Shown: positions 1-64,000 of the stretch, one piece after another
Numbering within the stretch: the stretch's first letter is position 1
How the letters are laid out: each line of letters opens with the position of its first letter
NCBI GenBank assembly: GCA_029261155.1
Contig: JAJDBW010000048.1
Span: 1 to 64,000, forward strand
Reading direction: 5' to 3'
Length of the DNA stretch: 64,000 nucleotides
Origin: Nitrospirota bacterium
GTDB lineage: Bacteria; Nitrospirota; Nitrospiria; SBBL01; JAADHI01
The notes under the pieces: generated by a model
What the model was told of the DNA's origin: nothing
What the model saw: the letters and a program-made list of their open reading frames with translations, nothing else
The model's database searches: none
Translations under genes and position numbers: made by a program

Positions 1-72
1 ATACTTTACACACGCTTCTTCTGTCCCAAAACGGATTTGCCATTTTAAAAATACGGCCTCTTCTTTCTGCAT
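1..72 (-). CDS. Transposase N-terminus, IS1595-like (partial, runs off the left edge)
   Basis: Only the first 24 codons are inside the window. The ATG at 72 follows a strong ribosome-binding site (GGAGGCGAG on the minus strand, 73-81), and the frame is open to the edge. The start reads MQKEEAVFLKW and then FGTEEACVKY. IS1595-family transposases commonly begin with a phenylalanine plus TEEAC plus Tyr-Leu pattern that leads into a zinc ribbon, and this fragment fits that pattern. The zinc ribbon and the DDE/DDN catalytic core would lie outside the window. The gene sits immediately downstream of the peptidase gene on the same strand, and the peptidase has a truncated C-terminus. An insertion-sequence end probably falls in the short gap. 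The family call rests on a short string and is tentative. Confidence 0.5.
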   Translation of the reverse strand, partial: MQKEEAVFLKWQIRFGTEEACVKY

Positions 73-126
73 CTCGCCTCCTCTTTCCCTCAATTTTCAC
101 CATTATATCTCCTATGCTGTAAATTG

Positions 127-3100
127 TTAAGAGGCAAGTAAAATAATATCCCCAGCCCGCAGGCCTGCCTTTTCGGCGGGAGAATCGGACGAAACCCCGT
201 CGATGCGCGCGCCTTTTCCTTCGTAGGCAAAATCGGGAAGCGTGCCCAAACCGACACGCCGAGGCGTGGTGGACTGTTGCGCTGGGTTTCTGTTTTTTTC
301 CGAAAGCGTGACCGTCATCGGATCGGGACGTTCCGCTAAATAGGCGATGGCCTCGCTCATCACCTTGGCAACTTTCGCCATTCCCGCCGTGTCGATTTTA
401 TCGAGCGTGTCAGAGGGCCGATGGAAATCGTCATGTCCGCCGCTGAAGACTTGGACAGCCGGGACGCCCGCCGCGTGAAAGCTCAGTTGGTCGCTGGGGT
501 TGAACTCGTTTTCGACGGTTTGGATGGAGATGCCCGTGACAAAGCCGATGCCCCGGAAAAGATGCGGCCATTGCTTGGCGGTCTCGGCCCCGAAGACCCT
601 GAGCTTCTTATTCCCCAAGCGGCCGACCGTGTCCATATTCAACATGCCCATCATCTTTTCCGCCGGATAGTCTTTTTGATTTTGGACATAGTGGCGCGAT
701 CCAAGGGCCTGAACTTCCTCTCCGCTGAAGGCCACGAAGATTACGCTGCGTTGCGGCGATTGCCCGGCCAGGCTTCGAGCCAACTCCAATAAGACGGCTA
801 CGCCGCTGGCGTTATCGTCCGCGCCGGGATGGATTTTACCATCGTCGCCGCGATGAGCATCCGGCCAACCCAGGCCAAGATGATCGTAGTGCGCCCCGAC
901 GACCACGCTTTGCCCCGCCCAGTCCGCATTGTTTCCCGGAAGCAATCCGACCACATTTTTAAGGACAGCCGTTTTTTCGGGATCGCCCGCGCGGGCCTCG
1001 AAGCTTTGAAAATAGCTCCCTTCCGCATCGCCCAAGGGGATGAGGCCCGCCTTACGGAATTGTTCCGCGATGTAGTCCGCCGCACGGTCCAACTCCGGCG
1101 TGCCGAAGCCGCGGCCCTTCATTTTTTCGTCCGCGAGAAAGCGCAGGTCGGCATGCATGCGTTCTTCCGAAAAAACGGAAGGCAGCGTGGCCAGCGCTTG
1201 CCGTGCGGCTAACTTCCCGGTCACGACTTTGACTCGTTTTCCATCGGTCTGTGCCACCCTCACCGACATGGGCGATTGGATGATGGGCCATTCGCCTTTG
1301 AGTTTGTTTTCCGGTTCGTCCCCTTTAAATCCCAAGTAACTGTAGCGGCCGTAATGCGGCAGCTTGCGCGCGAGGCCGGGGAGGGCCGCAGGATTGTCGC
1401 CGGCCAGCCATGCGAGGGCGAAGTTTGGGTTTTCACCATTGCGCGTGACCACCACGGTGGCTTGTTCCTCACGACGAAGGATATCTTGTCCGATGCGGAC
1501 TTGGCCCGCGCCGAGGGCCGTATCGTAATGCCGAAGGCCTTCCGACATTTTGTTCAAAAATTGGTTTTCCCAACCCAGTAGCCACACCGTCCGATCCGAG
1601 GGAAGGGTTTCGAAGGCCTCGTCCCAGGCGATTTCGATTTCGGGATTCTGTGATTGTCGCCAGGATTCAGCCAATTGGCGATAGCCCGTCGTGGCGCTAT
1701 CTTTTTCTTTCGCGGGCAGGAGCATCAGCGGCCGCTTGCCGCCGAAGGCCAAAGACAGGGCGGGCGGGATTTCGTTTCGGTCCAGACGGCGGAAGAGATC
1801 GAATTCGGGATCGACATCCAGCCGAAGGGGCCGGGCGGGGAGCATCAGTTCGACCTGCAATTCTTTTTCCGTCATCGCGAGGGCCGTTTGATGGGCCGCA
1901 GCCTGCCCTTCAAGATGCACGGCAATGGGAACGTTCAAGCGGTAGGCCGGACCCGATTGGATTTGTTTCAGAGTTGCGGTAAGCCGGTAGCCGCCTTCAA
2001 TCGCCACAGCTTGGGCCGCTTCCACGCGGAGCTGGGGCGCGCCGGTGCGCCGGACCCATTGTGCGAAGGTTTGCGATAAATCGCGCTGGGCCCGTTTTGA
2101 AAAGGCCGATTCCAGATCCTCAAAGCTGGCCCGTTTAAATCGATGGCTCCGGTAAACATCCTGGAGCGACCGGACGAACAGTTCGTCGCTGAGTTCGTAC
2201 CGAAGCATGTGAAAGAACATCAGGGTCTTTCCGTAGCCGACGGCCTCGGTCACGGGATTGTGGCGTTCGCGAAACGCGGTGAGGGGAATGTCGCTGGCCG
2301 CGCTGACGTAGTCGGCGTATTTCTGCAAGACGGCCCGCCGGTGGTTTCGGCCTCGGCCGCGCTGTTCTTGAATGAGGTGGTCAGCCAGGTAGGCCGTGAG
2401 GCCCTCGCTCCAATTGCCGGAGGCCGCATCGACAAAGACCCCGTTGCCCCACCAGTTGTGCAGGATTTCGTGCGGATAGGAGGAGTGGAGGATGAAGGGG
2501 AAGCGGATGATCTGGGGGCCGAGCAGGGTGAAGGAGGGCATGCCGTAGCCCGTGTCCCAAAAGTTTTCGACGAGCGCGAATTTGCCGTAGGGATAGGGAC
2601 CCAAGAGTCTGTCGTACATCTCGATGTATTGGCCCGTGACGCCGAGATATTTTTCCGCCAAGGCGGGGTCGGGTGTTCGTAAAAAGGCCTGGGCCAAAAC
2701 CTTTCCTGCTGGCCGGCTGTATTCGGTGAATTGTCCTCCGATTAAAAAGACGGCGTCTTGCGGTTCGGGCGATTCCCAGCGGACCTCGGTTCGCTCCGCG
2801 CCTTTTTCGTGCCGCGTCCGCTCGCCCTGGCTAACGGCGTCCCATCCCGCCGGGAGCGTCACATCGAGGGTAAAGGTAAGCAGGCCCTGATCGAACCAGG
2901 GCAGCCAGTAGGTCGCGCCTTCCAAGTAGATGCCTTCTTCGGAAACGGTGCCTGGGGTCTGCTGAAAACTGCGGGCATGGTCCTCCCCTTCCTGATGGAG
3001 CGGATGATCGATTTTTCCCGCATAACGCAACACGGCGGTATCTTGTCCGGCGGGAAGGCTGAGGCGGTAGGCCTCAAGGCCCGTGTCCGGTGTCGGGGAA

Positions 3101-3390
3101 AAGGCCTCCGGGAGTTGCTCGAAGGCGGTGGCCGCCGCCTCATCGTCGAGGGGCGTGATGTGCGTGCCTGGATTTGGAGATTGGGGCTCGAGTCCGCGAT
3201 GGAGTAAAAAATGAAGGACCCGATTCCGGCCGGGGGGCGTGTCTTTGGGAAATCGGATTGTGTCCTCGACGGCGATCCGATGTGTTTTGGGATCGAGATC
3301 GACTTTGATCTCGTGGTGGATTTCTCCGGCGTGAAGGACTGCGGCTCCGAAAAACGATAAACAAATGGCGATGCACAAAAATTGTTTCAT
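127..3390 (-). CDS. M1-like and M28 double metallopeptidase with truncated PDZ
   Basis: This large exported peptidase has two catalytic modules. The signal peptide starts at MKQFLCIAIC. I chose this ATG because AGGTG lies 5 nt upstream; an in-frame ATG at 3414 is less likely. An aminopeptidase-N-like half follows, with the zinc motif HEILHNWWG near residue 310 and the downstream glutamate in NWSEGL. Residues about 750-1010 form an M28 aminopeptidase domain with metal-ligand blocks GAHYDHLG, GADDNASG, FSGEE, NMDTVG and GGHDDFH. The C-terminus begins a PDZ domain (SPAEKAGLRAGDIIL) but stops two or three residues later, so most of the PDZ fold is missing. It probably degrades peptides in the periplasm or at the outer membrane. 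The early stop next to a transposase start suggests an insertion cut the gene. Confidence 0.85.
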   Translation of the reverse strand: MKQFLCIAICLSFFGAAVLHAGEIHHEIKVDLDPKTHRIAVEDTIRFPKDTPPGRNRVLHFLLHRGLEPQSPNPGTHITPLDDEAAATAFEQLPEAFSPTPDTGLEAYRLSLPAGQDTAVLRYAGKIDHPLHQEGEDHARSFQQTPGTVSEEGIYLEGATYWLPWFDQGLLTFTLDVTLPAGWDAVSQGERTRHEKGAERTEVRWESPEPQDAVFLIGGQFTEYSRPAGKVLAQAFLRTPDPALAEKYLGVTGQYIEMYDRLLGPYPYGKFALVENFWDTGYGMPSFTLLGPQIIRFPFILHSSYPHEILHNWWGNGVFVDAASGNWSEGLTAYLADHLIQEQRGRGRNHRRAVLQKYADYVSAASDIPLTAFRERHNPVTEAVGYGKTLMFFHMLRYELSDELFVRSLQDVYRSHRFKRASFEDLESAFSKRAQRDLSQTFAQWVRRTGAPQLRVEAAQAVAIEGGYRLTATLKQIQSGPAYRLNVPIAVHLEGQAAAHQTALAMTEKELQVELMLPARPLRLDVDPEFDLFRRLDRNEIPPALSLAFGGKRPLMLLPAKEKDSATTGYRQLAESWRQSQNPEIEIAWDEAFETLPSDRTVWLLGWENQFLNKMSEGLRHYDTALGAGQVRIGQDILRREEQATVVVTRNGENPNFALAWLAGDNPAALPGLARKLPHYGRYSYLGFKGDEPENKLKGEWPIIQSPMSVRVAQTDGKRVKVVTGKLAARQALATLPSVFSEERMHADLRFLADEKMKGRGFGTPELDRAADYIAEQFRKAGLIPLGDAEGSYFQSFEARAGDPEKTAVLKNVVGLLPGNNADWAGQSVVVGAHYDHLGLGWPDAHRGDDGKIHPGADDNASGVAVLLELARSLAGQSPQRSVIFVAFSGEEVQALGSRHYVQNQKDYPAEKMMGMLNMDTVGRLGNKKLRVFGAETAKQWPHLFRGIGFVTGISIQTVENEFNPSDQLSFHAAGVPAVQVFSGGHDDFHRPSDTLDKIDTAGMAKVAKVMSEAIAYLAERPDPMTVTLSEKNRNPAQQSTTPRRVGLGTLPDFAYEGKGARIDGVSSDSPAEKAGLRAGDIILLAS

Positions 3391-3439
3391 CGGACACCTA
3401 CATCGAGTGAACAACGAAGCGGCCCAGCCGCGCGCGGGG

Positions 3440-3775
3440 CTACTTTAATTCCGAAAGATAGGCCACAACCCAGTCGATTTGTTTTTCGCTGAGATGGATT
3501 TTTCGCATGGCCGAATTGGGTTTAACCGATTGCGGGTCGGTGATGAATTGTTTCAGTCCTTCCGGCGTGAGGCGCTCGCCGATGGAAGAAAGATTGGGAG
3601 CGCGCGTACCACCCTCCCCCTGAATGGTGTGGCAGGAAAAACATTTCTTTTCGACGACCTTACGGCCCGCTTCTTGAGGTTTTAGGGCCGCCAGTTTTTC
3701 GTCATCAAGTCCACCGGTGCATCCCGCAAAAACAATGAGGAGGCCGGCGAGGCTCAGTGTTCTTAATCTAGTCAT
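3440..3775 (-). CDS. Monoheme cytochrome c lipoprotein
   Basis: This is a small class I cytochrome c of 111 residues. The N-terminus has a lipoprotein signal with the lipobox IVFAGC, so the protein is probably anchored in a membrane facing the periplasm. The heme site is CFSCH, followed by GEGGTRAPNLSSIG. The distal methionine is probably in PNSAMRKIHLS, and the fold closes with a typical last helix, IDWVVAYLSEL. Such proteins shuttle electrons between periplasmic partners. It lies between the peptidase and the PilZ gene, downstream of the multiheme block on the same strand, and could supply that electron-transfer system. Operon membership is uncertain because a gene-free stretch of about 330 bp precedes it. 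Confidence 0.85.
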   Translation of the reverse strand: MTRLRTLSLAGLLIVFAGCTGGLDDEKLAALKPQEAGRKVVEKKCFSCHTIQGEGGTRAPNLSSIGERLTPEGLKQFITDPQSVKPNSAMRKIHLSEKQIDWVVAYLSELK

Positions 3776-4106
3776 GTGCTACTCCTTTAACAGATGAGGG
3801 CTCATGTGATGCCGCTTCGGATCCATGGCGTGTTCGCTTGTAGGCTTGATTGTGATGTTCTTCGATTTACCTTGTTGGTGTCAAGTCAGATTATGTCCGG
3901 AGGATTCACTTAATTACCTCTAGTCTCTTGCGATACTTGCATTGTAGCGGGTCGGTTTTGGGAGTCATGTTAGTTGTCGGGGGCAATTTGGGGGCTGAGG
4001 CTTTGTGCGGCGATCGCCCGTCTTGGGTTTTAAAATTTGAAGGAGGGTTTGTTCTTTACGTCCTTAAGATGGGTTTAGATGGCCGAACGTTTGATGTGCC
4101 TATAAA
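3776..4106. other. Intergenic stretch, no gene recognised
   Basis: This stretch of about 330 bp lies between the PilZ gene and the monoheme cytochrome. A 70-codon plus-strand frame crosses it and runs into the PilZ gene, but it has no good ribosome-binding site or recognisable domain. No terminator or clear promoter was found. Confidence 0.4.
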
Positions 4107-4466
4107 TTATAGAAAGAATTCTCCAAGGCATCTTACGTAGTCATATAGCCTTGGATTTTGTGTCTCCATTTGTTTAAATTCGATGCCAAACGCGTATTCG
4201 ATTTCCGCTTGATCCACATCTTCGAATTTCTCCACCCATGCGATTTCACCGATCACCGATTCTTCGCAGGCCCCTTCAGGTGTGGTGGGCAATTTTAAGG
4301 TGACGTGGATCTTATCCCCTTTTTCATAAGCCTGTGTTCCAGAACACCCCATACCTTGGATCGAAAGGTCACGGACTTGAACCTCGGACGATTCGTGAAG
4401 CCCCTGAGCACTGATACTGGCGACACTAGCGATTGGAAATCGTTTCGAACTTCGCGCTTCTTTCAT
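4107..4466 (-). CDS. PilZ domain protein
   Basis: This is a 119-residue single-domain protein. The start carries a basic SSKRFPI segment and the centre has DLSIQGMG. Together these match the two conserved PilZ elements, the arginine-rich N-terminal motif and D/N-x-S-x-x-G, that contact cyclic di-GMP. The first motif is weak: it has one K-R pair where the family shows RxxxR, so ligand binding is not assured. The strand-rich middle (IHVTLKLP, VIGEIAWVE, YAFGIEF) suits the PilZ barrel. It is probably a cytoplasmic effector acting on motility, pili or envelope functions. It is separated from the cytochrome genes by about 200 bp on one side and 330 bp on the other. Confidence 0.75.
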   Translation of the reverse strand: MKEARSSKRFPIASVASISAQGLHESSEVQVRDLSIQGMGCSGTQAYEKGDKIHVTLKLPTTPEGACEESVIGEIAWVEKFEDVDQAEIEYAFGIEFKQMETQNPRLYDYVRCLGEFFL

Positions 4467-4670
4467 CTGAACTCCTCAAAAACATCTAATTATAAAATGA
4501 TATCGCTCTATTTTAGCATATTCTTTTGGATTGGGCTTTGATGAGGCTTGGGCAAATCTCAGGCGAGCTTGCAGGAGGAAGTGACTGGATTAACTTGAAA
4601 ATAGTATTCTCATGCGGATGCCTTAAACTGGGATTTTCCGACTGGCTTAGGGCTTCCGTTCTACACTTTT

Positions 4671-5486
4671 TTAGGGGTTTTTGGCGCAGCGAAATCCCAG
4701 AAAGGGAAAGCGTTCTTCCGGAAAGACATTTTGTCGGAAGGTGAGGCGTGCGAAAATGGGAAGTGTATAGTGGCCCGAATCGCCATAGGCATCGCCTCGG
4801 GCCACCTTATACTGCTGGCCGAAATCGGGGCTTTCGTAGTCCGCGCCTGGATAAGCTTGATACCAATTGGCCGTCCATTCCATGACATTCCCATTCATGT
4901 CGAAGAGGCCGTACACGCTGCGGTCTTGGCTGAAGCGTCCGACCATCATCACGCTTCCGTGGGTGCCTGCGCTCACGTTGCCTTTGGTGGCATCAAATTC
5001 CTTGCCCCAAGTATAGAGATTGCCGTTCGGCCCACGCGCGGCTTTTTCCCATTCGGCCTCACTTGGGAGGCGTTTTCCGATAGAGTCACAATAGTCACGG
5101 GCTTCGTACCAATTCACTTCCACCACAGGAAGCAGCCCTTGGCCGTCGGGTGGGTCTATCCCTCCCCAATAGGGGGGTGGTTTTCGCTGTCGGGCCTTTA
5201 TGAATATTGCATAGTCTTTGTTGGTTACTTCGAAGCGGTCGATAAGGTAGTCCGAAAGGGAGAGGCTTCGCTCGGGGTGTTCGTCCAAGTAAAATGGTTT
5301 TTTATTTCCCAACTCGCCCTGGAGGCCTTCGTCATCGACCTTGTCGCTTCCCATAATAAACGGCCCTTCGGGGATGCGGATCATTTCGGGGGGGTGTTGT
5401 TCGGGTTTTAGAACGAGATAGGTCAGTAGACCGATGGTAACGATAATTGTGGAAAATAAAACGAATTTCTTTAGTGAAAACACCAC
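4671..5486 (-). CDS. Membrane-anchored formylglycine-generating-enzyme-like (SUMF1/PvdO) protein
   Basis: The 271-residue protein has an N-terminal membrane anchor (FVLFSTIIVTIGLLTYLVL) followed by one FGE-sulfatase domain. Family signatures include IPEGPFIMGSD near residue 40, RFEVTNKDYAIF, PVVEVNWYEARDYCDSIGKR, LPSEAEWEKAARG, MNGNVMEWTANWY and the closing LGFRCAK. Family members oxidise cysteine or sulfur substrates, or are structural relatives without activity. The active-site cysteine pair of true FGE is not evident, so the reaction is unknown. The start codon is GTG. The gene begins only 25 bp after the 12-heme cytochrome stop on the same strand, so it is probably co-transcribed with the electron-transfer genes and may act in the periplasm on one of their products. 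Confidence 0.85.
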   Translation of the reverse strand: MVFSLKKFVLFSTIIVTIGLLTYLVLKPEQHPPEMIRIPEGPFIMGSDKVDDEGLQGELGNKKPFYLDEHPERSLSLSDYLIDRFEVTNKDYAIFIKARQRKPPPYWGGIDPPDGQGLLPVVEVNWYEARDYCDSIGKRLPSEAEWEKAARGPNGNLYTWGKEFDATKGNVSAGTHGSVMMVGRFSQDRSVYGLFDMNGNVMEWTANWYQAYPGADYESPDFGQQYKVARGDAYGDSGHYTLPIFARLTFRQNVFPEERFPFLGFRCAKNP

Positions 5487-5511
5487 CGGAGGCCTTTAGA
5501 AATAAAGCGGT

Positions 5512-8500
5512 CTACTTCTGGCCGTCAAGGACCGAATGGGCATCCGTATTGTGGTTCATGTCCCTTCCGTGGCACCTGAGATTGCAGCCTGGACCTTTAT
5601 GAGCACCATAGTCATTGAGGTTTGCTCCTGGACCGAATGCAGTATCTGGTCCATTAACGAGATGTCCTGCGCCCCAAAGGGGCTGATCGGAAACACGATT
5701 ACCGGTGATATTGGGCTGAAAATTGATTAGGTGCGAACTCATGTTGTGTCCCGGGTTATCGGCCTGAAACTGCGGATCGTTCATTCCGACGAAGATGGTA
5801 TTGCCCGCTTCGACATTGCTGTGGACATTATTGTGGCATTCGTGGCAGCGGGCATTTGTCCGTCCGACCAGATGGAGAAGGTGTAAATTGCCTCCTGTTG
5901 TTCCTAAACCATTCACATTACTTGTCCCACCGCGGTAAAAGTTGGTCAAACGTGACTTTGGCGCGATGGCCCCTGGGCTTTCCCACCATGGCGTAAGAAA
6001 GGCCGATTCGTTATGGCAATTGAAACACAGGGCGAAATTCTGTGGGTTGTACTGACCTCTAACGGTTCCTGGAGGCGGGCTGTCCGCTGTTCCTATTGTT
6101 GTATCATAGTTTGCCCTCAAAATTCGCTTATAATTCGAACCATGCGGCCCTTGCGCCGTTTTTGGGTCGTTGAGCGAGGCGGTCCGGACACCGACCGGAT
6201 CTTCGGGAATGCTAGGCGAACGATCGGTCGGGCGGCGGTAGGCGGTGCCGCGCGTATCGTCAAAAGTGATGGGGCCGGGATAGTCGGGAAGGTTGATGCC
6301 GAGTGGGAAACCAGTGCCGTCGAAGCCCAGAAATTGCGGGATGTTACCCAAGTAAGTGCCGAAGAGATCGGTATTGTGGCAGTCGGTGCAATGGATGGTG
6401 GCCTCGCGGGAGAGTCCCCCGGAGCCGTCATGCCCGCTGACCCGTCCACTGGAATCGAAATTGGCTTGGTGTCCGAAGCCTCCCATGAATTGGCCTTGCT
6501 GAGAAGGGACATCAACATAAAGATTAAAATTATTGAGTACGCCCGATTGATTCCGGCCCGGCTGAAAAACGGGATGAAAGGAGGTGTTCATCATCGGTGG
6601 ATTTGGGTCGGGAATCAAAGGGCCATTTTTGTCGTTTGGATCCAAAATCCTAAAATTCTCTGGATAAAACGGAGTGGAGTTCGGATCGAATTCTTTCCGC
6701 TTATTGCTGCCGTGGGCATTTACGCCCTTGCCGGGATCGATGGGGCTGTTTCCCCGCGCCTGAACTAGCTTTCCCGTGCCGACTGCGTTGAAGAGGGCTT
6801 CTCGGACGTGGTTGTTAAAGGTGTTGCCGTGGCAACGCAGACAGACTTCATAAATATAGGGCTCGCGTTTTTCGTCGACGCCGAGAAGGGTTTTGGCGAC
6901 GATGCCGCTGCGAATGGTGATTCCGGGCATGCCTTGAAAACGGTTTCTCCGTGTAACCCTGTGCATGTTGTGGCAGTCGACGCATTCGATATGCGAGGTA
7001 TCCGGTGTTTGCGCGCCGGGGACCACGTTGCGATCCTTGTTATTCGCCGGTTCTTGAAAGGGGCCGCCAAAATAGGAAGGCACCCGGTTGTCGCTGCCCA
7101 ACTGTACGCCTTCTTTTGGGAGATCGACAAAGACCGGTTGATGGCCTAAGCCCAGGGTCAGGTCCATGGCGCTTCCGGTCGGGGAGGTGCCGTTGTTTCC
7201 ATTGCCTTCCCGGTCCTTAAAGAATTGCGTACGAATGTCGGGTGCGCGGGTCGGGGCCTGTAAAATAGAGGTTTCTTGCGGTTGGTGACATTGAAAACAA
7301 GTCTGCTCAATGGCGACATTGCCGATGGGATCGACGCCTTCCCGCAAAATACGGATGGCCCCTTGCCGCGTATGCGGGTCGTGGCAAATCAAGCAAGCCC
7401 GTTCGGCGACTACTGGGGATTCGTCGTCGTGGAGGTTGGTTGCGCCGGGTTTCAGCCGCGAATCGTCAAAGACCCCGGTTTGTCGATCGCCGAAGTGGGA
7501 ATTCAATTCGTCCGGGTTGTAAGGCCAGCCTGGCTTGTCGTGACAAAAAAGACAGAGTATGGCGCCTTCTTGTGCGGGCTGTCCGCCGCGGCTTGCCGCG
7601 CCTACGCGTTTTTCAGACTGTGTGGCGGCAAAAGTTCGGGATTGGAGGCGGTTGGCGCGCAGAAATTTTGGAAAATCGACCTGGTGCGGATTATGACACG
7701 ACGTACACTGTACGGAATCGTAGACGTTATTGTTGTCGCCCGAAGCCCTTCTTAATGGCGAAAGCGGGGTCGGTGTGCTTTGCGTAAAAGGCCGATGGAC
7801 GGGCGGCCCCGGATTCACGAATTCGGCGTCTTTAGAAAGCAATTGGGTGTCGAAGACCATCGAAATCGGATGATCGTTTCGGAGGTCTTGTCCGAGCGCA
7901 CGCGTGTTCTGTGAGGCTGCACCGTCTCCCACCGGGATCGATCCGAAAGGTCCGGCCGGGGCCTGGCCGGTGGGGTATTCCATTGTATATTCCCCATCGA
8001 GGCCGCCGCTTCCACCTTTGTTTAGCACGCTGCCGAGGGCGATCGTTCCGTCGTGGCAAGATAGGCAAAGCCGGGAGTATCCGGTTGGACGGCGTCCCCC
8101 TTGGGTATTTTGGTTTAAATTCGCTTCGAAGGACTTACTCCAGACCTGATCGTACATTTGATACTGGTCGGGAGAGAGTTTTCGGTTCCAAATTGGGGCG
8201 CGAATGGTGACGCCTTCTCTTGAAGCGCCGTGGGGTGTATGGCAGAAGACGCAGACCTCGGTGGTGCCGTTTGCACCCGAGGAAGACTTAATGTTTCTTT
8301 GATTGTCCGGACTAAAGAGCTGTTCGAAGATGACTTGTTGGTCGCCGGTTAAGGGGAGCGCGGAGAGGTTATGTTTGGTCGCGCTGACATCTTCCTCAAA
8401 GGGTTCGGAGGTGGGTTGAGCCCAAGAGCTTCGCTCGAAAAAATAGGCCGTGAGCCCAATGAGCGTGAGCGTGGAGACAATCAATACAAGCCGAAAAGGC

Positions 8501-8559
8501 GAAGGCGATTGACCCGATTTTAATCTCGGCAGAAAACGCAGCAAGAACTTACCTTTCAT
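5512..8559 (-). CDS. Dodecaheme cytochrome c, exported (1015 aa)
   Basis: This is a large multiheme cytochrome with a signal anchor (LVLIVSTLTLIGLTAYFF, residues about 25-42). I count eleven CxxCH sites: CVFCH, CLSCH, CTSCH, CLFCH, CLICH, CFQCH, CVDCH, CLRCH, CTDCH, CFNCH and CHECH. A twelfth site near the C-terminus is a non-standard CNLRCH (CxxxCH). The first two sites lie in a module, CHTPHG...APIWNR...CLSCHDG...LRNDHPISM, which recurs in the 4-heme and 5-heme cytochromes of the same locus. Long Pro/Asn/Gly-rich linkers separate heme groups, as in extracellular or outer-membrane cytochromes. It probably conducts electrons across or outside the outer membrane. An NHL lipoprotein gene precedes it by about 160 bp, and the FGE-like gene follows closely. 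Confidence 0.9.
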   Translation of the reverse strand: MKGKFLLRFLPRLKSGQSPSPFRLVLIVSTLTLIGLTAYFFERSSWAQPTSEPFEEDVSATKHNLSALPLTGDQQVIFEQLFSPDNQRNIKSSSGANGTTEVCVFCHTPHGASREGVTIRAPIWNRKLSPDQYQMYDQVWSKSFEANLNQNTQGGRRPTGYSRLCLSCHDGTIALGSVLNKGGSGGLDGEYTMEYPTGQAPAGPFGSIPVGDGAASQNTRALGQDLRNDHPISMVFDTQLLSKDAEFVNPGPPVHRPFTQSTPTPLSPLRRASGDNNNVYDSVQCTSCHNPHQVDFPKFLRANRLQSRTFAATQSEKRVGAASRGGQPAQEGAILCLFCHDKPGWPYNPDELNSHFGDRQTGVFDDSRLKPGATNLHDDESPVVAERACLICHDPHTRQGAIRILREGVDPIGNVAIEQTCFQCHQPQETSILQAPTRAPDIRTQFFKDREGNGNNGTSPTGSAMDLTLGLGHQPVFVDLPKEGVQLGSDNRVPSYFGGPFQEPANNKDRNVVPGAQTPDTSHIECVDCHNMHRVTRRNRFQGMPGITIRSGIVAKTLLGVDEKREPYIYEVCLRCHGNTFNNHVREALFNAVGTGKLVQARGNSPIDPGKGVNAHGSNKRKEFDPNSTPFYPENFRILDPNDKNGPLIPDPNPPMMNTSFHPVFQPGRNQSGVLNNFNLYVDVPSQQGQFMGGFGHQANFDSSGRVSGHDGSGGLSREATIHCTDCHNTDLFGTYLGNIPQFLGFDGTGFPLGINLPDYPGPITFDDTRGTAYRRPTDRSPSIPEDPVGVRTASLNDPKTAQGPHGSNYKRILRANYDTTIGTADSPPPGTVRGQYNPQNFALCFNCHNESAFLTPWWESPGAIAPKSRLTNFYRGGTSNVNGLGTTGGNLHLLHLVGRTNARCHECHNNVHSNVEAGNTIFVGMNDPQFQADNPGHNMSSHLINFQPNITGNRVSDQPLWGAGHLVNGPDTAFGPGANLNDYGAHKGPGCNLRCHGRDMNHNTDAHSVLDGQK

Positions 8560-8720
8560 AGACGATCCACTATAATAAGCAGCAGATTTTTTGTCAACTT
8601 TGCGGATATCGATTGCAGAAAAGCATCATCCACCCGCGATTCAAATCAAGGCTTAAGCCGACTTCCTTTCGATATTATTTAGATCAAGCCAAATCTGTTT
8701 TCTCTAGCATCCAGAGGGTT

Positions 8721-9824
8721 TTAACCCGCCGGATTTTCTTTGCCGATAAGTTGAAACACTTGTACCCGTTTATTGTAGGCATCTGCAACATAAATTCGAC
8801 CGTCTTGATTCACGGCGATCCCTGAAGGCAGCCAGAAAAAGCCGGGGTCAACACCTGAGGCCCCGAAGTTCAAGAGAAGCGCTCCGGATGGGTTGAACAC
8901 TTGGACGGTGTCGAACAAGGTGTCGACCACGTAGATATTGCCTTGCTGATCGACGGCTATCCCTTTTGGACGGGAGAATTCCCCCAGGTTGTAACCCAGA
9001 CTGCCCACCTGTGACAGTGGCTTTCCTTCGGGGTCGAAGACCTGTATTCGGAAGTTGAGCGAATCGGAAACGTACAAGTCCCCTTTTTGACTAACCGTCG
9101 CATAGGTTGGAAAATTGAAGGTGCCGGCTTCAACGCCGCGTTTACCAATGGTGCCGAGTTTTTCTCCGAGGAGGGAGTAGATCAAGACGTGGTGCGCCAT
9201 GGTGTCGACCACGTAAAGTCGTTCTCGCTCCCTGTCGATGGCGATGCCGGAGACCCGTTGAATTTCTTGGTCGTTGCCGATGACCCGAATGGACTTCCCC
9301 TCCCGATCGAAGACGAAGATTCGGTTTAAGTCGGCATCCGAAACGTAAAGTTGAAAAGCCTTGTCGACTGCGACCCCGATGGGGTTTTGAAGTCGGACGT
9401 CCGGGTTGACTTCGAAAAATTGTTTGTAGCGATGACCTTTTTCGTCAAAGTAATGCACGACCTGCAGGCCCGTGTCGGCGACGTAGACGCCCCCTTCGGC
9501 GTCGACGGTAATGCCCGAAGGGCGAATAATATAGGGCGTTTTTCCTTCTCCGAAAATAAATTGAACGATCTTTTTAAACCAAGAGGGTTCAATGCCGATA
9601 TCGGCGGGTTTGACCCAGGTTTGAACGAAGGAGATTCGCGGCGGATCGGGGGGCTTCGGCCAAAAGATGGCCGGACTTTCTTTTACCGGCGCTGTGGCGC
9701 AAGCCGAAAGCGCAAGCAGCACCACCAACATGCCGACTTTGTAGCGTGCCACCTTAAGAAGGGAAGCCAAGCGAGATGCCTTGTGCGGCCCTTTCCTTAT
9801 TTTTTTATCCTTGAATCGTTCCAA
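8721..9824 (-). CDS. NHL-repeat beta-propeller lipoprotein (copy 1)
   Basis: The 367-residue protein has a hydrophobic signal and lipobox (LLALSAC), so it is probably a lipoprotein. The rest forms about six NHL blades, visible as repeated segments such as GITVDAEGGVYVADTG, GVAVDKAFQLYVSDAD, GIAVDQQGNIYVVDT and GIAVNQDGRIYVADAYNKRV. The N-terminal region before the propeller (WPKPPDPPRISFVQ) matches WPPPPEAPRIQFLK in the second NHL gene at 13615-14739, so the two are paralogues. NHL propellers bind proteins or peptides. Here each copy neighbours a multiheme cytochrome, which suggests a role in docking, maturation or export of the cytochromes. The gene follows the beta-barrel gene by 35 bp. Confidence 0.88.
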   Translation of the reverse strand: MERFKDKKIRKGPHKASRLASLLKVARYKVGMLVVLLALSACATAPVKESPAIFWPKPPDPPRISFVQTWVKPADIGIEPSWFKKIVQFIFGEGKTPYIIRPSGITVDAEGGVYVADTGLQVVHYFDEKGHRYKQFFEVNPDVRLQNPIGVAVDKAFQLYVSDADLNRIFVFDREGKSIRVIGNDQEIQRVSGIAIDRERERLYVVDTMAHHVLIYSLLGEKLGTIGKRGVEAGTFNFPTYATVSQKGDLYVSDSLNFRIQVFDPEGKPLSQVGSLGYNLGEFSRPKGIAVDQQGNIYVVDTLFDTVQVFNPSGALLLNFGASGVDPGFFWLPSGIAVNQDGRIYVADAYNKRVQVFQLIGKENPAG

Positions 9825-9859
9825 GCGCTATGGGCCCTTTCGTGATTTTTCGGCCTTCA

Positions 9860-11830
9860 TTAAAACGATCGGCTCATGCGTCCGAAAATCGATTGGCTCT
9901 TGTATTCCACATTGTCGCCAAGGCTTTTGGAGGTGTCTTCGCTCCATCGCCCATCGAGACTTAAGACAAATTTCCCAATTCGATACACGATGGCGGAGGT
10001 GGTCTCGATAATGTCGCGATCAAAGGAGCTATCCCCTTGCGTGCGCTCTTGGTTGGCCCGTGCGCCGAAGTTGATTGTGGTGTTGCCGAGATAAAAAGTC
10101 CAGCGGATTTCTTCGTAGAAGATGTGGGAGTCCAGATAGAATCCGCCCGGATAGTCTTGGTAGGTCCAACCGCTGGAGAGCATGCCCCCGCGCAAAAAGT
10201 AATAAGTGCCCCGGGCGTCTGTGAGGAAGTTATCGCCGTCGGGGCCAAAGCCCTCAATTTTAGTCCAACTCGCAGTACTTTGTAGGATGAGACTGTCGTC
10301 TTCAAGTAGAAGTCCCCTGAAATAACTCGAATCGGCATTAAGTTGAACTCGGTGCGAGAGTTGATCCCCGATTTCCTGATTCGCCGGAACGGGTTGAAGC
10401 GAATTCGTAGCTTGCGGGACGTTGAGGTCACGGTCGATGTCGTTGAGGGTGTAGCTTAAGGCCAAATGAATGAGGCGAATGCGGGTGTTTTCTACGCGCA
10501 GGGTAATGGTGTTCATGAGGTCGGTTTCGTCACTCTTTGCCGTATTCCCAATGGCATCGCTTTGGTCGGTATCCGTCATACCATAGGCCAAGGCGTAACT
10601 GGCGGAATAGCGTAGAACTTCCAAGGCACGGGTGTAGTTTAGGTACCCGCGATAGCGTTGGTAGCTGGTGTCGATGTTGACTGCGCCGATCTGGCTGGCC
10701 TCGGTTTCCGTCCAGCCATAGGCGGCGCCCAGGCCGGAGGAGAGGCCGAAGAAAGGCCGATAGTTCAGGCTGTAATCGAAATAAGGCGAGGTGGTCTTCG
10801 AATCGCTGATATCGAAACTGGAATAACGCCCGCTCATGACCATGTCGAGTGTTTCCATCGGACGATAAGATCCGCTCAAGAAGGCGCTTTGCCGAACCAA
10901 ATCCACTTTTCTTCCAGGATTGTTGGGGTCTGCGACGCGGGTGCTGGGTGTTTCGGCGTAATCGATGCGCGCATGCGTGTCCCAGTGGACTGAGGGGGTA
11001 TAAAATAAAGAGGCGCCGATCCCCTGCTCTTGCGTGAAGGCCGAACCAGTTCCATTTCGTTCGGAGGAGCCGCCATCCGTGGTGAGCCTTGAGTAGGTGC
11101 TCAGCACCAAGGCGGGCGCGAGACGGCTCTCCGTCGTGAGATTGAAGGAGTTTCCTTTTATGGTATCGATGCTACCGGACTGTTGGCCGGGTAGGGCTGT
11201 CCGGGCGACATCGGTTTCGTTGAATTGATATCGACCGATCAGCGAGGTCTCTCCGACTCGGCCACTGGATTCCAAATTGACGAAACGATTCAAGGTGCTG
11301 GGCAGGCGGTTGGGGTCGTCAATGGATTTGGCCTCGCTTTGGTTATAAGAAAGCGAGATGCGCGGGAGAAAGGAGGCTGAAAGGGCCCAATTTCCGCCAA
11401 AGGTGGTTAGCAGGTCTTTGTCCTTCATGTCGAGTGGACTCTCAAAGCGGTTGGATCGGGTGACGCGCTGGTAATAAAGGCTGAGTGGCGAAAGGGTTGG
11501 GAAGAGGTTTAAGGCGATGGAGTAATCGGTAAACTCAAAATCCTGGTCTCCCTGGCCATCTGTTTTTGTGTCTTGTTCGAGATAGGTGGCACTCATGAGA
11601 ATGGTGCCGATGCGCGGGTCGAAAAGCTCGCCGAAATTACGGAGGTTGTAGCGTTGTTGAAAAAAAGTGGTTTCGTCGGTCTCGTTGTTTTGCTCCGTCT
11701 TAAAGCTGCCGTAATTCAGGTCGAGCGAGCCGCTTAAATTAATAAAACGGGCCTCGGCCCAAGACGGAGCAAGCAGGGACAAGAAGAGGATGATTATCCC
11801 AAAATAAGCGCGTTTTCCCAAATGGAGCAA
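9860..11830 (-). CDS. Predicted outer-membrane beta-barrel (porin-like) protein
   Basis: The 656-residue protein has a signal peptide (IIILFLSLLAPSWAEA). The mature part is rich in alternating hydrophobic and polar strands with aromatic girdles, for example LDLNYGSFKT, YNLRNFGELF, YSIALNLFPTLSPLSLYYQ, ATYLEQ and WTFYLGNTTINFGARA, and it ends in phenylalanine (IFGRMSRSF), as expected for BAM substrates. It lacks heme motifs. Lying among multiheme cytochrome genes, it could be the pore that houses a cytochrome (MtrB/PioB/OmbB-like role) or an export channel. No direct sequence motif proves the MtrB family. The gene lies 77 bp after the SurA-like chaperone gene, a sensible partner for barrel or cytochrome folding. 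Confidence 0.75.
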   Translation of the reverse strand: MLHLGKRAYFGIIILFLSLLAPSWAEARFINLSGSLDLNYGSFKTEQNNETDETTFFQQRYNLRNFGELFDPRIGTILMSATYLEQDTKTDGQGDQDFEFTDYSIALNLFPTLSPLSLYYQRVTRSNRFESPLDMKDKDLLTTFGGNWALSASFLPRISLSYNQSEAKSIDDPNRLPSTLNRFVNLESSGRVGETSLIGRYQFNETDVARTALPGQQSGSIDTIKGNSFNLTTESRLAPALVLSTYSRLTTDGGSSERNGTGSAFTQEQGIGASLFYTPSVHWDTHARIDYAETPSTRVADPNNPGRKVDLVRQSAFLSGSYRPMETLDMVMSGRYSSFDISDSKTTSPYFDYSLNYRPFFGLSSGLGAAYGWTETEASQIGAVNIDTSYQRYRGYLNYTRALEVLRYSASYALAYGMTDTDQSDAIGNTAKSDETDLMNTITLRVENTRIRLIHLALSYTLNDIDRDLNVPQATNSLQPVPANQEIGDQLSHRVQLNADSSYFRGLLLEDDSLILQSTASWTKIEGFGPDGDNFLTDARGTYYFLRGGMLSSGWTYQDYPGGFYLDSHIFYEEIRWTFYLGNTTINFGARANQERTQGDSSFDRDIIETTSAIVYRIGKFVLSLDGRWSEDTSKSLGDNVEYKSQSIFGRMSRSF

Positions 11831-11907
11831 TGCCTCTCCTCAGTGTAAAACTCGGTGTTCCGCGTATCGGGCAGGGAAGCCAAGGAGCGGATCCCTAAGG
11901 TGTATTG

Positions 11908-12477
11908 CTAATTGACGAAATCGTCTCCCGAATCCTGCGTTGAAATGACAATGGTCGCTCTTGTTGTCAATTTTTGAAGCGCTTGCCTGCGTTCGTTTTC
12001 AGGTGTGCTTACAAGCTTCTCCCAGGTTTTTTCGATTAGGAGAGAACGCTCGACGCCTTTTCGTATCGCCGCCGGGTCGAGTCGGGCCTTCGCTAAGGCC
12101 GCCTCAAAATCGGTGTCGGACGAAAAGCGGTCTCGGATTCGTGCCAGACCCACTTCGATGTCTTCCTCGCTGACCACCAAGCCCTGTCGGCGTCCTTCTT
12201 GATAAAGGAGTTCTTCCTCGATCAGTTTTTTGAGCATCTCTTTTTCGAGGGTCGCCATTCTGCTTTCTGAAAGTTTCGTGTGGCCGATCCGGCGAAGATA
12301 GGCACGAACATGCTCTCGCACGGCGGCCTCGCTAATTGGAACATCGTTGACGCTGGCCCACAATTGAGTGCGGGTCGTCTCTTCGGTGGCCGCCGCAAGC
12401 GATACGCTGACTAAAATTGTTGTGAAGCACGCTGCCCATTGTAAGGCCCTGCGTTTTTTTGTTTGGCTTTTTATCAT
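11908..12477 (-). CDS. SurA-like periplasmic chaperone lacking the parvulin domain
   Basis: The 189-residue exported protein has the signal FTTILVSVSLAAA. The body matches the N-terminal chaperone region of SurA/PpiD-type peptidyl-prolyl isomerases: WASVNDVPISEAAVREHVRA, then MLKKLIEEELLYQEGRRQGL, VSEEDIEVGLARIRDRF and a final helix. The catalytic parvulin domain that normally follows is absent, and only a short tail remains, so it probably acts as a holdase rather than an isomerase. Its ATG overlaps the TGA of the preceding 4-heme cytochrome gene (ATGA), indicating translational coupling. It is a good candidate for a dedicated chaperone of the cytochromes or the barrel protein. Confidence 0.8.
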   Translation of the reverse strand: MIKSQTKKRRALQWAACFTTILVSVSLAAATEETTRTQLWASVNDVPISEAAVREHVRAYLRRIGHTKLSESRMATLEKEMLKKLIEEELLYQEGRRQGLVVSEEDIEVGLARIRDRFSSDTDFEAALAKARLDPAAIRKGVERSLLIEKTWEKLVSTPENERRQALQKLTTRATIVISTQDSGDDFVN

Positions 12478-13574
12478 TTTTTATGACAACTCAAACAGAT
12501 AAGACTTCTTTCATTTCGATCTTGCGAATTGGCCCCGGGTCGGGATGCAAGTCTGAGAAAAAGCGAGTTGTTTATCGTAAAGGCATTAATGGGTTCTGAA
12601 AGCGCGGGTTGACCTCCAGGCCGACTGGCCTCGTGGGGATTGTGGCAGGAGGCGCATTCGATATAAGGGGCATCGGGCCGGCTCGGGTCTGAAGCATAGG
12701 CCCGAATGCGATCGCGTTTATCGATGGGCAAAAAGGCGCCGTTGGGATCGCGATCAATCCACATGACTTCGCCACTGCCCGGAATCCGTCCGCCCTTGGT
12801 CGTAATATTCGTCAAAATTTCTCTGAATTGCGGATCGGTACGCGGAATTTCCATGCTGATGGGATGGTCATCCCGTAGATCGAGTCCCAGGTTGGGAAAG
12901 GGTTCTGCGCCGAAGGAGGCATTGGGTCCGCCGCCGAACTGATCGAAATAGATAAAGCCACCCGCTTCGTTATTGCGTTGGCCTTCTCTAAAGCTGTTTG
13001 AGGCATCGACCGCCGGGCCGGAAAAACCCATACCGATACTGCCGCCCGGTCCGCTCATGATCTTATTGTCTTGAAAGAAGCCGCCCGAGCCCGAGCTGTT
13101 GATGAGGGCATCGAAGGCCACTGCGCCGTCATGACAGGATAAGCAAGCCAGCGAAACGCCCTTGGGCCGTCCTGGATTGCCTAAGAGGTCTTGCGCATCG
13201 AAATGTGGGCTGGAGTAAGGGGTGAAGCCCATGGGGTTGGACAGCCGTCTATTCCAGAGGGGGGCAATCCCTTCGACACCGCCCACGTTGCTGCGGCCGC
13301 CATGGGGCGTATGACAAAAAATACACACTTCTTCATTGAGTCGGACATCGCCCTCGGTGCCTCGCACGGCTGGATTGCGCGCGCCCCGGAGGGAGGTCAG
13401 GTCGCCGGGCTTGAAGTCCGTCCCTTCACCGGCCAGAATGTCAGGATTGACAGCCAGGTTGTGTTTGGTGTGTCGGATATCTTCAGAGGCTTGCGCTTGT
13501 CGTGCCGCAGGGAAAGGGATGGCGTAAGCGATCAGGAAGCAGAGTAGCAATATTCTGAATAAGCCCAGATTCAT
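12474..13574 (-). CDS. Tetraheme cytochrome c (366 aa)
   Basis: This exported cytochrome has four CxxCH sites: CIFCH, CLSCH, CASCH and, at the extreme C-terminus, CLSCHKK. It has a signal peptide at the start (LLLCFLIAYAIPFPAA). The region from DIRHTKHNLAVNPD through EVCIFCHTPHGG, IAPLWNRRL, LACLSCHDGAVAF and LRDDHPISME is the same module as in the 12-heme and 5-heme proteins. Between sites lie Gly/Asn-rich stretches such as GSGGFFQDN. It is likely periplasmic or extracellular and takes part in chain-like electron transfer. It is coupled by a 4-bp overlap to the chaperone gene downstream and lies 40 bp after the second NHL gene. Confidence 0.9.
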   Translation of the reverse strand: MNLGLFRILLLCFLIAYAIPFPAARQAQASEDIRHTKHNLAVNPDILAGEGTDFKPGDLTSLRGARNPAVRGTEGDVRLNEEVCIFCHTPHGGRSNVGGVEGIAPLWNRRLSNPMGFTPYSSPHFDAQDLLGNPGRPKGVSLACLSCHDGAVAFDALINSSGSGGFFQDNKIMSGPGGSIGMGFSGPAVDASNSFREGQRNNEAGGFIYFDQFGGGPNASFGAEPFPNLGLDLRDDHPISMEIPRTDPQFREILTNITTKGGRIPGSGEVMWIDRDPNGAFLPIDKRDRIRAYASDPSRPDAPYIECASCHNPHEASRPGGQPALSEPINAFTINNSLFLRLASRPGANSQDRNERSLICLSCHKK

Positions 13575-13614
13575 CGCGATGAAGCGGCTCCTTTTTCAAG
13601 CGTTTGAAATAGAC

Positions 13615-14739
13615 TCAATTTTTTTCCGACCTATCGGGCGCGACCCCCGAACCGGATGCAAGCGGTTCGGCTTTGACTGCTGAGGGGCGTTTTTCTTTTG
13701 GCGTGGAAAGCGAAGTTGCGGGTGATGGCCTATTCAAAAACTGAAAGACATTGACCCGATGATTGTATTGGTCGGCGACATAAATCCGGTCTTGGCTGTC
13801 GATGGTGAGGCCGGCCGGAAGCCAGAACTGGCCTTCCTGTCCGCCAAACTCACCGAAGAAGAGCAGCAGTTGGCCATTGGGGTCGAAGATTTGTACATTA
13901 TTAAATCGGGCATCCACGACATAGATGTGGCCTTGGGAATCGACACCAATGCCCTTCGGCAGCGAGAACTGTCCAAAGCCCGTGCCCACCGATCCGAACT
14001 TGCTTAAAAACTTTCCATCCGGGTCGAAGACCTGGACTCTGAAGTTCATGTCGGTAATATAGATCTTGCCCGTTTTGTCGACAAAAAGGTTGGAGGGGAA
14101 ATTGAATTCGCCGTCTCCGGTGCCCCGCTGGCCAAAATCAAAGAGCGGCTTTCCCTCGAAATCGAAAACGAAGGCTTTGTGTTTTCGGGTATCGACAATA
14201 TAGACTCGCTTGAGTTCATTGTTGACGCCGATGCCGACGGGCCGTTCCATTTGGTTGAGGTCCCCAATATTAAAAAGATGCTTTCCTTCCGCGTCGTAAA
14301 CCAGGCATTTTCGAAGCACCGTATCGGTGACATAGACCCGGCCTGCGCTATCGGCAGTGACGCCCAGCGGTCCGGCCAAGGCGCCGGGGCCATCGACGCC
14401 GAGCATGGAAAATTGGTTCTGTTGGGAATCGAAAACCAGGACTTTTCTCCACCCTGAATCCGCAACATAGAGGCGTCCATTTGGTGTAGCAAACACAGCG
14501 TAGGGCTTGACCAAGCGCGCTGTTTCGGATTTATCGAATAAAAACGCCTTAACGCGGTCCATCCAACTTTTTTTCTCGACATCTTCGGACGAAGAAATCG
14601 ATTTGAGGAACTGAATGCGAGGGGCTTCGGGCGGCGGCGGCCAAACGAGATCGGGATTGGAAAGCGGTTTTTTTCCGCCACAGCCGGTTAAGAGGCCAAT
14701 TACGAGGCTTAAGGTGACAAAGAGCAAGGGTTTTCTCAA
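13615..14739 (-). CDS. NHL-repeat beta-propeller lipoprotein (copy 2)
   Basis: The 374-residue lipoprotein (lipobox GLLTGC) has about six NHL blades, seen as FATPNGRLYVADSG, GVTADSAGRVYVTDT, GVNNELKRVYIVDT, FVDKTGKIYITDMNFRVQVF, GVDSQGHIYVVDARFNNV and TIDSQDRIYVADQYNHRV. It is a paralogue of the protein at 8721-9824: both have the proline-rich lead-in WPPPPEAPRI and the same blade register. The C-terminus has a Ser/Pro/Lys-rich tail. It lies 13 bp after the 5-heme cytochrome gene and 40 bp before the 4-heme gene, so it is co-transcribed with them. A propeller paired with each cytochrome set suggests a scaffold or assembly role. The exact function is not known. Confidence 0.88.
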   Translation of the reverse strand: MRKPLLFVTLSLVIGLLTGCGGKKPLSNPDLVWPPPPEAPRIQFLKSISSSEDVEKKSWMDRVKAFLFDKSETARLVKPYAVFATPNGRLYVADSGWRKVLVFDSQQNQFSMLGVDGPGALAGPLGVTADSAGRVYVTDTVLRKCLVYDAEGKHLFNIGDLNQMERPVGIGVNNELKRVYIVDTRKHKAFVFDFEGKPLFDFGQRGTGDGEFNFPSNLFVDKTGKIYITDMNFRVQVFDPDGKFLSKFGSVGTGFGQFSLPKGIGVDSQGHIYVVDARFNNVQIFDPNGQLLLFFGEFGGQEGQFWLPAGLTIDSQDRIYVADQYNHRVNVFQFLNRPSPATSLSTPKEKRPSAVKAEPLASGSGVAPDRSEKN

Positions 14740-14752
14740 AGGCGAGGTTCTC

Positions 14753-15583
14753 CTATTTTTGATGACAGGTCAGGCAAAGCGCGCTTCCTCGGTTTGAGGT
14801 TCTTAAAAAGGGATCTCGGCCTTCTAGGTTTTTTTCGTCCGGGCTGTGGATGTCGTGACAAGAGGCGCATTGCACCTTGTCTCCCTCAAAGGTTTGGATG
14901 CCGTTTGGAAACATTCTTCCCCCGTCCGTCTTAAGAATCATGGGTTGATTGAATTGAGGATCTTGGTCGAGGGTGGGAAAGGTCATCGAAAAGGCATGGT
15001 CGTCGCGCAGGTCTTTCGTGAAATATCGGATCGTGGCGTCGTGCGCGCCGGAAAGGCCGCCATAGGCCCCTTCATTTCGATTGTGGCATTTGGAGCAGGC
15101 GTCCGAACCGGGTTCGCCTTCCAGGGTCATCCGATGTTTTACTCCGGCTTCAGAAATGTCATGAAAACGCGGTGGTTTTAAAATGGAATCGACTGCGACC
15201 GATCCATCGTGACAAGAAAGGCAGGCGAGTGAAATGCCGTCGGGCGCTTTGGGTAAGACCGAGTCGAAGTTGGGACTTGAATACATCCGATATTCTCTTT
15301 CTTTCGGCAGTTCTCTATTCCACAATGGTGCGTAACTGCTGCTGTTATGGGGGGTATGGCAATAAACGCAGGTCTCGCGGTAATCGCTGAAGGTCCCACC
15401 TTGCATCGGTCCGGTTTCGGCTTGGTAGCCGCGCCAATTCAGGGCCGAAAGGTCGTGACGAGACCGCACAATCGACCCGCCATCGACCGAAGCGGAGATA
15501 AAAAGGAGGACGACCGTCGTGAGGCAAAGTCCGATCAGGCCGCTTTTTTTTTGGATCAATCTATGTGATTTAAATCCGATCAA
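14753..15583 (-). CDS. Pentaheme cytochrome c
   Basis: This exported cytochrome has five CxxCH sites: CVYCH, CLSCH, CSKCH, CASCH and CLTCHQK at the C-terminus. The N-terminal membrane segment is LIGLCLTTVVLLFISASV. The shared module is present as RHDLSALNWRG, CVYCHTPHNSSSYAPLWNREL, CLSCHDGSVAV and LRDDHAFSMTF. I chose the TTG at 15583 because AGGAG lies just upstream and a normal signal peptide follows; the frame extends to a TTG at 15628 without a better site. It appears to be the first gene of the minus-strand cytochrome operon, 80 bp downstream of a promoter-like sequence, and is followed 13 bp later by an NHL gene. Confidence 0.87.
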   Translation of the reverse strand: MIGFKSHRLIQKKSGLIGLCLTTVVLLFISASVDGGSIVRSRHDLSALNWRGYQAETGPMQGGTFSDYRETCVYCHTPHNSSSYAPLWNRELPKEREYRMYSSPNFDSVLPKAPDGISLACLSCHDGSVAVDSILKPPRFHDISEAGVKHRMTLEGEPGSDACSKCHNRNEGAYGGLSGAHDATIRYFTKDLRDDHAFSMTFPTLDQDPQFNQPMILKTDGGRMFPNGIQTFEGDKVQCASCHDIHSPDEKNLEGRDPFLRTSNRGSALCLTCHQK

Positions 15584-15661
15584 CGGCTCCTGTCGGCGAA
15601 TAAATAAACCGTAAAAAAGGCCTTGCAAAAGTAGACATAAAAGCCCGAAGATATCAGGCTA

Positions 15662-15690
15662 ACTATTAAATTTATTTTCATTTTTGTCAA
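15662..15690 (-). promoter_or_regulatory. Sigma-70-type promoter for the minus-strand cytochrome operon
   Basis: On the minus strand a perfect TTGACA (-35) is followed by a 17-bp spacer and AATAGT (-10, four of six consensus bases). It sits in an AT-rich region between the divergent cytochrome transcription units. A start about 7 bp downstream of the -10 box would give a short leader before the 5-heme gene. Confidence 0.5.
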
Positions 15691-15771
15691 GGAAAAAAGA
15701 GGACAACAAAATCTTGTTGATAAATTTTCACGTGTATGGGAAACTGAAACGAAGTTTCTTTAAAAAATGAA

Positions 15772-15798
15772 TTGACATTTTACAAATACTTGTGTTAT
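15772..15798 (+). promoter_or_regulatory. Possible promoter for the plus-strand triheme cytochrome genes
   Basis: A perfect TTGACA at 15772-15777 is followed by TGTTAT at 15793-15798, a four-of-six match to a -10 box but with a short 15-bp spacer. It lies about 37 bp before the first gene of the plus-strand block. The spacing makes it weak evidence. Confidence 0.3.
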
Positions 15799-15834
15799 CC
15801 ATCCCCTACTTTTTATATTTGCCAGGGAGGAATG

Positions 15835-16206
15835 ATGAAAAAAGTTCGGATTGGCATCTTGTTGGGTTTTGTACTGCTCTTACCGTCCTTGTTCGTGGGT
15901 GACAATGTGTCAGGATATTATGGCGATATGGTGCTAAACAGCAAGGCCGAAAAAAGAGGGATGCCACCCGTTGTCTTTCCCCACTGGTATCACCGGGCTG
16001 AGTTTAAGTGTAAAGTCTGCCATCCGGCCATTTTTGAAATGCGTTCGGGTGCGAACGATATCGATATGAAAAAAATTATCGTCGACGGGCAGTTCTGCGG
16101 AAAATGTCACAACGGGACAATCTCTTGGAAGCCCATCGATTGTGCTCGGTGCCATTCTGGGGTGCCCGGCATGAAGACAGGCGTATTGGAAGGGTTCCCA
16201 AACTAG
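15835..16206 (+). CDS. Triheme c7-type cytochrome c (paralogue A)
   Basis: This small exported triheme cytochrome has a signal peptide IGILLGFVLLLPSLFV. The heme sites are CKVCH, CGKCH and CARCH. The fold signature is FPHWYH (distal histidine helix), then CHPAIFEMRSG, IDMKKI and GQFCGKCHNG, which matches the cytochrome c7-like family. I chose the second of two adjacent ATGs (15832 and 15835), because it lies 4 nt after GGGAGG. It is very similar in layout to the next gene, indicating tandem duplication. It starts the plus-strand arm of the divergent cytochrome island and probably ferries electrons through the periplasm to the outer-membrane components. Confidence 0.85.
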   Translation: MKKVRIGILLGFVLLLPSLFVGDNVSGYYGDMVLNSKAEKRGMPPVVFPHWYHRAEFKCKVCHPAIFEMRSGANDIDMKKIIVDGQFCGKCHNGTISWKPIDCARCHSGVPGMKTGVLEGFPN

Positions 16207-16216
16207 GAGGGTTTTT

Positions 16217-16891
16217 ATGACCTGGGCAGCAAAAGGACGAAAGCGATCTCTTTATCTTATTGTTGGTTTTTTAGCCGTGTCCCTTTCATCGATTTATGCC
16301 TGTGCGCGTCAGGCCAAGAGCGAGCCGATGGCCGATGCCGCACCCACCGTCGTTGCCCAAGCCGAGGCGCCCGTTCAAGTTAAAGAAGAGGATTTAAAGG
16401 CCCCGAAGACTGGACCGAAAACACGGTCCTTGGTCGCGCCCCCACCCGTTGAAGGGCTTCGCAAGTTTGAAGATCCAACCGTCCTTCCCACACCGGGGCC
16501 GCCTTACAACGAGCACAATACCAACCCGGATGTCGTGATGGAAAGCATTCCCAAGGAAGCCACCGGCGTGGAAGACTGGGTTGCTGCTTTTAAAGAAAAC
16601 AAAATCAATCCGCACGAATCGCTCGATTTAAGTAAGCCGCATACACCGCCCTTTAATTTCGATGTCGAAATCCCTGCCGTGGGCTCCATGCCCAATGTGA
16701 TCTTTCCGCATTTCCAGCATACCTATTGGCTTGATTGCGGCAATTGTCATCCGGGGATTTTCCTCATGAAAAAGGGCGGAAATCCCATCTCGATGGTGAA
16801 GATTGTTAACGGTGAATTTTGCGGACGCTGTCATGGCCGTGTGGCCTTCCCGATCGCAAACTGTACCCGTTGTCATGTCAAACCCAAATAA
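16217..16891 (+). CDS. Triheme c7-type cytochrome c lipoprotein (paralogue B)
   Basis: The 224-residue protein starts with a signal and a lipobox-like IYAC. A Pro/Ala/Glu-rich linker of about 100 residues follows, then a C-terminal triheme domain with CGNCH, CGRCH and CTRCH. The domain has FPHFQH, CHPGIFLMKKG, ISMVKIVNGEFCGRCHG, closely paralleling the previous gene. The long linker could let the heme domain reach across the periplasm from a membrane anchor. A strong AGGAGGG site precedes the ATG, 10 bp after the previous stop, so the two genes form an operon. A role as periplasmic electron carrier or tethered shuttle is inferred. Confidence 0.85.
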   Translation: MTWAAKGRKRSLYLIVGFLAVSLSSIYACARQAKSEPMADAAPTVVAQAEAPVQVKEEDLKAPKTGPKTRSLVAPPPVEGLRKFEDPTVLPTPGPPYNEHNTNPDVVMESIPKEATGVEDWVAAFKENKINPHESLDLSKPHTPPFNFDVEIPAVGSMPNVIFPHFQHTYWLDCGNCHPGIFLMKKGGNPISMVKIVNGEFCGRCHGRVAFPIANCTRCHVKPK

Positions 16892-16935
16892 GCCGGAACC
16901 CCTGCTTCATTCTTCACGGTCTTAAAGATCTTGTC

Positions 16936-17826
16936 GTGAGGATTTCATCTGCCATAGGGTCGGGAAATCGTCCTGCCTTGTTTGATCTAGGTTCCCTAGT
17001 CAGAAACCGGGTCCTCGCTCTTCTCCTATTCGCCCTACTCCTTGTTCCGGTCGATTCTCTAGAAGCCGGTATGGCAAAGCCGGATCGAAACCAGGAGCAA
17101 CTGATCGGGCCGGTAAAGACCTTGTTGATTGAATTTGCGAAACTCAATAATGTCGATGGGGAATGGGTACCCGAATCGCCTCGGACGCCTTGGCTTTCGA
17201 CCCTTTACGATTCATCAGGTTTTCAAATTGAGGAAGAGCAGTTCTACACTGAGAAGAGTCTTGATTTTAAATCCGTCTTTCAGTACGATGCTGCCGGGAA
17301 TTTGTCCGAGGGGGTCGAGTACGATTATCAGGGAACGGTTGCTTTTAAGTGGTCCTATGCCTACGATTTGGTCAAGAAAACCATCGAGAAAAAGCAGTTT
17401 TTCCCCGATGGCGTGCTCTTTTCGGTTACAACGCGTTTCTATGACGCGAACGGAAACCTGGTCGAGGAAAAACGGTTTCTTGCGCAAACTCAAAACCGGT
17501 TCAAATGGACCTATGCTTACGACAATGCGGGAAAGAAGATTGAGGAAGCCTATTTTCTTGAACGCCGGGGTGAACGCCCTGGTAGCACAAAATCGCTGTT
17601 GAACTTTAAAGCCATATTTCGCTATGATAAAGAAGGAAATATGATCGAAGAAACAAAGTACGATGCCTCGGGCCGGATCAGCGGCGTCAGGCGTTTTAAA
17701 TACGCGTTCGATCAAGTCGGAAATTGGATTACGCAGACCGCTTTTGAATCGCTAGGAGACAATGAAACATCAGCGCTTGTGCCCACCGAGATTACCTACC
17801 GTACCTTTTCTTATTATCCGCAATGA
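16936..17826 (+). CDS. RHS/YD-repeat-like exported protein
   Basis: The protein has a signal segment LALLLFALLLVPVDSL and then short repeated units of the YD/RHS type: VFQYDAAGNLSEGVEYD, YAYDLVKKTIEKKQF, RFYDANGNLVEEKRF, YAYDNAGKKIEEAYF, IFRYDKEGNMIEETKYD and FAFDQ-like closings. Such repeats form beta-rich shells or strips, and no toxin domain is attached here. The start is uncertain: the reading frame opens upstream inside the cytochrome gene (ATG at 16819), but a GTG at 16936 avoids that overlap and gives a normal signal peptide. Its stop overlaps the start of the next gene (ATGA). The function is unknown. Its placement suggests a surface or periplasmic partner of the cytochromes. Confidence 0.7.
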   Translation: MRISSAIGSGNRPALFDLGSLVRNRVLALLLFALLLVPVDSLEAGMAKPDRNQEQLIGPVKTLLIEFAKLNNVDGEWVPESPRTPWLSTLYDSSGFQIEEEQFYTEKSLDFKSVFQYDAAGNLSEGVEYDYQGTVAFKWSYAYDLVKKTIEKKQFFPDGVLFSVTTRFYDANGNLVEEKRFLAQTQNRFKWTYAYDNAGKKIEEAYFLERRGERPGSTKSLLNFKAIFRYDKEGNMIEETKYDASGRISGVRRFKYAFDQVGNWITQTAFESLGDNETSALVPTEITYRTFSYYPQ

Positions 17827-18947
17827 CCTTCCTAAGGCGACGATCTAGATTCAGGCTGTTTTTATTCATCGCGCTTTTATTCTGCCTTCATTTCCCCCTC
17901 CCATCCTCCTTTGCGCAGGCCCCTATGCCGCAAAGGAACCCGGAGCTCTGGAATCACTTTTCCCTCTTTTCGATTGTGCGGGCCTTGGCCATTGACGGCG
18001 ATACCGTGTGGATCGGTACCTCAAATGGCATTCTAAGATACAATCTTTCCACCGAAGACCAACAGGTGTATACGACGAAGGACGGCCTGCTTTCGAACAT
18101 GATCCATTCCATTACCGTTGGCCCTGATGGGGTGATTTGGGTGGGAACCTATGGGGGCGGCTTAAGCCGCTTCGATGGAAAAACGTGGACAGCCTACACC
18201 CCCTACGGCTTGGGCTCGACCCTGACTTATGCGGCCAATTGGACGCCCTTTAAAAAGGGGCAAGGCTTAGGCGATCTTTGGGTGTATGGTATTCATTTCG
18301 ATCCGAAGGGCGTGATGTGGGTGGCCACATGGAAGGGCGTCAGCCGTTTCGATGGGAAGGCATTTAAAACCTATACCACTGACGATGGTCTTATCGACAA
18401 ATGGGTTTACACCTTGAGCCAAGACCGCGATGGCGTCTTTTGGTTTGGCACGGAAGGCGGCGTGACGCGCTACGATGGAAAGACTTGGCGGAGTTATACG
18501 AATAAAGACGGCGTCGGGACGGATGTCGGAACAACAACGCCGCCCGAAGTCCAATCCCTTCCCTTCACGCCCCGGCACCACGCAGAAGGCGGCGGAAAGC
18601 CGCTTCGCTACAATCCAAATTATATTGTCTCCTCCGTGGTCGATGCGAAAAATCATCTATGGGTCGGGACCTTGGGCGGCGGGCTTGCACGTTTCGACGG
18701 TAAAAGCTGGAAAAGTTATTCCACAAAAGACGGCTTGGCGGGCAATATGGTCCACGCCATTAAAATTGACCGTAACGGCCTTCTCTGGATCGGCACAGAC
18801 GGAGGCGTCAGCCGTTTCGACGGTAAAACCTTTTCGAACCTAAGCAAAAAAGATGGTGTTAGCACTGTCTTTTCCATTGCTTTCGACAAAGAGGGAAACA
18901 AGTGGTTTGGAACCTTCGGCGGCGTCAGTCAATACCGGGGAGATTGA
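17823..18947 (+). CDS. Two-component-regulator-type beta-propeller protein, exported
   Basis: The 374-residue exported protein (signal LFLFIALLFCLHFPLPSSFA) is built from propeller repeats of the kind found in the sensor domains of hybrid histidine kinases. Units include VWIGTSNGILRYN, VIWVGTYGGGLSRFDGKTW, VMWVATWKGVSRFDGKAF, VFWFGTEGGVTRYDGKTW, LWVGTLGGGLARFDGKSW and LLWIGTDGGVSRFDGKTF. No kinase or membrane domain follows, so it is a stand-alone propeller. The start overlaps the preceding stop (ATGA), so the two are translationally coupled and probably interact. With the two NHL proteins this is the third propeller in the island. A scaffold function is an inference. Confidence 0.85.
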   Translation: MTFLRRRSRFRLFLFIALLFCLHFPLPSSFAQAPMPQRNPELWNHFSLFSIVRALAIDGDTVWIGTSNGILRYNLSTEDQQVYTTKDGLLSNMIHSITVGPDGVIWVGTYGGGLSRFDGKTWTAYTPYGLGSTLTYAANWTPFKKGQGLGDLWVYGIHFDPKGVMWVATWKGVSRFDGKAFKTYTTDDGLIDKWVYTLSQDRDGVFWFGTEGGVTRYDGKTWRSYTNKDGVGTDVGTTTPPEVQSLPFTPRHHAEGGGKPLRYNPNYIVSSVVDAKNHLWVGTLGGGLARFDGKSWKSYSTKDGLAGNMVHAIKIDRNGLLWIGTDGGVSRFDGKTFSNLSKKDGVSTVFSIAFDKEGNKWFGTFGGVSQYRGD

Positions 18948-19284
18948 TGTAAGCCTTGGTGTCGGAGGGGCATCTCTGTCCTTTTTCCTTTTTATGTTGA
19001 ATTGATAATAGGATCTTCCTCAGGGTCTTTGAATCAGGTCCTCTGATACAAATTTCCTGGCACGAGCTCGGTGAGCTTTCACTTTCCTATGAAATGATAA
19101 AAAGAATAGGAATAAACGATCGATCGTGGAATGCGAATTTTCGGTCCGTCTGTTTTTATCACGATCACTTCCGCCTCAAGGCGTGTTGGCCGTTTAATCA
19201 TGACGGTCACAGTCCCGTCTTTTGTTCGGAAAAGCCGAGGCGCTGTGGCTTTGAAATTTCCTGTCTAAGAAAGAGAAATCGAGG
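18948..19284. other. Intergenic stretch, no certain feature
   Basis: This gap of about 340 bp follows the propeller gene. It contains TGGCACG at 19058-19064, resembling the -24 half of a sigma-54 promoter, but the -12 half is poor. A 64-codon plus-strand frame ends on the GTG start of the next gene, but it has no ribosome-binding site and an implausible composition. Confidence 0.35.
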
Positions 19285-20769
19285 GTGACATCGGTGAATA
19301 CAAAGCTTTTATTCGGGATGCTATACATTGCGATCACAATATTGTTCTGGACATCGAAAGGCGACGCGGCTCCATCGGCGCTTTGTCATCGTGAACAGCT
19401 TGTCGGGATTGAAAGAGGATCGGTGCGTCCTTTTATATCGAACAAAGGCTTTGCGGAATTCAAGGTGAAAGAAGGGTTTATTGTGGATCTCCTCGGCGAG
19501 CTTGCGCATGAGCTTTGCCCGGATAAGGAGATAAAAGATGTCTTTAAAGTTCGGCAGACCGATTTCGATGAATTATTTAAACGGCTGGCTGTTGAACGTT
19601 ATGACCTCGTGGCGGGTCCGATATCGATCAATGCACCGAACCGAGAGCGAGATCAAGTCGCGTATTCCTATCCATTCTATAAGGAAGCCGGTGTCGTGAT
19701 TGCCTTGAGGGAGACAAAGCATCATATCCGAAATGAAGAAGATTTATGGCACAGGATAAAAAACAAGACCGTCGTGGTGCAAAATGAGACGGCGGGACAT
19801 CAAGTCGCCCAGCTGTTAAATGAGAAAGGCCTGAACCTCAATATTGTCCCGGTCGAAAATGAAAGTGAACTTTTTAGCATCGACGGCAGTTTTGCAATTA
19901 TCCATGATAACCCTATCTTACAATTCCATCTTCACTCAAATCCTAAAACAAAAGACCCGTGGGAGATTGTAAAAGCAAAGGGCGGCAGTCCTTTGTTTTT
20001 GCAGAGGGCACAGTATGGTTTTGTTGTTTCAAAATATAATTTGGAATTGCTGAACGAATTAAACCGCGCCCTTACGAGACTGGAAAACGATGGTGCCTTG
20101 GATCTTCTCAAACAGTGTTGGATTGATCAAAACCGAAATGCTTGCGGTCGCGGCTATACGGTTCAAGCTATCGATGTTAAAGGAACGGTCGAAAGCATTT
20201 CTAAATCGGATGTGAAGACCGGCAAGGTGGACATATTGGGAACCAAAGGCAGAACAAAAATTGTGAATATCGATATCGATGGCGAGCTGGTTTCCGGCCA
20301 ATGCAACCTTTGGTTTTCCCCTAAGCAATCCCGTTTGTTCGAGCGACTTGTGATGCCGCGCCCCTTGTGCGGTATCAGGGCCTTGTTTACGGAGACGACG
20401 ACCCCGCTGATCGATTACTTTTGGTTTTTTCCGGGGATCTCCGGAGGCTATACTTATCGAGACAGTAGTCGGTCGATCAATCGTTTTAATCTTTCTATCG
20501 GTATCGTCAGGGCTTCTCTCGTTACGGTCCCGATCGTTTATGGGCGAGGGCTTGTCTTTTCCTTGACCTATAATCCCATTGGGGGAACCTATGACCTCAA
20601 TAGAGAAAAAGCGGAATTCTCGAAAACCTTGGAAGTCGAGATTTCATCTCCTGTCAGCGATCAGGTCAATGCCGCCCTCACCTACACATCGACCTCGCCA
20701 TGGAGAAATAGGCCCAACAATCACATCATCCAAACACTAGGCCTAGGACTGAAATTTAAATTTAAATAA
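19285..20769 (+). CDS. Solute-binding-domain protein with beta-rich C-terminal extension
   Basis: The 494-residue exported protein has a signal (LFGMLYIAITILFWTSKGDA). Residues about 35-270 resemble family-3 periplasmic solute-binding domains: GFIVDLLGELAHEL, DELFKRLAVERYDLVAGPIS, AYSYPFYKEAGVVIAL, NKTVVVQNETAGHQVAQLLN, YGFVVSKYNLELLNELNRAL and a closing LLKQCW. The remaining 200 residues are beta-rich and end in LGLGLKFKFK, like the last strand of a small barrel, and I do not recognise this part. No ABC transporter partner lies nearby, so it is unlikely to be a transport binding protein. It may sense a small ligand at the envelope. The start is GTG, with a second GTG three codons later that is better spaced from GAGG. 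Confidence 0.7.
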   Translation: MTSVNTKLLFGMLYIAITILFWTSKGDAAPSALCHREQLVGIERGSVRPFISNKGFAEFKVKEGFIVDLLGELAHELCPDKEIKDVFKVRQTDFDELFKRLAVERYDLVAGPISINAPNRERDQVAYSYPFYKEAGVVIALRETKHHIRNEEDLWHRIKNKTVVVQNETAGHQVAQLLNEKGLNLNIVPVENESELFSIDGSFAIIHDNPILQFHLHSNPKTKDPWEIVKAKGGSPLFLQRAQYGFVVSKYNLELLNELNRALTRLENDGALDLLKQCWIDQNRNACGRGYTVQAIDVKGTVESISKSDVKTGKVDILGTKGRTKIVNIDIDGELVSGQCNLWFSPKQSRLFERLVMPRPLCGIRALFTETTTPLIDYFWFFPGISGGYTYRDSSRSINRFNLSIGIVRASLVTVPIVYGRGLVFSLTYNPIGGTYDLNREKAEFSKTLEVEISSPVSDQVNAALTYTSTSPWRNRPNNHIIQTLGLGLKFKFK

Positions 20770-20848
20770 GTGCATGAAACCTGCGCGCGCGCTTAATATT
20801 TTGGCTAAGTATCACCTTAGGAGAGGCTGATCGACGGCCCAAGCCCAT

Positions 20849-21781
20849 TTAAGTTTTTGAGCGCAAGGCTTCTAAGATTGTCGCCATATCCGCAGGGTGG
20901 TCTGAGGAAAACCGGAGGGTCTTTTTTTGTGTCGGGTGCATAAAGCCGAGCTTGGCGGCGTGGAGCATATGGCGCCCAGCCTCGAATTCGAAGGCCTTTA
21001 CGATTTTTCCGCCATAGACCTTGTCTCCGACAATGGGGTGTCCCAGATGGTTCATATGCACCCGGAGTTGGTGGGTTCGGCCGGTTTGCGGAAGCAATTC
21101 AAGGAGTGAGGCCGTTTTGAATCGCTCAATAATTTTGTAATGGGTTTCAGCTTCGCGCGGGTGTGTGGTGTTGGATGAAATTTTTTTTCGATGGATGCGA
21201 TCGCGTCCGATGGCCAGGTTGATCTTCCCGCCCTTTTTAAGCTTGCCGCAGACCAGGGCGATATAGCTGCGCTCGATACTATGGTCCTTAAATTGTTTCG
21301 ATAGAAAACGATGCGCCAAATCTGTTTTTGCGACTACGAGGATGCCGGAGGTTTCTTTGTCTAAGCGATGGATAATGCCTGGCCGTTCCCGTCCGCCGAT
21401 GCCCGCAAGATCTTTGCAATGGTGTAGCAGGGCGTGGACGAGCGTGCCTTCGTAATGTCCCGGTGCGGGGTGTACAACCATGCCCGCAGCCTTATTGATC
21501 ACCAAGAGGTCTTTATCTTCATAGAGAATATCGAGGGGGATGGCCTCGGGAATTAAGTCCAAGGGCGTCGGCGGCGGAATACGAATCTGAATTTGATCGC
21601 CCTTTTTTACTTTGTAGCTTGCTCGCGTTGCTGCGCCGTTGACAAAGATTTGTTTCTCTAAAATTAATCGCTGAATTTGCGAACGGGTGAGGGACAGCCC
21701 TTTTTTGATCAGATAGAGATCGAGTCGGTAGGCTTGGCTTTCGTTGGGAACAATAATGGGGGATATCGGAAAAGTGGACAT
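20849..21781 (-). CDS. rluD: 23S rRNA pseudouridine synthase, RluD family
   Basis: This 310-residue cytoplasmic enzyme converts specific uridines of large-subunit rRNA to pseudouridine. It has an N-terminal S4 RNA-binding domain (LTRSQIQRLILEKQIFVNG) and a catalytic domain with the family signature IHRLDKETSGILVVAKT, whose aspartate is the nucleophile. Other conserved blocks are INKAAGMVVHPAPGH and LLPQTGRTHQLRVHM. The length is normal for RluD. RluA/RluC-type paralogues share these motifs, so the exact target positions cannot be assigned from sequence alone. It converges with the plus-strand solute-binding gene. No terminator is apparent between them. Confidence 0.92.
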   Translation of the reverse strand: MSTFPISPIIVPNESQAYRLDLYLIKKGLSLTRSQIQRLILEKQIFVNGAATRASYKVKKGDQIQIRIPPPTPLDLIPEAIPLDILYEDKDLLVINKAAGMVVHPAPGHYEGTLVHALLHHCKDLAGIGGRERPGIIHRLDKETSGILVVAKTDLAHRFLSKQFKDHSIERSYIALVCGKLKKGGKINLAIGRDRIHRKKISSNTTHPREAETHYKIIERFKTASLLELLPQTGRTHQLRVHMNHLGHPIVGDKVYGGKIVKAFEFEAGRHMLHAAKLGFMHPTQKKTLRFSSDHPADMATILEALRSKT

Positions 21782-21858
21782 CGAAATTGGGGGTTCAACT
21801 TAGATTAAAGTGGGTTGGATGCATGAGCCCTTGAGCCTTTCGGAAACAGTCTTTCAAG

Positions 21859-22188
21859 CTATTTTCCCGGAAGCGTATTTACAAAGGCCAAAGCCTGGTC
21901 GATCCATTCCTTGAGTCCCTCATCCGACTCGAATCCTTCCGGAGCCACATAGATCATCCCTTTCATTGGCCTCCCCGTAAAATCCATTTTTCTTGCGTGT
22001 GGCATGGAAAGCGCGTCTTCGTATCCTTGAGGCCCAACCCGCAGCATCAATTCTTCCCCCACAATGCCGCAGCACATGTTACCGCGGACCATAAAAGCCA
22101 AACCGCCGAACATCTTTTTTTCCGCGAGGCCGGCACAATCGTCTAATACCTCCCGGATGCGCTCGGCCAGTCCTTCATCATAGGCCAT
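21859..22188 (-). CDS. TfoX N-terminal domain protein
   Basis: The 109-residue protein has the TfoX-N fold: LAERIREVLDDCAGLAEKKMFGGLAFMVRGNMCCGIV, with later GEELMLRVGPQGYEDAL and TGRPMKGMIYVAP. Stand-alone TfoX-N proteins are common, and most have no tested function; only TfoX/Sxy of gammaproteobacteria is a competence regulator. It begins 17 bp after the folK stop on the same strand, so it is probably the last gene of the folate operon. No competence context is present. Confidence 0.85.
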   Translation of the reverse strand: MAYDEGLAERIREVLDDCAGLAEKKMFGGLAFMVRGNMCCGIVGEELMLRVGPQGYEDALSMPHARKMDFTGRPMKGMIYVAPEGFESDEGLKEWIDQALAFVNTLPGK

Positions 22189-22205
22189 GTTTCGCTGGCT
22201 TCAAT

Positions 22206-22640
22206 TTATCGGTTTGTTTCGATTCGTTCATGTTTCTTCTTGCCTGTTTGATCGCCGAGGATACCCGGCCACAAGGCTTCGATGGCGTTTTGAAGAAATG
22301 CGCGCTCGGGCACATCCGGGTCCACGATCCGGCCATTCCAGACAAGGATGTCGAGATCGAGTGTCCTGGGGCCATTTTTGTTTTCGCTTCGAATTCGGCC
22401 AAACTTGTTTTCGATTTCAAGAAGCCATTTTTTTAATTTGTCGCTTTCGAGTGTGGTTTTAAACCGAACCGCGCCGTTTAAAAAATGGGCCTGATCTTTA
22501 TAACCCAAGGGCGCCGTCATCACAAAATCGGAACAGGCGACTGTGTCGAACTTGTCCTTTATGGCTTGAAGGGCTTTGTTCATGTTTGGGCGAGGATCGA
22601 TATTCGAGCCCAAGCCCACGATGACGTCATTTTCTTGCAT
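22206..22640 (-). CDS. folK: 2-amino-4-hydroxy-6-hydroxymethyldihydropteridine diphosphokinase
   Basis: HPPK transfers pyrophosphate from ATP to 6-hydroxymethyl-7,8-dihydropterin in folate synthesis. The protein has 144 residues, with the family blocks VIVGLGSNIDPRPNMNKAL at the start, FLNGAVRFKT, LLEIENKFGR and NGPRTLDLDILVW (the metal-binding aspartates lie in LDLDI). The C-terminus is slightly shorter than in E. coli but contains the PDVPERAFL segment. It sits between folB and the TfoX gene, with folB 6 bp upstream, so the three form a folate operon. Cytoplasmic. Confidence 0.93.
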   Translation of the reverse strand: MQENDVIVGLGSNIDPRPNMNKALQAIKDKFDTVACSDFVMTAPLGYKDQAHFLNGAVRFKTTLESDKLKKWLLEIENKFGRIRSENKNGPRTLDLDILVWNGRIVDPDVPERAFLQNAIEALWPGILGDQTGKKKHERIETNR

Positions 22641-22646
22641 TTTTGA

Positions 22647-23003
22647 TTAGGCCCCAGGTCTTTCTTTTTCCACGACGATAGAAACTGAATCGGTTAAGCG
22701 CAGTGCACCGGGTTTGTCCACTTCAACCACGACCTTCTTGGCTAAGGGATTGGCGATGGCGATGTCGGTCACGTCCGATGCGATTTTTTCCACAAGGTTG
22801 AAGTCGTTCTTTTCGACATGATCGATGATCTGATTTCGCAAGGTTTTATAATCGATCGTTTCTTTAATGTCGTCTGTCTCCGCTGCCTTTGCGCCGTCGA
22901 AGGTGATCTGCAGGTTGATGACGACCTCTTGGGGCTTCTTTTTTTCCCAATCGTAAATGCCGACAATGGTTCTGAGTCTTAGGTTTTTTATTTTAACGAT
23001 CAT
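22647..23003 (-). CDS. folB: Dihydroneopterin aldolase
   Basis: The 118-residue enzyme cleaves 7,8-dihydroneopterin to 6-hydroxymethyldihydropterin, the substrate of the neighbouring FolK. Conserved features are LRTIVGIYDWEKKKPQEVVI at the N-terminus with the family glutamate, the helix after IDYKTLRNQIIDHVE, and VVVEVDKPGALRLTDSVSI near the end. It assembles as an oligomeric tunnel fold in the family. It lies 3 bp from the folM-like reductase and 6 bp from folK, so the three are transcribed together. Confidence 0.93.
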   Translation of the reverse strand: MIVKIKNLRLRTIVGIYDWEKKKPQEVVINLQITFDGAKAAETDDIKETIDYKTLRNQIIDHVEKNDFNLVEKIASDVTDIAIANPLAKKVVVEVDKPGALRLTDSVSIVVEKERPGA

Positions 23004-23006
23004 GGT

Positions 23007-23720
23007 CTAAACCAGCCTTTCTCCGCCATCTACAAAGAGGAGTTCACCATTAATATAATTTGACTGTGTTAAATATTTGACTGCGTAGAGAATGTCTTCT
23101 ACTTTTCCAGGGACCTTCATCGGTGTCCTGAGTGCGACTTTGTTTAAATAGTCCGCGTCCATTTCCTCGGGTGCTAGGATGGGGCCGGGACAAATGCCAT
23201 TGACGCGGATGCGGGGCGCGAGTGCCTTGGCCAGGAGCAAGGTGAGTTCTTTCAGCGCTTTTTTGCTGAGCGAATAGGCAAAATATCCTGTGGCATAGGT
23301 TTCGACGCGGGTGTCGAGTAAATTTAGAATGGCCCCCTCGCTGCAAATTTTTGCAAAGGCCTGCGATAAAAAGAAGGGGGCTTTGAGGTGAAGATTGAAA
23401 TAACGATCAAAATCGTGCATGCTGGTCTCGGCAAAAGGGATTTTCTCGAAGCAGGATGCATTGTTCACCAGGAGCTTCAATGCACCTAGCTCTGCGTTCG
23501 ACCGCTCGACCAATTTGTGCGGCAAGTCCGGATCGGAGAGATCGCCCTGCATCAAGAGGCAGCGTCGCCCGAGGCCATCAATTTCTTGTTTTAATTTGTT
23601 GGCTTCTCCCTCAGAGCGATGGTAATGCAGGGCAATGTCGTACCCTTCCTGGGCGAGTAACACAGAAATTGCTCCGCCCAAACGCTTTGCACCTCCCGTG
23701 ACAATGGCAACGCCCTTCAA
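23007..23720 (-). CDS. SDR-family pteridine/dihydromonapterin reductase-like protein
   Basis: The 237-residue short-chain dehydrogenase has a nucleotide-binding start AIVTGGAKRLGGAIS, where the arginine after GGAK suits NADPH. LVNNASCF follows, and the catalytic Tyr-Lys pair appears as YFAYSLSKKAL. The C-terminal GICPGPILAPEEM and INGELLFVDGGERL are typical. Position immediately before folB and folK, and its similarity to FolM/PTR1-type enzymes, suggests reduction of dihydrofolate or dihydromonapterin. The usual catalytic serine region reads LNLLDTRVETYATGYFAYS, so DTR replaces the more common SSxx. This also occurs in FolM-type enzymes, which supports the assignment. Confidence 0.82.
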   Translation of the reverse strand: MKGVAIVTGGAKRLGGAISVLLAQEGYDIALHYHRSEGEANKLKQEIDGLGRRCLLMQGDLSDPDLPHKLVERSNAELGALKLLVNNASCFEKIPFAETSMHDFDRYFNLHLKAPFFLSQAFAKICSEGAILNLLDTRVETYATGYFAYSLSKKALKELTLLLAKALAPRIRVNGICPGPILAPEEMDADYLNKVALRTPMKVPGKVEDILYAVKYLTQSNYINGELLFVDGGERLV

Positions 23721-23856
23721 TGCACACTCCTTGAATCCATGAATCCCTCAGTCCGCGTTTTGTATAACCCAATCATTGCCGTTTATCAATCTTTTTTAGA
23801 TTAAGGAAGGTGCGATACGCCCTGAGTCCGCACTTTTTCAAGGGAGGGTGTTTAAA

Positions 23857-24435
23857 TCAGGATTGCCGTGTGAGTTCGTTTTGATCGGTATGTTCGAAGG
23901 TTTTTCCGTAGATTTCGAGCATCGTCGTTTCCGCGTAGCGAAGCGTCCCTTTTCCAAGGGTAATTTTGTGACGAAATGCGGTCGTGCGGGCTTTATCGCG
24001 CATAAAGGGCGATTGAAGAATGCCCCAATCCGGATCGCCGAGCTTCGCGCCCACTTCCAGGACAACGTCTCCGTTGCCTTCGGCCTCTCCGAGATATTTC
24101 CCGCCCGCGAGCACGGCAACCGCACGGGGAATCACCAAAGAATGCATGACGATGCCCGCAGCGGCGTCCCACATCCAGTAGCCCGTTTCGTCGTGAAAGA
24201 TCTCATTATTCGATTTACGCTGGACAATCTGGCGATAGTGCAGAATGGTGAGGACTTGCGTTTCGGCATTCGTGACATCGCCAATGTCCTGAAAGGTGAT
24301 CGTTTCGTGGTAGGTGTTTTCCTCTTGGCCATCGGGTTCCGGGGAAAGGTCAATACCTTTATCGCCTTTCCAAGTGCCAATTAAGCCCGCCAAAGGCCCA
24401 TAGTCGATTTTCATTTTTGTGTTCTCTTCTGCCAT
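23857..24435 (-). CDS. Nitrobindin/THAP4-like FABP-family protein
   Basis: The 192-residue beta-barrel protein belongs to the lipocalin-like nitrobindin group (DUF1794). The signature GTWKGDKG near residue 20 matches the GxWxGxG pattern. Others are HETITFQDIG, ETGYWMWDAAAGIVMHSLVIPRAV and LRYAETTMLEIYG. Some family members bind ferric heme and react with nitric oxide or peroxynitrite; bacterial roles are little known. The gene is free-standing, with about 140 bp upstream from its neighbour on the right and 136 bp before the reductase gene. Cytoplasmic. Confidence 0.8.
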   Translation of the reverse strand: MAEENTKMKIDYGPLAGLIGTWKGDKGIDLSPEPDGQEENTYHETITFQDIGDVTNAETQVLTILHYRQIVQRKSNNEIFHDETGYWMWDAAAGIVMHSLVIPRAVAVLAGGKYLGEAEGNGDVVLEVGAKLGDPDWGILQSPFMRDKARTTAFRHKITLGKGTLRYAETTMLEIYGKTFEHTDQNELTRQS

Positions 24436-24489
24436 GTTGTCTCCTCTATTGGGAATGTTATTTTCTAAATCTCATTAGATCCTATCATT

Positions 24490-24551
24490 GATAATGCCTC
24501 GCCTAAATGGCCTGCGCTTTTTGCGCGTCCAATTTGAGGCGATTGTTATGC
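24490..24551 (-). repeat. attC-like recombination hairpin of an integron-type cassette
   Basis: On the minus strand the site starts with GCATAAC (24551-24545), which contains the TAA stop of the exonuclease gene. A long imperfect stem follows: CGCCTCAAATTGG (24541-24529) pairs with CCATTTAGGCG (24510-24500), leaving single bulged C and T bases on one arm. An inner GCGC-AAAAA-GCGC hairpin sits at the tip. Bulged bases on one arm, terminal GCATAAC/GTTATGC complementarity and a stop codon inside the core are hallmarks of attC sites. The far end reads ATTATC instead of GTTRRRY, so this half has probably decayed or lies outside a cassette array. Confidence 0.6.
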
Positions 24552-25421
24552 GATTTCATCTGCTTGAGAAACCAATTCTTTGAAATCACTTTCTTTTACA
24601 ATTCGAATCTGTTGGCCTTTGGCTATCAGTTGCTCTGCTTTCAGGTGTTTTGAACTTTTATTTTTACCGGCAAACTTTGTGATATCTTGATCACCCACAA
24701 CCAATAGCGTTGTTTTTTTAGTCACTCCTTGGGCTACTGTGCAGCCAATTTTAGCAGCTAGATCAGCAGCCTCCCGGCGTGGTATTTCTAGCGCACCAGT
24801 AAATACTAAAACCTCTCCATATAGTTCTCCTTCGGGATTTCCCTTCCGTTCTATTGCCGCACCAGTAGAAGACGTAAAAGGATCAATGGGCTGGCGTACT
24901 CTTTTGAGCCATTCGTCAATATCTAAACCTGTTTTTACTATGGCCGCTAGTATTACCTGGCCAGAGGCTTTCGCATCTTCGAATGCATCATGGTGTTTGA
25001 ATTCGTAACCAATAATTTTACAAACATTCGATAGCCCATACCCGTTCCAAGCACATTCTTTCCAAGTGCGGCGTGCCACACGAGCTGAATCAAGCCATGT
25101 AGTATTAATTGGATCTAATGAATATTTTTCTAAGGCCTGACTTATAGATACCCGGTCAAAGTGAGTATGGCTCACACAAATAGAATTTATTAAAAAATCA
25201 GACAAGTTATTTACTACATCAGTGAGTTTTGGCGCACCTGTAACATTATCTTCCGTTATTCCATGAATATCGACATTGATGAAATCAAAATAATCTTCCG
25301 GGTCGATAAGTGTCGACCATTCTTTTTCTAATTTTCCATCTTTGTATTTGGCAACTCCTATTTGGCATATTGATGCCATGTCAGCATTGGCTGTTTCAAC
25401 ATCAATTGCTACAAACTCCAT
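24546..25421 (-). CDS. DnaQ-like 3'-5' exonuclease with C-terminal BRCT domain (integron-cassette gene)
   Basis: The 291-residue protein has an N-terminal DEDD exonuclease domain: FVAIDVETANADMASICQIG near the start, VSHTHFDRVSI in the middle and HHDAFEDAKASGQVI near residue 145. Residues about 205-285 form a BRCT domain (GEVLVFTGALEIPRREAADL, GCTVAQGVTKKTTLLVVGD, KHLKAEQLI). This architecture occurs in proofreading-like or repair nucleases. Base composition is clearly more AT-rich than its neighbours. The ATG follows AAAGGAG and lies 16 bp after a GTTATGC core, and the stop lies inside the attC-like site. These features together suggest a mobile cassette carrying one gene. Confidence 0.85.
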   Translation of the reverse strand: MEFVAIDVETANADMASICQIGVAKYKDGKLEKEWSTLIDPEDYFDFINVDIHGITEDNVTGAPKLTDVVNNLSDFLINSICVSHTHFDRVSISQALEKYSLDPINTTWLDSARVARRTWKECAWNGYGLSNVCKIIGYEFKHHDAFEDAKASGQVILAAIVKTGLDIDEWLKRVRQPIDPFTSSTGAAIERKGNPEGELYGEVLVFTGALEIPRREAADLAAKIGCTVAQGVTKKTTLLVVGDQDITKFAGKNKSSKHLKAEQLIAKGQQIRIVKESDFKELVSQADEIA

Positions 25422-25437
25422 TTTTGGCTCCTTTTAC

Positions 25438-25444
25438 GCATAAC
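25438..25444 (-). other. Cassette 5' boundary core (GTTATGC)
   Basis: On the minus strand GTTATGC lies 16 bp before the exonuclease ATG. It is the exact reverse complement of GCATAAC at the other end of the gene, as expected for the two ends of an integrated cassette, where crossover occurs between the G and the first T. The next bases hold the gene's ribosome-binding site. Confidence 0.5.
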
Positions 25445-25546
25445 AAGTAAATATGTGGTTTCTGGATATTATCGAATTGTGCGCTAAATAACAATTCTCT
25501 TATTATGATTTAATTAAAACGACGTTAGGAGCCTGCTCGGTTCTAA

Positions 25547-25578
25547 CTGGATAACATTACATAAGTAATGTTATCCAG
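25547..25578. repeat. Perfect 14-bp inverted repeat with 4-bp loop
   Basis: CTGGATAACATTAC (25547-25560) and its exact reverse complement (25565-25578) are separated by ATAA. No run of T follows on either strand, so it is not a standard terminator. It lies about 120 bp downstream of the tRNA-Gln 3' end and 103 bp upstream of the cassette boundary. It could be an operator, a processing hairpin after the tRNA, or a remnant of mobile DNA. Confidence 0.8.
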
Positions 25579-25697
25579 GAAAACCAGGAAACAGCGCGTA
25601 TGATTGCTTCGATGGAGGTATTGAAGAGATGCGGTCGCTTATTAAAAGAAACCGCATTGGATTCACATCTATTGATCTAAAAAGAGGAAGGAGAAAA

Positions 25698-25772
25698 TGG
25701 CTGGGGCGCCAGGATTCGAACCTGGGAATGCGAGATCCAAAATCTCGTGACTTGCCACTTGTCGACGCCCCA
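25698..25772 (-). tRNA. tRNA-Gln (anticodon TTG), CCA encoded
   Basis: On the minus strand the acceptor stem TGGGGCG pairs with CGCCCCA, the anticodon stem CGAGA/TCTCG encloses loop TTTTGGA giving anticodon TTG, and the T arm reads CCAGGTTCGAATCCTGG. A G discriminator at 25701 is followed by an encoded CCA (25700-25698). It lies 10 bp upstream of ispE in the direction of transcription of both, but is not part of that gene. Confidence 0.95.
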
Positions 25773-25782
25773 GTCATAGGGA

Positions 25783-26700
25783 TTAAAAAGGGGATTGCGT
25801 TAAAATTTCTGCAATGGTGGTTTTAATTGCCTCTGTTTTTTCGATATTTTCTGCTGCTGCCTTTGCCTTATGATGATCCCGAAAGAGACCAAAAATGCTC
25901 GGCCCGCTTCCCGACATCATCACCCCTTCTCCTCCAAGTGCCTTCAGCTTGGCCTTCAGTCCTATTAATTGGGGGTAGGCGTCCAGAGTGACCTGCTCAA
26001 GATCGTTGCAAGGCGCTTGAATCAGGGCGGCTAAGCTTGGCCATTTCTGATCCAGTGTTGTGATTTTAGGGGGCTGCTGCGCTTTTGTCAACCTGATTTT
26101 CTTCCCGATTTTCTTATTGTATTCTGCGTAGACGGATGCCGTTGAGACCGAGATTTCGGGATGAAGCAAGACCATCCAGCCGGAAAGGCAGGGATTGATG
26201 GTTTCGACCTGCGTTCCTCTGCCGGATACCCATGCCGTTGGACCATAAAAAAAGAAGGGCACATCGCTGCCTAAACGGGCACCCAAGGTTGCAAGACGAT
26301 CCAGGGGCCAATCGAGCGACCAAAGTCGATTGAGCCCCATCAAAGTGGCCGCCGCGTCGCTGCTTCCTCCGCCCAATCCAGCCGATTCAGGGATGTTTTT
26401 TGTCAGGATGATTTCGGCGCCCTTTTGAGGAAGCCCTGCCGCTAACATTTCCTTTTGAAGCAAGGTCGCGGCTTGAGAGACCAAGTTCGAGGCATCGTCG
26501 GCGAGTGTGCTGTTTTCGATTTTTAGACGGATGACTTCAGGAATTTCTCGAAAGCGGAGCTGATCATAAAGGCCGACCATTTGAAAGAGAGAATGTAGGT
26601 TGTGGTAACCATCGGATCTTTGATTCAATACACGGAGATAGAGGTTGACCTTGGCCGGGCTTTGAAGTCGGAGTGTATTGCCTTGACTGTTGTTGCTCAT
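25783..26700 (-). CDS. ispE: 4-diphosphocytidyl-2-C-methyl-D-erythritol kinase
   Basis: The 305-residue GHMP-family kinase phosphorylates CDP-methylerythritol in the MEP isoprenoid pathway. Signatures: SPAKVNLYLRVLNQRSDGYH at the N-terminus, the ATP-binding loop IPESAGLGGGSSDAAATLMG near residue 105, and the C-terminal GEGVMMSGSGPSIFGLF. Length and order are normal. Other MEP pathway and prenyl genes (dxs, ispA) lie at 52.7-55.6 kb, not adjacent. It ends 10 bp before the tRNA-Gln gene on the same strand. Cytoplasmic. Confidence 0.94.
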   Translation of the reverse strand: MSNNSQGNTLRLQSPAKVNLYLRVLNQRSDGYHNLHSLFQMVGLYDQLRFREIPEVIRLKIENSTLADDASNLVSQAATLLQKEMLAAGLPQKGAEIILTKNIPESAGLGGGSSDAAATLMGLNRLWSLDWPLDRLATLGARLGSDVPFFFYGPTAWVSGRGTQVETINPCLSGWMVLLHPEISVSTASVYAEYNKKIGKKIRLTKAQQPPKITTLDQKWPSLAALIQAPCNDLEQVTLDAYPQLIGLKAKLKALGGEGVMMSGSGPSIFGLFRDHHKAKAAAENIEKTEAIKTTIAEILTQSPF

Positions 26701-26884
26701 GGATCGTCCGAAGTCCTTGTGGTGATCAATTGAATTTAAAATTCGCCCAGGCCATCATAGAGGTGCACTATCCTGGTTTTACCCATTCTTCTATGCGGGC
26801 CCTTAAGCTGTCAAGGTGAAATGCAATGGTCGCGGTGTTAAATATCAGGCAAAAGAGAAATAGATGATAATGAAGGGGACAATG

Positions 26885-28300
26885 CTATGGACCTTGAAGT
26901 TCGTAGCCCTCGCTGGCTGAAGAAAGGTCGGGGCGACGCTGGATGCCGTATTTTTGAAGACGATATCGAAACGATCGGAAATTGAGCCGGAGCCGTTTAG
27001 CGGCCTCTTTTTTGACCCAGTGGCTTTCGTTCAGGGCTTTGAGTAGTAGTTGTTTTTCAATCTTACCGATATAGTGCTCGAGGTCGAGGCCTTCTTCCGG
27101 GATGGAAAAGGAGACCGGGTTGTCGGATGCCGCCCTCGGAAGGCTTCCGCTGAAATCGTCCAAGGTCAGGACCGTGTTGGAAGAAAGCGCCACGGCGCGT
27201 TCGATTACGTTCTCCAATTCCCGAACATTGCCCCTCCATTCATGATTCACCAGGAAGGACACGACTTCTAGGGAAATACTTTCAATTTCCTTTTCGAGCG
27301 TTCTGTTGAATTTTTTGAGAAAATAATCGGCCAAAAGCGGAATGTCTTCGCGTCGTTCGCGTAGAGGCGGCAGGGAGATGGGGATGACATCCAGACGATA
27401 GTAGAGGTCTTCCCGAAACCGTCCTTCGGCGATCATTTTCGTCAGGTCTTGGTTTGTCGCGGCGATAATTCGGATGTCAACCTTTAAATCCTTTGTGCCA
27501 CCCACGCGCCGAAATTCTCTTTCTTGAAGGACCCGAAGCAGTTTGACCTGAATCGACAGGGAGGTCTCTCCAATTTCATCCAAAAAGATGCTGCCGTTGT
27601 CGGCCACTTCAAACAGGCCGGGTTTGTTTCCAATGGCTCCGGTGAAGGAGCCCTTCATATGCCCAAACAACTCGCTTTCGAGTAGGGTTTCGGGCAGGGC
27701 GCTGCAATTGACGGTAACGAAGGCCTTGTCGCGACGGCTACTATTGTAATGGATGGCCCGTGCAATGAGTTCCTTGCCTGTTCCGGACTCTCCGGTGATT
27801 AAGATATTACTTTTGTTGTCCGCGACCTTTTCGACCAGGTTTAGAACCTTCCGCATATTTTCGCTCTTGCCGATAATCTGTGTAAAATCGGCACGGGTCT
27901 TGAGTTCGCGACGGAGCTGCGTGTTTTCGCTTTTGAGGTTTTTCCGCTCCAGCACATTTTGAATAATGATTTTGACTTCGTCAATTTGGAAGGGCTTGGT
28001 TAAATAGTCGTAGGCCCCTTCCTTCAAGGCTTCTATCGCGGTTTCGGTCGAGGCGAATGCGGTCATCATGACGACGACGGTTTCAGGAGCGCTTGTCTTT
28101 AAGGCCTTCAGGAGCTCGATGCCATCCATTTTAGGCATTTTGATATCTGACAAGACCAGATCAAATTGATCCTTCTCCAACACCTTTAATGCCTCTTGGC
28201 CGTCTTCTGCCGTGGCGCAGTGGTAGCCTTCTTTTTTTAGCACGATGGCAAGAAATTCGCGCATGCTTCTTTCATTGTCGACGATCAGTATGTGGGCCAT
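26885..28300 (-). CDS. pilR: PilR-type sigma-54-dependent response regulator
   Basis: The 471-residue NtrC-family activator has a receiver domain (phosphoacceptor in LVLSDIKMPKMDG), a central AAA+ domain and a C-terminal Fis-type HTH (EAAKRLRLNFRSFRYRL). The Walker A is GESGTGKE and Walker B is GSIFLDEIGE. The sigma-54 contact loop reads GSFTGA instead of the usual GAFTGA, a substitution that could change activation strength. It lies 95 bp after the PilS-type kinase and follows pilB-pilT-pilC, the typical order of pilus regulators. In this system PilR usually activates pilA, but no major pilin gene follows; ispE does. Confidence 0.88.
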   Translation of the reverse strand: MAHILIVDNERSMREFLAIVLKKEGYHCATAEDGQEALKVLEKDQFDLVLSDIKMPKMDGIELLKALKTSAPETVVVMMTAFASTETAIEALKEGAYDYLTKPFQIDEVKIIIQNVLERKNLKSENTQLRRELKTRADFTQIIGKSENMRKVLNLVEKVADNKSNILITGESGTGKELIARAIHYNSSRRDKAFVTVNCSALPETLLESELFGHMKGSFTGAIGNKPGLFEVADNGSIFLDEIGETSLSIQVKLLRVLQEREFRRVGGTKDLKVDIRIIAATNQDLTKMIAEGRFREDLYYRLDVIPISLPPLRERREDIPLLADYFLKKFNRTLEKEIESISLEVVSFLVNHEWRGNVRELENVIERAVALSSNTVLTLDDFSGSLPRAASDNPVSFSIPEEGLDLEHYIGKIEKQLLLKALNESHWVKKEAAKRLRLNFRSFRYRLQKYGIQRRPDLSSASEGYELQGP

Positions 28301-28395
28301 TTATTCTCCGTTGTCGTCAAAATGGGTAATTGTTTTTTAGGATACGGGTTCAGGGTCTTTTGTTCAAGGCGTGAACTTCCCAAAACCTTATTAAT

Positions 28396-30171
28396 TTAGC
28401 CTTTTGCGTTTGCGGCATCGAGACGAGATGGGAAAGAACGTTCAGGAAATCGGTCGCCTTTTTGAGCCGTGTCGTTTGGATCACCGGCTTGGGTTGGTTC
28501 GTGTTCGCCATTGACTTGGGTTGAATCGCTCGGGTTCCAGGCATCGGCCGCATCGACGGGAAAGGTCATTCGAAACAGGGTTTCTCCTGGCCGACTGTCA
28601 ACAAAGATTTGGCCATAGTGTTCTTCAACAATGCGTTGAACGATGGCCAATCCCAAACCCGATCCAGCACTTTTAGTGGTAAAAAAAGGATTGAAAATGT
28701 TTTGAATGTCTTCATTGGTAATGCCGTCTCCGGTGTCTTTGATGCGGATCTCCGCGAAGGCTTCTTCGCCTTTTAAGGCGATGCGTCGGGCACTTAAGGT
28801 CAAAGTACCTCCAAGGGGCATGGCCTGGAACGCGTTGTTGCTGAGATTCCAGAAGACTTGTTTGAGTTGGTTGGGATCGACAAAAACGACAATCGGTTCC
28901 TTGGCCTCTTCCAAGACAACATTAACAATATGGGTGGTTTCGGGGTTGTTTTGAATCAGGCGAACCGTTTCGGACAGCAGCTTGTGGAGGTTTACCCATT
29001 CTCGCCGAGGGGGAAGGGGTCTGGCGTAACGGAGAAAGTCGGTGACGAAGTGATTGAGTCGCTCGGTATCTTTGATTGCGATGTCCATCAGTTGGCGATT
29101 TTCTCCGCTCAGTTCCAGTTCATTTTTCAAAACTTGTATCGACCCACTTAAAGAGGCCAAGGGATTTCGGATTTCATGGGCCATGCCTGCGGCCATCTCT
29201 CCAATGGCGGCGAGACGATCTCTCTTTTGCATCGCATCTTCGAGGTTCCTGATCTGAGTCAAGTCTTGAAAGGTGCCGATAATACCCGTTTGAAGACCTT
29301 GCTCGTTACGCAGTGCAGAGATCGTGACGCCCAATAGACACTGTTCGCCCATGCTGTTAATGATTTCTCCTTCAAAGCGCTGGGCTAAACCCGTTTTATC
29401 TAGTTTTTGAAAATAGGTCTTTATGTCTTTCCAGTCGAAGGTTTCTTCCCAGCTTTTTCCGATGACTTCTTGCGCATGGAATCCGGTGATCTTGGTTGCA
29501 GAATGATTGATCGATGTAATCTTTCCCGTTAAATCGGTGGTGATGAGACCGCTGGAAATACTTTGTACGATGTCTTCATGGAAGACACGCAAGTCCATCA
29601 AGCCGACTTCTTTTTCATGAAGGCGATTCGAAAGGCGCCCGCTCAAAATGCCCACTGTGAAAAAAGAGATTGTGTAAAGGAAGAGGGCATAGGCAATCTC
29701 TTTTCCACCATAGGGCTGGAGGTTTTCAAAGGGAGGAAAACGGTGATACTGAAGCCCGGCCATCACAGCAAAGAGCGCACTTCCGGCAGCCGCCATCCAG
29801 AGGCCCCCCTGTTGGTGGAAAAAAATTGCGGCCGCAACGATGGTGACGATGTAGAGAAAAGGGAAGAGACTGCCAAATCCGCCAGTAACAGAAATGAGGA
29901 GTGTTTCGAAAATTAAGTCAATCGCCAACTGGGATGAAACAAAAAGGCGGGATGGTTCATTTTTTCTGAGGTACAAAAGGTAGAAAAGGGTGAGGCCATA
30001 ATTGGAAGCGATGAGGAAGTAAAAGGTCCGAATTGACCAAGGATTCAACAGGGTGTTGAGTTCGAACAAGAGGGGGAGGCCCAGTAGGGCGGTGACCATG
30101 AGGATGCGCAGCTGGATGAGCCAATTGACTCGCCCGAAGAGTACCTGATTTTCTTTTATTTTTGTTTGCAT
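28396..30171 (-). CDS. pilS: PilS-type sensor histidine kinase
   Basis: The 591-residue membrane kinase has about six N-terminal membrane segments (residues about 15-190), as in PilS, then a PAS domain (ISSGLITTDLTGKITSINHS), a HisKA H-box GEMAAGMAHEIRNPLASL and an ATPase domain with NLSNNAFQAMP, DTGDGI and GSGLGLAIVQRI. It senses a membrane or pilin-related signal and phosphorylates the neighbouring PilR. The C-terminus has a polar Asp/Gly/Asn-rich tail of about 45 residues. It starts 127 bp after pilC and ends 95 bp before pilR. A PrsK-like identity was considered, but the transmembrane layout suits PilS better. Confidence 0.88.
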   Translation of the reverse strand: MQTKIKENQVLFGRVNWLIQLRILMVTALLGLPLLFELNTLLNPWSIRTFYFLIASNYGLTLFYLLYLRKNEPSRLFVSSQLAIDLIFETLLISVTGGFGSLFPFLYIVTIVAAAIFFHQQGGLWMAAAGSALFAVMAGLQYHRFPPFENLQPYGGKEIAYALFLYTISFFTVGILSGRLSNRLHEKEVGLMDLRVFHEDIVQSISSGLITTDLTGKITSINHSATKITGFHAQEVIGKSWEETFDWKDIKTYFQKLDKTGLAQRFEGEIINSMGEQCLLGVTISALRNEQGLQTGIIGTFQDLTQIRNLEDAMQKRDRLAAIGEMAAGMAHEIRNPLASLSGSIQVLKNELELSGENRQLMDIAIKDTERLNHFVTDFLRYARPLPPRREWVNLHKLLSETVRLIQNNPETTHIVNVVLEEAKEPIVVFVDPNQLKQVFWNLSNNAFQAMPLGGTLTLSARRIALKGEEAFAEIRIKDTGDGITNEDIQNIFNPFFTTKSAGSGLGLAIVQRIVEEHYGQIFVDSRPGETLFRMTFPVDAADAWNPSDSTQVNGEHEPTQAGDPNDTAQKGDRFPERSFPSRLDAANAKG

Positions 30172-30298
30172 TGTTTCGATGGTCTATTGTCTCGCGTCTA
30201 TTTGAAACAAGGGCCTTGATGGTCTCGCAGGCATGGATCGTCTTTCATCTTTTGGTTGGGCCATGATATGACCCGACCAAAATGGCACGATTATAGCG

Positions 30299-31501
30299 TT
30301 ATCCGACGATGGATGCCATTTCAAATATGGGCAGATACATGGCAATCACGATCGTACCAATCGTGATGCCTAAGAAGACCATCATCATGGGTTCGAGCAA
30401 GGAGGTGAGCGTTGCGACGGCGGAATCGACTTCATCGTCGTAAAAATCCGCGATTTTGCTTAGCATGCTGTCGATGGCCCCGGTAGACTCACCCACGGAG
30501 ATCATCTGGACGACCATTGGGGGAAAGACCTTTTCTTTACCCAGCGGTTCGGCGATGGTTTTTCCTTCGCTGATGCTCTGGCGCGCTCGCATCACGGCCG
30601 CTTCGACGACTTTATTTCCGGAGGTTTTTGCCACAATGCCGAGCCCCTCAAGAATGGGGACACCACTTGAAATGAGGGTGCCCAGGGTCCGTGTGAATTT
30701 GGCGATACTTGCTTTTTGGATGACATCGCCGATGACGGGAAGTTTCAGTGCAATCTTATCGACCTGATAGTGTCCCTTAGTTGTCGCGTAGTATCTTTTG
30801 AATATGAAGACGCCTATCCCTGTGGCGATCACCATGTAAAAGATATTACTTTGCATAAAATAACTCATGTCGATGACCATTTGCGTGAGGCCGGGGAGTT
30901 GTCCCCCAAAGTCGGTGAACATCTTTGCAAAGATCGGAATGACCCAAACCATAAGGACGATAATGACGATTGTGGCCACGCCCAGAATGGTGGAGGGATA
31001 AACCATGGCCGATTTGATTTGTTTTTTTAGCTTCATCGACTTTTCCATGTGCTGAGAAAGTCGATTTAGAATGGTGTCTAGGATGCCGCCGGTTTCGCCC
31101 GCCGCAACCATGTTGACATAGAGTTCGTCAAAGACTTTGGGGTGTTTCCTCAGAGCGTCGGCATAGGTCGATCCCCCTTCGACATCGCCGCGGATTTCTT
31201 CGAGGGCTTTGCCGAGGACGGGGTTTTCGGCTTGGGAGGAAAGAATTTCAAGGCATTGAACCAGTGGCAAGCCCGCATCGATCATGGTGGCGAACTGGCG
31301 GGTAAAGATGACGATGTCTTTGTCCGTTACCTTTTTTCCAAAGCCAGGAATGTTGATTTCCGTCGCTTTCTTTTTGACGGAGGTGACATTGATCTGTTCT
31401 TTCCGAAGAAGCCCCAGGACTTCTTCTCGATTTTTACCGGGCAATTCTCCCGATCTTGCCGCCCCTTGTCTTGTTTTACCTGTCCATACAAATGTTGACA
31501 T
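30299..31501 (-). CDS. pilC: Type IV pilus inner-membrane platform protein
   Basis: The 400-residue GspF/PilC-family protein has the two repeated four-helix T2SSF domains. The first repeat shows FTRQFATMIDAGLPLVQCLEIL, with DAGLPL, and the second shows KFTRTLGTLISSGVPILEGL. The membrane segments are VATIVIIVLMVWVIPIF near residue 170, a second near 220 and MMMVFLGITIGTIVIAMYLP at the end. It anchors the assembly and retraction ATPases and moves pilin subunits. It lies 47 bp after pilT in the pilB-pilT-pilC operon. Confidence 0.93.
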   Translation of the reverse strand: MSTFVWTGKTRQGAARSGELPGKNREEVLGLLRKEQINVTSVKKKATEINIPGFGKKVTDKDIVIFTRQFATMIDAGLPLVQCLEILSSQAENPVLGKALEEIRGDVEGGSTYADALRKHPKVFDELYVNMVAAGETGGILDTILNRLSQHMEKSMKLKKQIKSAMVYPSTILGVATIVIIVLMVWVIPIFAKMFTDFGGQLPGLTQMVIDMSYFMQSNIFYMVIATGIGVFIFKRYYATTKGHYQVDKIALKLPVIGDVIQKASIAKFTRTLGTLISSGVPILEGLGIVAKTSGNKVVEAAVMRARQSISEGKTIAEPLGKEKVFPPMVVQMISVGESTGAIDSMLSKIADFYDDEVDSAVATLTSLLEPMMMVFLGITIGTIVIAMYLPIFEMASIVG

Positions 31502-31548
31502 TGATCACTCCTTTTGGATATGCACAATCCGCTTTAGCTGATTCGCGT

Positions 31549-32682
31549 TCAGCGAAGGGGAGGTCTGCCTGCCATTCCGGCCGTTTTGCCAAAGGAACGC
31601 GGTTCCGGTCGTCCACCCTGTGTTCTTCGAATCATTGCAATCAATTCGTCCGGTTTGCTCGAACGCGCGGTGGCATCGTCGAGTAAGATCTCCCCTTTGG
31701 TATAAAGGTGGTGTAACGACTGGTTCATCGTCTGCATGCCGTTTTCTCCTTGGCCCGTTTGCATTGCAGAATAGATTTGGTGCAATTTGTCCTCACGGAT
31801 GAGGTTCCGAATAGCGGAGGTTGGAACCATAATTTCCAAAGCCATGGCTCGACCTTGCCCGCCTTTTTTAGGGATGAGTTGTTGTGACATAACCCCCTCC
31901 AATACCAAGGAAAGCTGTGCACGAATTTGGGGTTGCTGGCCTGAAGGAAAGACGTCAATAATACGGTTGACAGTCTGTGCCGAAGAGTTTGTATGAAGCG
32001 TCCCGAAGGTGAGGTGTCCGGTTTCCGCAATGGTGAGGGCCGCTTCGATCGTTTCGAGATCTCGCAATTCACCGATGAGGACCACGTCCGGATCTTGCCT
32101 CAAGATATATTTCAGGGCCTTCTTAAAGCTCGCCGTATCGGAGCTGACTTCGCGTTGATTGACGATGCATTTCTTATGCGGATGCAGAAATTCGATGGGA
32201 TCTTCAATGGTGATGATATGTTCCTGCCGTTCCATATTGATTTGATTAATCATGGCCGCTAGTGTCGTCGATTTTCCGCTCCCTGTCGGTCCAGTGACAA
32301 GAATGAGGCCGCGCGGTTTTTTTGCGAGTTCGGTGACAATGGGCGGTAAGCCCAAGGAGTCGAATGTTTTTAATTCGAAAGGGACCGTTCGAATGGCTCC
32401 GGAAACGGCCCCGCGTTGAATAAACACGTTGCCTCTGAAACGGCTAAGCCCTTTTAATCCGAAAGAAAAATCGAGTTCGTTTTCTTCTTCGAAACGATGT
32501 TTTTGGGCATCGGTTAAGACGCTATAGAGCAATTGTTTGGTTTCGGCAGGGGTCAAGGGCGGCTCATCCAGTGAGGCGAGACGGCCGTTGACGCGAATTT
32601 TCGGCGGTGCACCGGTTGTTAAATGAAGGTCCGAAGCGCCTTTTTCGATCATGGTCTGAAGTAATTTATGTAGCGTAGCCAT
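31549..32682 (-). CDS. pilT: Type IV pilus retraction ATPase
   Basis: The 377-residue GspE-family ATPase has Walker A GPTGSGKSTTLAAMINQI, Asp box ITIEDPIEFLH, Walker B VLIGELRDLETIEAAL and the PilT motif AIRNLIREDKLHQIYSAMQ near residue 300, which distinguishes it from PilB. It powers pilus retraction for twitching. It starts 12 bp after pilB ends and is followed by pilC. The C-terminal extension (RTQGGRPEPRSFGKTAG) is Gly/Arg-rich and a little longer than usual. Confidence 0.94.
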   Translation of the reverse strand: MATLHKLLQTMIEKGASDLHLTTGAPPKIRVNGRLASLDEPPLTPAETKQLLYSVLTDAQKHRFEEENELDFSFGLKGLSRFRGNVFIQRGAVSGAIRTVPFELKTFDSLGLPPIVTELAKKPRGLILVTGPTGSGKSTTLAAMINQINMERQEHIITIEDPIEFLHPHKKCIVNQREVSSDTASFKKALKYILRQDPDVVLIGELRDLETIEAALTIAETGHLTFGTLHTNSSAQTVNRIIDVFPSGQQPQIRAQLSLVLEGVMSQQLIPKKGGQGRAMALEIMVPTSAIRNLIREDKLHQIYSAMQTGQGENGMQTMNQSLHHLYTKGEILLDDATARSSKPDELIAMIRRTQGGRPEPRSFGKTAGMAGRPPLR

Positions 32683-32694
32683 CGCTCTATTCTC

Positions 32695-34518
32695 CTAACG
32701 TGAATCCGAAACGGTGTTTTCCAGAACCTCGTCTATCGTGGTGACGCCCTCTTTCACTTTATCCAGTCCGCTTAATCTTAGTGTCTTCATTCCCGATGAA
32801 ATCGCCATCGCCTTAATTTCGTCGGAGGTTGCGCCCTGCAAAATCAATTGTCGTAAGCTATCTAAAATCGGCATGACTTCATAAAGAGCGACCCGGCCTT
32901 TATAACCAGACTGGTTACAGTGATCGCATCCTTTTCCCTTGTATACCACAAGCCCGTCTATGTCGGCTTCTTTGAATCCCGCTTTCATTAGCGCTTCAGG
33001 TTCGGAGGTTTCGACCTCTTTGCATTTTTCGCAAATCCGGCGGGCCAGTCGTTGTGCGAGGATGAGTACAACGGAGGACGCTACGAGAAAAGGCTCGATT
33101 CCCATGTTCAAAAGCCGATTGACTGTGCTCGGTGCATCGTTTGTATGCAGGGTCGAGAGGACCAAATGGCCGGTGAGTGCGGCTTTAATTCCGATCTCCG
33201 CCGTTTCATAATCTCGAATTTCCCCGACCATGACGACATCGGGATCTTGCCGGAGGAAGGAACGAAGTGTTGCCGCAAAGTTAAGGCCGATTTCATCTTT
33301 CATTTGGACCTGGTTGATACCCAATAAATTGTACTCGACAGGGTCTTCGGCTGTCATGATATTGATCGACTGGTCGTTGATCGTGCTCAGGGCCGAATAG
33401 AGGGTCGTGGTCTTTCCGCTTCCTGTCGGACCTGTGACCAAGACCATGCCGTAGGGGGAATGGATGGCCTCTCGAAAGTCATTCAAGGGTTTCTCGTCGA
33501 AGCCGAGTTTTGTGAGGTCGAGGGTGAGATTCCCTTTATCTAAGATTCGCATCACGACCTTTTCCCCAAAAAGACAGGGCAGGCTGGAGACCCGAAAATC
33601 CACCTCTCTTTTTTTTCCGAGCTTAAGTTTAATGCGTCCATCTTGTGGAAGTCGTCGTTCGGCGATATCGAGCTTGGACATGATCTTCAGGCGTGAAACG
33701 ACGGCGTTCTTGATTTTTGTCGGGAGATTCATGATCGTCCGCAAGACCCCGTCGATCCGAAACCGGATCCGAAAAACCGTTTCAAAAGGCTCGACGTGAA
33801 TGTCGCTCGCGCCCACTTTGATGGCATTCACGAGGATGCCATTAACCAGCTTGACGATCGGCGCTTCAACTTCCCCGAAGCCACCTTCGTCTCCTTCATC
33901 CTCGACGACGTCGACATTGTCGAGTGCATCTCCAACCACAGCGTCGAAATCGTCGACCGAAATGACGGGTTCGTCACCGCCGTCGAATAGGTTCGGGTCT
34001 TGGACGTCGCCTAGGGTGTAGTCCTTCGCTTCGATGGTAAAGTTTTGATCTGTTGGGGCGGAACCGTTGGTCTCGATGTTGTAGATTTTTTTTATCGTCT
34101 CGACGATGCCGGACTCGCTCGCGATGATGGCTTCGATGTTGTATCCGGTCATAAATTTAACATCGTCGATGGCGAACATGTCGGTGGGATCCACCATGGC
34201 CAAAGTCAAGGTCGCACCCCGTCTTTTGATGGGGACGATAAGGTATTTTTTGACCGATTCTACCGGGACGAGTTTTGTGACTTCGGGATCGATGGTGATG
34301 GTGTTGAGGTCAACGGAAGATACACCGTGTTGGTGGCTTAAAAATTCGAGGAGTTTTTGGTCGTCAATAAATCCGAGACGGATTAAAATGCTACCAAGTC
34401 GTCCGCCCCCTTTGGATTGGGCGATTAGGGCCTTTTGAACGTCCTCTTCCGAGATCAGTTCGGCTTCGACAAGCATCCTCCCAAGCCGGTCGGTGATCAA
34501 TGGCAAAGCTCCATACAT
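32695..34518 (-). CDS. pilB: Type IV pilus assembly ATPase
   Basis: The 607-residue GspE-family ATPase has an N-terminal MshEN domain (residues about 5-150), a Walker A GPTGSGKTTTLYSALS, Asp box MTAEDPVEYNLL, Walker B DVVMVGEIRDYETAEIGIK and a zinc site CEKCKE...CDHCNQ. The MshEN region can bind cyclic di-GMP in some relatives, which fits the PilZ protein elsewhere in the window. An acidic insert (EDEGDEGGFGE) lies before the catalytic core. It drives pilus extension. It heads the pilBTC operon, 143 bp after aroE. Confidence 0.94.
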   Translation of the reverse strand: MYGALPLITDRLGRMLVEAELISEEDVQKALIAQSKGGGRLGSILIRLGFIDDQKLLEFLSHQHGVSSVDLNTITIDPEVTKLVPVESVKKYLIVPIKRRGATLTLAMVDPTDMFAIDDVKFMTGYNIEAIIASESGIVETIKKIYNIETNGSAPTDQNFTIEAKDYTLGDVQDPNLFDGGDEPVISVDDFDAVVGDALDNVDVVEDEGDEGGFGEVEAPIVKLVNGILVNAIKVGASDIHVEPFETVFRIRFRIDGVLRTIMNLPTKIKNAVVSRLKIMSKLDIAERRLPQDGRIKLKLGKKREVDFRVSSLPCLFGEKVVMRILDKGNLTLDLTKLGFDEKPLNDFREAIHSPYGMVLVTGPTGSGKTTTLYSALSTINDQSINIMTAEDPVEYNLLGINQVQMKDEIGLNFAATLRSFLRQDPDVVMVGEIRDYETAEIGIKAALTGHLVLSTLHTNDAPSTVNRLLNMGIEPFLVASSVVLILAQRLARRICEKCKEVETSEPEALMKAGFKEADIDGLVVYKGKGCDHCNQSGYKGRVALYEVMPILDSLRQLILQGATSDEIKAMAISSGMKTLRLSGLDKVKEGVTTIDEVLENTVSDSR

Positions 34519-34616
34519 GATGTGGCAGATTAAAAGACATCCCCTCCCTTTGGGGCCCGCAGAGATCCCGCACTGGCCGGCTGGAGACGGTAAAACGACC
34601 TCGTTCTGACTAAAAA

Positions 34617-34645
34617 AGCTTATCCGATGATTGATGTTCTGTCAA
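34617..34645 (-). promoter_or_regulatory. Sigma-70-type promoter before pilB
   Basis: On the minus strand TTGACA (-35) is followed by a 17-bp spacer and TAAGCT (-10, three of six consensus bases). It falls in the 143-bp gap between aroE and pilB, so the pil operon may have its own promoter. The start codon is about 100 bp downstream of the -10 box. Confidence 0.4.
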
Positions 34646-34661
34646 ACGATTCTAGGGCACT

Positions 34662-35546
34662 TTATTCAGTCGGGGTAGGGCCAAAAAGTCCTTTTAAAAG
34701 GGCCTTATGCATGACTTTGGTGGGTGGTTTTATCCCGGTCCATATTTCAAAAGAAAGCGCGCCTTGATGGAGCAGCATTCCCATTCCGGAGACGGTCTTT
34801 GCCCCCTTGTTTTTTGCCGAAAGGAGGAGGGGTGTTTCATGCGGACGATAGATCAAATCGCTGACGACCCAGTCGGCTTTTATCCATTCTTCGGGAAAAG
34901 GGAGTGGATCGTCCTCATGCATCCCCAAGGGTGTTGCGTTAATCAACAAGACAGGGCGATTATCGCCCATTGGAGGTGGTTTTTTCTCCTGCATCCCGCG
35001 AACAGAGATGTCGGACCGAGGGGAGAGGGCCTGGAGCTGTTTTCCTAAGGTTTCCCCTTTATTAACCTGTCGGACCAGGAGCGTCATCTTTGAAACGCCG
35101 GCGGATAGCAGGGAAACGGCCACGCCTTTTGCGGCTCCGCCCGCGCCGATAAGGATGACGGCGAGGGCGGCTGGATCGACATTTTCTTCATTAAGGGAGG
35201 TGATGAAGCCTTTTCCATCGGTGTTATGGCCGATCAGGCGACCTGAACGGACTTCAATCGTGTTAACCGCACCAATGCGTGTGGCCTCCCGGTCGATCTG
35301 GTCCAGGAAAGGCATTACCGTTTCCTTGTGTGGAATCGTGATATTGAGTCCATGGAATCCGAGAGGAATCAGGGCGTCCACGGCTTTTTTTAATAGCTTC
35401 GGATGGACGTCAAAGGGGAGGTAAAGGTTTTGTAAACCGAGGTCCTTGAAGGCCGCTTGATGCATTTGAGGGGAAAGCGAATGCTGAATGGGATGGCCAA
35501 AAATCCCGTATAGTTTGCTTTGACCGGTATACTTGAAGGCTGTCAT
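34662..35546 (-). CDS. aroE: Shikimate dehydrogenase
   Basis: The 294-residue NADPH-dependent enzyme reduces 3-dehydroshikimate to shikimate in aromatic amino-acid synthesis. Conserved motifs: GHPIQHSLSPQMHQAAF, GLNITIPHKE (catalytic lysine), GHNTDGKGF (aspartate), and the nucleotide-binding loop ILIGAGGAAKGVA. The C-terminal GMGMLLHQGALSFEIWTG is typical. It lies upstream of pilB on the same strand with a gap and promoter-like sequence between, so it is probably not part of the pil operon. Cytoplasmic. Confidence 0.94.
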   Translation of the reverse strand: MTAFKYTGQSKLYGIFGHPIQHSLSPQMHQAAFKDLGLQNLYLPFDVHPKLLKKAVDALIPLGFHGLNITIPHKETVMPFLDQIDREATRIGAVNTIEVRSGRLIGHNTDGKGFITSLNEENVDPAALAVILIGAGGAAKGVAVSLLSAGVSKMTLLVRQVNKGETLGKQLQALSPRSDISVRGMQEKKPPPMGDNRPVLLINATPLGMHEDDPLPFPEEWIKADWVVSDLIYRPHETPLLLSAKNKGAKTVSGMGMLLHQGALSFEIWTGIKPPTKVMHKALLKGLFGPTPTE

Positions 35547-36254
35547 TCATCAATCCCAATGGTTCGGAGGACGTAGAAGGTGTTGCTTTGAAGCGCATCA
35601 CTGTCGATGCCGTATATCTGGTTTAACTGAAGGGAATCAGAAGATTTATCCCGAAGTTATAATCGCCATTTTTAAGCATGCATTAGAAACTGGAAATATA
35701 TGAAACCTCCATCCAAAAGTCAACGCGTCGAAGCTTGTCGCATTTTCAACATCTAAAGTGGAAATCTTGTGGATAAGTCAGCGGTGAAGGAGGCCAGCCC
35801 TTATGTCTTCAAGGTGAAGAAGCGGATTGCTTATAATCGAGGCAGAATTTATCTGTCAAGATTTGGAACCCCTGGCCTTACAAATAGGCTGTATTCGGCG
35901 GCATGACTTCCGTTTGACATTTATTAGGGAGTAAAAGATAATAACACGCGTAACGGTTAATATTTGCGCAGGCAATCATTTTCAATCGAAGGACATCTCT
36001 TTATTGGCATCTACTTTATCCTATTGCTGAAGTCGACTAAGCTTGCAAAAGCAATCCCACTAACGTAGAGGTCATTCTAACATCGGGCCTCGTTCTTCAT
36101 CGGCCTCTTCGGCTTTTGCAAAAGGATGCCCTACCCCTTTCAGCGATGTTAGATTCGGTCGAGAAAAACAGGATGTGGCCGAACTCTATGGCATTGCGCC
36201 GAAATTTTCCTTATGCTGGGCCTATAAGGTAAATCCGGTTCTTGGACTCTTCTT
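35547..36254. other. Long divergent intergenic stretch, no gene recognised
   Basis: About 700 bp separate aroE (minus) and the M48 protease gene (plus). I found no protein-coding pattern with a ribosome-binding site, tRNA, CRISPR or strong terminator. Promoters for both flanking genes presumably lie here but none stands out. Confidence 0.5.
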
Positions 36255-37655
36255 ATGCGAATACTGACAATCATTATTTTTGTTTTTACTTTTTTCGGAT
36301 GTACAGGTGCTCGGCACTCAGAGCTTGAGCCCGAGCCGCCTCCGCCTCCTGTTCGAGTCGACCATGGGAAAGAACTCGGTAAGCAGTTCATCAAGGCTGC
36401 TCTTAAAGAATACCGTTTCGTCAAAGATCCCGAAATCGTTCGCTTGGTGAATCGCGTGGGTAAAGAGATTTTGACCGCGATCGGAGAGGATCCTGCGCGC
36501 TACCATTTCTTAGTGGTCCAACAAAACCAGCTCAATGCCTTTGCTATTCCGGGGGGCTATATTTTTCTTTTTGATGGACTCTTAAAAAAGCTCGATTCGT
36601 TGGATTCTCTTGCCGGCGTTATGGCGCACGAAATTGCCCACGTCCAAAAAAACCACTTTTTTAAAGACGCTAAAAAGATTAATGCGATAAACCTGGCCAC
36701 CATGGCCTCGATTATTTTGGCAGGGCTCGCAGGAGAAGGTCAAGGGGCCACCGGCACCATCGCCATCGCGGCCAATGTCTCACTTCAACTGAAATTCAGC
36801 AGAGAAAACGAGGAAGAGGCCGATCTCCACGCCGTCCGATATCTCAGAAGAACGCCCTATCACCCTTCTGGGCTGTCCACCTTTTTTAATACCTTGTCGT
36901 TCTATCAACGCTTTACGAGCGGAGTTCCGCCCCCTTATCTATCGACCCATCCTGGCTTGGGCGAGCGACGTTTAATGGTGGATTTGTTAATTCAAGATCT
37001 ACCGCCACCGGCCTTGCTCTCGGACGCCGCCCAGGTCGATTGGAAGCGCATCAACACAATATTACGAGCGGATGGCACCGAGGCGATCGACACGCTGTTT
37101 CCAAAAGCGCAAGAGGATGAATCGGTGCTCGACGAAGCACAACGGTATTATCTAAGAGGGCTGTTTGCCTTAAAGTCGGGTGCAATGCAAGAGGCCCTGC
37201 TGGCCTATCAGGAGGCGATTCAACGCAATCCGGATCAGTCACTCTATTACGGAGACCTTGCGCAGGTGTACATGCGCCTCCAGCGGGTGGAGGAAGCAAA
37301 AACGGCGGCGCTGAAAAGCATTCAACTTGCCGACAATCAGGCCGCACCCCACCTCGTGCTCGGGATGATATTACAAATTGAGGGCGCGCATCAGTCTGCG
37401 TTGGATCATTTTGAGATTGCGAGGAAGCGAGGGCCGGAAAATCCTATTGTATATTATCAATTCGCCCGTTCTTATCATGCCTTGTCTAAGACGGTGATGG
37501 AGCAATTTTATCTTGGGCGCTACCATCGATTTAATTTAGAACCGGACAAAGCCCTCTCCGCATTGCAAAAAGGGCTTGGCATGGTCATCAAAGGCAGCCT
37601 GATGGCACAAACGCTCCAAAACGAAATAGATGATATTCGGCGAGAAGGTTTATAG
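36255..37655 (+). CDS. M48-family metalloprotease with TPR repeats, lipoprotein
   Basis: The 466-residue protein starts with a lipoprotein signal (lipobox TFFGC). The zinc motif HEIAHVQKNH, near residue 125, and the third ligand in EEEADLHAVRY identify an M48 (BepA/YfgC-like) protease. The second half contains about five TPR repeats (LFALKSGAMQEALLAYQEAIQRNP, LAQVYMRLQRVEEAKTAALKSI). BepA-type proteins act in outer-membrane protein quality control, degrading or chaperoning stalled barrel assembly. Here it could police the predicted barrel proteins and the pilus machinery. It stands upstream of a small unknown gene. Confidence 0.9.
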   Translation: MRILTIIIFVFTFFGCTGARHSELEPEPPPPPVRVDHGKELGKQFIKAALKEYRFVKDPEIVRLVNRVGKEILTAIGEDPARYHFLVVQQNQLNAFAIPGGYIFLFDGLLKKLDSLDSLAGVMAHEIAHVQKNHFFKDAKKINAINLATMASIILAGLAGEGQGATGTIAIAANVSLQLKFSRENEEEADLHAVRYLRRTPYHPSGLSTFFNTLSFYQRFTSGVPPPYLSTHPGLGERRLMVDLLIQDLPPPALLSDAAQVDWKRINTILRADGTEAIDTLFPKAQEDESVLDEAQRYYLRGLFALKSGAMQEALLAYQEAIQRNPDQSLYYGDLAQVYMRLQRVEEAKTAALKSIQLADNQAAPHLVLGMILQIEGAHQSALDHFEIARKRGPENPIVYYQFARSYHALSKTVMEQFYLGRYHRFNLEPDKALSALQKGLGMVIKGSLMAQTLQNEIDDIRREGL

Positions 37656-37715
37656 CGATCGGCCGTCGGGGCAAGGGTTAGCGCGCCATCAAACAAAGTA
37701 ATCATAGGGGGATTT

Positions 37716-38183
37716 ATGGAAATCGCATTGGATGAAAAAGAATATCGCAGCTTGCTCGAAATGATGGAGATCGCCGATTGGGTGCTGCATGCCTATCGCT
37801 TGGATGAGCCCGTCGAAACGGAGAGCTATCGTCAGCTTGCTCAAAAAATCTACGCCGCCGCCAAAAATTATAAAAGCGAAGATCTGGTGCACTATGATCT
37901 TGCTTCACAGCAGTTTTTCCCTTCCGAAAAGTTGGAGGAAAGCGATGCTGTTCTCGATCGGATTGCGGAATTCGAAAATGCGTGTTTTTGGGATGAATTG
38001 ATCCATAGGCTGGTCGAACGTGATCTGATCGACAGCTTGGGCGAAGAAGCCGTGACCAAATTGGATCCCACCGAGCGGAGTCAACGCGGTGAGGTCTTCG
38101 AAAAAAAATACGAAAAAACATTTCAAGAAAGCGGCCTCGATCATCTGGTCATCGCCGAAAAAAGAGCCAAGACACCCCAATAA
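37716..38183 (+). CDS. Uncharacterised acidic protein (155 aa)
   Basis: I do not recognise this protein. It is soluble, predicted helical and acidic, with stretches such as LDEKEYRSLLEMMEIADWVL, SYRQLAQKIYAAAKNYKS, FENACFWDELIHRLVERDLI and a charged C-terminus. It has no signal or membrane segment. The ATG follows a ribosome-binding site (AGGGGG, 37707-37712), and the gene sits 60 bp after the M48 gene and 71 bp before pilD on the same strand. Codon use looks normal, so it is a real gene. A role with the pilus genes is only suggested by position. Confidence 0.75.
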   Translation: MEIALDEKEYRSLLEMMEIADWVLHAYRLDEPVETESYRQLAQKIYAAAKNYKSEDLVHYDLASQQFFPSEKLEESDAVLDRIAEFENACFWDELIHRLVERDLIDSLGEEAVTKLDPTERSQRGEVFEKKYEKTFQESGLDHLVIAEKRAKTPQ

Positions 38184-38254
38184 AAATACACGGTCTTAAA
38201 GGCTTTTTTGGCGGAGCTGTGCGGCCAACCCTTTATTGCTGAGGGGAGACTCTT

Positions 38255-39052
38255 GTGATATCCTTTTCTTCAGGTTGGGTAGCACTGATGGTGGAAGTCT
38301 CTGTATTTCTTGCGGGTTTGGTCTTCGGTAGTTTTATCAATGTGTGTATTTTTCGCCTGCCAAGGGAGGAATCGGTTGTCCTTCCCGGGTCGCATTGTTT
38401 TTCGTGTAAGCGACCAATCCTGTGGTACGAAAATTTACCCCTGCTCAGTTTTCTTGTTTTAAGAGGCAGATGCCGCTCGTGTCGTGCTCCAATTTCTTGG
38501 CAGTATCCGCTTGTTGAAGCCCTTCACGGTTTTGGATTTCTTTTCATATTGGTCCATTTTGGTCTTTCGCTGCAAAGTCTGATCTATTGCCTGTTTTTCT
38601 CTTCTCTTGTTTTGGTGACCTTTATCGATCTCTCCCATCGCATTATTCCAGATGTGATTACCTTGCCTGGCATGGTCATTGGGGTGATTGCGGCATCCAC
38701 GGTCTTGCCGCCGGGACCGGTCAGTTCGCTTACCGGCCTTTTTTTGGGGGGTGGCCTTTTTTATTTGGTAGCCGTATTGTCCCTTGCCCTTTTAAAAAAG
38801 GAGGGCATGGGCGGCGGCGATATTAAATTAATCGCCATGATCGGCGCCTTTCTTGGCTGGAAAGGGATGTTGTTGACCATCTTTCTCGCGGCTTTATCGG
38901 GCACTGTGATCGGCCTTTCACTTATTTTAATCCAAGGGAGAAGCCGAGCCGAACCGATCCCATTCGGTCCCTTTTTGGCAATGGGCGCGGCCATTTCCCT
39001 TTTCTGGGAAAGTGGGATACTCGCGTGGTACTTTTCGTTCGGCGCGATGTAA
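38255..39052 (+). CDS. pilD: Prepilin peptidase / N-methyltransferase
   Basis: The 265-residue integral membrane enzyme cleaves prepilin leaders and methylates the new N-terminus. The cytoplasmic zinc loop has two CxxC pairs (CFSCKRPI and CRSCRAPI). The aspartyl protease pair lies in FIDLSHRIIPD and the GxGD motif GGGDIKLIAMIGAFLGWKG, with membrane helices between. It serves the four pseudopilins encoded 3.5 kb downstream. The start codon is GTG at 38255 (GAGGGGAGACTCTT precedes it). It is followed 35 bp later by a kinase gene. Confidence 0.93.
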   Translation: MISFSSGWVALMVEVSVFLAGLVFGSFINVCIFRLPREESVVLPGSHCFSCKRPILWYENLPLLSFLVLRGRCRSCRAPISWQYPLVEALHGFGFLFILVHFGLSLQSLIYCLFFSSLVLVTFIDLSHRIIPDVITLPGMVIGVIAASTVLPPGPVSSLTGLFLGGGLFYLVAVLSLALLKKEGMGGGDIKLIAMIGAFLGWKGMLLTIFLAALSGTVIGLSLILIQGRSRAEPIPFGPFLAMGAAISLFWESGILAWYFSFGAM

Positions 39053-39087
39053 GCGTTGATCTCTATATTTAAGCTTGTTACACAAGG

Positions 39088-40638
39088 ATGGTCTTGCCTT
39101 TTCCTAAAAAGCCTCCCCTAAACTTAAAGCATGCTGTCCTCCTGGTTGGGATGGGGGTGTTCATCTCGCTTTGGTTTCAGGTCGGTCGGGATCCGAGTCC
39201 ACGACACACTGCCGCCGTATTGTCTTTACATCAGGCCGTCTTAAGCGATTTCCGATCGCCTCGGCGTGCCTGGAATTCGGCGAATGAAATCACGGATGGA
39301 ACATTTTTAACCGTCCTTCCTATTGCTTTGGAGGACGATAAATCCGACGACTTCCTTCAGGTTTTAATGAAGGTCTTTGGGGTCCTTGGCATCGGACTCT
39401 TTGGTTATTCACTGATCCGGACCTACTTTTCTTCTCAGCCGATTGTCAACAAGGAAAAGAAAAAACCGGACACAGACGGCAGGTCGGATTTTGTGCTCGA
39501 TACCTTTCAGGGTCTGATTCAGGAATTGAAAGAAAAGGAAGAAGAGCTCGAGCGTTTAAAGGCCGCAGCCGAAGAACACGCAGGGCGGGTCGAAAGTTAT
39601 AATGAAAACATTCTGCAATCTGTACCCAGCGGCGTTTTGACCGTGAACCGTAAAAAAACAATTACGACTTTTAATCATGCGGCGGGTACGATTTTGGATC
39701 TCCCGGAGGCCTCGGTTTTAAATCGATCTTACGAAGACGTTTTTGGGGAGAACCAAAAAATGGTCTTGCTGCTTACAGAGACCTTAGACAAAGAAGTCGA
39801 CATGTTGCGTCAAGAGTGCGAGGTGGAACGTTCGGCTGGAAAAAAAATATGGCTCGGTCTAAATACCTCTCTCTTGCGCGACCGGGACGAAAAAATTATT
39901 GGTGCGACGCTCGTCTTTACGGACTTGACGGAAAAAAAGATGTTAGAGGAGCAGGTGGCCCTCAAAAAACGCCTGACGATGATGGGCGAAATGTCGGCTT
40001 GGGTCGCCCATGAATTCCGGAATTATATGAGTACCATCCTTGGTTTTGCGCGCCTCTTGGAAAAAAAACTCGACGGAGACAAGGTAAAGCAGGAGATGAT
40101 TTTATCGATTACCAACGAATTGGCGGCGATGGAACATCTCATTACGGAATTGCTTTCCTACAGCCGAAAACGAGAAATCCGCGCGACGCCCACCGCGCTT
40201 TCGGGCTTAATCGAGCCGATCATAAAACAGTTCTCGGAGATGGAGGCCCACGCGCAGGCAGGCCTGACCGTCTCTATTGAAGAAGGTTTGCCCGATATCG
40301 AGTTGGATCCGATCCTCATGCGCCAGGCCTTTACGAATCTGATTCAGAACGCGCTCGAATCCATTGGGCAAGGGGGTGCCATTCATCTGACTGTGTTTTC
40401 TCGGACGGCACAAAGAATCCAGATCGAAATTGCCGATACGGGCAGCGGGATTTCTGAGGAGCATCTCGATAAGGTGCTGCTTCCTTTTTTTACGACCAAG
40501 GAAAAAGGGACCGGATTGGGCTTGGCCTTGGTTCATAAAATTGTGCTTTCCCACAATGGCCATATGACGGTGGAAAGTCTCGAAGGAAAAGGGACGACCT
40601 TTGTAATTGTGTTACCTGTCTATCAATCGTCACACTAA
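39088..40638 (+). CDS. Sensor histidine kinase with PAS domain
   Basis: The 516-residue kinase has an N-terminal membrane segment (HAVLLVGMGVFISLWF), a short outside loop, a second segment (VFGVLGIGLFGYSLI) and a cytoplasmic coiled region rich in Glu and Lys. A PAS domain follows (SVPSGVLTVNRKKTITTFN), then an H-box MSAWVAHEFRNYMSTI, and an ATPase domain with NLIQNALESIGQ, DTGSGI and GTGLGLALVHKI. It lies 35 bp after pilD and 15 bp before a sigma-54 response regulator, its likely partner. It resembles the kinase half of PilS/NtrB or PrsK-type systems, and the signal is unknown. Confidence 0.88.
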   Translation: MVLPFPKKPPLNLKHAVLLVGMGVFISLWFQVGRDPSPRHTAAVLSLHQAVLSDFRSPRRAWNSANEITDGTFLTVLPIALEDDKSDDFLQVLMKVFGVLGIGLFGYSLIRTYFSSQPIVNKEKKKPDTDGRSDFVLDTFQGLIQELKEKEEELERLKAAAEEHAGRVESYNENILQSVPSGVLTVNRKKTITTFNHAAGTILDLPEASVLNRSYEDVFGENQKMVLLLTETLDKEVDMLRQECEVERSAGKKIWLGLNTSLLRDRDEKIIGATLVFTDLTEKKMLEEQVALKKRLTMMGEMSAWVAHEFRNYMSTILGFARLLEKKLDGDKVKQEMILSITNELAAMEHLITELLSYSRKREIRATPTALSGLIEPIIKQFSEMEAHAQAGLTVSIEEGLPDIELDPILMRQAFTNLIQNALESIGQGGAIHLTVFSRTAQRIQIEIADTGSGISEEHLDKVLLPFFTTKEKGTGLGLALVHKIVLSHNGHMTVESLEGKGTTFVIVLPVYQSSH

Positions 40639-40653
40639 GGAAGAGAGGAATCG

Positions 40654-42030
40654 ATGGAAACAATATTAATCGTTGAGGATCGTGAAGGTTTGGCGAAAAT
40701 GTTGTCGCAAACCTTGTCCGATGCCGGATACGAAATGATCTGGGCGAAGGATGGCCGAGAAGGCATCGCCAAGGTTCAGGAGCAAAAAATCGATTTGGTC
40801 GTGACGGATATGAAATTGCCGCACAAAAGCGGTTTTGATGTGCTTGAGGCGACCAAAGCGCAAAACAGTGCGATCCCCGTGATTGTGATGACCGCCTATG
40901 GGAGTATCGATATCGCCGTTAAGGCCGTCAAGGCGGGGGCATACGATTTTATCTCGAAACCTTTTGAGCCCGACCATCTTCTGCTTCAAATCGAAAAAGC
41001 CCTAGAGAAAAAACGCCTGGTTGCTGAAAACCTGGTATTGAAAGAGACCTTTTCGAACCAACTCGCTTTTCCAAAGATCATTGGAAAAAGTCTCGGCATG
41101 ATAGAGGTGATGGAGCAAGTCCGCAAGGTAGCACAGGGGAAAACGACGGTCCTCTTGGTCGGAGAAAGCGGAACAGGAAAGGAGCTATTTTCGCGTGCGG
41201 TTCACATGCTGAGCCCAAGAAAAGATGCAAGCTTCGTGGCCATGAATTGCGCAGCCATTCCACACGATCTTCTCGAAAGCGAACTCTTCGGCCATGAGCG
41301 CGGCGCCTTCACGGGCGCGATCGGAAGGAAAATCGGCAAGTTCGAGTTGGCCGATAAGGGTACGATTTTCCTCGACGAAATCGGCGACATGGACCTGAGG
41401 CTTCAATCGAAATTACTGAGAATATTGGAAGAAGATACTTTAATGCGTGTGGGTGCCGCAACCAAAGTTAAGATTGATGTCCGGGTTGTTGCGGCCACCA
41501 ATCGGGACCTCCAAAAATTGATCCAGCAGAAACGATTTCGAGAAGATCTCTATTACCGCCTCAATGTCTTTCCAGTTAATATCCCGCCCTTACGCGAACG
41601 GATGGAAGACATCCCGACGATGGTTCAACATTTCATTGCCTATTATGCCTTGGAGATTAAAAAAGAAATTAAGTCCGTTTCGAAGCCCGCCATGGATCTT
41701 TTGCTCAACCATCCCTGGACCGGCAATGTACGGGAGCTGCAAAACGCGATCGAACGGGCGACAATTTTGTGCGAAGGCGCAGAAATTCAGATTGAACATC
41801 TCGGTTTGAAAACAAGAGCCGAGAGCCCCCCGTCCATTGATGAAATTCCCATGGACGGCTCGCTTCAAGAAGTGAGGGATAAAGCCGCACGCTTCGTAGA
41901 GACCAAGATGATCCTCAAAGTCCTCAAAAAAACCGGCGGAAATAAAAGCCGCGCCGCAGAAATCCTTCAAGTCAGCTATAAGACCTTGTTGACGAAAATA
42001 AAGGACTACGCTATAGAAAATCCCATCTAA
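40654..42030 (+). CDS. Sigma-54-dependent response regulator (NtrC family)
   Basis: The 458-residue regulator has a receiver (phosphoacceptor in [13 protein letters not shown]), an AAA+ domain with Walker [11 protein letters not shown], the canonical GAFTGA loop, Walker [11 protein letters not shown] and a Fis-type HTH with [20 protein letters not shown]. It is the partner of the kinase 15 bp upstream. Sigma-54 targets may include the PEP-CTERM gene at 46.8 kb or the minor pilin genes downstream, but no binding sites were identified. A good ribosome-binding site (GGAAGAGAGG) precedes the ATG. Confidence 0.9.
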
Positions 42031-42115
42031 TCCGCTTGATCCAAACCCTCAAGATTATCAACTTTCTCAATCGCAGAGGCCCGAATCGAAGAGCCGATAT
42101 CGTGTCTCGTTTCTC

Positions 42116-42274
42116 GGGCGTGTTTTCAAAACATGCTTCTGCTGCAAAAGCACTGAATCGGTCCAGTTTTCCGATCTTCTTCGTCAAATAGCGTTACTAT
42201 TCTCCTCTTCGGATCGAACAACTGACCTCGATTTATTCCTTTTTCGCTTCGAATCCTCTTTTGAAAACACGCCC
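42116..42274. repeat. 16-bp perfect inverted repeats bounding a 159-bp segment
   Basis: GGGCGTGTTTTCAAAA (42116-42131) is repeated as its exact reverse complement at 42259-42274. The interior of 127 bp encodes nothing obvious. Such ends resemble a MITE or a relic of an insertion sequence, but no target-site duplication is visible at the flanks. The whole 42031-42621 gap holds no gene I can support; a 90-codon plus-strand frame overlapping the right arm is not convincing. Confidence 0.6.
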
Positions 42275-42621
42275 TAATCAAAAACCTTGCTTTGGTCGAA
42301 ATCCGGTTTTCCCCAGGAGGGTATTTTTTTGTAGAACCCATTGCAATTTTCCTCGTATTGACGTTATCCTGTCACCGAGAATCGATTTCTTGACATTCGC
42401 CAAATATACGCCCTGTGTCGAGGTTTCGAAAACAGAAGTGAGGGATTTTCTTCATTCTATCTTGATTATTGGTTTTTTGATGTTCTTTATCTTAGAATAC
42501 CTGCATTCCGGTTTACGTTTTTCCTACGGTTGAATTGAATGTTTTGTGTGCAGGCGATTTTTAGAGGACTTGGCGAAAAAGCAATACGACTTGTAAACGG
42601 CTCACCCTAGGCCCGAAAGCA

Positions 42622-43179
42622 TTGGAAAGAAAAACGATCGCTCACCGTAAAGGCTTTACGGTCATTGAAATGCTGGTCTCGATTTCAATTGTTGGGATCG
42701 TCACGGCCCTTGCTCTTCCTTCGATCAATCATGTTATCCTACGACATCGCGTAAAAGACGCCGCAAGAGAGATTGCATCGAGCCTGCATCTTTTACGTTT
42801 GAGGGCCATCTCAACCAACATTCCAACCTATCTTGATTTCAGCGTGGGGCAAGGTTTTTACACGGCTTTCGTCGATGAAAACGACGATCCTAACATGAAT
42901 CCCCCCGCCGAAACCGAGGCCACGCAGTTGCGCTTTCGTGACGCTTTGGGTGGGATAAAAGGCAGAAAACTGCCGGAAGGGGTGCGTTTCGGTTCCGTGA
43001 CATTTCCAGAAAACCCGGCGGGTACAGTAAACCGGGCGGGGTTTAACCCCGATGGCATGCCAAGTTCCGCAGGCGCGGTGACCCTCGAAAACACGCTCAG
43101 CGATTCCTACAGAGTGAGCGTTGTCCCAGTGACTGGAAGGGTCAAAATTTGGAAATGGGACGGAAACACTTGGAAATGA
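42622..43179 (+). CDS. FimT/GspH-type pseudopilin
   Basis: The 185-residue minor pilin has a prepilin leader with cleavage site RKG|FTVIEMLVSISIVGIVTAL, where the glutamate at +5 is conserved. A GspH domain follows with RLRAISTNIPTYLDFS. It starts with TTG. FimT-type minor pilins prime pilus assembly and in some species bind DNA. It is the first of four pseudopilin genes in a row (PilV, PilW and PilX types follow). The prepilin peptidase gene lies 3.5 kb upstream. Confidence 0.85.
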   Translation: MERKTIAHRKGFTVIEMLVSISIVGIVTALALPSINHVILRHRVKDAAREIASSLHLLRLRAISTNIPTYLDFSVGQGFYTAFVDENDDPNMNPPAETEATQLRFRDALGGIKGRKLPEGVRFGSVTFPENPAGTVNRAGFNPDGMPSSAGAVTLENTLSDSYRVSVVPVTGRVKIWKWDGNTWK

Positions 43180-43195
43180 ATTTGCTGGATCAAGG

Positions 43196-43579
43196 ATGAA
43201 ATTGGCGAAATCTCAAGACGGCTTTACCCTGATAGAGGTGCTGATGGCCACGGTCATCCTTTCGGTGGGTTTTTTGGCCCTTGCGGCCATGACGATGGCT
43301 GTGATCAACGGCAACGCGAGGGCGAACAAGGTGACTGTTGCCACGGCATTGGCACAGGAAAAAGTAGAAGAGATCAGGCAGAGGCCTTTCGCCGCCATCG
43401 TTGACGAGCCCGAGCCTTATGGCAGTATTGCGAATTATGATTGGGCGCGCCGTGATACGACCGTTAGCGATGACACCCCTGAGGCCGATGTCAAAACAAT
43501 ACAAGTCGCGGTGAGCATCAAGGATTCCCAGGGCGGCGATAAAACCTTGGCGGCCTTCACGGTTTTAAAAAGCCAATAG
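43196..43579 (+). CDS. PilV-type minor pilin
   Basis: The 127-residue protein has a prepilin leader ending SQDG|FTLIEVLMATVILSVGFLAL, with the expected Glu at +5. Downstream the sequence KVTVATALAQEKVEEIRQRP is typical of PilV-type pseudopilins. It follows the FimT-type gene by 16 bp and precedes the PilW-type gene by 31 bp. It probably forms part of the priming complex at the pilus tip. Confidence 0.85.
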   Translation: MKLAKSQDGFTLIEVLMATVILSVGFLALAAMTMAVINGNARANKVTVATALAQEKVEEIRQRPFAAIVDEPEPYGSIANYDWARRDTTVSDDTPEADVKTIQVAVSIKDSQGGDKTLAAFTVLKSQ

Positions 43580-43610
43580 CAGAAACATTCCTCTAAAAAT
43601 AGAGCCGAAA

Positions 43611-44234
43611 TTGTTCGTTTTAAAAGCCGGAAAAAACCAAAGGGGCTATACCCTGATCGAAACGATGATGGCCTTGGCGATCAGTGGGATCTTGATCTAT
43701 GGCATCGGCGGGGTCTTGAATGCACAACAGAAGGCCTATTCCCTTCAGGAGCAGATCCTTGAAATGCAAGAGGGTTTGAGGATCGCATCGATCTTAATGA
43801 ATCGCGAGATCCGGATGGCGGGATACGATCCGACCGGCACAGCCAATGCCGGGATCGTGTTCGCCGATACAGATCGTATTGAATTTACCAGAGATCTGAG
43901 TGGGGATGGTTCCTTCGATGAGGATGAAAATGGAAAGATGGATAAAAATGAAGTCATCACCTATTCCCTATACCCACCCAAGTACAAAAATAAACTGGGC
44001 AGAATCAGTGGAGGCGGAAACAATAACCCTGTCTTGGAAAATGTCGAAAGCATAGTGTTTACCTATCGAACGGCATCTGGGCTTGAGCTGGCCACGCCAG
44101 TAGCAGATACGGGCCTAATCCGAAATATTGAGGTGACCCTCACCGCCAAAACCGCCAAAGCAGATCCGAAATATCCTAAGAATAATGGCTATCGGACAAG
44201 ATCCCTGACGACGAAGATTAACCTCAGAAATTGA
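43611..44234 (+). CDS. PilW-type minor pilin
   Basis: The 207-residue protein has a leader cut before tyrosine (NQRG|YTLIETMMALAISGIL) instead of phenylalanine, a minor variant at +1. MNREIRMAGYDPTGTANAG and the internal repeats of DGSFDEDENG are typical of PilW-like proteins; the Asp-rich loop (DLSGDGSFDEDENGKMDKNE) resembles a calcium-binding loop. The start is TTG. It sits between the PilV- and PilX-type genes in the minor pilin cluster. Confidence 0.85.
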   Translation: MFVLKAGKNQRGYTLIETMMALAISGILIYGIGGVLNAQQKAYSLQEQILEMQEGLRIASILMNREIRMAGYDPTGTANAGIVFADTDRIEFTRDLSGDGSFDEDENGKMDKNEVITYSLYPPKYKNKLGRISGGGNNNPVLENVESIVFTYRTASGLELATPVADTGLIRNIEVTLTAKTAKADPKYPKNNGYRTRSLTTKINLRN

Positions 44235-44252
44235 TCGATGCTTAGATGAGAG

Positions 44253-45500
44253 ATGAAAAGATTGGATAAGACCATCGATAGAAAACGGACCCGTCCGATT
44301 GTCCGGAACGAATCTGGCATCGCGCTCGTCACGGCGCTCCTTTCCATGGCCTTGCTCACCCTGATGGGAACGGCGGCCCTGACGATGACGGACCTTGAGA
44401 TTAAGATCAGCGCGAACGATAAATCGGCGAAGGAGGCCTTTTATATCGCCGAGGCGGGAATAGAACATGCCTGGGCCATTTTAAGAACGGCGTCTTTCGA
44501 CGAAGTTTTGAAGGGCCTTGATGAAGATAGAGACACCATCGACGATAACGGCATACTTCGTTTCGGAGCGAGTGTTCCTTTTGCCCAGGGGGCCTATGAG
44601 GTGAGGGTCACGGATAACGACGACGGGGACGAGGATCCGTGGAACGATAGCGATGGGAGCCTTATTGTGACTTCAACCGGGGCGTCAGCCACAGGGCCTA
44701 GACAAAAGATAGAGGTGGTTGTTCGGAAAATCGTGCCCAATCCCATTGGTCTGAGGGGAGCCGTGACTTCCAATGGAAATGTTTTGGCGGGTGGCAATAT
44801 GCAAATCGATGGACGCGATCATAATATCGACGGGGTGTACATTCAGGAGGAAAATATTGGCTTAGGCAACTTTGGTGTCAACACTACCGGCGATTTGAAT
44901 CAAATGGGCAGCGAAGCCGTTATCGGGGGCACGGTGGACGGCATTGACTACGAACCCGACAACCCCCCGGAAAATGTATTTGTCATCAAGGAAAGAGCGG
45001 ATCGGGAAGCCCCAGAAACACCTGAAGCCGTCTTGGGTTTAAAAGAGGATCAATTAAAAACGATGGCGATGAATGGAATAAATGGCAGCCAATATGTGAC
45101 CGATCCGAGGGAGCTAAGTTATCCCTTGAAAGGGATTACTTATGTCGAACTTCCCAATGGCGACATATGGGATACCAACGCCAAGCTGAATAATCCCAAG
45201 GTGAATACAGTAAATTTTGACGGGAGTAAGGGGATTCTCGTCGTTCACAATCAATGGATAAATGCCACGATACATAAAACAAGTCATGGGACTTTCAGGG
45301 GGATCATCATCGCCGATGAATACGAGACGATCCGCAGCGATATTATCGGGGCCGTCGTGACGCTTTCTTCGGAAGAACAGAAGCTCGGCACGGCAAAGGC
45401 AAAGATCAAATATAGCAACGCCGCAATCGATGCCGCATTGAAAACCGTGTCTACGGAGTTGACCTCCTTATCGTGGCGTGAGGGATTTAAACCCCATTAA
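44253..45500 (+). CDS. PilX-like minor pilin with long C-terminal domain
   Basis: The 415-residue protein has a pilin-like N-terminus: NESG|IALVTALLSMALLTLMGTAAL, lacking the +5 glutamate, as is usual for PilX/GspK-type proteins. DLEIKISANDKSAKEAFYIAEAGIEHA is typical of this family. The remaining 300 residues form a large globular part with Gly/Asn/Asp-rich segments. It is longer than ordinary PilX. The usual tip adhesin pilY1 is not downstream; moaE follows on the opposite strand. It closes the minor pilin cluster. Confidence 0.8.
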   Translation: MKRLDKTIDRKRTRPIVRNESGIALVTALLSMALLTLMGTAALTMTDLEIKISANDKSAKEAFYIAEAGIEHAWAILRTASFDEVLKGLDEDRDTIDDNGILRFGASVPFAQGAYEVRVTDNDDGDEDPWNDSDGSLIVTSTGASATGPRQKIEVVVRKIVPNPIGLRGAVTSNGNVLAGGNMQIDGRDHNIDGVYIQEENIGLGNFGVNTTGDLNQMGSEAVIGGTVDGIDYEPDNPPENVFVIKERADREAPETPEAVLGLKEDQLKTMAMNGINGSQYVTDPRELSYPLKGITYVELPNGDIWDTNAKLNNPKVNTVNFDGSKGILVVHNQWINATIHKTSHGTFRGIIIADEYETIRSDIIGAVVTLSSEEQKLGTAKAKIKYSNAAIDAALKTVSTELTSLSWREGFKPH

Positions 45501-45546
45501 TAGCGGGTTTTTTTCAAGGGATTCTAAGTGGGAGGGGCAGCAATTT

Positions 45547-45975
45547 TTAAGGGTGCTCTTCAACCCAGACCACGCCTTTGGGGGTGGTTTCTTTTTTCCA
45601 AATAGGCGTGATGCGTTTTAATTCGTCAATACACCACGAACAGGCGCGAAAGGCATCCTGCCGATGTTCGGCGCCGACCACAATCAAAACAATGTTTTCA
45701 CCAATCGATCGCTCACCCACGCGGTGAATAATGGTGACCTCTATGATGTCGTAATCTTGCAGAGCCTGTTCTCGGATCTCTGCAAGCCTTTTTTCAGCCA
45801 TACCCGGATAATGCTCGAAGTCGATTTTATGGATCTCTTGGCCTTTTGAAAAATCCCGTGCCGTCCCCAGGAATGAAACAATGCCGCCAATTCGCCTAGA
45901 GCTTTCCCGGACGCGAACGGTCTCGTCTTCGATGCTAAAATCTTCAGTCTGAATTCGAATGTTTCCTTGGCCCAT
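45547..45975 (-). CDS. moaE: Molybdopterin synthase catalytic subunit
   Basis: The 142-residue subunit converts precursor Z (cPMP) to molybdopterin with MoaD as sulfur donor. Typical blocks: GGIVSFLGTARDFSKG, IDFEHYPGMAEKRLAEIREQ, IIHRVGERSIGENIVLIVV and the substrate-contacting WIDELKRITPIWKKE near the C-terminus. It lies 41 bp after moaD on the same strand and probably shares its mRNA. The related moaC lies about 15 kb away. Cytoplasmic. Confidence 0.94.
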   Translation of the reverse strand: MGQGNIRIQTEDFSIEDETVRVRESSRRIGGIVSFLGTARDFSKGQEIHKIDFEHYPGMAEKRLAEIREQALQDYDIIEVTIIHRVGERSIGENIVLIVVGAEHRQDAFRACSWCIDELKRITPIWKKETTPKGVVWVEEHP

Positions 45976-46016
45976 CGTTTCGTCCTTTCCAAAAGTAGAA
46001 CGTCTAATCTTGCTTT

Positions 46017-46265
46017 TTAACCCCCGGCAAAAGGTGGAAGAAAAGCGATCTCGTCTCCATCGTTAATCAAATAACTTCGTTCAACCACCTCTTGGTTTAC
46101 AGAAATGAGGATTTTTCCTTCCTGGAGCCCTTCTTTTAAAGGAGGTAAGTCTTTTACTAATTTTTCAAGTAATTCTTCTAAAGAGGTGCCTTTTTCGACA
46201 TCAAGCGAAAGCTCGCTTTTTCCGATGAGGTGTTTCAAAACTGCGAAAAACTTCAAATTCACCAT
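46017..46265 (-). CDS. moaD: Molybdopterin synthase sulfur-carrier subunit
   Basis: The 82-residue ubiquitin-like protein ends in the characteristic Gly-Gly (PFAGG), which carries the thiocarboxylate used by MoaE. Conserved parts are FFAVLKHLIGKSELSLD, LEELLEKLVKDLP and DGDEIAFLPP. It lies upstream of moaE in the same operon. Length and C-terminus are standard. Confidence 0.93.
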   Translation of the reverse strand: MVNLKFFAVLKHLIGKSELSLDVEKGTSLEELLEKLVKDLPPLKEGLQEGKILISVNQEVVERSYLINDGDEIAFLPPFAGG

Positions 46266-46732
46266 CTCTTAAACCTCCAATAAAGTATAGAAACTATAAC
46301 CGCTTCTATTGATTTCTGTCAAGATGAGGGGGAGGGCTCAGCGCTTCTTACTCGGTTCGAATTGTATTTTGAGGAAAATGACGGGAGATGGCCTTATGCT
46401 TCAGAAGCGTTCATGACGCATGTCTTATCTTATCAAAGGTTTTATCTGTTGGTATTAAAAGGTTATCCGATAGGGCAGAAGAAAATCTAGGAAATCCTAA
46501 AAAGTGTAATGTATAACGACAGGGCTTGTGAAGCTCGATCTTGAATAAAATTAATATAAATCAATTAGTTATTCGTATTTATTGCACCACCCCCCTCTTA
46601 TGGGGTGATCGTTTATTTTACAATATGATTGTTGTTTTGCTCAGGTAAAACCAAAGTCTTAAAGCCACTTTATTATTATTTTATTATATAAATACAATTA
46701 CTTATGCTCTCATTTTGAGTTATTCTTTCGTC
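46266..46732. other. AT-rich intergenic region upstream of the PEP-CTERM gene
   Basis: About 470 bp of increasingly AT-rich sequence, with AT tracts around 46660-46700 that could bind an IHF-like protein. A short hairpin CACCCC/GGGGTG occurs near 46587-46606. No gene was found. Its composition suits an enhancer region for the sigma-54-like promoter immediately downstream. Confidence 0.4.
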
Positions 46733-46749
46733 TTGGCATAGCTATTGTA
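46733..46749 (+). promoter_or_regulatory. Sigma-54-type promoter (-24/-12) for the PEP-CTERM gene
   Basis: The sequence TTGGCATAGCTATTGTA keeps GG at -24 and, with the required 10-bp spacing, GT in place of GC at -12. It lies 57 bp upstream of the start codon, so transcription would begin near 46760. PEP-CTERM genes are often under PrsK/PrsR and sigma-54 control, and two sigma-54 activators are encoded in this window. The GC-to-GT change weakens the match. Confidence 0.5.
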
Positions 46750-46805
46750 TATATCGAGCCTAATTGGATTGTGTTATGTGTTTTATTAAAGATCGGAGGC
46801 ATAGA

Positions 46806-47432
46806 ATGATGAAAGTCGTACGTTTTTTGATAGCGGTTGCTTCGGTGGGTATTTTTTCGACTTCCGCGATGGCAATTGGTGTGATTGATTTAGATGTGAC
46901 CGTGAACCCAAACTATGGTGGGAGCTTTTCTGGCTTAGGCGATACCACAGGCACGGCCCTTTATAATTTTGGCGTTAGTCCAACAAGTACCTATGGTGCA
47001 AGCTTTGTTTCCTTGGCGTTCGAAAGAGATATTTTTGCAAGCATCGGTGTTCCTTCCATTATCTCCGGACCCTTGGGATTTTCACTCTCAGTGGATACAA
47101 GTGATCCAACGGTGACCACGATTGATGGCGGGGCATTGCTTCCTGGGGAATATGCCCGTTTTACAGTTGATTACACTTTAACGGATACCAACGCCTACTA
47201 CTTGGGTACGGATCCAAATAACGTTCCGGCAACTTGGACTTGGGATCTTGATGGTCCCGATGCCTGGAGCCAAGCCGCGTCAGCGGTTAATCTTAATGGC
47301 GCCAGATTGGTTGCTGTTGGCGGCGGGTCCGCCGCCATTCCTGAACCCACGGGTTTAGTTCTGCTCGGGTCTGGTCTTCTCAGTCTCGGTCTATTACGCA
47401 GTGTCCGTTCAAAAAGTTCGAGCAAAGGTTAA
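46806..47432 (+). CDS. PEP-CTERM sorting-domain protein
   Basis: An exported protein with signal peptide VVRFLIAVASVGIFSTSAMA. The body is Thr/Ser/Gly-rich and beta-like (NPNYGGSFSGLGDTTGTALY). The C-terminus has the PEP-CTERM signal: PEPTGLVLLGSGLLSLGLL followed by a basic tail with RSVRSKSSSKG. Exosortase would cleave it at the PEP site. I chose the ATG at 46806, 6 nt after GGAGG, rather than an upstream in-frame start. Exosortase itself is not in the window. It is followed by a strong terminator, so it is a single-gene unit. It may be an extracellular matrix component. Confidence 0.88.
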   Translation: MMKVVRFLIAVASVGIFSTSAMAIGVIDLDVTVNPNYGGSFSGLGDTTGTALYNFGVSPTSTYGASFVSLAFERDIFASIGVPSIISGPLGFSLSVDTSDPTVTTIDGGALLPGEYARFTVDYTLTDTNAYYLGTDPNNVPATWTWDLDGPDAWSQAASAVNLNGARLVAVGGGSAAIPEPTGLVLLGSGLLSLGLLRSVRSKSSSKG

Positions 47433-47461
47433 CACCGGTTAACTGAGTAGCAAACTACTTT

Positions 47462-47505
47462 AAAGAGGGTGAAGCGATAGTAAGTTCGCTTCACCCTCTT
47501 TTTTT
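47462..47505 (+). terminator. Rho-independent terminator after the PEP-CTERM gene
   Basis: AGAGGGTGAAGCGA (47464-47477) pairs perfectly with TCGCTTCACCCTCT (47486-47499) around an 8-nt loop, extended by two A-T pairs, and is followed by a run of seven T. It lies 30 bp after the stop codon. Confidence 0.95.
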
Positions 47506-47872
47506 GTCTTGTTCGCTAAGCCAAATTCGCTTTATGTCCTCTTCTAAATCAAAGTTTAAGGTTTATCCTGCCTTAGCGTTTAGGTTCCCTTGAACCCTCG
47601 TCAACATCTTGCTACTATGGGCGCTTAATCGTCATATTCTTTTCGAGATCACCATTTTGCTAGAATGATTTCGCATCTATCCGCCGTTTTGATGAAGACT
47701 TAGTGCTTGTCAGAATGGACAAGATAGGTGCAAACACAGGGTATGGGGAACGACTTTAAGACATCTGTGGCGATATGAGGTCTGTATTTTCTTGATCGGA
47801 AAACCACTTTTCTTTTTCTCCTTTTCTTCGATAATTATTGGTCGCAGAATGTTGTTATTGTGAAGGACAACG
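47506..47872. other. Intergenic stretch, no gene recognised
   Basis: About 370 bp between the terminator and the HEAT-repeat gene. It holds a small dyad, CTTGTC (47706-47711) and GACAAG (47718-47723), which might be an operator. Otherwise nothing was identified. Confidence 0.4.
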
Positions 47873-49264
47873 ATGTCTAGGAACCATCTTGTAAAAAAGA
47901 TGAAGCGAAGTCTCTACGGTGCCCTGCTCATCTCTCTTTTCTTTCAATTCGGATGCCCAAGTTCTGCGGACAAAGCCATTGTTGAGGCTCAGCATGCCTA
48001 CGAGTCCGGTGAGTACAATCGGAGCCTTGCCCTGAGCGATGCCATTCTTCAAAAATCGCCTAGCGATTTTACAGCCCATCGACTGAAGGCCTTATCTTAC
48101 CTTGCACAAGGATCGACGCAGGCGGCCTTAAACGACTATGACTTAGTTGAAAAAAGGCATCCTGAAATCGCCCCCGCCTTGTTAAAAGTAATTGCAGTGG
48201 CCATGATCCGGCAAGCACTCCAAAACGAAAATATGTTCGTCCGAAGCGCAGGAGTTAAAGCGATCGGGGAGATGGGCGATCCCGAACTTGTTCCCTTCAT
48301 TGTTCCGAGTATGCGGGATCAAGAGACTTTCGTTCGTTTTTTTGCCGTGGAATCCTTTGGGATGTTGGGTGGACCCGATGCCTTAAAACTTATTATGGCT
48401 GCGGCGGGTGACCCGGATGGCATGGTAAGAATGGCGGCGGTAAAAGTCCTTGATGAAATGGGTGAAGAAAAGGGCGATCATACCCAACTGATTAACCTCT
48501 TGGCGACTTTTTCGGGAGATGCAGACAAGGCCGTTCGCTTTTTTGCATTGGCATCCATGTCTCGGCTCGGAGATGACGAGGCCTTTGCCAAATTGATTGA
48601 GGGCGTTCAAAACCTGGAAGGCAATGAACGGATCGCCGGAGTGGCGGCGCTGGGCCGAAGTAAGCACCCCAAAGCCGCCGAACTTCTTGGTCCGTTTATC
48701 AAGGATTCCGATGCGACAATCCGAATGTATGCCGCAGAGGCAATGGGAGAACTCGCTGATCCCGTGCATTATCCGTCCTTAATCTCGGCCCTTACGGATG
48801 AGGAGTCCTCAGTCCGCGGCGCGGCGGCCACCTCGCTTGGAAAGCTCGGAAATAAGGAAGCCATCCCGGACCTCGAAAAAATGCTGACAGATCCTGAAGC
48901 CATGGTGAGGGTTTCTGCTGCGGAGGGCTTGAAGCGCTTGGGTAAAGAGGAATTGGAGGTCTATCGATTGGCTCTAACCGAACGCGATTATGGGGTCCGT
49001 CATTTTGCCATTGGTTCGCTTCGAAGGACCTGGGGTGAAAAGGCGATGCCACTTTTTAAAAGCGCATTGGAGGACAGCGCTCAGCGTGTTCGGATTGCCG
49101 CGATTCGCGCCATCGGCGATGTCGGCGGGATGGATGATTTGCCGCTCTTAAAGAAAGCCCTAAACGATCCGGATTTGGCGGTCCGGACTTATGCCGCTGG
49201 AAACGTGGGACGTGTATTAAATAAAGCCTCAGGAAGACAGTTAAAGAAAGTTAGCGCGGATTAA
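47873..49264 (+). CDS. TPR/HEAT-repeat lipoprotein
   Basis: The 463-residue protein has a lipoprotein signal (LLISLFFQFGC; lipobox FQFGC, residues about 19-28), then one or two TPR-like helices (YESGEYNRSLALSDAILQKSP) and about nine HEAT repeats from residue about 110. The repeats show the shared pattern G-x-D-P/L-V-P-F-I followed by V-R-x-x-A: for example GEMGDPELVPFIVPSM, GELADPVHYPSLISALTDEE and KLGNKEAIPDLEKMLTDPEA. HEAT solenoids act as protein scaffolds. The ligand is unknown. The start codon may be the second ATG (47900), which lies closer to the signal peptide. Confidence 0.85.
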   Translation: MSRNHLVKKMKRSLYGALLISLFFQFGCPSSADKAIVEAQHAYESGEYNRSLALSDAILQKSPSDFTAHRLKALSYLAQGSTQAALNDYDLVEKRHPEIAPALLKVIAVAMIRQALQNENMFVRSAGVKAIGEMGDPELVPFIVPSMRDQETFVRFFAVESFGMLGGPDALKLIMAAAGDPDGMVRMAAVKVLDEMGEEKGDHTQLINLLATFSGDADKAVRFFALASMSRLGDDEAFAKLIEGVQNLEGNERIAGVAALGRSKHPKAAELLGPFIKDSDATIRMYAAEAMGELADPVHYPSLISALTDEESSVRGAAATSLGKLGNKEAIPDLEKMLTDPEAMVRVSAAEGLKRLGKEELEVYRLALTERDYGVRHFAIGSLRRTWGEKAMPLFKSALEDSAQRVRIAAIRAIGDVGGMDDLPLLKKALNDPDLAVRTYAAGNVGRVLNKASGRQLKKVSAD

Positions 49265-49305
49265 CAGAAGAAGAGTCAGGAGTTTTTTTTCGATTATCTT
49301 GTACC

Positions 49306-49473
49306 TCAATCGCGCCTTTTAATGGCTCGCTTCATGATGCAAAGAAAAGGGTAGTCTTCATCGGGCTGATGAATGATCTGGACCAACTCCCAGCCATCCC
49401 CGCCGAGGAAATTGAGTTGATTGTCCATCTGCTGTCCCGCCAGATGCTCCGTTTTATATTCCCACTTGGACAC
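49306..49473 (-). CDS. Small DUF4177-like protein (55 aa)
   Basis: This short gene lies downstream of the patatin gene on the same strand. It starts with GTG at 49473 (a TTG lies four codons upstream) and reads VSKWEYKTEHL, then LNFLGGDGWELVQII, and ends CIMKRAIKRRD. The WEYKT start and the GxxGWELV core are typical of the DUF4177 family, whose function is not known. Coding sense is supported by the preserved family pattern. The ribosome-binding site is weak, so the start is uncertain. Confidence 0.7.
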   Translation of the reverse strand: MSKWEYKTEHLAGQQMDNQLNFLGGDGWELVQIIHQPDEDYPFLCIMKRAIKRRD

Positions 49474-49512
49474 TGGGCGTCTCAATATTCAAATAAATGG
49501 GGTTGGTTTCGA

Positions 49513-50427
49513 TTAATGATCGGGGCTGAGTTTTAAGAATTTTTTAACCCTGTTTTTCCATAACATCCGCTTCAGGGGTTTGATGATGGCACGTGCGGCT
49601 TTTTCGCCATGTTCGATGGCCTCGTCAAATCGCCAGAAATCAGACCAATGGATATTACCGAGTTCCGGGCGGATCATGCAATCGGCGTGTTGGGTTTGAA
49701 TGTCGGATAAAATAGATCGCGTGATTTCGTTTGCGCGCAACACAATATCTAAACCGCTAACAAAGTTTTGTTTTGGTTTGTCTTCCCCGGCGATATTGAC
49801 TGCAATCGTAAAATCCACATGCAGGTCTTTCAATGTCGAGACGGGGATTTGGTTGACCCAGCCCCCGTCGATAAGCTGAGAATTATCGACGGTGATGGGT
49901 GAGAAGACGCCCGGAATCGAACAACTGGCCGCCACAGCCCTTTGTATCGGGCCTTTAGAGAGCACCATCGGTTTTCCATTGGTCAAATCGGTTGCCACGG
50001 CGCAAAAGGGAATGGTGGTTTCCTCGATTTGGCTGTTGTCGAGGAGTTGGTTCATTTGGGAGAGGAAATCTTGTTCCGAAATAAAAGAGGTGCGTTGGAG
50101 CGAAATTCCCCAAAAGATGCCTTTTTGAAGGTAGGATTTCACATTGGTGATGAAGCTTTTGTTTTTCTTTTCTTCGTAATGTCGCTTGATAAAATATATT
50201 TTTGTTCGCCGAAATTGGTCGCTGTTTAAAAATTGAATCACGCGGCGTTGCAGGGCATCGGCATTGGGATTCTGCGCATACATTGCGCCGACGATCGCCC
50301 CAAAGCTTGTGCCTGCAATACCATCGATTTGTATGCCCTCCTCTTCTAATACTTTTAATACACCAATGTGTGCAATGCCTCTTGCACCACCGCCGCCGAG
50401 GGCCAAACCTATTTTTAATCCGGTCAT
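49513..50427 (-). CDS. Patatin-like phospholipase (RssA/NTE family)
   Basis: The 304-residue enzyme has the glycine-rich oxyanion motif GGGGARGIAHIGVL at the start, the nucleophile elbow GTSFG near residue 41 and the catalytic aspartate in DGGWVNQIP near residue 190. The patatin serine-aspartate dyad hydrolyses acyl chains of phospholipids or other esters. No signal peptide is present, so it probably acts in the cytoplasm or at the inner membrane. The ATG follows 3 bp after the stop of a Lys-rich gene on the same strand. Confidence 0.9.
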   Translation of the reverse strand: MTGLKIGLALGGGGARGIAHIGVLKVLEEEGIQIDGIAGTSFGAIVGAMYAQNPNADALQRRVIQFLNSDQFRRTKIYFIKRHYEEKKNKSFITNVKSYLQKGIFWGISLQRTSFISEQDFLSQMNQLLDNSQIEETTIPFCAVATDLTNGKPMVLSKGPIQRAVAASCSIPGVFSPITVDNSQLIDGGWVNQIPVSTLKDLHVDFTIAVNIAGEDKPKQNFVSGLDIVLRANEITRSILSDIQTQHADCMIRPELGNIHWSDFWRFDEAIEHGEKAARAIIKPLKRMLWKNRVKKFLKLSPDH

Positions 50428-50430
50428 TAC

Positions 50431-50628
50431 TTATGCTGCCTTTTCTTGTCCTTTTTTCTTTTTTGCTTTCGTTTCGATCATAATGGCTTTGGCTTTTAAA
50501 GCTCGTATTCTTCGCTGTGCACGTTTCAACTGTTTCTTCGCGTTTCGAATCGCCAGGGGTTTGTCGGTCATGTCTTTTAATTTTGATTTCAAATCCGTTA
50601 TTCGTTTTTCAAGGGCTTTCGCGTTCAT
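50431..50628 (-). CDS. Small Lys/Arg-rich coiled-coil protein (65 aa)
   Basis: The reading frame starts at ATG 50628, 7 nt after GGAGG, and encodes a highly basic helical chain: MNAKALEKRITDLKSKLKDM, AIRNAKKQLKRAQRRIRALK, ending in a KKKKGQEKAA tail. The heptad-like Leu/Ile/Ala pattern suggests a coiled coil or nucleic-acid-binding protein. It is coupled with the patatin gene (3 bp apart). No family was recognised. The good ribosome-binding site supports translation, but the composition is low-complexity. Confidence 0.6.
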   Translation of the reverse strand: MNAKALEKRITDLKSKLKDMTDKPLAIRNAKKQLKRAQRRIRALKAKAIMIETKAKKKKGQEKAA

Positions 50629-50664
50629 TGATATACCTCCCATTCATAATTGATGTGCGATTTC

Positions 50665-51582
50665 TTATTTTTTTCTAAACCAGTCTACGGTGTGTGACAA
50701 GCCTTCTTCAAGGGGCACGACGGCTTCCCATTCGCCCGCTTCATATATTTTGCTAAAATCGAGACAACTGCGCATCTGTTCTCCCTTTTTTTCAGGGCCG
50801 TGGACCTCTTTTACATCCGCAGACGTTATTTTAGCTAAGGCATGAAAAAGTTGGTTGACCGAGGTCTCCTTGCCTGTGCCGATGTTAAAGGTATCGTTGA
50901 TCTTTTTATTAATCACCGCCATATTGGCTTCGACAACATCGTTGACATAGACATAGTCGCGCGTTTGATTGCCCGTCCCATTGATAAAGGGTTGTTCTCC
51001 ATTGAGCATCATGCGGGTGAAGATGGCGACGACGCCGGCTTCGCCGTGGGGATCTTGACGCGGGCCATAGACGTTTCCATAGCGTAGTGCCGTATAGTCG
51101 AGACCGCATACTTTTTGGTAATAATAAAGGTAATGTTCGCTCGATAATTTACTTACCCCATAGGGTGAGAGCGGGTGGGTGGGATGGGTCTCCGGTGCGG
51201 GGAATTGGGATTGATCGCCGTAAATCGCGCCTCCTGAAGACGCGAAGACCACTCTGCGCGAACCATTTTTGACGGCGCAATCGAGAAGGTTGAGAAGGCC
51301 AATGATATTACTTTTTGCGTCAAAAGCCGGGTCGGCCACGGATTTACGGACATCCATTTGGGCGGCGTGATGGCTAATTAATTCAGGGCGTTCTTTTTGG
51401 AAAACGCGTTCGAGTCGGCTGCTCGTAATATCGAGCTTATAAAAAGTAGCAGCCTTGTTCAGGTTTTTCTTTTTGCCCGTGGAGAGGTTATCGACCACCA
51501 CGACCTCATGTCCTTCTTCAATTAAGCGATCGACGAGGTGAGAACCAATAAATCCTGCCCCCCCAGTCACCAATATCTTCAT
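50665..51582 (-). CDS. NAD-dependent epimerase/dehydratase, UDP-glucose 4-epimerase-like
   Basis: The 305-residue SDR-extended enzyme has the nucleotide motif GGAGFIGSHLVDRL, an aspartate in VVVDNLSTG, the sugar-binding ASSGGAIYG serine and the catalytic Tyr-Lys in SPYGVSKLSSEHYL. The closest usual function is GalE (UDP-glucose/galactose interconversion) or a related UDP-sugar epimerase. Activity could differ, since substrate selection depends on residues not decided here. It stands alone, with no glycan operon next to it. Cytoplasmic. Confidence 0.88.
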   Translation of the reverse strand: MKILVTGGAGFIGSHLVDRLIEEGHEVVVVDNLSTGKKKNLNKAATFYKLDITSSRLERVFQKERPELISHHAAQMDVRKSVADPAFDAKSNIIGLLNLLDCAVKNGSRRVVFASSGGAIYGDQSQFPAPETHPTHPLSPYGVSKLSSEHYLYYYQKVCGLDYTALRYGNVYGPRQDPHGEAGVVAIFTRMMLNGEQPFINGTGNQTRDYVYVNDVVEANMAVINKKINDTFNIGTGKETSVNQLFHALAKITSADVKEVHGPEKKGEQMRSCLDFSKIYEAGEWEAVVPLEEGLSHTVDWFRKK

Positions 51583-51776
51583 CTCTTTCTCCTATTATCC
51601 AAACGGTAGATCCGGTTCTGTTTCCCGACCGGGGCCCTTGCAGATCAGAGGGTTTGGTTTTGCGAAGTTGAACCCAATAAAACGATTGCGTCTTCGAAAT
51701 GCAAATCCCCCCCTTCTATTGTTAAAGATAGCTCATAAACGAGTCTTGCACAACTGGCGTCCATTTTGAGTCGCGT

Positions 51777-52550
51777 TTAAATCTCATCTCCACACTTTTT
51801 AAAATAGATTAGGAATTCGACATTGCCTTTTTGCCCCTTAATTGGCGATGTGATGAGCCCCTTTTCTTGAAGCCGCCATTCCTCCGCCTTGTCGCGGATT
51901 TGAGCAATGACCGTCTGGTGCTTGACGGGGTCTTTTACAATGCCCCCTTTGCCCACTGCATTTTTGCCCACTTCAAACTGGGGTTTAATGAGGGCGATGA
52001 GGCGTCCGTTTTTCTTCAGGAGGGGAAGGACGGATGGAATGACGATGTGAAGTGAAATGAAGGACACATCGATGGTGATCAGGTCAAGGGTTTCAGGAAC
52101 GAGTGCTGTTGGCAGATAGCGAATGTTTTGACGTTCTAAAACCACAACACGCTTGTCTTGCCGAAGGGGCCAGGCCAGCTGACCATAACCCACATCAACG
52201 GCATAGACGCGGTTTGCCCCTTTTTTTAATAAGCAATCTGTAAATCCGCCGGTGGATGCGCCGACATCCATGGCCACCCCGCCGGAGATATCGATTTCAA
52301 AATCCTTGAGCGCAGCTTCGAGTTTTAGGCCCCCGCGACTGACATAAGGAAAACTTTGTTTCAGCAGAACGATCTCTGCGTTTGAGTCAACCTGCGCCCC
52401 CGCGCTCTGCGTTTTTTTCCCGTTGACCAAGACCTCGCCGCACAAGATCAAGGCCTTGGCCCGTTCGCGGCTTTCGGTGAACCCCCTCAGAACGAGCAGG
52501 GTATCCAAACGTTCTTTCGATTGTTTTTTGTCCAACAGGGCTGATTTCAA
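51777..52550 (-). CDS. tlyA: TlyA-family rRNA 2'-O-methyltransferase
   Basis: The 257-residue protein has an N-terminal S4 domain (ERLDTLLVLRGFTESRERAK) and a FtsJ-like methyltransferase domain: SRGGLKLEAAL, then the SAM-binding VAMDVGASTGGFTDCLL, YAVDVGYGQL and the catalytic IALIKPQFEVGK. TlyA methylates 16S and 23S rRNA in mycobacteria, and members are often annotated as hemolysin A. It sits downstream of dxs in the usual xseB-ispA-dxs-tlyA order, though about 200 bp separates it from dxs. Confidence 0.9.
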   Translation of the reverse strand: MKSALLDKKQSKERLDTLLVLRGFTESRERAKALILCGEVLVNGKKTQSAGAQVDSNAEIVLLKQSFPYVSRGGLKLEAALKDFEIDISGGVAMDVGASTGGFTDCLLKKGANRVYAVDVGYGQLAWPLRQDKRVVVLERQNIRYLPTALVPETLDLITIDVSFISLHIVIPSVLPLLKKNGRLIALIKPQFEVGKNAVGKGGIVKDPVKHQTVIAQIRDKAEEWRLQEKGLITSPIKGQKGNVEFLIYFKKCGDEI

Positions 52551-52754
52551 ATGGGTTCAATTGTGAGTGCAGGCTGCTTCGAAATAATTAAATCAATCTC
52601 GGGCTTTGCATGGTCAATGATCTGGAATGGCCAACACGGAAGCCATCGCCTTAAGGGCAATACGTCAGTGGACACTTCTTCCAATCAGTGGGGTTTGTCC
52701 CCGTTTTGAATTGGGATTGAGGTGAGATGAATAAACGTGTTTTTGAGCAAGTTC

Positions 52755-54719
52755 CTAGCGTCCAACTTTGACACGCCGGGAGGACGTGACTTTATCCTCG
52801 GGTGCGTAATGGGTTTTATCGTTTTGGTTTTCGACAAATTGAGAAACAAAGCGAACAATGCCTTCGGGATCGAGTCCGAGTTTTTCCCGAAGTAAATTTT
52901 GCGGTCCATGTTCGATAAAGTGATCTGGAATGCCCATTCGCCGAAGAGAGAAGGCAGGGCGGGTGCCCGCTTGTTTTTCTTCTTCCAAGATGGCAAGTAC
53001 GGATTCCCCGAAGCCGCCGTTTAAGGCATGTTCTTCGACGGTGACGATTTTTTCGCATCGTTTGCCGAGGGCGACGAGGAGATCTCGATCAATGGGTTTG
53101 GCAAAGCGGGCGTTGGCCACGCCGGCCGTGATCCCGTTTTTCTTCAATTGGGCTGCCGCCTCTAAGGCAGGATAAACCATACTTCCAAGGGCGAGGATTG
53201 CGACATCCCAGGTTTTATCGCTTTCGCCCAGAAGGATCTCTCCTTTTCCAATCGACAGGGCCTTTGGGCGATCGTCCATGGGGACGCCAATCGCCGATCC
53301 GCGCGGATAGCGGATAGCTACGGGCTGATCTAAGTGTAAGGCGGTCGCGAGCATGTGTTGCAGCTCGTTTTCGTCTTTGGGCGCCATCAATATTAAATTC
53401 GGAATGCCTTTTAAATAGGCGATATCGAAGGTGCCGTTATGTGTCGGTCCGTCCTCCCCAACCAGGCCGGCCCGATCAAGGCAAAACACAACGGGGAGGT
53501 TTTGTATGGCAACATCGTGGACAATCTGATCGAAACCGCGCTGCAAAAAGGTTGAATAGATCGCGACGAAGGGCCGTAGGCCATCCGCCGCCATGCCTGC
53601 TGCCATGGTAACGGCGTGTTGTTCCGAGATGCCGACGTCGTAAAAGCGGTTCGGAAAGGTATTCGCAAACTGGTTGAGCCCCGTGCCGTCCGGCATGGCG
53701 GCGGTAATGGCGACGATTCTTGGATCGTCCGTTGCCAATTGGATCAAGCTTTTTGCAAAACTGCCGGTATAGGACGGCGCAGATGATTTTTTTTTCGCGT
53801 GGCCGGTTTCAAGATGAAAAGAGGGCTTCCCGTGGAATCCGGCCGGATTGGCTTCAGCGAGGGGGTAGCCCTTCCCTTTTTTCGTTACAACGTGTACTAG
53901 AATTGGACCCTTGAGTTCCTTCACGTTTTCGAAGATGGTTAAAAGATGGTCGATCTCGTGTCCGTCGAAGGGCCCGAAATATCGAAAACCCAATTCTTCG
54001 AAAAAGAGACCCGGAACGATCAAACCTTTTACGGATTCTTCGGCCCGTCGGGCGGCCTTTAGCATGGGGTGGCCGATTTTTGGAATTGTTTTCAGTAAAG
54101 TGGCCGTCTCGCTTTTCACCCTTGTATAGAGTTTTCCAGTAAGTATTCGGTTTAAATAGGAGGAAAAGGCGCCCACGTTCTTTGAAATAGACATCTCATT
54201 GTCATTTAAAACGACGATGAGGTTTCGTTTTAACGCGCCGGCATGGTTTAGGGCTTCATAGGCCATACCGGCGGTCATCGATCCATCTCCGATAACCGCC
54301 ACCACGTGGTGTTTTTCCCCTTTTTGTTCCCGTGCCTCGACCATGCCCAGTGCAGCTGAAATTGAGGTGCCAGCGTGGCCCGCGCCAAAGGTGTCGAATT
54401 CACTTTCAGCGCGAGAGAGGAAGCCGCTCATGCCGCCGTATTGGCGCAAGGTCGAAAATATTTTTTGGCGGCCCGTTAAAAGTTTGTGGGGATAGGCCTG
54501 GTGCCCGGTGTCCCATACGAGACGATCGTGCGGCGTATCGAAACAGCGGTGCAAGGCGATGGCCAACTCCACTGCGCCAAGACTGGCCCCAAGATGACCG
54601 CCGAGTGTGGAAACGGTTTTGAGGATGACCGCCCGGATTTCTTCGGCGAGTTGTGGGAGCTCTTCTTTGGGAACCTTATTTAAATCCTTCGGATGCTCGA
54701 TTTGATCTAAACGTGACAT
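52755..54719 (-). CDS. dxs: 1-deoxy-D-xylulose-5-phosphate synthase
   Basis: The enzyme joins pyruvate and glyceraldehyde 3-phosphate to make DXP, the first step of the MEP pathway, with thiamine diphosphate. I chose the ATG at 54719 ([15 protein letters not shown]), which lies 2 bp after the ispA stop and gives 654 residues, the normal length; the frame extends 51 codons upstream inside ispA. Signatures are [13 protein letters not shown], the ThDP motif [36 protein letters not shown] and [15 protein letters not shown]. It is cytoplasmic and co-transcribed with ispA and xseB. Confidence 0.95.
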
Positions 54720-54721
54720 AT

Positions 54722-55636
54722 TTATTTTTCCCGGTGGGTAATATAATAAGCAATGTGACGAAGTGAATCGGCTTCCGGTCCAAAAGACTTGAGGGATTCG
54801 AGGGCTTCCTCGATCAAAACCGCGGCCTCTTTTTTTGCCCGCGAAACCCCGACCAATGCGGGATAGGTCCATTTGCCTCGTGTTTGATCATTTCCGACGG
54901 GTTTGCCTAAGGTTTCTTCTTTGCCTTCGACGTCGAGAATGTCGTCGGCGATCTGAAAGGCCAAGCCGGCCTTCTCTCCGAATGCCGTTAATTGAGATAA
55001 CTTTTTTGGCCCGGCGCCACCGAGAATACCCCCAATGCGGATTGCGGCGCGAATGAGGACACCCGTTTTATGGGTATGGATCTCTTTGAGTTTCTCGAGA
55101 TAGAGCCCTTCCTTCCCTTGCGACTCGATGTCGTTGAGTTGCCCCCCGACCATCCCTGTGCTTCCAGAGGCAGATCCCAGTTCCAAGATGATCTTAAGCA
55201 CCTTTTTAGGAGACACGGAAGCGGCCAGCCCTTTTTCCGCAATCATGGTGAAAGCAGCGGTTAAAAGTGCATCGCCGGTTAAGATGGCGGTCGCTTCGCC
55301 GAACATTTTATGATTCGTTAATTTACCCCTGCGGTAGGTGTCGTTATCCATGGCAGGAAGATCATCGTGAACCAGCGAATAGGTGTGAAGCAACTCGATG
55401 GCCGCGGCGAAGGGAAGTGCCACTTCACTTCTGCCACCAACGGACTCGCAAGCGGCTAGGCATAGGATAGGCCGAATCCGTTTCCCTCCGGCGAAGAGCG
55501 AATAGCGTATTGCTTCGTGAATCAGCGCGGGTTCGCAGGTGGGGCCGGGCAGGTAGGATTCCAGCACCCGATCCACTTCGGATCGTCGTTTGTTCAGGTA
55601 GGATTTAAGGTTTCCGTTCATCTTCATATCGTGCAA
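54722..55636 (-). CDS. ispA: Polyprenyl (farnesyl/geranylgeranyl) diphosphate synthase
   Basis: The 304-residue trans-prenyltransferase has the first aspartate-rich motif in [11 protein letters not shown] (DDxxD) and the second in [13 protein letters not shown] (DDxxD). Other blocks are [14 protein letters not shown] and [20 protein letters not shown]. It extends isopentenyl diphosphate chains; the product length (C15 or C20) is not certain from sequence alone. The start is TTG at 55636 or one of two following ATGs. It sits between xseB and dxs, 2 bp from the dxs start. Cytoplasmic. Confidence 0.93.
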
Positions 55637-55641
55637 AGGGT

Positions 55642-55878
55642 CTAGGACCTTTCGTCTTCGAGCTCAAAGGCCTGCGTTTCCTTCCGCCCGCCCTTTCCTT
55701 CGATGAGGATTTCGACCTTTTTTTCCGTTTCTTCTAAGGTCTTAAGGCAGCTTTTCGAGAGGCGAATGCCTTCCTCAAATATTTTCAGCGCCTCTTCTAA
55801 GGGAAGGTCCCCTTTTTCGAGTGATTTTACTTTTTCTTCAAGACGGGAGAGCGCCGTTTCAAACTTGAGTTGGGCCAC
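55642..55878 (-). CDS. xseB: Exodeoxyribonuclease VII small subunit
   Basis: The 78-residue protein has the XseB pattern: KFETALSRLEEKVKSLEKGD, LPLEEALKIFEEGIRLSKSC and LKTLEETEKKVEIL. I chose GTG at 55878, which lies 6 nt after GGAG and gives the usual length; an ATG at 55926 would add 16 unmatched residues. The large subunit (xseA) is not adjacent; the next gene on the right is a LolA-like protein after about 390 bp. The order xseB-ispA-dxs is common in bacteria. Confidence 0.9.
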   Translation of the reverse strand: MAQLKFETALSRLEEKVKSLEKGDLPLEEALKIFEEGIRLSKSCLKTLEETEKKVEILIEGKGGRKETQAFELEDERS

Positions 55879-56265
55879 CGATACTCCGGTATGTGGGAAT
55901 AAGATAAAGGTGTGTTCATTATACAAAAGACCAGCGGCAGGTCAAGGGATTTCTCGTCAGGGGGTATTGTCACTTACCGAGCGAGGTCATCATTTCGACG
56001 GAAAGTCAAAGGTGAAATCTTGTGGTTCTTTTCTTCGTCTTATATGGATACAGCTAGGTCGGCGTTCAATGCTGCCTTTGATGTGAGATTGAATGTTTGA
56101 ATAAAGTGAAAGGATCGTCTTGAATCCGGTGCGTCGCCCGAAAATAATGCGCCTTGAGAAGGAAAACGATGGCCTATCACTGAGTCGAAGTGAAGGCCTG
56201 AAATCTTGATTTAAAATATAAAGGGAATGTAGAACAGAGCCCTTTGCGATGGGCCTTGTTTTTGT
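55879..56265. other. Intergenic stretch, no gene recognised
   Basis: About 390 bp between xseB and the LolA-like gene. No gene, tRNA or strong terminator was found. Short GC-rich pairings such as GCCC/GGGC near 56240-56260 are too weak to call a terminator. Confidence 0.4.
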
Positions 56266-57132
56266 CTAACGTCGAATCCCTGTTTTGAGCGAGCGTTCTG
56301 TAAAGTCGCTGTCTTCTAGACCAATATTGACTTCCAGATCTTCCACTTCGAAGAGGGTTCGGTGACCGTTTTGAACGTTGGTGACGTTCGTTTTTTTCCA
56401 GACAAACAGTTCGTCAATTGTTTGCCAATCGATGGTTTGTCGTTTCAGTAACTTTTTATTGCGGTCATAGTAATCTATTTTTAAAATGGTCCAATCCTTT
56501 TTCGAAATCCACGAGATTTTTTTGCTGTAGAGGCTCTCTTTTTCCCGGGGTAGGCTTTCGACGACATAGCTCGGCGTGCCACGATAGTCTTCTTCCTTCA
56601 GGAATTTGTGATCGTCTTCGTCCAGCCGCCGCTGTCCCATGTCGCCAAAGGTAAGATCGGAGCCAAGGAAGGCGTCGTTTTGGTCTTGGGCGGAAATTCG
56701 CCGAACCATACGAAGCGCTGGCAGGTAGAGCCAGAGATCATCGGGCTTATTTTTTTCGGAATAGTCCCAGATCAAAAAAGACACGCCGCGCGAATCGGGC
56801 GGAAATTCGGTGGAAAGGAGCATTTTGCTGTCGATGCCTTCCGTAGCGCGGTAATTTTTCCAAAACCGGAGCGCGACAATTTTTTTGATCGAGCCGTCGC
56901 GTTCGATCAGGCTGAGGTTGACGGTGTTTTTTTGATCTCCGACTTCATAGATCAAATCCCGCGATCGTTTGATGATTGCTTCGCCGTCCAGAGGGCCGTC
57001 TTGCGCGCCAACCCATTGGACCGGAAGGAGGGTGAAAGCGATAAGAAGAAAGACAGTTGTTTGAATGCCTTGGAGGCCGGTCATCCTATTGGAGCGAAAT
57101 GAACGACATCGAATGAAGTGGCTTTGTATCAT
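56266..57132 (-). CDS. Outer-membrane lipoprotein-sorting-like (LolA-fold) protein
   Basis: The 288-residue exported protein (signal TTVFLLIAFTLLPVQWVGA) has the fold of lipoprotein-sorting proteins and related DUF4292-type members: IIKRSRDLIYEVGDQKNTVNL, LLSTEFPPDSRGVSFLIWDY, DDLWLYLPALRMVRRISAQD and FLGSDLTFGDMG. The latter two are the typical LolA-like pair associated with RND-type or lipid transport systems. It probably carries a lipid or lipoprotein through the periplasm. The ATG follows GGGAG by 5 nt. It lies 28 bp after the methyltransferase gene, so it may be co-transcribed with it. Confidence 0.82.
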   Translation of the reverse strand: MIQSHFIRCRSFRSNRMTGLQGIQTTVFLLIAFTLLPVQWVGAQDGPLDGEAIIKRSRDLIYEVGDQKNTVNLSLIERDGSIKKIVALRFWKNYRATEGIDSKMLLSTEFPPDSRGVSFLIWDYSEKNKPDDLWLYLPALRMVRRISAQDQNDAFLGSDLTFGDMGQRRLDEDDHKFLKEEDYRGTPSYVVESLPREKESLYSKKISWISKKDWTILKIDYYDRNKKLLKRQTIDWQTIDELFVWKKTNVTNVQNGHRTLFEVEDLEVNIGLEDSDFTERSLKTGIRR

Positions 57133-57160
57133 GATCTCCCTTGCTTCCGTTCCGCCTGAA

Positions 57161-58273
57161 TTACTTTTTGGGCTTCTCTCCTAATAATACTACAAAAGGA
57201 CTGGGTTCGGAGAGTTGCACTGTTTTTACTTTCCTGAATCCGCAGGCACGCATCCACTCCGAGACCTCTTTTTCGGAATAGGCGGCTCCACCCGGGGTGT
57301 GGATGAGTTGGTTGACGCCGATGAGGGCCGAGAGGGCCGGACCGGTTTTTTCGCGGTTGAGCATTTGGTCTTGCACTAGGATCATTCCGCCCGGATCGAT
57401 GGCTCGGTAGGCATTCTTGAGGATTTTCTTCACGACCTTCGGTGACTCTTGATTAAACATCGAAGAGAGCAGTACGCTGTCATAGCCTTTTCCAAAGGTA
57501 TCGGTCAAGTAATTACCAGGCCGCCGTGCAACCCGATCCGCCATGCCCAAACTGCCAACAATCTCGCTGGTGATCTCGAGGGTTTGTGGAAGATCCAAAA
57601 CAGTGGCCTTCAATCCTTTATTTTTTTGACAAAACTTGACGCAAAAGGTGCCGGGCCCTCCGGCGACATCGAGCAGATGTTTGCGTCCAGAAAAATCGAT
57701 ATCCTTGGCGAGGAGATTGCCTTGGCCCAAGGCCCGGTAGTGCATGCCGTAGATATAGTTCCGGAGCGCTTCTGGTCCTTGATCGTGCGGTTTGCCAACC
57801 ACGGGTGCGCCCTTGACGACCGCATCGTACAAATCGCCCCAGGCCGGATACCAACTGTCGAACATCGATACAATGCCGCCTTGAAAAGTGGGACTTCCTT
57901 TTACCAAAAAGGCATTGCTGAGTTTGTTGTTGCGATATCGGCCGCCTTTTTGGCTGAGTAGGCCCAGCGAGACAACGGCGACAAGCAAGATTTCCAGGCC
58001 GCGCGGATCAGCCTTGCATGCGGTGGCAAGTTGTTTTGCCGTCGCGGTGCGTCCTTTTAATCGGGTAAAAATATCGAGCCGAACTGCGGTATGCAGCACC
58101 TTCGACTGCCAATAGGCGGAGCTAATGCCCATCACCGCCATGGGGTCTAAGGCCGCAGCGCTCTGCGTTTTTTTTGAGGTGCTTTTTCCCTTTTGTTTTT
58201 TTATTGCCGTACTTTTTACAGTGGACGGTTTTTTAAGGCGTGCAGCTTTTTTCTTTGTTGCGGTGTTTTGCAT
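57161..58273 (-). CDS. SAM-dependent O-methyltransferase (family 2) with basic N-terminal tail
   Basis: The 370-residue enzyme resembles plant-type O-methyltransferases: a dimerisation domain (AYWQSKVLHTAVRLDIFTRL), a SAM-binding loop HLLDVAGGPGTFCVKF, DLPQTL, and the family segment YDSVLLSSMFNQESPKVVKK. The first 45 residues are Lys/Thr/Ser-rich with many AKK-type repeats, like a histone-H1 tail, which is unusual for this family. The catalytic histidine found in plant enzymes is not evident (MFNQ). The substrate is unknown. It is adjacent to the ABC exporter and the histidine phosphatase. Confidence 0.85.
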   Translation of the reverse strand: MQNTATKKKAARLKKPSTVKSTAIKKQKGKSTSKKTQSAAALDPMAVMGISSAYWQSKVLHTAVRLDIFTRLKGRTATAKQLATACKADPRGLEILLVAVVSLGLLSQKGGRYRNNKLSNAFLVKGSPTFQGGIVSMFDSWYPAWGDLYDAVVKGAPVVGKPHDQGPEALRNYIYGMHYRALGQGNLLAKDIDFSGRKHLLDVAGGPGTFCVKFCQKNKGLKATVLDLPQTLEITSEIVGSLGMADRVARRPGNYLTDTFGKGYDSVLLSSMFNQESPKVVKKILKNAYRAIDPGGMILVQDQMLNREKTGPALSALIGVNQLIHTPGGAAYSEKEVSEWMRACGFRKVKTVQLSEPSPFVVLLGEKPKK

Positions 58274-58291
58274 GGGCGTCTCCTCTTTACG

Positions 58292-58921
58292 CTAAGGCAT
58301 ATAAGATAGGGTATGCAGGTTAGGCCATTGATCGGTAAATTCGATTTCTGTGATTGAAGCGTTGGCAATTATTAAACGTTTAAAATTGACGATCGGCATG
58401 CCGATCGCGGCGGAGACCAGCATGCGAATAGGGCCGACATGGGTGACCGCTAAAATAATTTGTTCAGGATGGCGGGAGATGAGTTCTCGAACCGTTTCTT
58501 TGACGCGAATGGAAAATTCGAATAAGGATTCGCCCCCCGAGGGAACAAAATTGACAACATCTTCCCTCCAGGCTTTCCATTCCTCCAGGAATTGCGCTTT
58601 AATTTCAGGAGGGGTTAAGCCGCCCCAGGCCCCAAAGTTTCGCTCCCGCAAGCCTTCGATGGTCTCCATTCTTATCCCGAGCTTTCCGCTAGCGAGCTTG
58701 GCAGTTTCCTGGGTTCTCCTGGAAGGACTCACATAGATGCCCGCAATCTTTCGTCCCTCATTTTGCAGACGACCTTCCCAAGCTTGGGCTTGCTTGATGC
58801 CGAGCGGGTTTAAGGGCGGGTCTTCGATCTCATCTGCGTAAAAGCGATTTTTCGCATAGTCGGTTTCACCGTGACGAAGGAGTAGAACACGAGGAGATTT
58901 TGTCTTTTGGTCGGTGGACAT
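58292..58921 (-). CDS. Histidine phosphatase family protein
   Basis: The enzyme belongs to the phosphoglycerate-mutase-like family. The catalytic RHGETDY is near the N-terminus, and GLRERNFGAWGGLTPPE, SGGESLFEFSIRVKET and the second His in AVTHVGPIRML follow. I chose ATG 58921 (MSTDQKTKSPRVLLLRHGE), giving 209 residues; the frame runs upstream into the permease gene but would add an unlikely 46-residue N-terminus. Substrate is unknown; relatives act on alpha-ribazole phosphate or sugar phosphates. It follows the permease by 4 bp. Confidence 0.88.
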   Translation of the reverse strand: MSTDQKTKSPRVLLLRHGETDYAKNRFYADEIEDPPLNPLGIKQAQAWEGRLQNEGRKIAGIYVSPSRRTQETAKLASGKLGIRMETIEGLRERNFGAWGGLTPPEIKAQFLEEWKAWREDVVNFVPSGGESLFEFSIRVKETVRELISRHPEQIILAVTHVGPIRMLVSAAIGMPIVNFKRLIIANASITEIEFTDQWPNLHTLSYMP

Positions 58922-58925
58922 CAGT

Positions 58926-59687
58926 TTACTCGGTTTTTTGAAAAATGGCGGCCGATACGGAGATCGCCGCAAAGGAAAAAAGTAACAGGATCGTAATGCT
59001 GGTGTAAAAAGGTTGAAGAAAGACGCCGCGATAGCAGGCGCGAACCGCTTCGACCCCATAGGTGACGGGATTAATCATGCTGACAAGTTGCATCCAAAAG
59101 GGCATGAAACTTTTTGGCACCAGGGCAGGCGAAAAAAAGAGCAGCGGCAGCGTCAGCATATTGCCCATAACGACAAGAGGTTCCTCACGTTTGAGCATCA
59201 TCGCCAATGTATTGGAGACGGCTGAAAACCCCACGGCCAGCATAAGAACGATAATCCAGATCCAAAAAATACCACCCCCGCTGGGCAGGCCCGCACCGAG
59301 CACGAAGGCCACGATGATAAGGAGGAAGACTTGAATGACGACGGTAAATCCGTTGTGCAGGAGTCGACTTAAAACAATAGACGAGCGATCGATGGGTGCC
59401 ACGAATAATTTTTCCATGATGCCATGTCTTAAATCGCGGAGCAGGCTCACACCCGACCAGGAGGCGCCAAAGAGCACGGTCATGACGATGATGCCCGGCG
59501 TGAGGAAATTAACGTAGTTATCTTCGGGAAATTGGGGCAGTTGAGAAAGGCCTTTAAAAAGCTGGCCGAAGATAACCAGCCACAAGAGGGGTTGGATGAG
59601 GCCGAAGAGGGTCCACATGGGCATGCGCCATGTGAGTGTGAGGTACTTAAAAAAGAGGTTTTTTATATCGAGTAGAAAATAAGGCAT
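58926..59687 (-). CDS. ABC-2 type transporter permease
   Basis: The 253-residue membrane protein has six hydrophobic segments: WTLFGLIQPLLWLVIFGQLF, GIIVMTVLFGASWSGVS, VVIQVFLLIIVAFVLGAGL, WIWIIVLMLAVGFSAVSNTL, MLTLPLLFFSPALVPKS and ITILLLFSFAAISVSAAI. Together with the ABC ATPase 9 bp upstream it forms an exporter of the DrrA/DrrB type. Substrates for such exporters range from drugs to lipids and polysaccharides; this one is unknown. Methyltransferase and phosphatase genes downstream suggest a shared small-molecule pathway. Confidence 0.88.
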   Translation of the reverse strand: MPYFLLDIKNLFFKYLTLTWRMPMWTLFGLIQPLLWLVIFGQLFKGLSQLPQFPEDNYVNFLTPGIIVMTVLFGASWSGVSLLRDLRHGIMEKLFVAPIDRSSIVLSRLLHNGFTVVIQVFLLIIVAFVLGAGLPSGGGIFWIWIIVLMLAVGFSAVSNTLAMMLKREEPLVVMGNMLTLPLLFFSPALVPKSFMPFWMQLVSMINPVTYGVEAVRACYRGVFLQPFYTSITILLLFSFAAISVSAAIFQKTE

Positions 59688-59696
59688 CGTAAGCGC

Positions 59697-61058
59697 TTAG
59701 TTCTTTTTTTCGGATTTGTCTTTATCTTGAGCCGCCGAACCCCAGTCGCCCGACTTTCCGCTGTCTTGCCATTTTTCCCAGTCCTGTTTTTCTTCTTCCC
59801 CTTTGTCGGGCTTGGCGCTGGAGGGATCCTTCCCTTCTTCTTTCTTCCACTGGTTTTCCCAGTCTTTTGGTTCGTCTCTGGCTTTTTCTATGGGCTTGCC
59901 GGTCGTACCGCCTTCAGATTCGTTCCATTTATTTTTCCAGTCGCCACTGCCCTTTTCTTCCGATGCGCCGTCAGGAGGATTTCCCTCTGATTTCCACTTT
60001 GATTGCCAGTCGTTTTCAGTGCCGCCTTCGGTTTCTCCGTCTTCTTTATTCCACTTGTTCTTCCATTTCCCGCCGTCCGATCCGCCGCCCCAATCGCCCC
60101 ATTCATTTTCTTTCTTTTCGTTGGCGGTTGCCCAGTTTTTGCCGGTGTATTTTAAGTAGACGTCGTCGAAGGTCGGACGGGCCAGGAGGACGGATAAGGG
60201 GGAAAGCCCTTGTTCGTCGAGCCACTGAATAACCTTAGGCAAGGCCTGCTGGCCCTCCTCGATGTAAAGCCTCAGTGCATCGCCTTGCTGGATGACTTCT
60301 TTGAACCCTGTGTTTTTTTGGAAGAGGGCCAACTGCGATGCGTTTAATGGATTTTGAAAGCTCAGATGGATGGCATCAGCGCCGAGGCTGTTTTTTAAGG
60401 CGTCGGGTGTGCCGATGATTTGAATGCGTCCCTCGTCGAGGATGCCGACCCGATGGGCCAGTTGATCGACTTCTTCAAGATGATGGGTCGTTAAAAAAAG
60501 GGTCATGCCTTCTTCTTGGTTTAAGCGCCGAATGTAAGACCAGAGATCCAGCCGGCTTTTGGGGTCGAGACCGAGGGTCGGCTCGTCTAGAAAAAGGAGT
60601 TTTGGCTCGTGGATCAGGGAGGTGGCGATGTCGAGCCGACGCTTGAATCCACCGGAGAGCGCGCCGACCCATTGCCCTTCCCGCCCCTCCATATCAAAGA
60701 GCTGAACAAGCGTTTTTATTCGTTCCTGCAGCTTTTTTTTAGGAAGATGGTAAAGGCGACCCTGAAGGAGCAGGTTTTCGTAGACCGTGAGTGCGGGATC
60801 CACGCCGCTTTGCTGCCCGACATAGCCGAATGACATGCGAACGGAGAGGGGGTCTTCGACGACATCGTGGCCGGCGATGACGGCCGTACCTGAAGTGGGA
60901 TGTAGTAAGGTCGTTAAGATTTTAATGGTGGTGGTTTTGCCTGCGCCGTTGGGCCCCAGAAAACCGAAGACTTCACCGGTGTTCACCTGCAAGGTGATGT
61001 CGTCGACCACCCGATTGTTGGGGGTGAATTCTTTACACAGGTGATCGATTTGGATCAT
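59697..61058 (-). CDS. ABC transporter ATPase (DrrA-like) with Trp/Lys/Glu-rich repeat tail
   Basis: The 453-residue protein has a normal ABC domain in its first 230 residues: Walker [13 protein letters not shown], signature LSGGFKRRL, Walker [17 protein letters not shown] and the H-loop in [10 protein letters not shown] DrrA-type C-terminal region ends at [14 protein letters not shown] (about residue 310). The remaining 141 residues are a low-complexity tail with 13 tryptophans, mostly in WxxxW pairs (KWKNKW, DWQSKW, DWKNKW, DWENQW). This tail is not a feature of the family that I know. The gene overlaps moaC by 4 bp and lies 9 bp before the permease. Confidence 0.9.
59700..60122 (-). repeat. 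Degenerate WxxxW repeat tail of the ABC ATPase
   Basis: This marks residues 313-453 of the ATPase. Tryptophan pairs spaced W-x3-W occur at residues about 332, 351, 374 and 400, followed by a W-x2-W near 427, with intervals of 19 to 27 residues. Between them lie Lys, Glu, Gly and Ser-rich linkers. It is a diverged tandem repeat, probably unstructured, with sticky aromatic pairs. Confidence 0.8.
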
Positions 61059-61561
61059 GGAAGGGGCTCAAGACGCGTATAGGTCCCTGATTTCCCCCCA
61101 CTTTTTGAGATCAACCCTATTTGTCCAAAGCTGATGCCTTTGTCGATGGCTTTGCACATGTCGTAGATGGTTAAGGCCGCCACGCTGACGGCGGTGACCG
61201 CTTCCATTTCAACGCCGGTTTGGCCCGAAGTTTTCGCCGTCGCGGTGACTTTAATTGCTGCTGGCCGGTCGCCTTCAGGTTGGAAGGTTTGAAACCCGAT
61301 ATCCACGCTGGTAATCAGGAGGGGATGGCACATCGGAATTAAATCAGGCGTTTTTTTTGCCCCCATGACCCCGGCCACTTGCGCGACGGCGAGGACGTCG
61401 CCTTTTGCAATTTGACCCTCTTGGATCCGACTGAGGGTTGCTGCTTTCATAAAGACCATTCCTGTCGCCACCGCCTCGCGGTGCGTCTCCGTTTTTCCGG
61501 AAACATCGACCATCCTGGCCCGTCCTTCAGTATTGAAATGTGTAAGCTTATCCGTGGACAT
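61055..61561 (-). CDS. moaC: Cyclic pyranopterin monophosphate synthase
   Basis: The 168-residue enzyme makes cPMP in molybdenum-cofactor synthesis. Typical blocks: [59 protein letters not shown] and the closing SGGKSGTY. It is cytoplasmic and hexameric in relatives. The stop overlaps the start of the ABC ATPase gene (ATGA), so they are coupled although functionally unrelated. The other moa genes of the window (moaD, moaE) are 15 kb away. Confidence 0.95.
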
Positions 61562-61785
61562 CGGTCTCCTCCGCTTTCGTGCGAGAGTCTAACATAGGGT
61601 CCGGAAGGTGTCAATGATTTGGAGGCGCATTTTGGTGCTTTGGCGGGACCCTTGAGGCCTCTTGTCTTGTATGAGATTGTCCTTTACAAAAAAGGAGATT
61701 TTCAAAGGAATTACATCGGTGTTGGCATTATTTATCTTTATTGTCCTGTGAGTCTTCACCCTTTTTTTGCTTTGAGGGTAAGGCC

Positions 61786-64000
61786 TCAGTCCAATTCGAT
61801 AAGGGCTTGTTTCGCCTCTGCGGCATTTTGGAAATTGGGGTCGAGTTTTAACGCTGTCTTTATCGCCTCCCTAGCGGCATTTACATTGCCATTACCATAA
61901 TAGGCCATGCCTAAGTGAAAGTGGACCAATGGATCTTCTGGCACTTTTCCTTTGCTTTCCTCAAGGAGGGTAATCGCCCTTAGGAAGGCTTTTTTCTTGT
62001 AATAAACCCAGCCGAGGGTGTCCGCAACCATGGGGTCTTCGGGCATGACTTCGCGCGCTCGCTCGGCAAGCGATAAGGCATAATCGATGTTGCCTTTTTG
62101 TTCAACATTGATCCAGGCCAAATTATTGGCAGCCGGGGCGAAGCGCCAATTGATTTCCAAGGATTGTTCGTATTCGGCGATGGCCTTGTCAAATTCTTTG
62201 CGTTGTTCGTAAATCCGTCCCAGGAAGAGGTAGGCCATAAGCGCATTGGGATCGATTTGCTTGACGTGTTCGTAATGTTGAATGGCGCGATCCAAAAAAT
62301 TCCGATCGGTGTAGAGGCGGCCGAGGCCCATATAAGCATCAATCATATCCGGTTTGATTTTTATCACCTCCAAATACTTGATCTCGGCCTTTTCATGCTC
62401 TTTTCTATTGTGGTGAATTTGTCCCAGCATATAGTGAATGCGCGCCGGTTCGGATGCGCTTTGAATTTGCGCTGCAGCTCTTGATAGGGCCTTCGTTTCT
62501 TCACCGCTTCCCATGAAAATCGTCACAATTTGCCCTAAAGCATCTATGTCGCTGGGGTCTGAAACCAGCACTTTTTCGAATTGCTGAATTGCAAGATCGT
62601 TTTTCCCCAGTTTCTTGTAGGTTTTACCCAGTCCCATCGACCCCACTGTTTGTGTCGAATCAAGCGTGTTGGCCTTTTCATAAGTGGCAATGGCGTCCGT
62701 TTCTCGTTCGAGAAGAAAAAGGGCATCCGCCTTGAGCAGCAGTGCCTCAAGGTGATCCGGTTTCTGCAGGAGAATTTTGTCGAGTTCTTGTTCCGCCAGC
62801 TTTGGGGCTTCAAGTATGATATGAAGTGCTGCCAGCGCCATTCTTGCGGGGCGGTGCTCGGGTGAACGGCGTAAGGCCTTGGTTAGGGAAACTTTTGCCT
62901 TTTGGTAGAGTTGGACTTTGACATAGGCGGTTCCCAAGTAATAATGGGCCTCCGCCGATTCCGGATTGTTTTCCACGGTTTTGTCGAGCACGGCCACGGC
63001 TTCATCCACCTGGTTGGTTTCTAGGAGCCATCGTCCTCTCAGCGTCATGCCTTCCGCATTTGTCGCGTCTCGCTTCCATATTTCGGTGATATACGTATCG
63101 GCGGTATTGAATTGTTGGGCTTCCAAAGCGATTTCGGCAAGTTTGATACGTGGAGGGAGGGCATCGCTTTGAATCTCGATTGCATGACGATAGTGTTGAA
63201 TGGCGAGCTCTCGCTTTCCACTAAGCAAGGCAAGATCTCCCAGGGCGACCCAGGGCTCCATGTCGTCGGGATGGTTTTGCGTGGCCTGATTGAATAAGGC
63301 TTGGGCTTTTTCTTCTTTTGCATTTAACAAGTAGACGCGTGCCAGCTTGAGTTGGTGCGCCAGGTGCCTTGGCTCGAGTTGGACTGCATTGAGAAGCACG
63401 GCCTCCGCATTGTCGAGCATCCCTTCTTTACGATAATACTCGGCGAGGGCAAGGTGGGTTTCGATGGAATCAGGTTTAATTTCAAGTGCTTTTTGATACA
63501 TGGCTTCGGCGCTAACCCGATCTTGTTTTAGGATGTAAATCGATGCAAGGCTTAAATACGTCGATATGCGCTTGGGATCCAAGCGAAGGCCCTTTTTCGT
63601 TTCTACGATGGCCAAGTCGAGCAAGTCTTTGCTAATCAGGCCTTTCCCAACAAGCACATGACCGTCGATATTGTCCGGTTCGAGTTTTACAATGCGCCGT
63701 CCAATGGTTAGCGCTTCTTCGTAATTTTCCAAGAGCAGGTGGAGTTTTCCCAGTTCAACAAAAGCATCTGTATTTTTTGGATCGATCTTTACACTCGCAT
63801 TGAGCGCGTTAAAAGCGGCGTCTCTGTGTTGGGCGTCTCCAATTTGAAGATTGACCAATGCATGCCGATAATGAAGGTCGGCATTGAGCGGGTCGAGTTT
63901 AATTGCATTTTTGAATTCAATGATGGCGGACTCGTACTTCCCCTCTTTCAGGTATAGTTCGGCTTGAGCGAGATGGGTATCCGATTTTTGTTCGGATGTG
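61786..64000 (-). CDS. Large TPR-repeat protein (partial, runs off the right edge)
   Basis: The frame stays open to the window edge, so the 5' end is missing; at least 737 residues are visible. The whole protein consists of TPR repeats, for example AELYLKEGKYESAIIEFKNA, YLSLASIYILKQDRVSAEAM, LAEYYRKEGMLDNAEAVLLN and YLFLGRIYEQRKEFDKAIAE. It resembles the PrsT-type proteins linked to PEP-CTERM/exosortase systems and other multi-TPR scaffolds. A signal peptide cannot be seen. If exosortase genes follow beyond the edge, the PrsT identity would gain support. Confidence 0.85.
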   Translation of the reverse strand, partial: TSEQKSDTHLAQAELYLKEGKYESAIIEFKNAIKLDPLNADLHYRHALVNLQIGDAQHRDAAFNALNASVKIDPKNTDAFVELGKLHLLLENYEEALTIGRRIVKLEPDNIDGHVLVGKGLISKDLLDLAIVETKKGLRLDPKRISTYLSLASIYILKQDRVSAEAMYQKALEIKPDSIETHLALAEYYRKEGMLDNAEAVLLNAVQLEPRHLAHQLKLARVYLLNAKEEKAQALFNQATQNHPDDMEPWVALGDLALLSGKRELAIQHYRHAIEIQSDALPPRIKLAEIALEAQQFNTADTYITEIWKRDATNAEGMTLRGRWLLETNQVDEAVAVLDKTVENNPESAEAHYYLGTAYVKVQLYQKAKVSLTKALRRSPEHRPARMALAALHIILEAPKLAEQELDKILLQKPDHLEALLLKADALFLLERETDAIATYEKANTLDSTQTVGSMGLGKTYKKLGKNDLAIQQFEKVLVSDPSDIDALGQIVTIFMGSGEETKALSRAAAQIQSASEPARIHYMLGQIHHNRKEHEKAEIKYLEVIKIKPDMIDAYMGLGRLYTDRNFLDRAIQHYEHVKQIDPNALMAYLFLGRIYEQRKEFDKAIAEYEQSLEINWRFAPAANNLAWINVEQKGNIDYALSLAERAREVMPEDPMVADTLGWVYYKKKAFLRAITLLEESKGKVPEDPLVHFHLGMAYYGNGNVNAAREAIKTALKLDPNFQNAAEAKQALIELD

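Follow-up and report, generated by a model that had tools for sequence, protein, structure and literature searches.

A candidate OmcE-type cytochrome nanowire locus with an outer-membrane barrel in a relative of Candidatus Manganitrophus

What is the function of a locus in which multiheme cytochromes alternate with propeller lipoproteins, a chaperone and a predicted outer-membrane barrel? The window, that is, the whole stretch of 64,000 nucleotides analysed here, comes from a Nitrospirota bacterium (assembly GCA_029261155.1, contig JAJDBW010000048.1) related to the manganese-oxidising Candidatus Manganitrophus. A first-pass annotation, made from the sequence alone, interpreted positions 5512–18947 as a cytochrome island and a previously undescribed conduit or assembly locus for extracellular cytochromes. 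All genes named for the island were found at the positions given, and the locus consists of the following features.

4671–5486, minus strand: FGE, a membrane-anchored periplasmic protein with the FGE-sulfatase fold (PF03781, E 2e-49)
5512–8559, minus strand: C12, an exported dodecaheme cytochrome with 11 CXXCH motifs and 1 CX3CH motif
8721–9824, minus strand: NHL2, a beta-propeller lipoprotein (PF01436, E 5e-36; lipobox LSAC)
9860–11830, minus strand: the barrel, a predicted outer-membrane beta-barrel of 30 strands (AlphaFold2 model)
11908–12477, minus strand: SurA-N chaperone without a PPIase domain (PF13624, E 9e-14)
12474–13574, minus strand: C4, a tetraheme cytochrome of the OmcE family (4 CXXCH)
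13615–14739, minus strand: NHL1, a beta-propeller lipoprotein (PF01436, E 7e-27; lipobox LTGC)
14753–15628, minus strand: C5, a pentaheme cytochrome of the OmcE family with one additional heme (5 CXXCH)
15772–16206, plus strand: C3a, a c7-type triheme periplasmic cytochrome (PF14522, E 3e-13; TIGR04257, E 7e-17)
16217–16891, plus strand: C3b, a c7-type triheme cytochrome (PF14522, E 6e-11; TIGR04257, E 1e-16)
16819–17826, plus strand: exported RHS-like repeat protein (PF05593, E 3e-8), kept beside C3b in the order
17823–18947, plus strand: exported Reg_prop-type beta-propeller (PF07494, E 2e-29), kept in the order and class

The minus-strand genes run in the order C5, NHL1, C4, SurA-N, barrel, NHL2, C12 and FGE with intergenic gaps of −4 to 161 nt, compatible with an operon, and C3a, C3b, the RHS-like gene and the Reg_prop propeller gene are transcribed divergently. 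The inventory of the first-pass annotation was borne out: the motif counts of C5, C4 and C12 agree with 5, 4 and 12 hemes, the two lipoprotein-like NHL proteins are paralogous (40% identical), and the chaperone matches SurA N-terminal models alone. The FGE-like membrane protein has both an FGE-sulfatase domain and a membrane anchor and lies just beyond the interval originally delimited; the two divergent triheme cytochromes are c7-type by TIGR04257, and the two exported repeat proteins carry RHS-like and Reg_prop repeats.

Sequence comparison shows that OmcE, the nanowire subunit of Geobacter, has three homologues in the locus: C4, C5 and the module at the N-terminus of C12. The C4-family profile matched PDB entry 7TFS, which is OmcE (PMC12954529), with E 1.4e-45 in two blocks that span 7TFS and nearly the whole protein, and the single C4 sequence matched OmcE with E 3e-10. 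C5 matched the same entry with E 1e-23 (5e-27 for its profile, again over nearly the whole length), as did residues 95–306 of C12 (E 2e-10). Exactly eight histidines are invariant among 35 C4 homologues, four in the CXXCH motifs and four distal. The axial set is complete, including the N-terminal H38, which aligns with the histidine of the OmcE KHDLS motif; by this alignment C4 has the four c-hemes with complete bis-histidine ligation and the N-terminal arm histidine of the OmcE family. In OmcE, the arm histidine of each subunit ligates a heme in its neighbour, and by alignment with OmcE a histidine may likewise cross the subunit boundary in C4 or C5. The kinship with OmcE had not been remarked in the first-pass annotation.

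C4 appears to be the likeliest filament subunit. In the window it has 366 aa and carries insertions that could alter polymerisation, the OmcE precursor having 232 aa. Same-locus C4 proteins from Nitrospirota outside the class are OmcE-sized, at 229–237 aa, and match OmcE with E 4e-33 to 2e-38. An AlphaFold2 model of C4 computed with 35 homologues reached a pLDDT of 44.5, too poor for a fold search. No other protein of the locus is as conserved as C5, which keeps 64–86% identity across the class. C12, with 1015 aa, begins with an OmcE-like tetraheme module of ~350 aa followed by eight more hemes; twelve hemes are counted because the histidine of the final CX3CH site, near the C-terminus, is retained in 95% of homologues. 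A PDB search found no solved relative of the last 362 aa, and an assignment of C12 to MtrC/MtrF was discarded, with only a weak Pfam match. The OmcE-like paralogues are ancient: in a tree, each of the three falls largely into a clade of its own.

The AlphaFold2 model of the barrel contains 30 beta strands (mean pLDDT 82.8, pTM 0.61) and supports the predicted outer-membrane barrel. Its top PDB fold match is MtrB (6r2q_B, E 2e-10), with a TM score of only 0.34. The barrel sequence had no match in Pfam or NCBIfam and no credible one among solved structures (best E 0.15). The search against the MtrB/PioB family that had been suggested placed the barrel outside PF11854, and the PF11854 matches of this genome occur only at G000:C69. 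The same genome encodes a true MtoAB-like set at another place.

NHL1 and NHL2 share the N-terminal motif WPxPPxxPRIxF. Between C4 and SurA-N, stop and start overlap by 4 nt. The chaperone measures 149–207 aa in 12 of 12 relatives from the order and is longer in all complete homologues elsewhere; a rotamase domain is present in both homologues scanned outside the order (a class and a phylum relative), and is absent from the window protein by profile and from the 12 order relatives by length and motif. The catalytic cysteine pair of FGE proteins resides in the C-terminal region, where FGE of this locus has no cysteines, so its sequence suggests that it is probably non-catalytic; its place beside C12 is retained in the order, and in most of the class as well. 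C3b is a probable lipoprotein in which a linker of ~120 residues precedes a C-terminal c7-type triheme domain, and the RHS-like protein probably starts downstream of its overlap with C3b.

It is the OmcE type of C4, C5 and the C12 module that makes a nanowire with an anchoring and assembly set, in place of a porin-cytochrome conduit, the main reading. We assign a probability of roughly 0.6 to the proposition that the genes of the locus serve to assemble a cytochrome nanowire of the OmcE type and to anchor it at the outer membrane. It starts from family membership, the full axial-histidine set, export signals, the barrel prediction and deep conserved synteny, from which we infer a model with polymerisation outside the cell, C12 as base and roles for the barrel and propellers. 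C4, and perhaps C5, would be exported under the escort of the SurA-N chaperone and would reach or cross the wide outer-membrane barrel with help from the propellers NHL1 and NHL2. Once outside, the subunits would polymerise head to tail, the arm histidine of one serving as ligand to a heme in the adjacent subunit, and C12 would connect the filament to the barrel as a base unit. C3a and C3b, the latter tethered by its long linker, could act as periplasmic electron carriers between the C12 base and the inner membrane. Export of OmcS and OmcZ has been tied instead to a PilA-N pseudopilus (PMC12307469), which counts against this model, and the literature surveyed reports no filament for the order.

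A plain porin-cytochrome conduit is in our estimate rather unlikely. In that case the barrel and C12 (PCC_1) would carry electrons through the outer membrane, C4 and C5 would be monomers that relay electrons at the surface or in the periplasm, and the part of SurA-N and the NHL proteins would be confined to helping the barrel fold. Barrel and dodecaheme do match the published description of PCC_1 (PMC9040806), the two are retained together in nearly all loci, and the fold match to MtrB points the same way. However, no compact MtrA-like rod cytochrome is present (C12 spends ~85 residues on each heme), PF11854 does not include the barrel, and the OmcE signature with its N-terminal histidine in C4, C5 and the C12 N-terminus would be unexplained.

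We give still less credence to a pure secretion or assembly machine, in which folded C4 and C5 would leave through the barrel while Cyc2 or the separate MtoAB-like system carried electrons across the membrane. PMC13194489 offers a precedent in the proposed secretion of OmcS by OscEFG and its folding by OscH, the modelled barrel is wide, and the same genome encodes a separate set of decaheme cytochrome and PF11854 barrel. Yet the conserved divergent C3a and C3b, together with C12, suggest that electrons flow through the locus, and two genomes (G011 and G013) carry the locus without a PF11854 system.

All 20 of the barrel-bearing relatives examined keep this gene order between flanking genes that differ, and it is thus not accidental. 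The locus extends, rearranged, into other classes of Nitrospirota, and a C5-type cytochrome accompanies the barrel in 68 of 71 barrel-positive genomes (p = 2e-40 by Fisher's exact test, relatedness ignored). That the genes are coincidental neighbours with no common function, as might be suspected since NHL, Reg_prop and FGE are widespread exported families, is hardly credible in the face of this conserved order and phylum-wide linkage. Neither ground for refutation named in the first-pass annotation has materialised: the barrel is modelled as an outer-membrane barrel, and the gene set is conserved. Of the earlier proposal, a locus for electron transfer at the outer membrane that encodes its own assembly factors is well supported, but a plain conduit is no longer the main reading.

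By elimination, and not by sequence identity to the published genes, the barrel and dodecaheme probably correspond to PCC_1, which was described from Candidatus Manganitrophus (PMC9040806). A porin and a dodecaheme cytochrome are found, as in PCC_1, in all members of the order with the barrel; in G011 and G013 the locus is the only such cluster found and PF11854 barrels are absent, and G014 has extra PF11854 barrels. PCC_1 was reported as restricted to its family (PMC9040806), whereas the present locus reaches beyond it, and given the equation the restriction probably does not hold. To call the locus previously undescribed was too strong, both for this reason and because propeller, PPIase and barrel partners of nanowire cytochromes are known in osc and oet clusters (PMC13194489; PMC10553843; PMC12246660).

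We further infer that the electrons would be taken up, by Mn(II) or Fe(II) oxidation, and not discharged. The combined proposition, that the conserved electron-uptake system in the lineage of manganese-oxidising Nitrospirota is an OmcE-type nanowire, with its C12 base in an unusually wide barrel of 30 strands and of a new family, is put forward tentatively, at less than even odds. We know of no earlier nanowire shown to take up electrons from minerals or metals for chemolithoautotrophic growth; if the proposition is true, this would be the first, with its assembly factors encoded alongside. PCC_1 is the leading candidate for electron uptake from Mn(II) by Candidatus Manganitrophus and its relatives, and if it belongs to a nanowire locus the uptake route becomes directly testable on existing enrichment cultures. 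The assembly of OmcE-type wires has been described as poorly understood (PMC12307469), and the locus supplies candidate genes for it in a compact set that spans the phylum, with C12 suggesting a base-unit model for the electrical joining of wire to cell and a concrete, testable route for electron exchange between such cells and minerals.

Among known systems, MtrAB, PioAB and MtoAB share with the locus an outer-membrane barrel beside multiheme cytochromes, and MtrB is the best fold match of the barrel described here; they differ in PF11854 membership, in strand number (26, compared with 30 predicted here) and in the compact periplasmic decaheme of about 330 aa beside the barrel, in place of which the locus has the 1015-aa C12. 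In the wide sense that covers Ext, Omb and PCC, a predicted barrel encoded with multiheme cytochromes would make the locus a porin-cytochrome conduit. The 12- and 5-heme counts agree with ExtA/ExtC of ExtABCD or ExtG/ExtF of ExtEFG (PMC6148476), a comparison of counts alone, and OmcE homology explains C4 and C5 better.

OmcE of Geobacter sulfurreducens shares the tetraheme layout, the eight axial histidines, Sec export, the signature CxFCHTPH/CLSCHDG/DHP/CxSCHxxH with a C-terminal CxxCHxK, and the N-terminal [KR]H[DN]L arm. Unlike OmcE, the locus has three paralogues, of which one has a fifth heme and another continues into eight further hemes, a longer C4 with insertions, and the barrel, SurA-N, NHL and FGE proteins as companions. 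In the osc operon of OmcS, OscH has been assigned to folding, OscEFG to secretion and OscD to morphology (Shen et al. 2025, as cited in PMC13194489). By description, known or putative nanowire cytochromes are accompanied in both loci by a chaperone for folding, by channel-like proteins and by a propeller-like protein; the subunits here are OmcE-type and not OmcS-type (the C4 profile matched OmcS with E 5e-4 over a short stretch, compared with 1e-45 for OmcE, and does not indicate an OmcS-family subunit), there are two propellers, and the chaperone in the order, having no PPIase domain, is not an OscH-like prolyl isomerase. PPIase and propeller genes adjoin large cytochromes in known clusters (PMC12246660), and the oet cluster has omcS-like genes (PMC10553843). 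The OetABI/OmcX/OmcS-like cluster of ANME-partner bacteria likewise combines a barrel, a large cytochrome, putative filament cytochromes, a PPIase and a propeller (PMC10553843, PMC12246660), the barrels being likened by description; heme counts and filament type differ, and no compact periplasmic OetA-like cytochrome was recognised in the locus. Overall, we read the locus as encoding a probable OmcE-type nanowire together with a putative apparatus that assembles and anchors it at the outer membrane, a counterpart of the osc and oet clusters.

ORF calling and translation recovered all of the genes that the first-pass annotation had named in the cytochrome locus, arranged as follows.

15628 to 4671, minus strand: in this order, a five-heme cytochrome (C5), a propeller protein (NHL1), a four-heme cytochrome (C4), a chaperone (SurA-N), a predicted outer-membrane beta-barrel (BARREL), a second propeller protein (NHL2), a twelve-heme cytochrome (C12) and an FGE-sulfatase-domain membrane protein (FGE)
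Plus strand, divergent from this run: two triheme cytochromes (C3a and C3b), an RHS-repeat protein and a Reg_prop propeller

Intergenic gaps in the minus-strand run are between -4 and 161 nt, and the hemes of C12 correspond to 11 CXXCH motifs and one conserved CX3CH. NHL1 and NHL2 are 40% identical and, judged by their sequences, both look like lipoproteins. Each (window 8721-9824 and 13615-14739) starts after the lipobox with WPxPPxxPRIxF, a possible docking signature that occurs in 38 of 70 homologues. Elsewhere in the window, at 19285-20769, is a gene for an SBP_bac_3 solute-binding domain followed by ~200 additional C-terminal residues that appear beta-rich; it was not seen adjoining the locus in relatives. 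Positions 127-3414 encode an unusual exported 1095-aa fusion of peptidase M1-like and peptidase M28 domains with a C-terminal PDZ domain. An apparent type IV pilus cluster lies ~8 kb from the locus (26885-45500), its PilRS-, PilC-, PilT-, PilB-, prepilin peptidase- and pilin-like ORFs being recognized by eye from translations.

The best matches of C5 and C4 among solved structures are to 7TFS, the OmcE nanowire of Geobacter sulfurreducens (PMC12954529), with E values of 1e-23 and 3e-10, respectively. C12 has only two matches, one of them to 7TFS in its N-terminal part (E 2e-10); the other match of all three cytochromes is 9yuq, a 218-aa cytochrome with 16 chains. The comparison with Geobacter and the Desulfobacterota was made via PDB sequences only. 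A profile built from 35 C4 homologues matches OmcE with E 1.4e-45 in two blocks that span the protein. Eight histidines are invariant in these homologues, four in CXXCH motifs and four others, which is the exact requirement of four bis-histidine hemes. One of the eight is the N-terminal H38, whose KHNL motif is aligned with KHDL of OmcE. The distal histidine of one OmcE heme is supplied by the adjacent subunit (reviewed in PMC12307469 and PMC12954529), and we infer that this ligand comes from the N-terminal histidine. C4 proteins at the same locus in other Nitrospirota have just 229-237 aa and match OmcE with E between 4e-33 and 2e-38. The C4, C5 and C12-module sequences fall mostly into distinct old clades in a tree whose deep branches have weak support and in which a few distant sequences group elsewhere than expected. 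The genome also encodes an additional OmcE-like tetraheme cytochrome remote from the locus (G000:C76:20335-20991), and all six members of the order searched have a PF09699 match with an ORF of similar size.

The AlphaFold2 model of BARREL (20 homologues; mean pLDDT 82.8, pTM 0.61) has 30 predicted strands of 10-19 residues each. Its best match among PDB folds is MtrB of the Mtr complex, with E 2e-10 and a low TM-score (0.34), and BARREL is not a PF11854 member. The PF11854 barrel of this genome is on a different contig, adjoining a ten-heme 334-aa cytochrome. It belongs to a separate MtoAB/PioAB-like set (G000:C69:4179-7904), together with the 334-aa decaheme protein and a tetraheme protein of 213 aa; the barrel matches PF11854 with E 2e-136.

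BARREL was found in 26 of 58 relatives, belonging to the order of the window and to several other families of the class, but not in a well-sampled family that we take to be Nitrospiraceae. Named matches include Candidatus Manganitrophus sp. GAC4, one Candidatus Manganitrophaceae MAG and OFTM MAGs, which are presumably those from the Oslofjord tunnel (order SBBL01; PMC11442690). Gene order is identical in all 20 neighbourhoods read, except where a contig ends or genes have been lost or duplicated locally; the flanking genes vary. In one family of the class, four loci (L034, L036, L037 and L038) contain two or three tandem C4 copies and up to three copies of FGE. Across 396 Nitrospirota genomes, 71 are positive with the BARREL profile and 117 with the C5 profile; both occur in 68 (p = 2e-40 by Fisher's exact test, uncorrected for shared ancestry). 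Neighbourhoods outside the class retain C5, NHL1, C4, SurA, the barrel, NHL2 and C12, and their order can still be recognised.

The isomerase domain of the chaperone was probably lost in the window's order, as short proteins without the rotamase signature are found there (149-207 aa in 12 of 12 relatives read, and likewise in the window; three scanned by Pfam, the rest assessed by length and motif), whereas complete SurA homologues beyond the order have 324-403 aa, with a rotamase domain in both of two scanned.

Three porin-dodecaheme complexes have been proposed in Candidatus Manganitrophus, of which strains SA1 and SB1 have PCC_1 only; PCC_1 is also known from other family members of freshwater and marine origin (PMC9040806). 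Among relatives' genomes, G014, which at 5.2 Mb is similar in size to Mn1, has two additional complete PF11854 barrels. None were found in G011 and G013, whose 4.2-4.3 Mb resemble the genome sizes of SA1 and SB1, and the window-type locus is the sole large multiheme cytochrome cluster with a barrel found in these two; PCC_1 is therefore probably BARREL with C12. If the equation is right, the restriction of PCC_1 to its family is not upheld, since the BARREL locus occurs in other families.

These results lead us to propose that C4, perhaps with C5, would form the wire, and that C12 would be its base, given its initial OmcE module and the eight hemes that follow. BARREL would serve as exit and holder, SurA-N and the propeller lipoproteins would deliver and dock the subunits, and C3a and C3b would provide the connection to the inner membrane. 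We infer the direction of electron flow by analogy with the lithotrophic lifestyle of cultivated relatives. At one locus outside the class (L126:4512-6362), a Wzy_C/O-antigen-ligase-type protein with TPRs is encoded between C4 and SurA. As OmcE is heavily glycosylated (PMC9473688), this protein is a candidate filament O-glycosyltransferase; proteins of similar size occur at L123, L124, L133, L134, L136 and L141, the domain scan covering L126 only.

In the osc operon of OmcS, the proposed factors include OscH for folding, OscEFG for secretion and OscD for morphology (Shen et al. 2025, as cited in PMC13194489). In the oet cluster, a barrel and a large cytochrome occur together with putative filament proteins that resemble OmcS/OmcX (PMC10553843). 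Large cytochromes are accompanied by a PPIase and a propeller in a SEEP-SRB operon (PMC12246660). The window locus has the same kind of arrangement as these clusters, but its subunits are OmcE-type.

Follow-up and report, generated by a model that had tools for sequence, protein, structure and literature searches.

Three multiheme cytochromes encoded in the window (the whole stretch of 64,000 nucleotides analysed) each hold, as judged from sequence, a complete tetraheme fold of the kind found in OmcE of Geobacter sulfurreducens (PDB 7TFS). B4 is a bare unit of this type, C5 carries one inserted heme, and in A12 the unit is fused to an octaheme extension (Table 1). Together with the neighbouring genes, these proteins could provide an extracellular cytochrome filament of the OmcE type and a base for it in the outer membrane, with A12 as the adaptor; the chances of this reading are put at about even.

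Table 1. Features of the locus, with positions in the window.
Feature	Position	Strand	Remarks
FGE-sulfatase-domain protein	4671..5486	-	directly downstream of A12; 1-3 copies, conserved in cluster
A12, dodecaheme cytochrome (11 CXXCH + 1 CX3CH), 1015 aa	5512..8559	-	OmcE-type module + octaheme extension, UetJ-like
A12 octaheme extension	5551..7530	-	in several Nitrospirota families encoded separately, with a signal-like N-terminus of its own
A12 12th heme site CNLRCH (CX3CH), residues 992-997	5569..5586	-	kept in ~90% of homologues
A12 H355	7495..7497	-	15 residues past heme 4 of module
A12 OmcE-type tetraheme module, ~residues 56-343	7531..8394	-	distal-ligand candidates H63, H110, H230, H292
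NHL1, NHL beta-propeller	8721..9824	-	lipoprotein-like signal (LSAC)
Outer-membrane beta-barrel candidate, 656 aa	9860..11830	-	C-terminal Phe kept in 10/10 orthologues listed
SurA-N chaperone, 189 aa	11908..12477	-	no PPIase domain, unlike homologues from two other families
B4, tetraheme cytochrome, bare OmcE-type unit, 366 aa	12474..13574	-	module 12477-13484
NHL2, NHL beta-propeller	13615..14739	-	lipoprotein-like signal (LTGC)
C5, pentaheme cytochrome, OmcE-type unit, 291 aa	14753..15628	-	module 14756-15475
Inserted fifth heme of C5, CSKCH	15083..15097	-	between module hemes 2 and 3
D3a, triheme c7-type cytochrome (TIGR04257)	15772..16206	+	divergent to operon
D3b, triheme c7-type cytochrome (TIGR04257)	16217..16891	+	

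The Shared Tetraheme Module

An earlier note on this DNA had listed motifs common to the three cytochromes, and every one is found in A12, B4 and C5 (in this order): the Lys/Arg-His segment (KHNL, KHNL, RHDL), CxxCHTPH (CVFCHTPH, CIFCHTPH, CVYCHTPH), APIWNR, APLWNR and APLWNR, the identical CLSCHDG, and LR(N/D)DH followed by SM (LRNDHPISM, LRDDHPISM, LRDDHAFSM). The heme counts of 12, 4 and 5 given there are right once the CX3CH site of A12 is included, and the coordinates hold, the C5 reading frame beginning at 15628. One module is indeed shared by the three proteins, two of which (A12 and C5) have further heme units. It is not the N-terminal seed that had been supposed, but the entire tetraheme OmcE unit. 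Since the module also takes in CHxPH and a final LCxxCH, it makes up all of mature B4, nearly all of C5 and the corresponding part of A12.

Four CXXCH motifs and four other histidines are invariant in an alignment of 54 B4/C5-type sequences. Aligned with OmcE, the modules of A12, B4 and C5 present the same four CXXCH motifs and four distal-ligand candidates in fixed order (H38, H91, H237 and H314 in B4; H58, H94, H211 and H261, plus H196, in C5).

Convergence in heme-motif spacing could be suspected, since CXXCH and compositional bias are common to multiheme cytochromes, and OmcE and OmcS have a common heme geometry without sequence similarity (PMC9473688). This explanation is hardly conceivable here. 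None of 1000 shuffles with every CXXCH kept fixed reached the observed alignment scores, which refutes a likeness through heme motifs alone. Comparisons of A12, B4 and C5 with OmcE scored 13.6-23.6 SD above the shuffled mean, and pairwise comparisons among the three themselves 24.7-32.0 SD above it, a likeness that far exceeds the heme motifs. Long common segments such as APLWNR and DLxxDHP also lie outside the heme motifs.

Module trees make A12, B4 and C5 ancient paralogues, not recent copies, and exclude a recent duplication within this genome. The copying of the module is regarded as ancient because the A12-, B4- and C5-type modules each group apart, across families and, in the A12 type, phyla. 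The earlier interpretation is partly supported: one module with extra hemes in two of the proteins is borne out.

Matches to Solved Structures

A profile of the 54 B4/C5-type proteins matched OmcE (7TFS, E=3e-51) and a putative multiheme cytochrome c deposited with 16 identical chains (9YUQ, E=6.9e-42) in the PDB; the A12-family profile matched 7TFS over chain residues 24-232 (E=5.5e-45). Phmmer matches of the single proteins to OmcE were 1.1e-23 (C5), 3e-10 (B4) and 2.3e-10 (A12). Strong PDB matches to the module were confined to these two entries, the next lying at E ~1e-7, and among solved structures the module was not found to be common to soluble monomeric cytochromes. The match of the B4/C5-type profile to OmcS (6EF8) is heme-motif-sized (6.4e-7), which rules out membership of the OmcS family. 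The link to filament cytochromes suggested in the earlier note is retained, the type being that of OmcE (CHTPH) and not the CHTMHN-like one named there. AlphaFold2 monomer models were poor, with a mean pLDDT of 43.2 for B4 (54-sequence alignment) and 36.8 for A12 (29 sequences).

Homology to OmcE is by itself no proof of polymerisation. The chain ends directly behind heme 4 in B4 (...CLSCHKK) and C5 (...CLTCHQK), and in 128 of 140 stand-alone units exactly 2 residues follow the last CXXCH. A porin-cytochrome conduit without a filament is possible, at clearly less than an even chance; A12 would span or cap the barrel (cf. Mtr/Pcc/Uet), and B4 and C5 would be surface or periplasmic monomers using the OmcE fold only for docking. 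The barrel and dodecaheme genes are indeed neighbours within one operon, and there are similarities to the porin-cytochrome complex of Uet (PMC10734462) and to the porin-dodecaheme complexes reported for Manganitrophaceae (PMC9040806). However, the matched structures are a filament and a 16-chain entry, and the C-terminal length rule and the invariant ligands are what would be expected of a polymer interface.

Fusion and Fission of A12

The A12 chain does not end after heme 4, and A12 is therefore not classed as a plain OmcE-type subunit. Its two parts have undergone fission or fusion. At 11 related loci the octaheme has a gene to itself, immediately adjacent to one for an OmcE-like tetraheme. 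Of these 11 tetrahemes, 9 cluster with the modules of fused A12 proteins and apart from B4/C5 (support 93/88 in the module tree). In the split loci L132 and L140 the gene order is reversed and the module falls outside the A12 group. The module was present in 79 of 82 extension-bearing genomes among 295 Nitrospirota, a count in which the fused protein itself supplies both parts. Separate module genes are kept by 32 of 38 fused loci; no stand-alone module was found nearby at the fused loci L106, L136, L141, L144 and L147, and in genome G034 the only module match lies within A12.

A histidine follows heme 4 by 7 to 15 residues in 39 of 40 fused A12 homologues, and one stands just ahead of the first heme in 9 of 9 split octahemes. 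In the fused proteins this residue, H355 in A12, may cap heme 4 in cis; it could instead serve heme 5. That A12 itself polymerises into a wire of 12 hemes per subunit, with B4 and C5 as accessories, is improbable. A12 does contain an entire OmcE unit, its four ligand histidines included, but the extension occupies the C-terminal face of the module, where the cis histidine also lies behind heme 4. The retention of separate module genes at most fused loci and the encoding of module and extension by separate genes in other families also argue against such a wire.

Operon and Accessory Genes

The order C5-NHL-B4-SurA/PPIase-barrel-NHL-A12-FGE is retained in many Nitrospirota families. The chaperone of the window has a SurA_N domain only, while homologues in loci L111 and L114 carry Rotamase domains. 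D3a is probably a periplasmic relay. The source bacterium is related to manganese oxidisers. A search of viral contigs for close relatives gave none, and a PF22113 search of genome G009 for further large outer-membrane cytochromes returned none over the cut-off.

The barrel candidate had no match in Pfam, NCBIfam or PDB; its profile likewise matched nothing in the PDB, and no likeness to MtrB or to a porin of solved structure could be detected. The latter would suit a barrel acting not as a conduit but as a secretion channel for subunits, as proposed for OscEFG, with A12 as an extracellular tip or side-branch touching mineral. Components of the osc cluster have been reported as a secretion channel and a chaperone for OmcS (PMC13194489). 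This alternative is rather unlikely, slightly more so than the conduit without a filament: the order and co-conservation of the barrel, NHL1 and A12 are just as compatible with a conduit.

Proposed Filament and Membrane Anchor

In the preferred reading, a filament with a membrane base, C5 and/or B4 would be exported as OmcE-type subunits and joined head to tail. Each subunit would supply a histidine ligand for a heme in the next one, in the way published for the OmcE filament, in which a histidine of the adjacent subunit serves as heme ligand (PMC9473688). The first 290 mature residues of A12 would represent a nanowire subunit with its C-terminal face covalently tied to the octaheme extension. 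As this face would be occupied, only the N-face would be free to dock C5 or B4, and A12 would therefore start or terminate the wire. The extension, lying at or in the barrel, would join the heme chain of the wire to an outer-membrane conduit formed by the beta-barrel and then the periplasmic triheme c7 cytochromes. Export and assembly could be served by the SurA-like chaperone and the beta-propeller lipoproteins.

Anchoring of nanowires in the outer membrane and the point of electron entry are open questions according to a 2025 review (PMC12307469). A concrete candidate for the anchor is this widespread protein, one half of it nanowire subunit and the other half octaheme; its gene lies beside those for a barrel and assembly factors, and some lineages encode it in two adjacent genes. 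More tentatively, the conduit cytochromes classed as "undecaheme" in many phyla may be dodecaheme fusions of this kind. Such fusions would fix OmcE-type nanowires physically to the outer membrane, give them polarity and connect them to it electrically. In relatives of Mn(II) oxidisers the wires may bring outside electrons into the cell and may be mixed C5/B4 polymers. The anchor candidate joins the literatures on OmcE nanowires and on Uet/PCC conduits of metal oxidisers, kept apart in the papers covered, and gives a marker for nanowire clusters across phyla. It also makes the anchor question testable through single residues, namely the CHTPH histidine and H355.

Comparison with Known Systems

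The whole mature chain of OmcE aligns to B4, C5 and the A12 module, with four CXXCH motifs and four other histidines in the same order, and stand-alone members terminate right behind the last heme. Unlike OmcE, three paralogues are present here in one operon, C5 with its inserted heme, B4 with long insertions and A12 with the octaheme fusion; OmcE is known to polymerise into a nanowire, and B4 and C5 are candidates for doing so. Entry 9YUQ contains a tetraheme unit as in B4 and C5. No OmcE-like or OmcE-family proteins outside Geobacter were found described in the full-text literature open without subscription.

The locus represents a variant form of the Uet ("undecaheme electron transfer") gene cluster described from Tenderiales and Gallionella, and it also resembles the osc nanowire-assembly cluster. 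Judged by gene content only, these Uet members have counterparts here: tetraheme (UetA), SurA/PPIase (UetB), barrel (UetC), trihemes (UetDEG), two NHL proteins (UetHI) and undecaheme (UetJ). The differences are the extra pentaheme C5, two trihemes against three, a chaperone without a PPIase domain, and a conserved 12th CX3CH site in the "undecaheme" type. In Uet a TPR gene lies between trihemes; here the two trihemes are adjacent, with no TPR gene between them, and the locus is therefore called "Uet-like".

The osc (omcS-companion) cluster, for which roles in folding, secretion and morphology of OmcS nanowires have been reported (PMC13194489), is similar in that a nanowire-type cytochrome has a chaperone, a beta-propeller and a channel-like outer-membrane protein for neighbours. 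Here, in contrast, the subunit is OmcE-type, one barrel takes the place of OscEFG, a dodecaheme fusion is added, and the chaperone has no prolyl-isomerase domain. PCC_1 of Candidatus Manganitrophaceae, from the same Nitrospirota order, likewise combines a barrel and a dodecaheme cytochrome, the two being matched by composition. The barrel-dodecaheme pair occurs in each of the 14 genomes of families f1 and f2 and is absent from the four other genomes of the order; lower-identity homologues occur beyond these two families.

A common tetraheme unit in three cytochromes

The window encodes a dodecaheme (A12), a tetraheme (B4) and a pentaheme (C5) cytochrome. Every motif on which an earlier note had founded a shared N-terminal heme module is found in all three, and its counts of 12, 4 and 5 hemes hold when the CX3CH of A12 is included. 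The module exists as claimed, except that it extends past the DHP motif: a third heme (C[AT]SCH[ND]xH) and then a fourth (LC[LI]xCHxK) are also common, so the unit is a complete four-heme one. Six pairs were compared with CXXCH-preserving shuffles: for none of them did any of 1000 shuffles attain the observed score, which lay 13.6 to 32.0 SD above the shuffled mean. A12, B4 and C5 are mutual best matches within the genome, followed by only one weak match, on another contig.

Features of the window and histidines conserved in addition to those of CXXCH
Feature	Position	Strand	Heme motifs	Further histidines
A12	5512-8559	minus	11 CXXCH, one CX3CH	H63, H110, H230, H292
Terminal CX3CH of A12	5569-5586
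B4	12474-13574	minus	4 CXXCH	H38, H91, H237, H314
C5	14753-15628	minus	5 CXXCH	H58, H94, H211, H261
OmcE (Geobacter)				H31, H58, H149, H208
Large ORF	127-3414
FGE-sulfatase-domain gene	4671-5486
SurA-like chaperone	11908-12477
Propeller-type protein	17823-18947
PilS-like kinase	28396-30171
PilB-like ATPase	32695-34518
Sigma-54 regulator	40654-42030
PilX-like	44253-45500

Relationship to OmcE

In single-sequence searches, the top PDB matches of all three cytochromes are 7TFS (Geobacter OmcE) and 9YUQ, 16 chains. A profile of 54 B4/C5-type proteins matches 7TFS at 3e-51 and 9YUQ at 6.9e-42; the A12-family profile matches 7TFS at 5.5e-45 over chain residues 24 to 232, the mature chain. Unrelated cytochromes come next in the profile searches, at about 1e-7. 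Four CXXCH and four further His are invariant in the 54 sequences, and the four in B4 exactly match its four hemes. C5 possesses one more, H196, which is shared by all its orthologues and is the predicted ligand of its inserted heme. The unit thus compared almost certainly has an OmcE-type fold; both AlphaFold models (B4 and A12) were too low in quality for use. OmcE is a tetraheme cytochrome forming an extracellular filament, in which a His of one subunit coordinates a heme of its neighbour (PMC9473688; PMC12954529).

Recent copying of the module is ruled out by module trees, which separate A12-, B4- and C5-type groups. In a tree of 123 modules (SH-aLRT support), C5-type rows form a single group (97), as do 26/29 B4-type rows (100). 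A12-type rows lie on one side of a branch with support 87, a side including Nitrospirota, Pseudomonadota, Verrucomicrobiota, Planctomycetota and others. C5 is again a single group (100/99) in a second tree of 110 rows.

Fusion of the module with an octaheme extension in A12

The remainder of A12 is an octaheme extension. A profile of this part alone detects it in 82/295 Nitrospirota genomes, 79 of which also carry the module; the Fisher value (1e-50) exaggerates the independence of these counts, because a fused protein contributes to both and the genomes share ancestry. Co-occurrence is also inflated by gathering loci partly with the module as bait, and some clusters are broken off by MAG contig ends.

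At eleven loci the extension is a gene of its own of about 360-460 aa, coding for 7 CXXCH and, at the end, a CX3CH; it directly adjoins an OmcE-like tetraheme gene. Both products look exported where the N-terminus is clear. In the 110-row tree, 9/11 split tetrahemes group with fused A12 modules and not with free subunits (93/88). A12 is therefore two-part, an OmcE-type unit plus an octaheme. When a protein is a fusion in one lineage but two separate genes in another, its parts are usually partners binding each other.

In the split pairs of loci L128-L139, most tetraheme adaptors end in a Cys-rich tail (CHxDC..ACP) and many octaheme partners terminate in YC[VI]N..C..W, so a disulfide joining them is possible. 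At L132 and L140 (family f29) the octaheme gene precedes an OmcE-like gene that falls outside the A12-module group. An 834-aa ORF (L137:3-2504) contains 15 CXXCH and two octaheme-extension-like stretches with no OmcE module.

Chain ends differ between stand-alone and fused units. Among the former (4-5 hemes), 128/140 end exactly two residues past the last CXXCH, as does OmcE. Fused proteins retain the CHxK end and continue into a GWxxS[ST]H-like segment; 39/40 have a His 7-15 residues past heme 4, which in the window is H355, and 9/9 split octahemes have one shortly ahead of their first heme. From these counts we infer that, in a filament, the last heme of a subunit would take its ligand from the next subunit, and that in A12 this ligand would be given in cis by the extension. 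A12 could then take up subunits through its N-terminal face alone, which would place it at a wire end. Alternatively, the His past heme 4 might serve heme 5 instead.

Gene neighbourhood and proposed function

The operon order is C5, NHL propeller, B4, SurA-like chaperone, beta-barrel, NHL propeller, A12 and FGE-domain protein; two triheme c7 cytochromes adjoin C5, divergent to it. Relatives within the family and the order keep this arrangement, as do more distant Nitrospirota families (L028-L030, L108-L117, L127 and others). All ten barrel orthologues listed have a C-terminal Phe, a usual sign of outer-membrane barrels. The chaperone is without a PPIase domain in the window and L109; the domain is present in L111 and L114, from two other Nitrospirota families. 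The isomerase is apparently lost in the window's order.

In many families A12 is followed by one to three genes with an FGE-sulfatase domain (e.g., L111, L114, L136, L147); such proteins are not known to have a role in nanowire biology. The propeller-type protein adjoining the trihemes is kept with the cluster in many relatives. Type IV pilus-related genes lie within 28396-45500, about 13-30 kb from the cytochromes; in Geobacter, pili have been proposed to aid nanowire secretion. The large ORF appears by eye to join an M1-type (HEILHNWWG) to an M28-type peptidase.

The SurA-like chaperone could aid export of C5 and/or B4, which would assemble into an OmcE-type wire; A12 would link this wire to the outer-membrane barrel, and the c7 trihemes would pass electrons across the periplasm. 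The scheme as a whole has about even chances of being correct. Polymerisation of C5 or B4 is rather probable, and the adaptor role of A12 has slightly less than even chances.

Comparison with known clusters

In gene content the locus agrees with the Uet cluster that PMC10734462 describes from cathode- and iron-oxidising bacteria. It departs from a strict Uet cluster in having two trihemes instead of three, in lacking a TPR gene between them and in possessing an additional pentaheme protein. The terminal CX3CH, kept in about 90% of the A12 family, is overlooked by CXXCH counting; the name "undecaheme" thus undercounts the Uet cytochromes, in which this conserved motif would bind a 12th heme. 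The gene set also resembles the osc cluster, which is cited in PMC13194489 for folding, secretion and shaping of OmcS nanowires.

The closest named contigs belong to the Nitrospirota MAGs OFTM211 and OFTM336; the prefix OFTM presumably points to the Oslofjord tunnel study, which reports Manganitrophus relatives in order SBBL01 (PMC11442690). The window's lineage is related to Mn(II) oxidisers, and in it the current of the proposed wire may be inward. The cluster's modules occur in 14/14 genomes of families f1 and f2 and in 0/4 other genomes of the order. In Manganitrophaceae, the porin-dodecaheme complex PCC_1 is reported to be common to the family and absent outside it (PMC9040806); judged by this description, the operon in the window may well be PCC_1.
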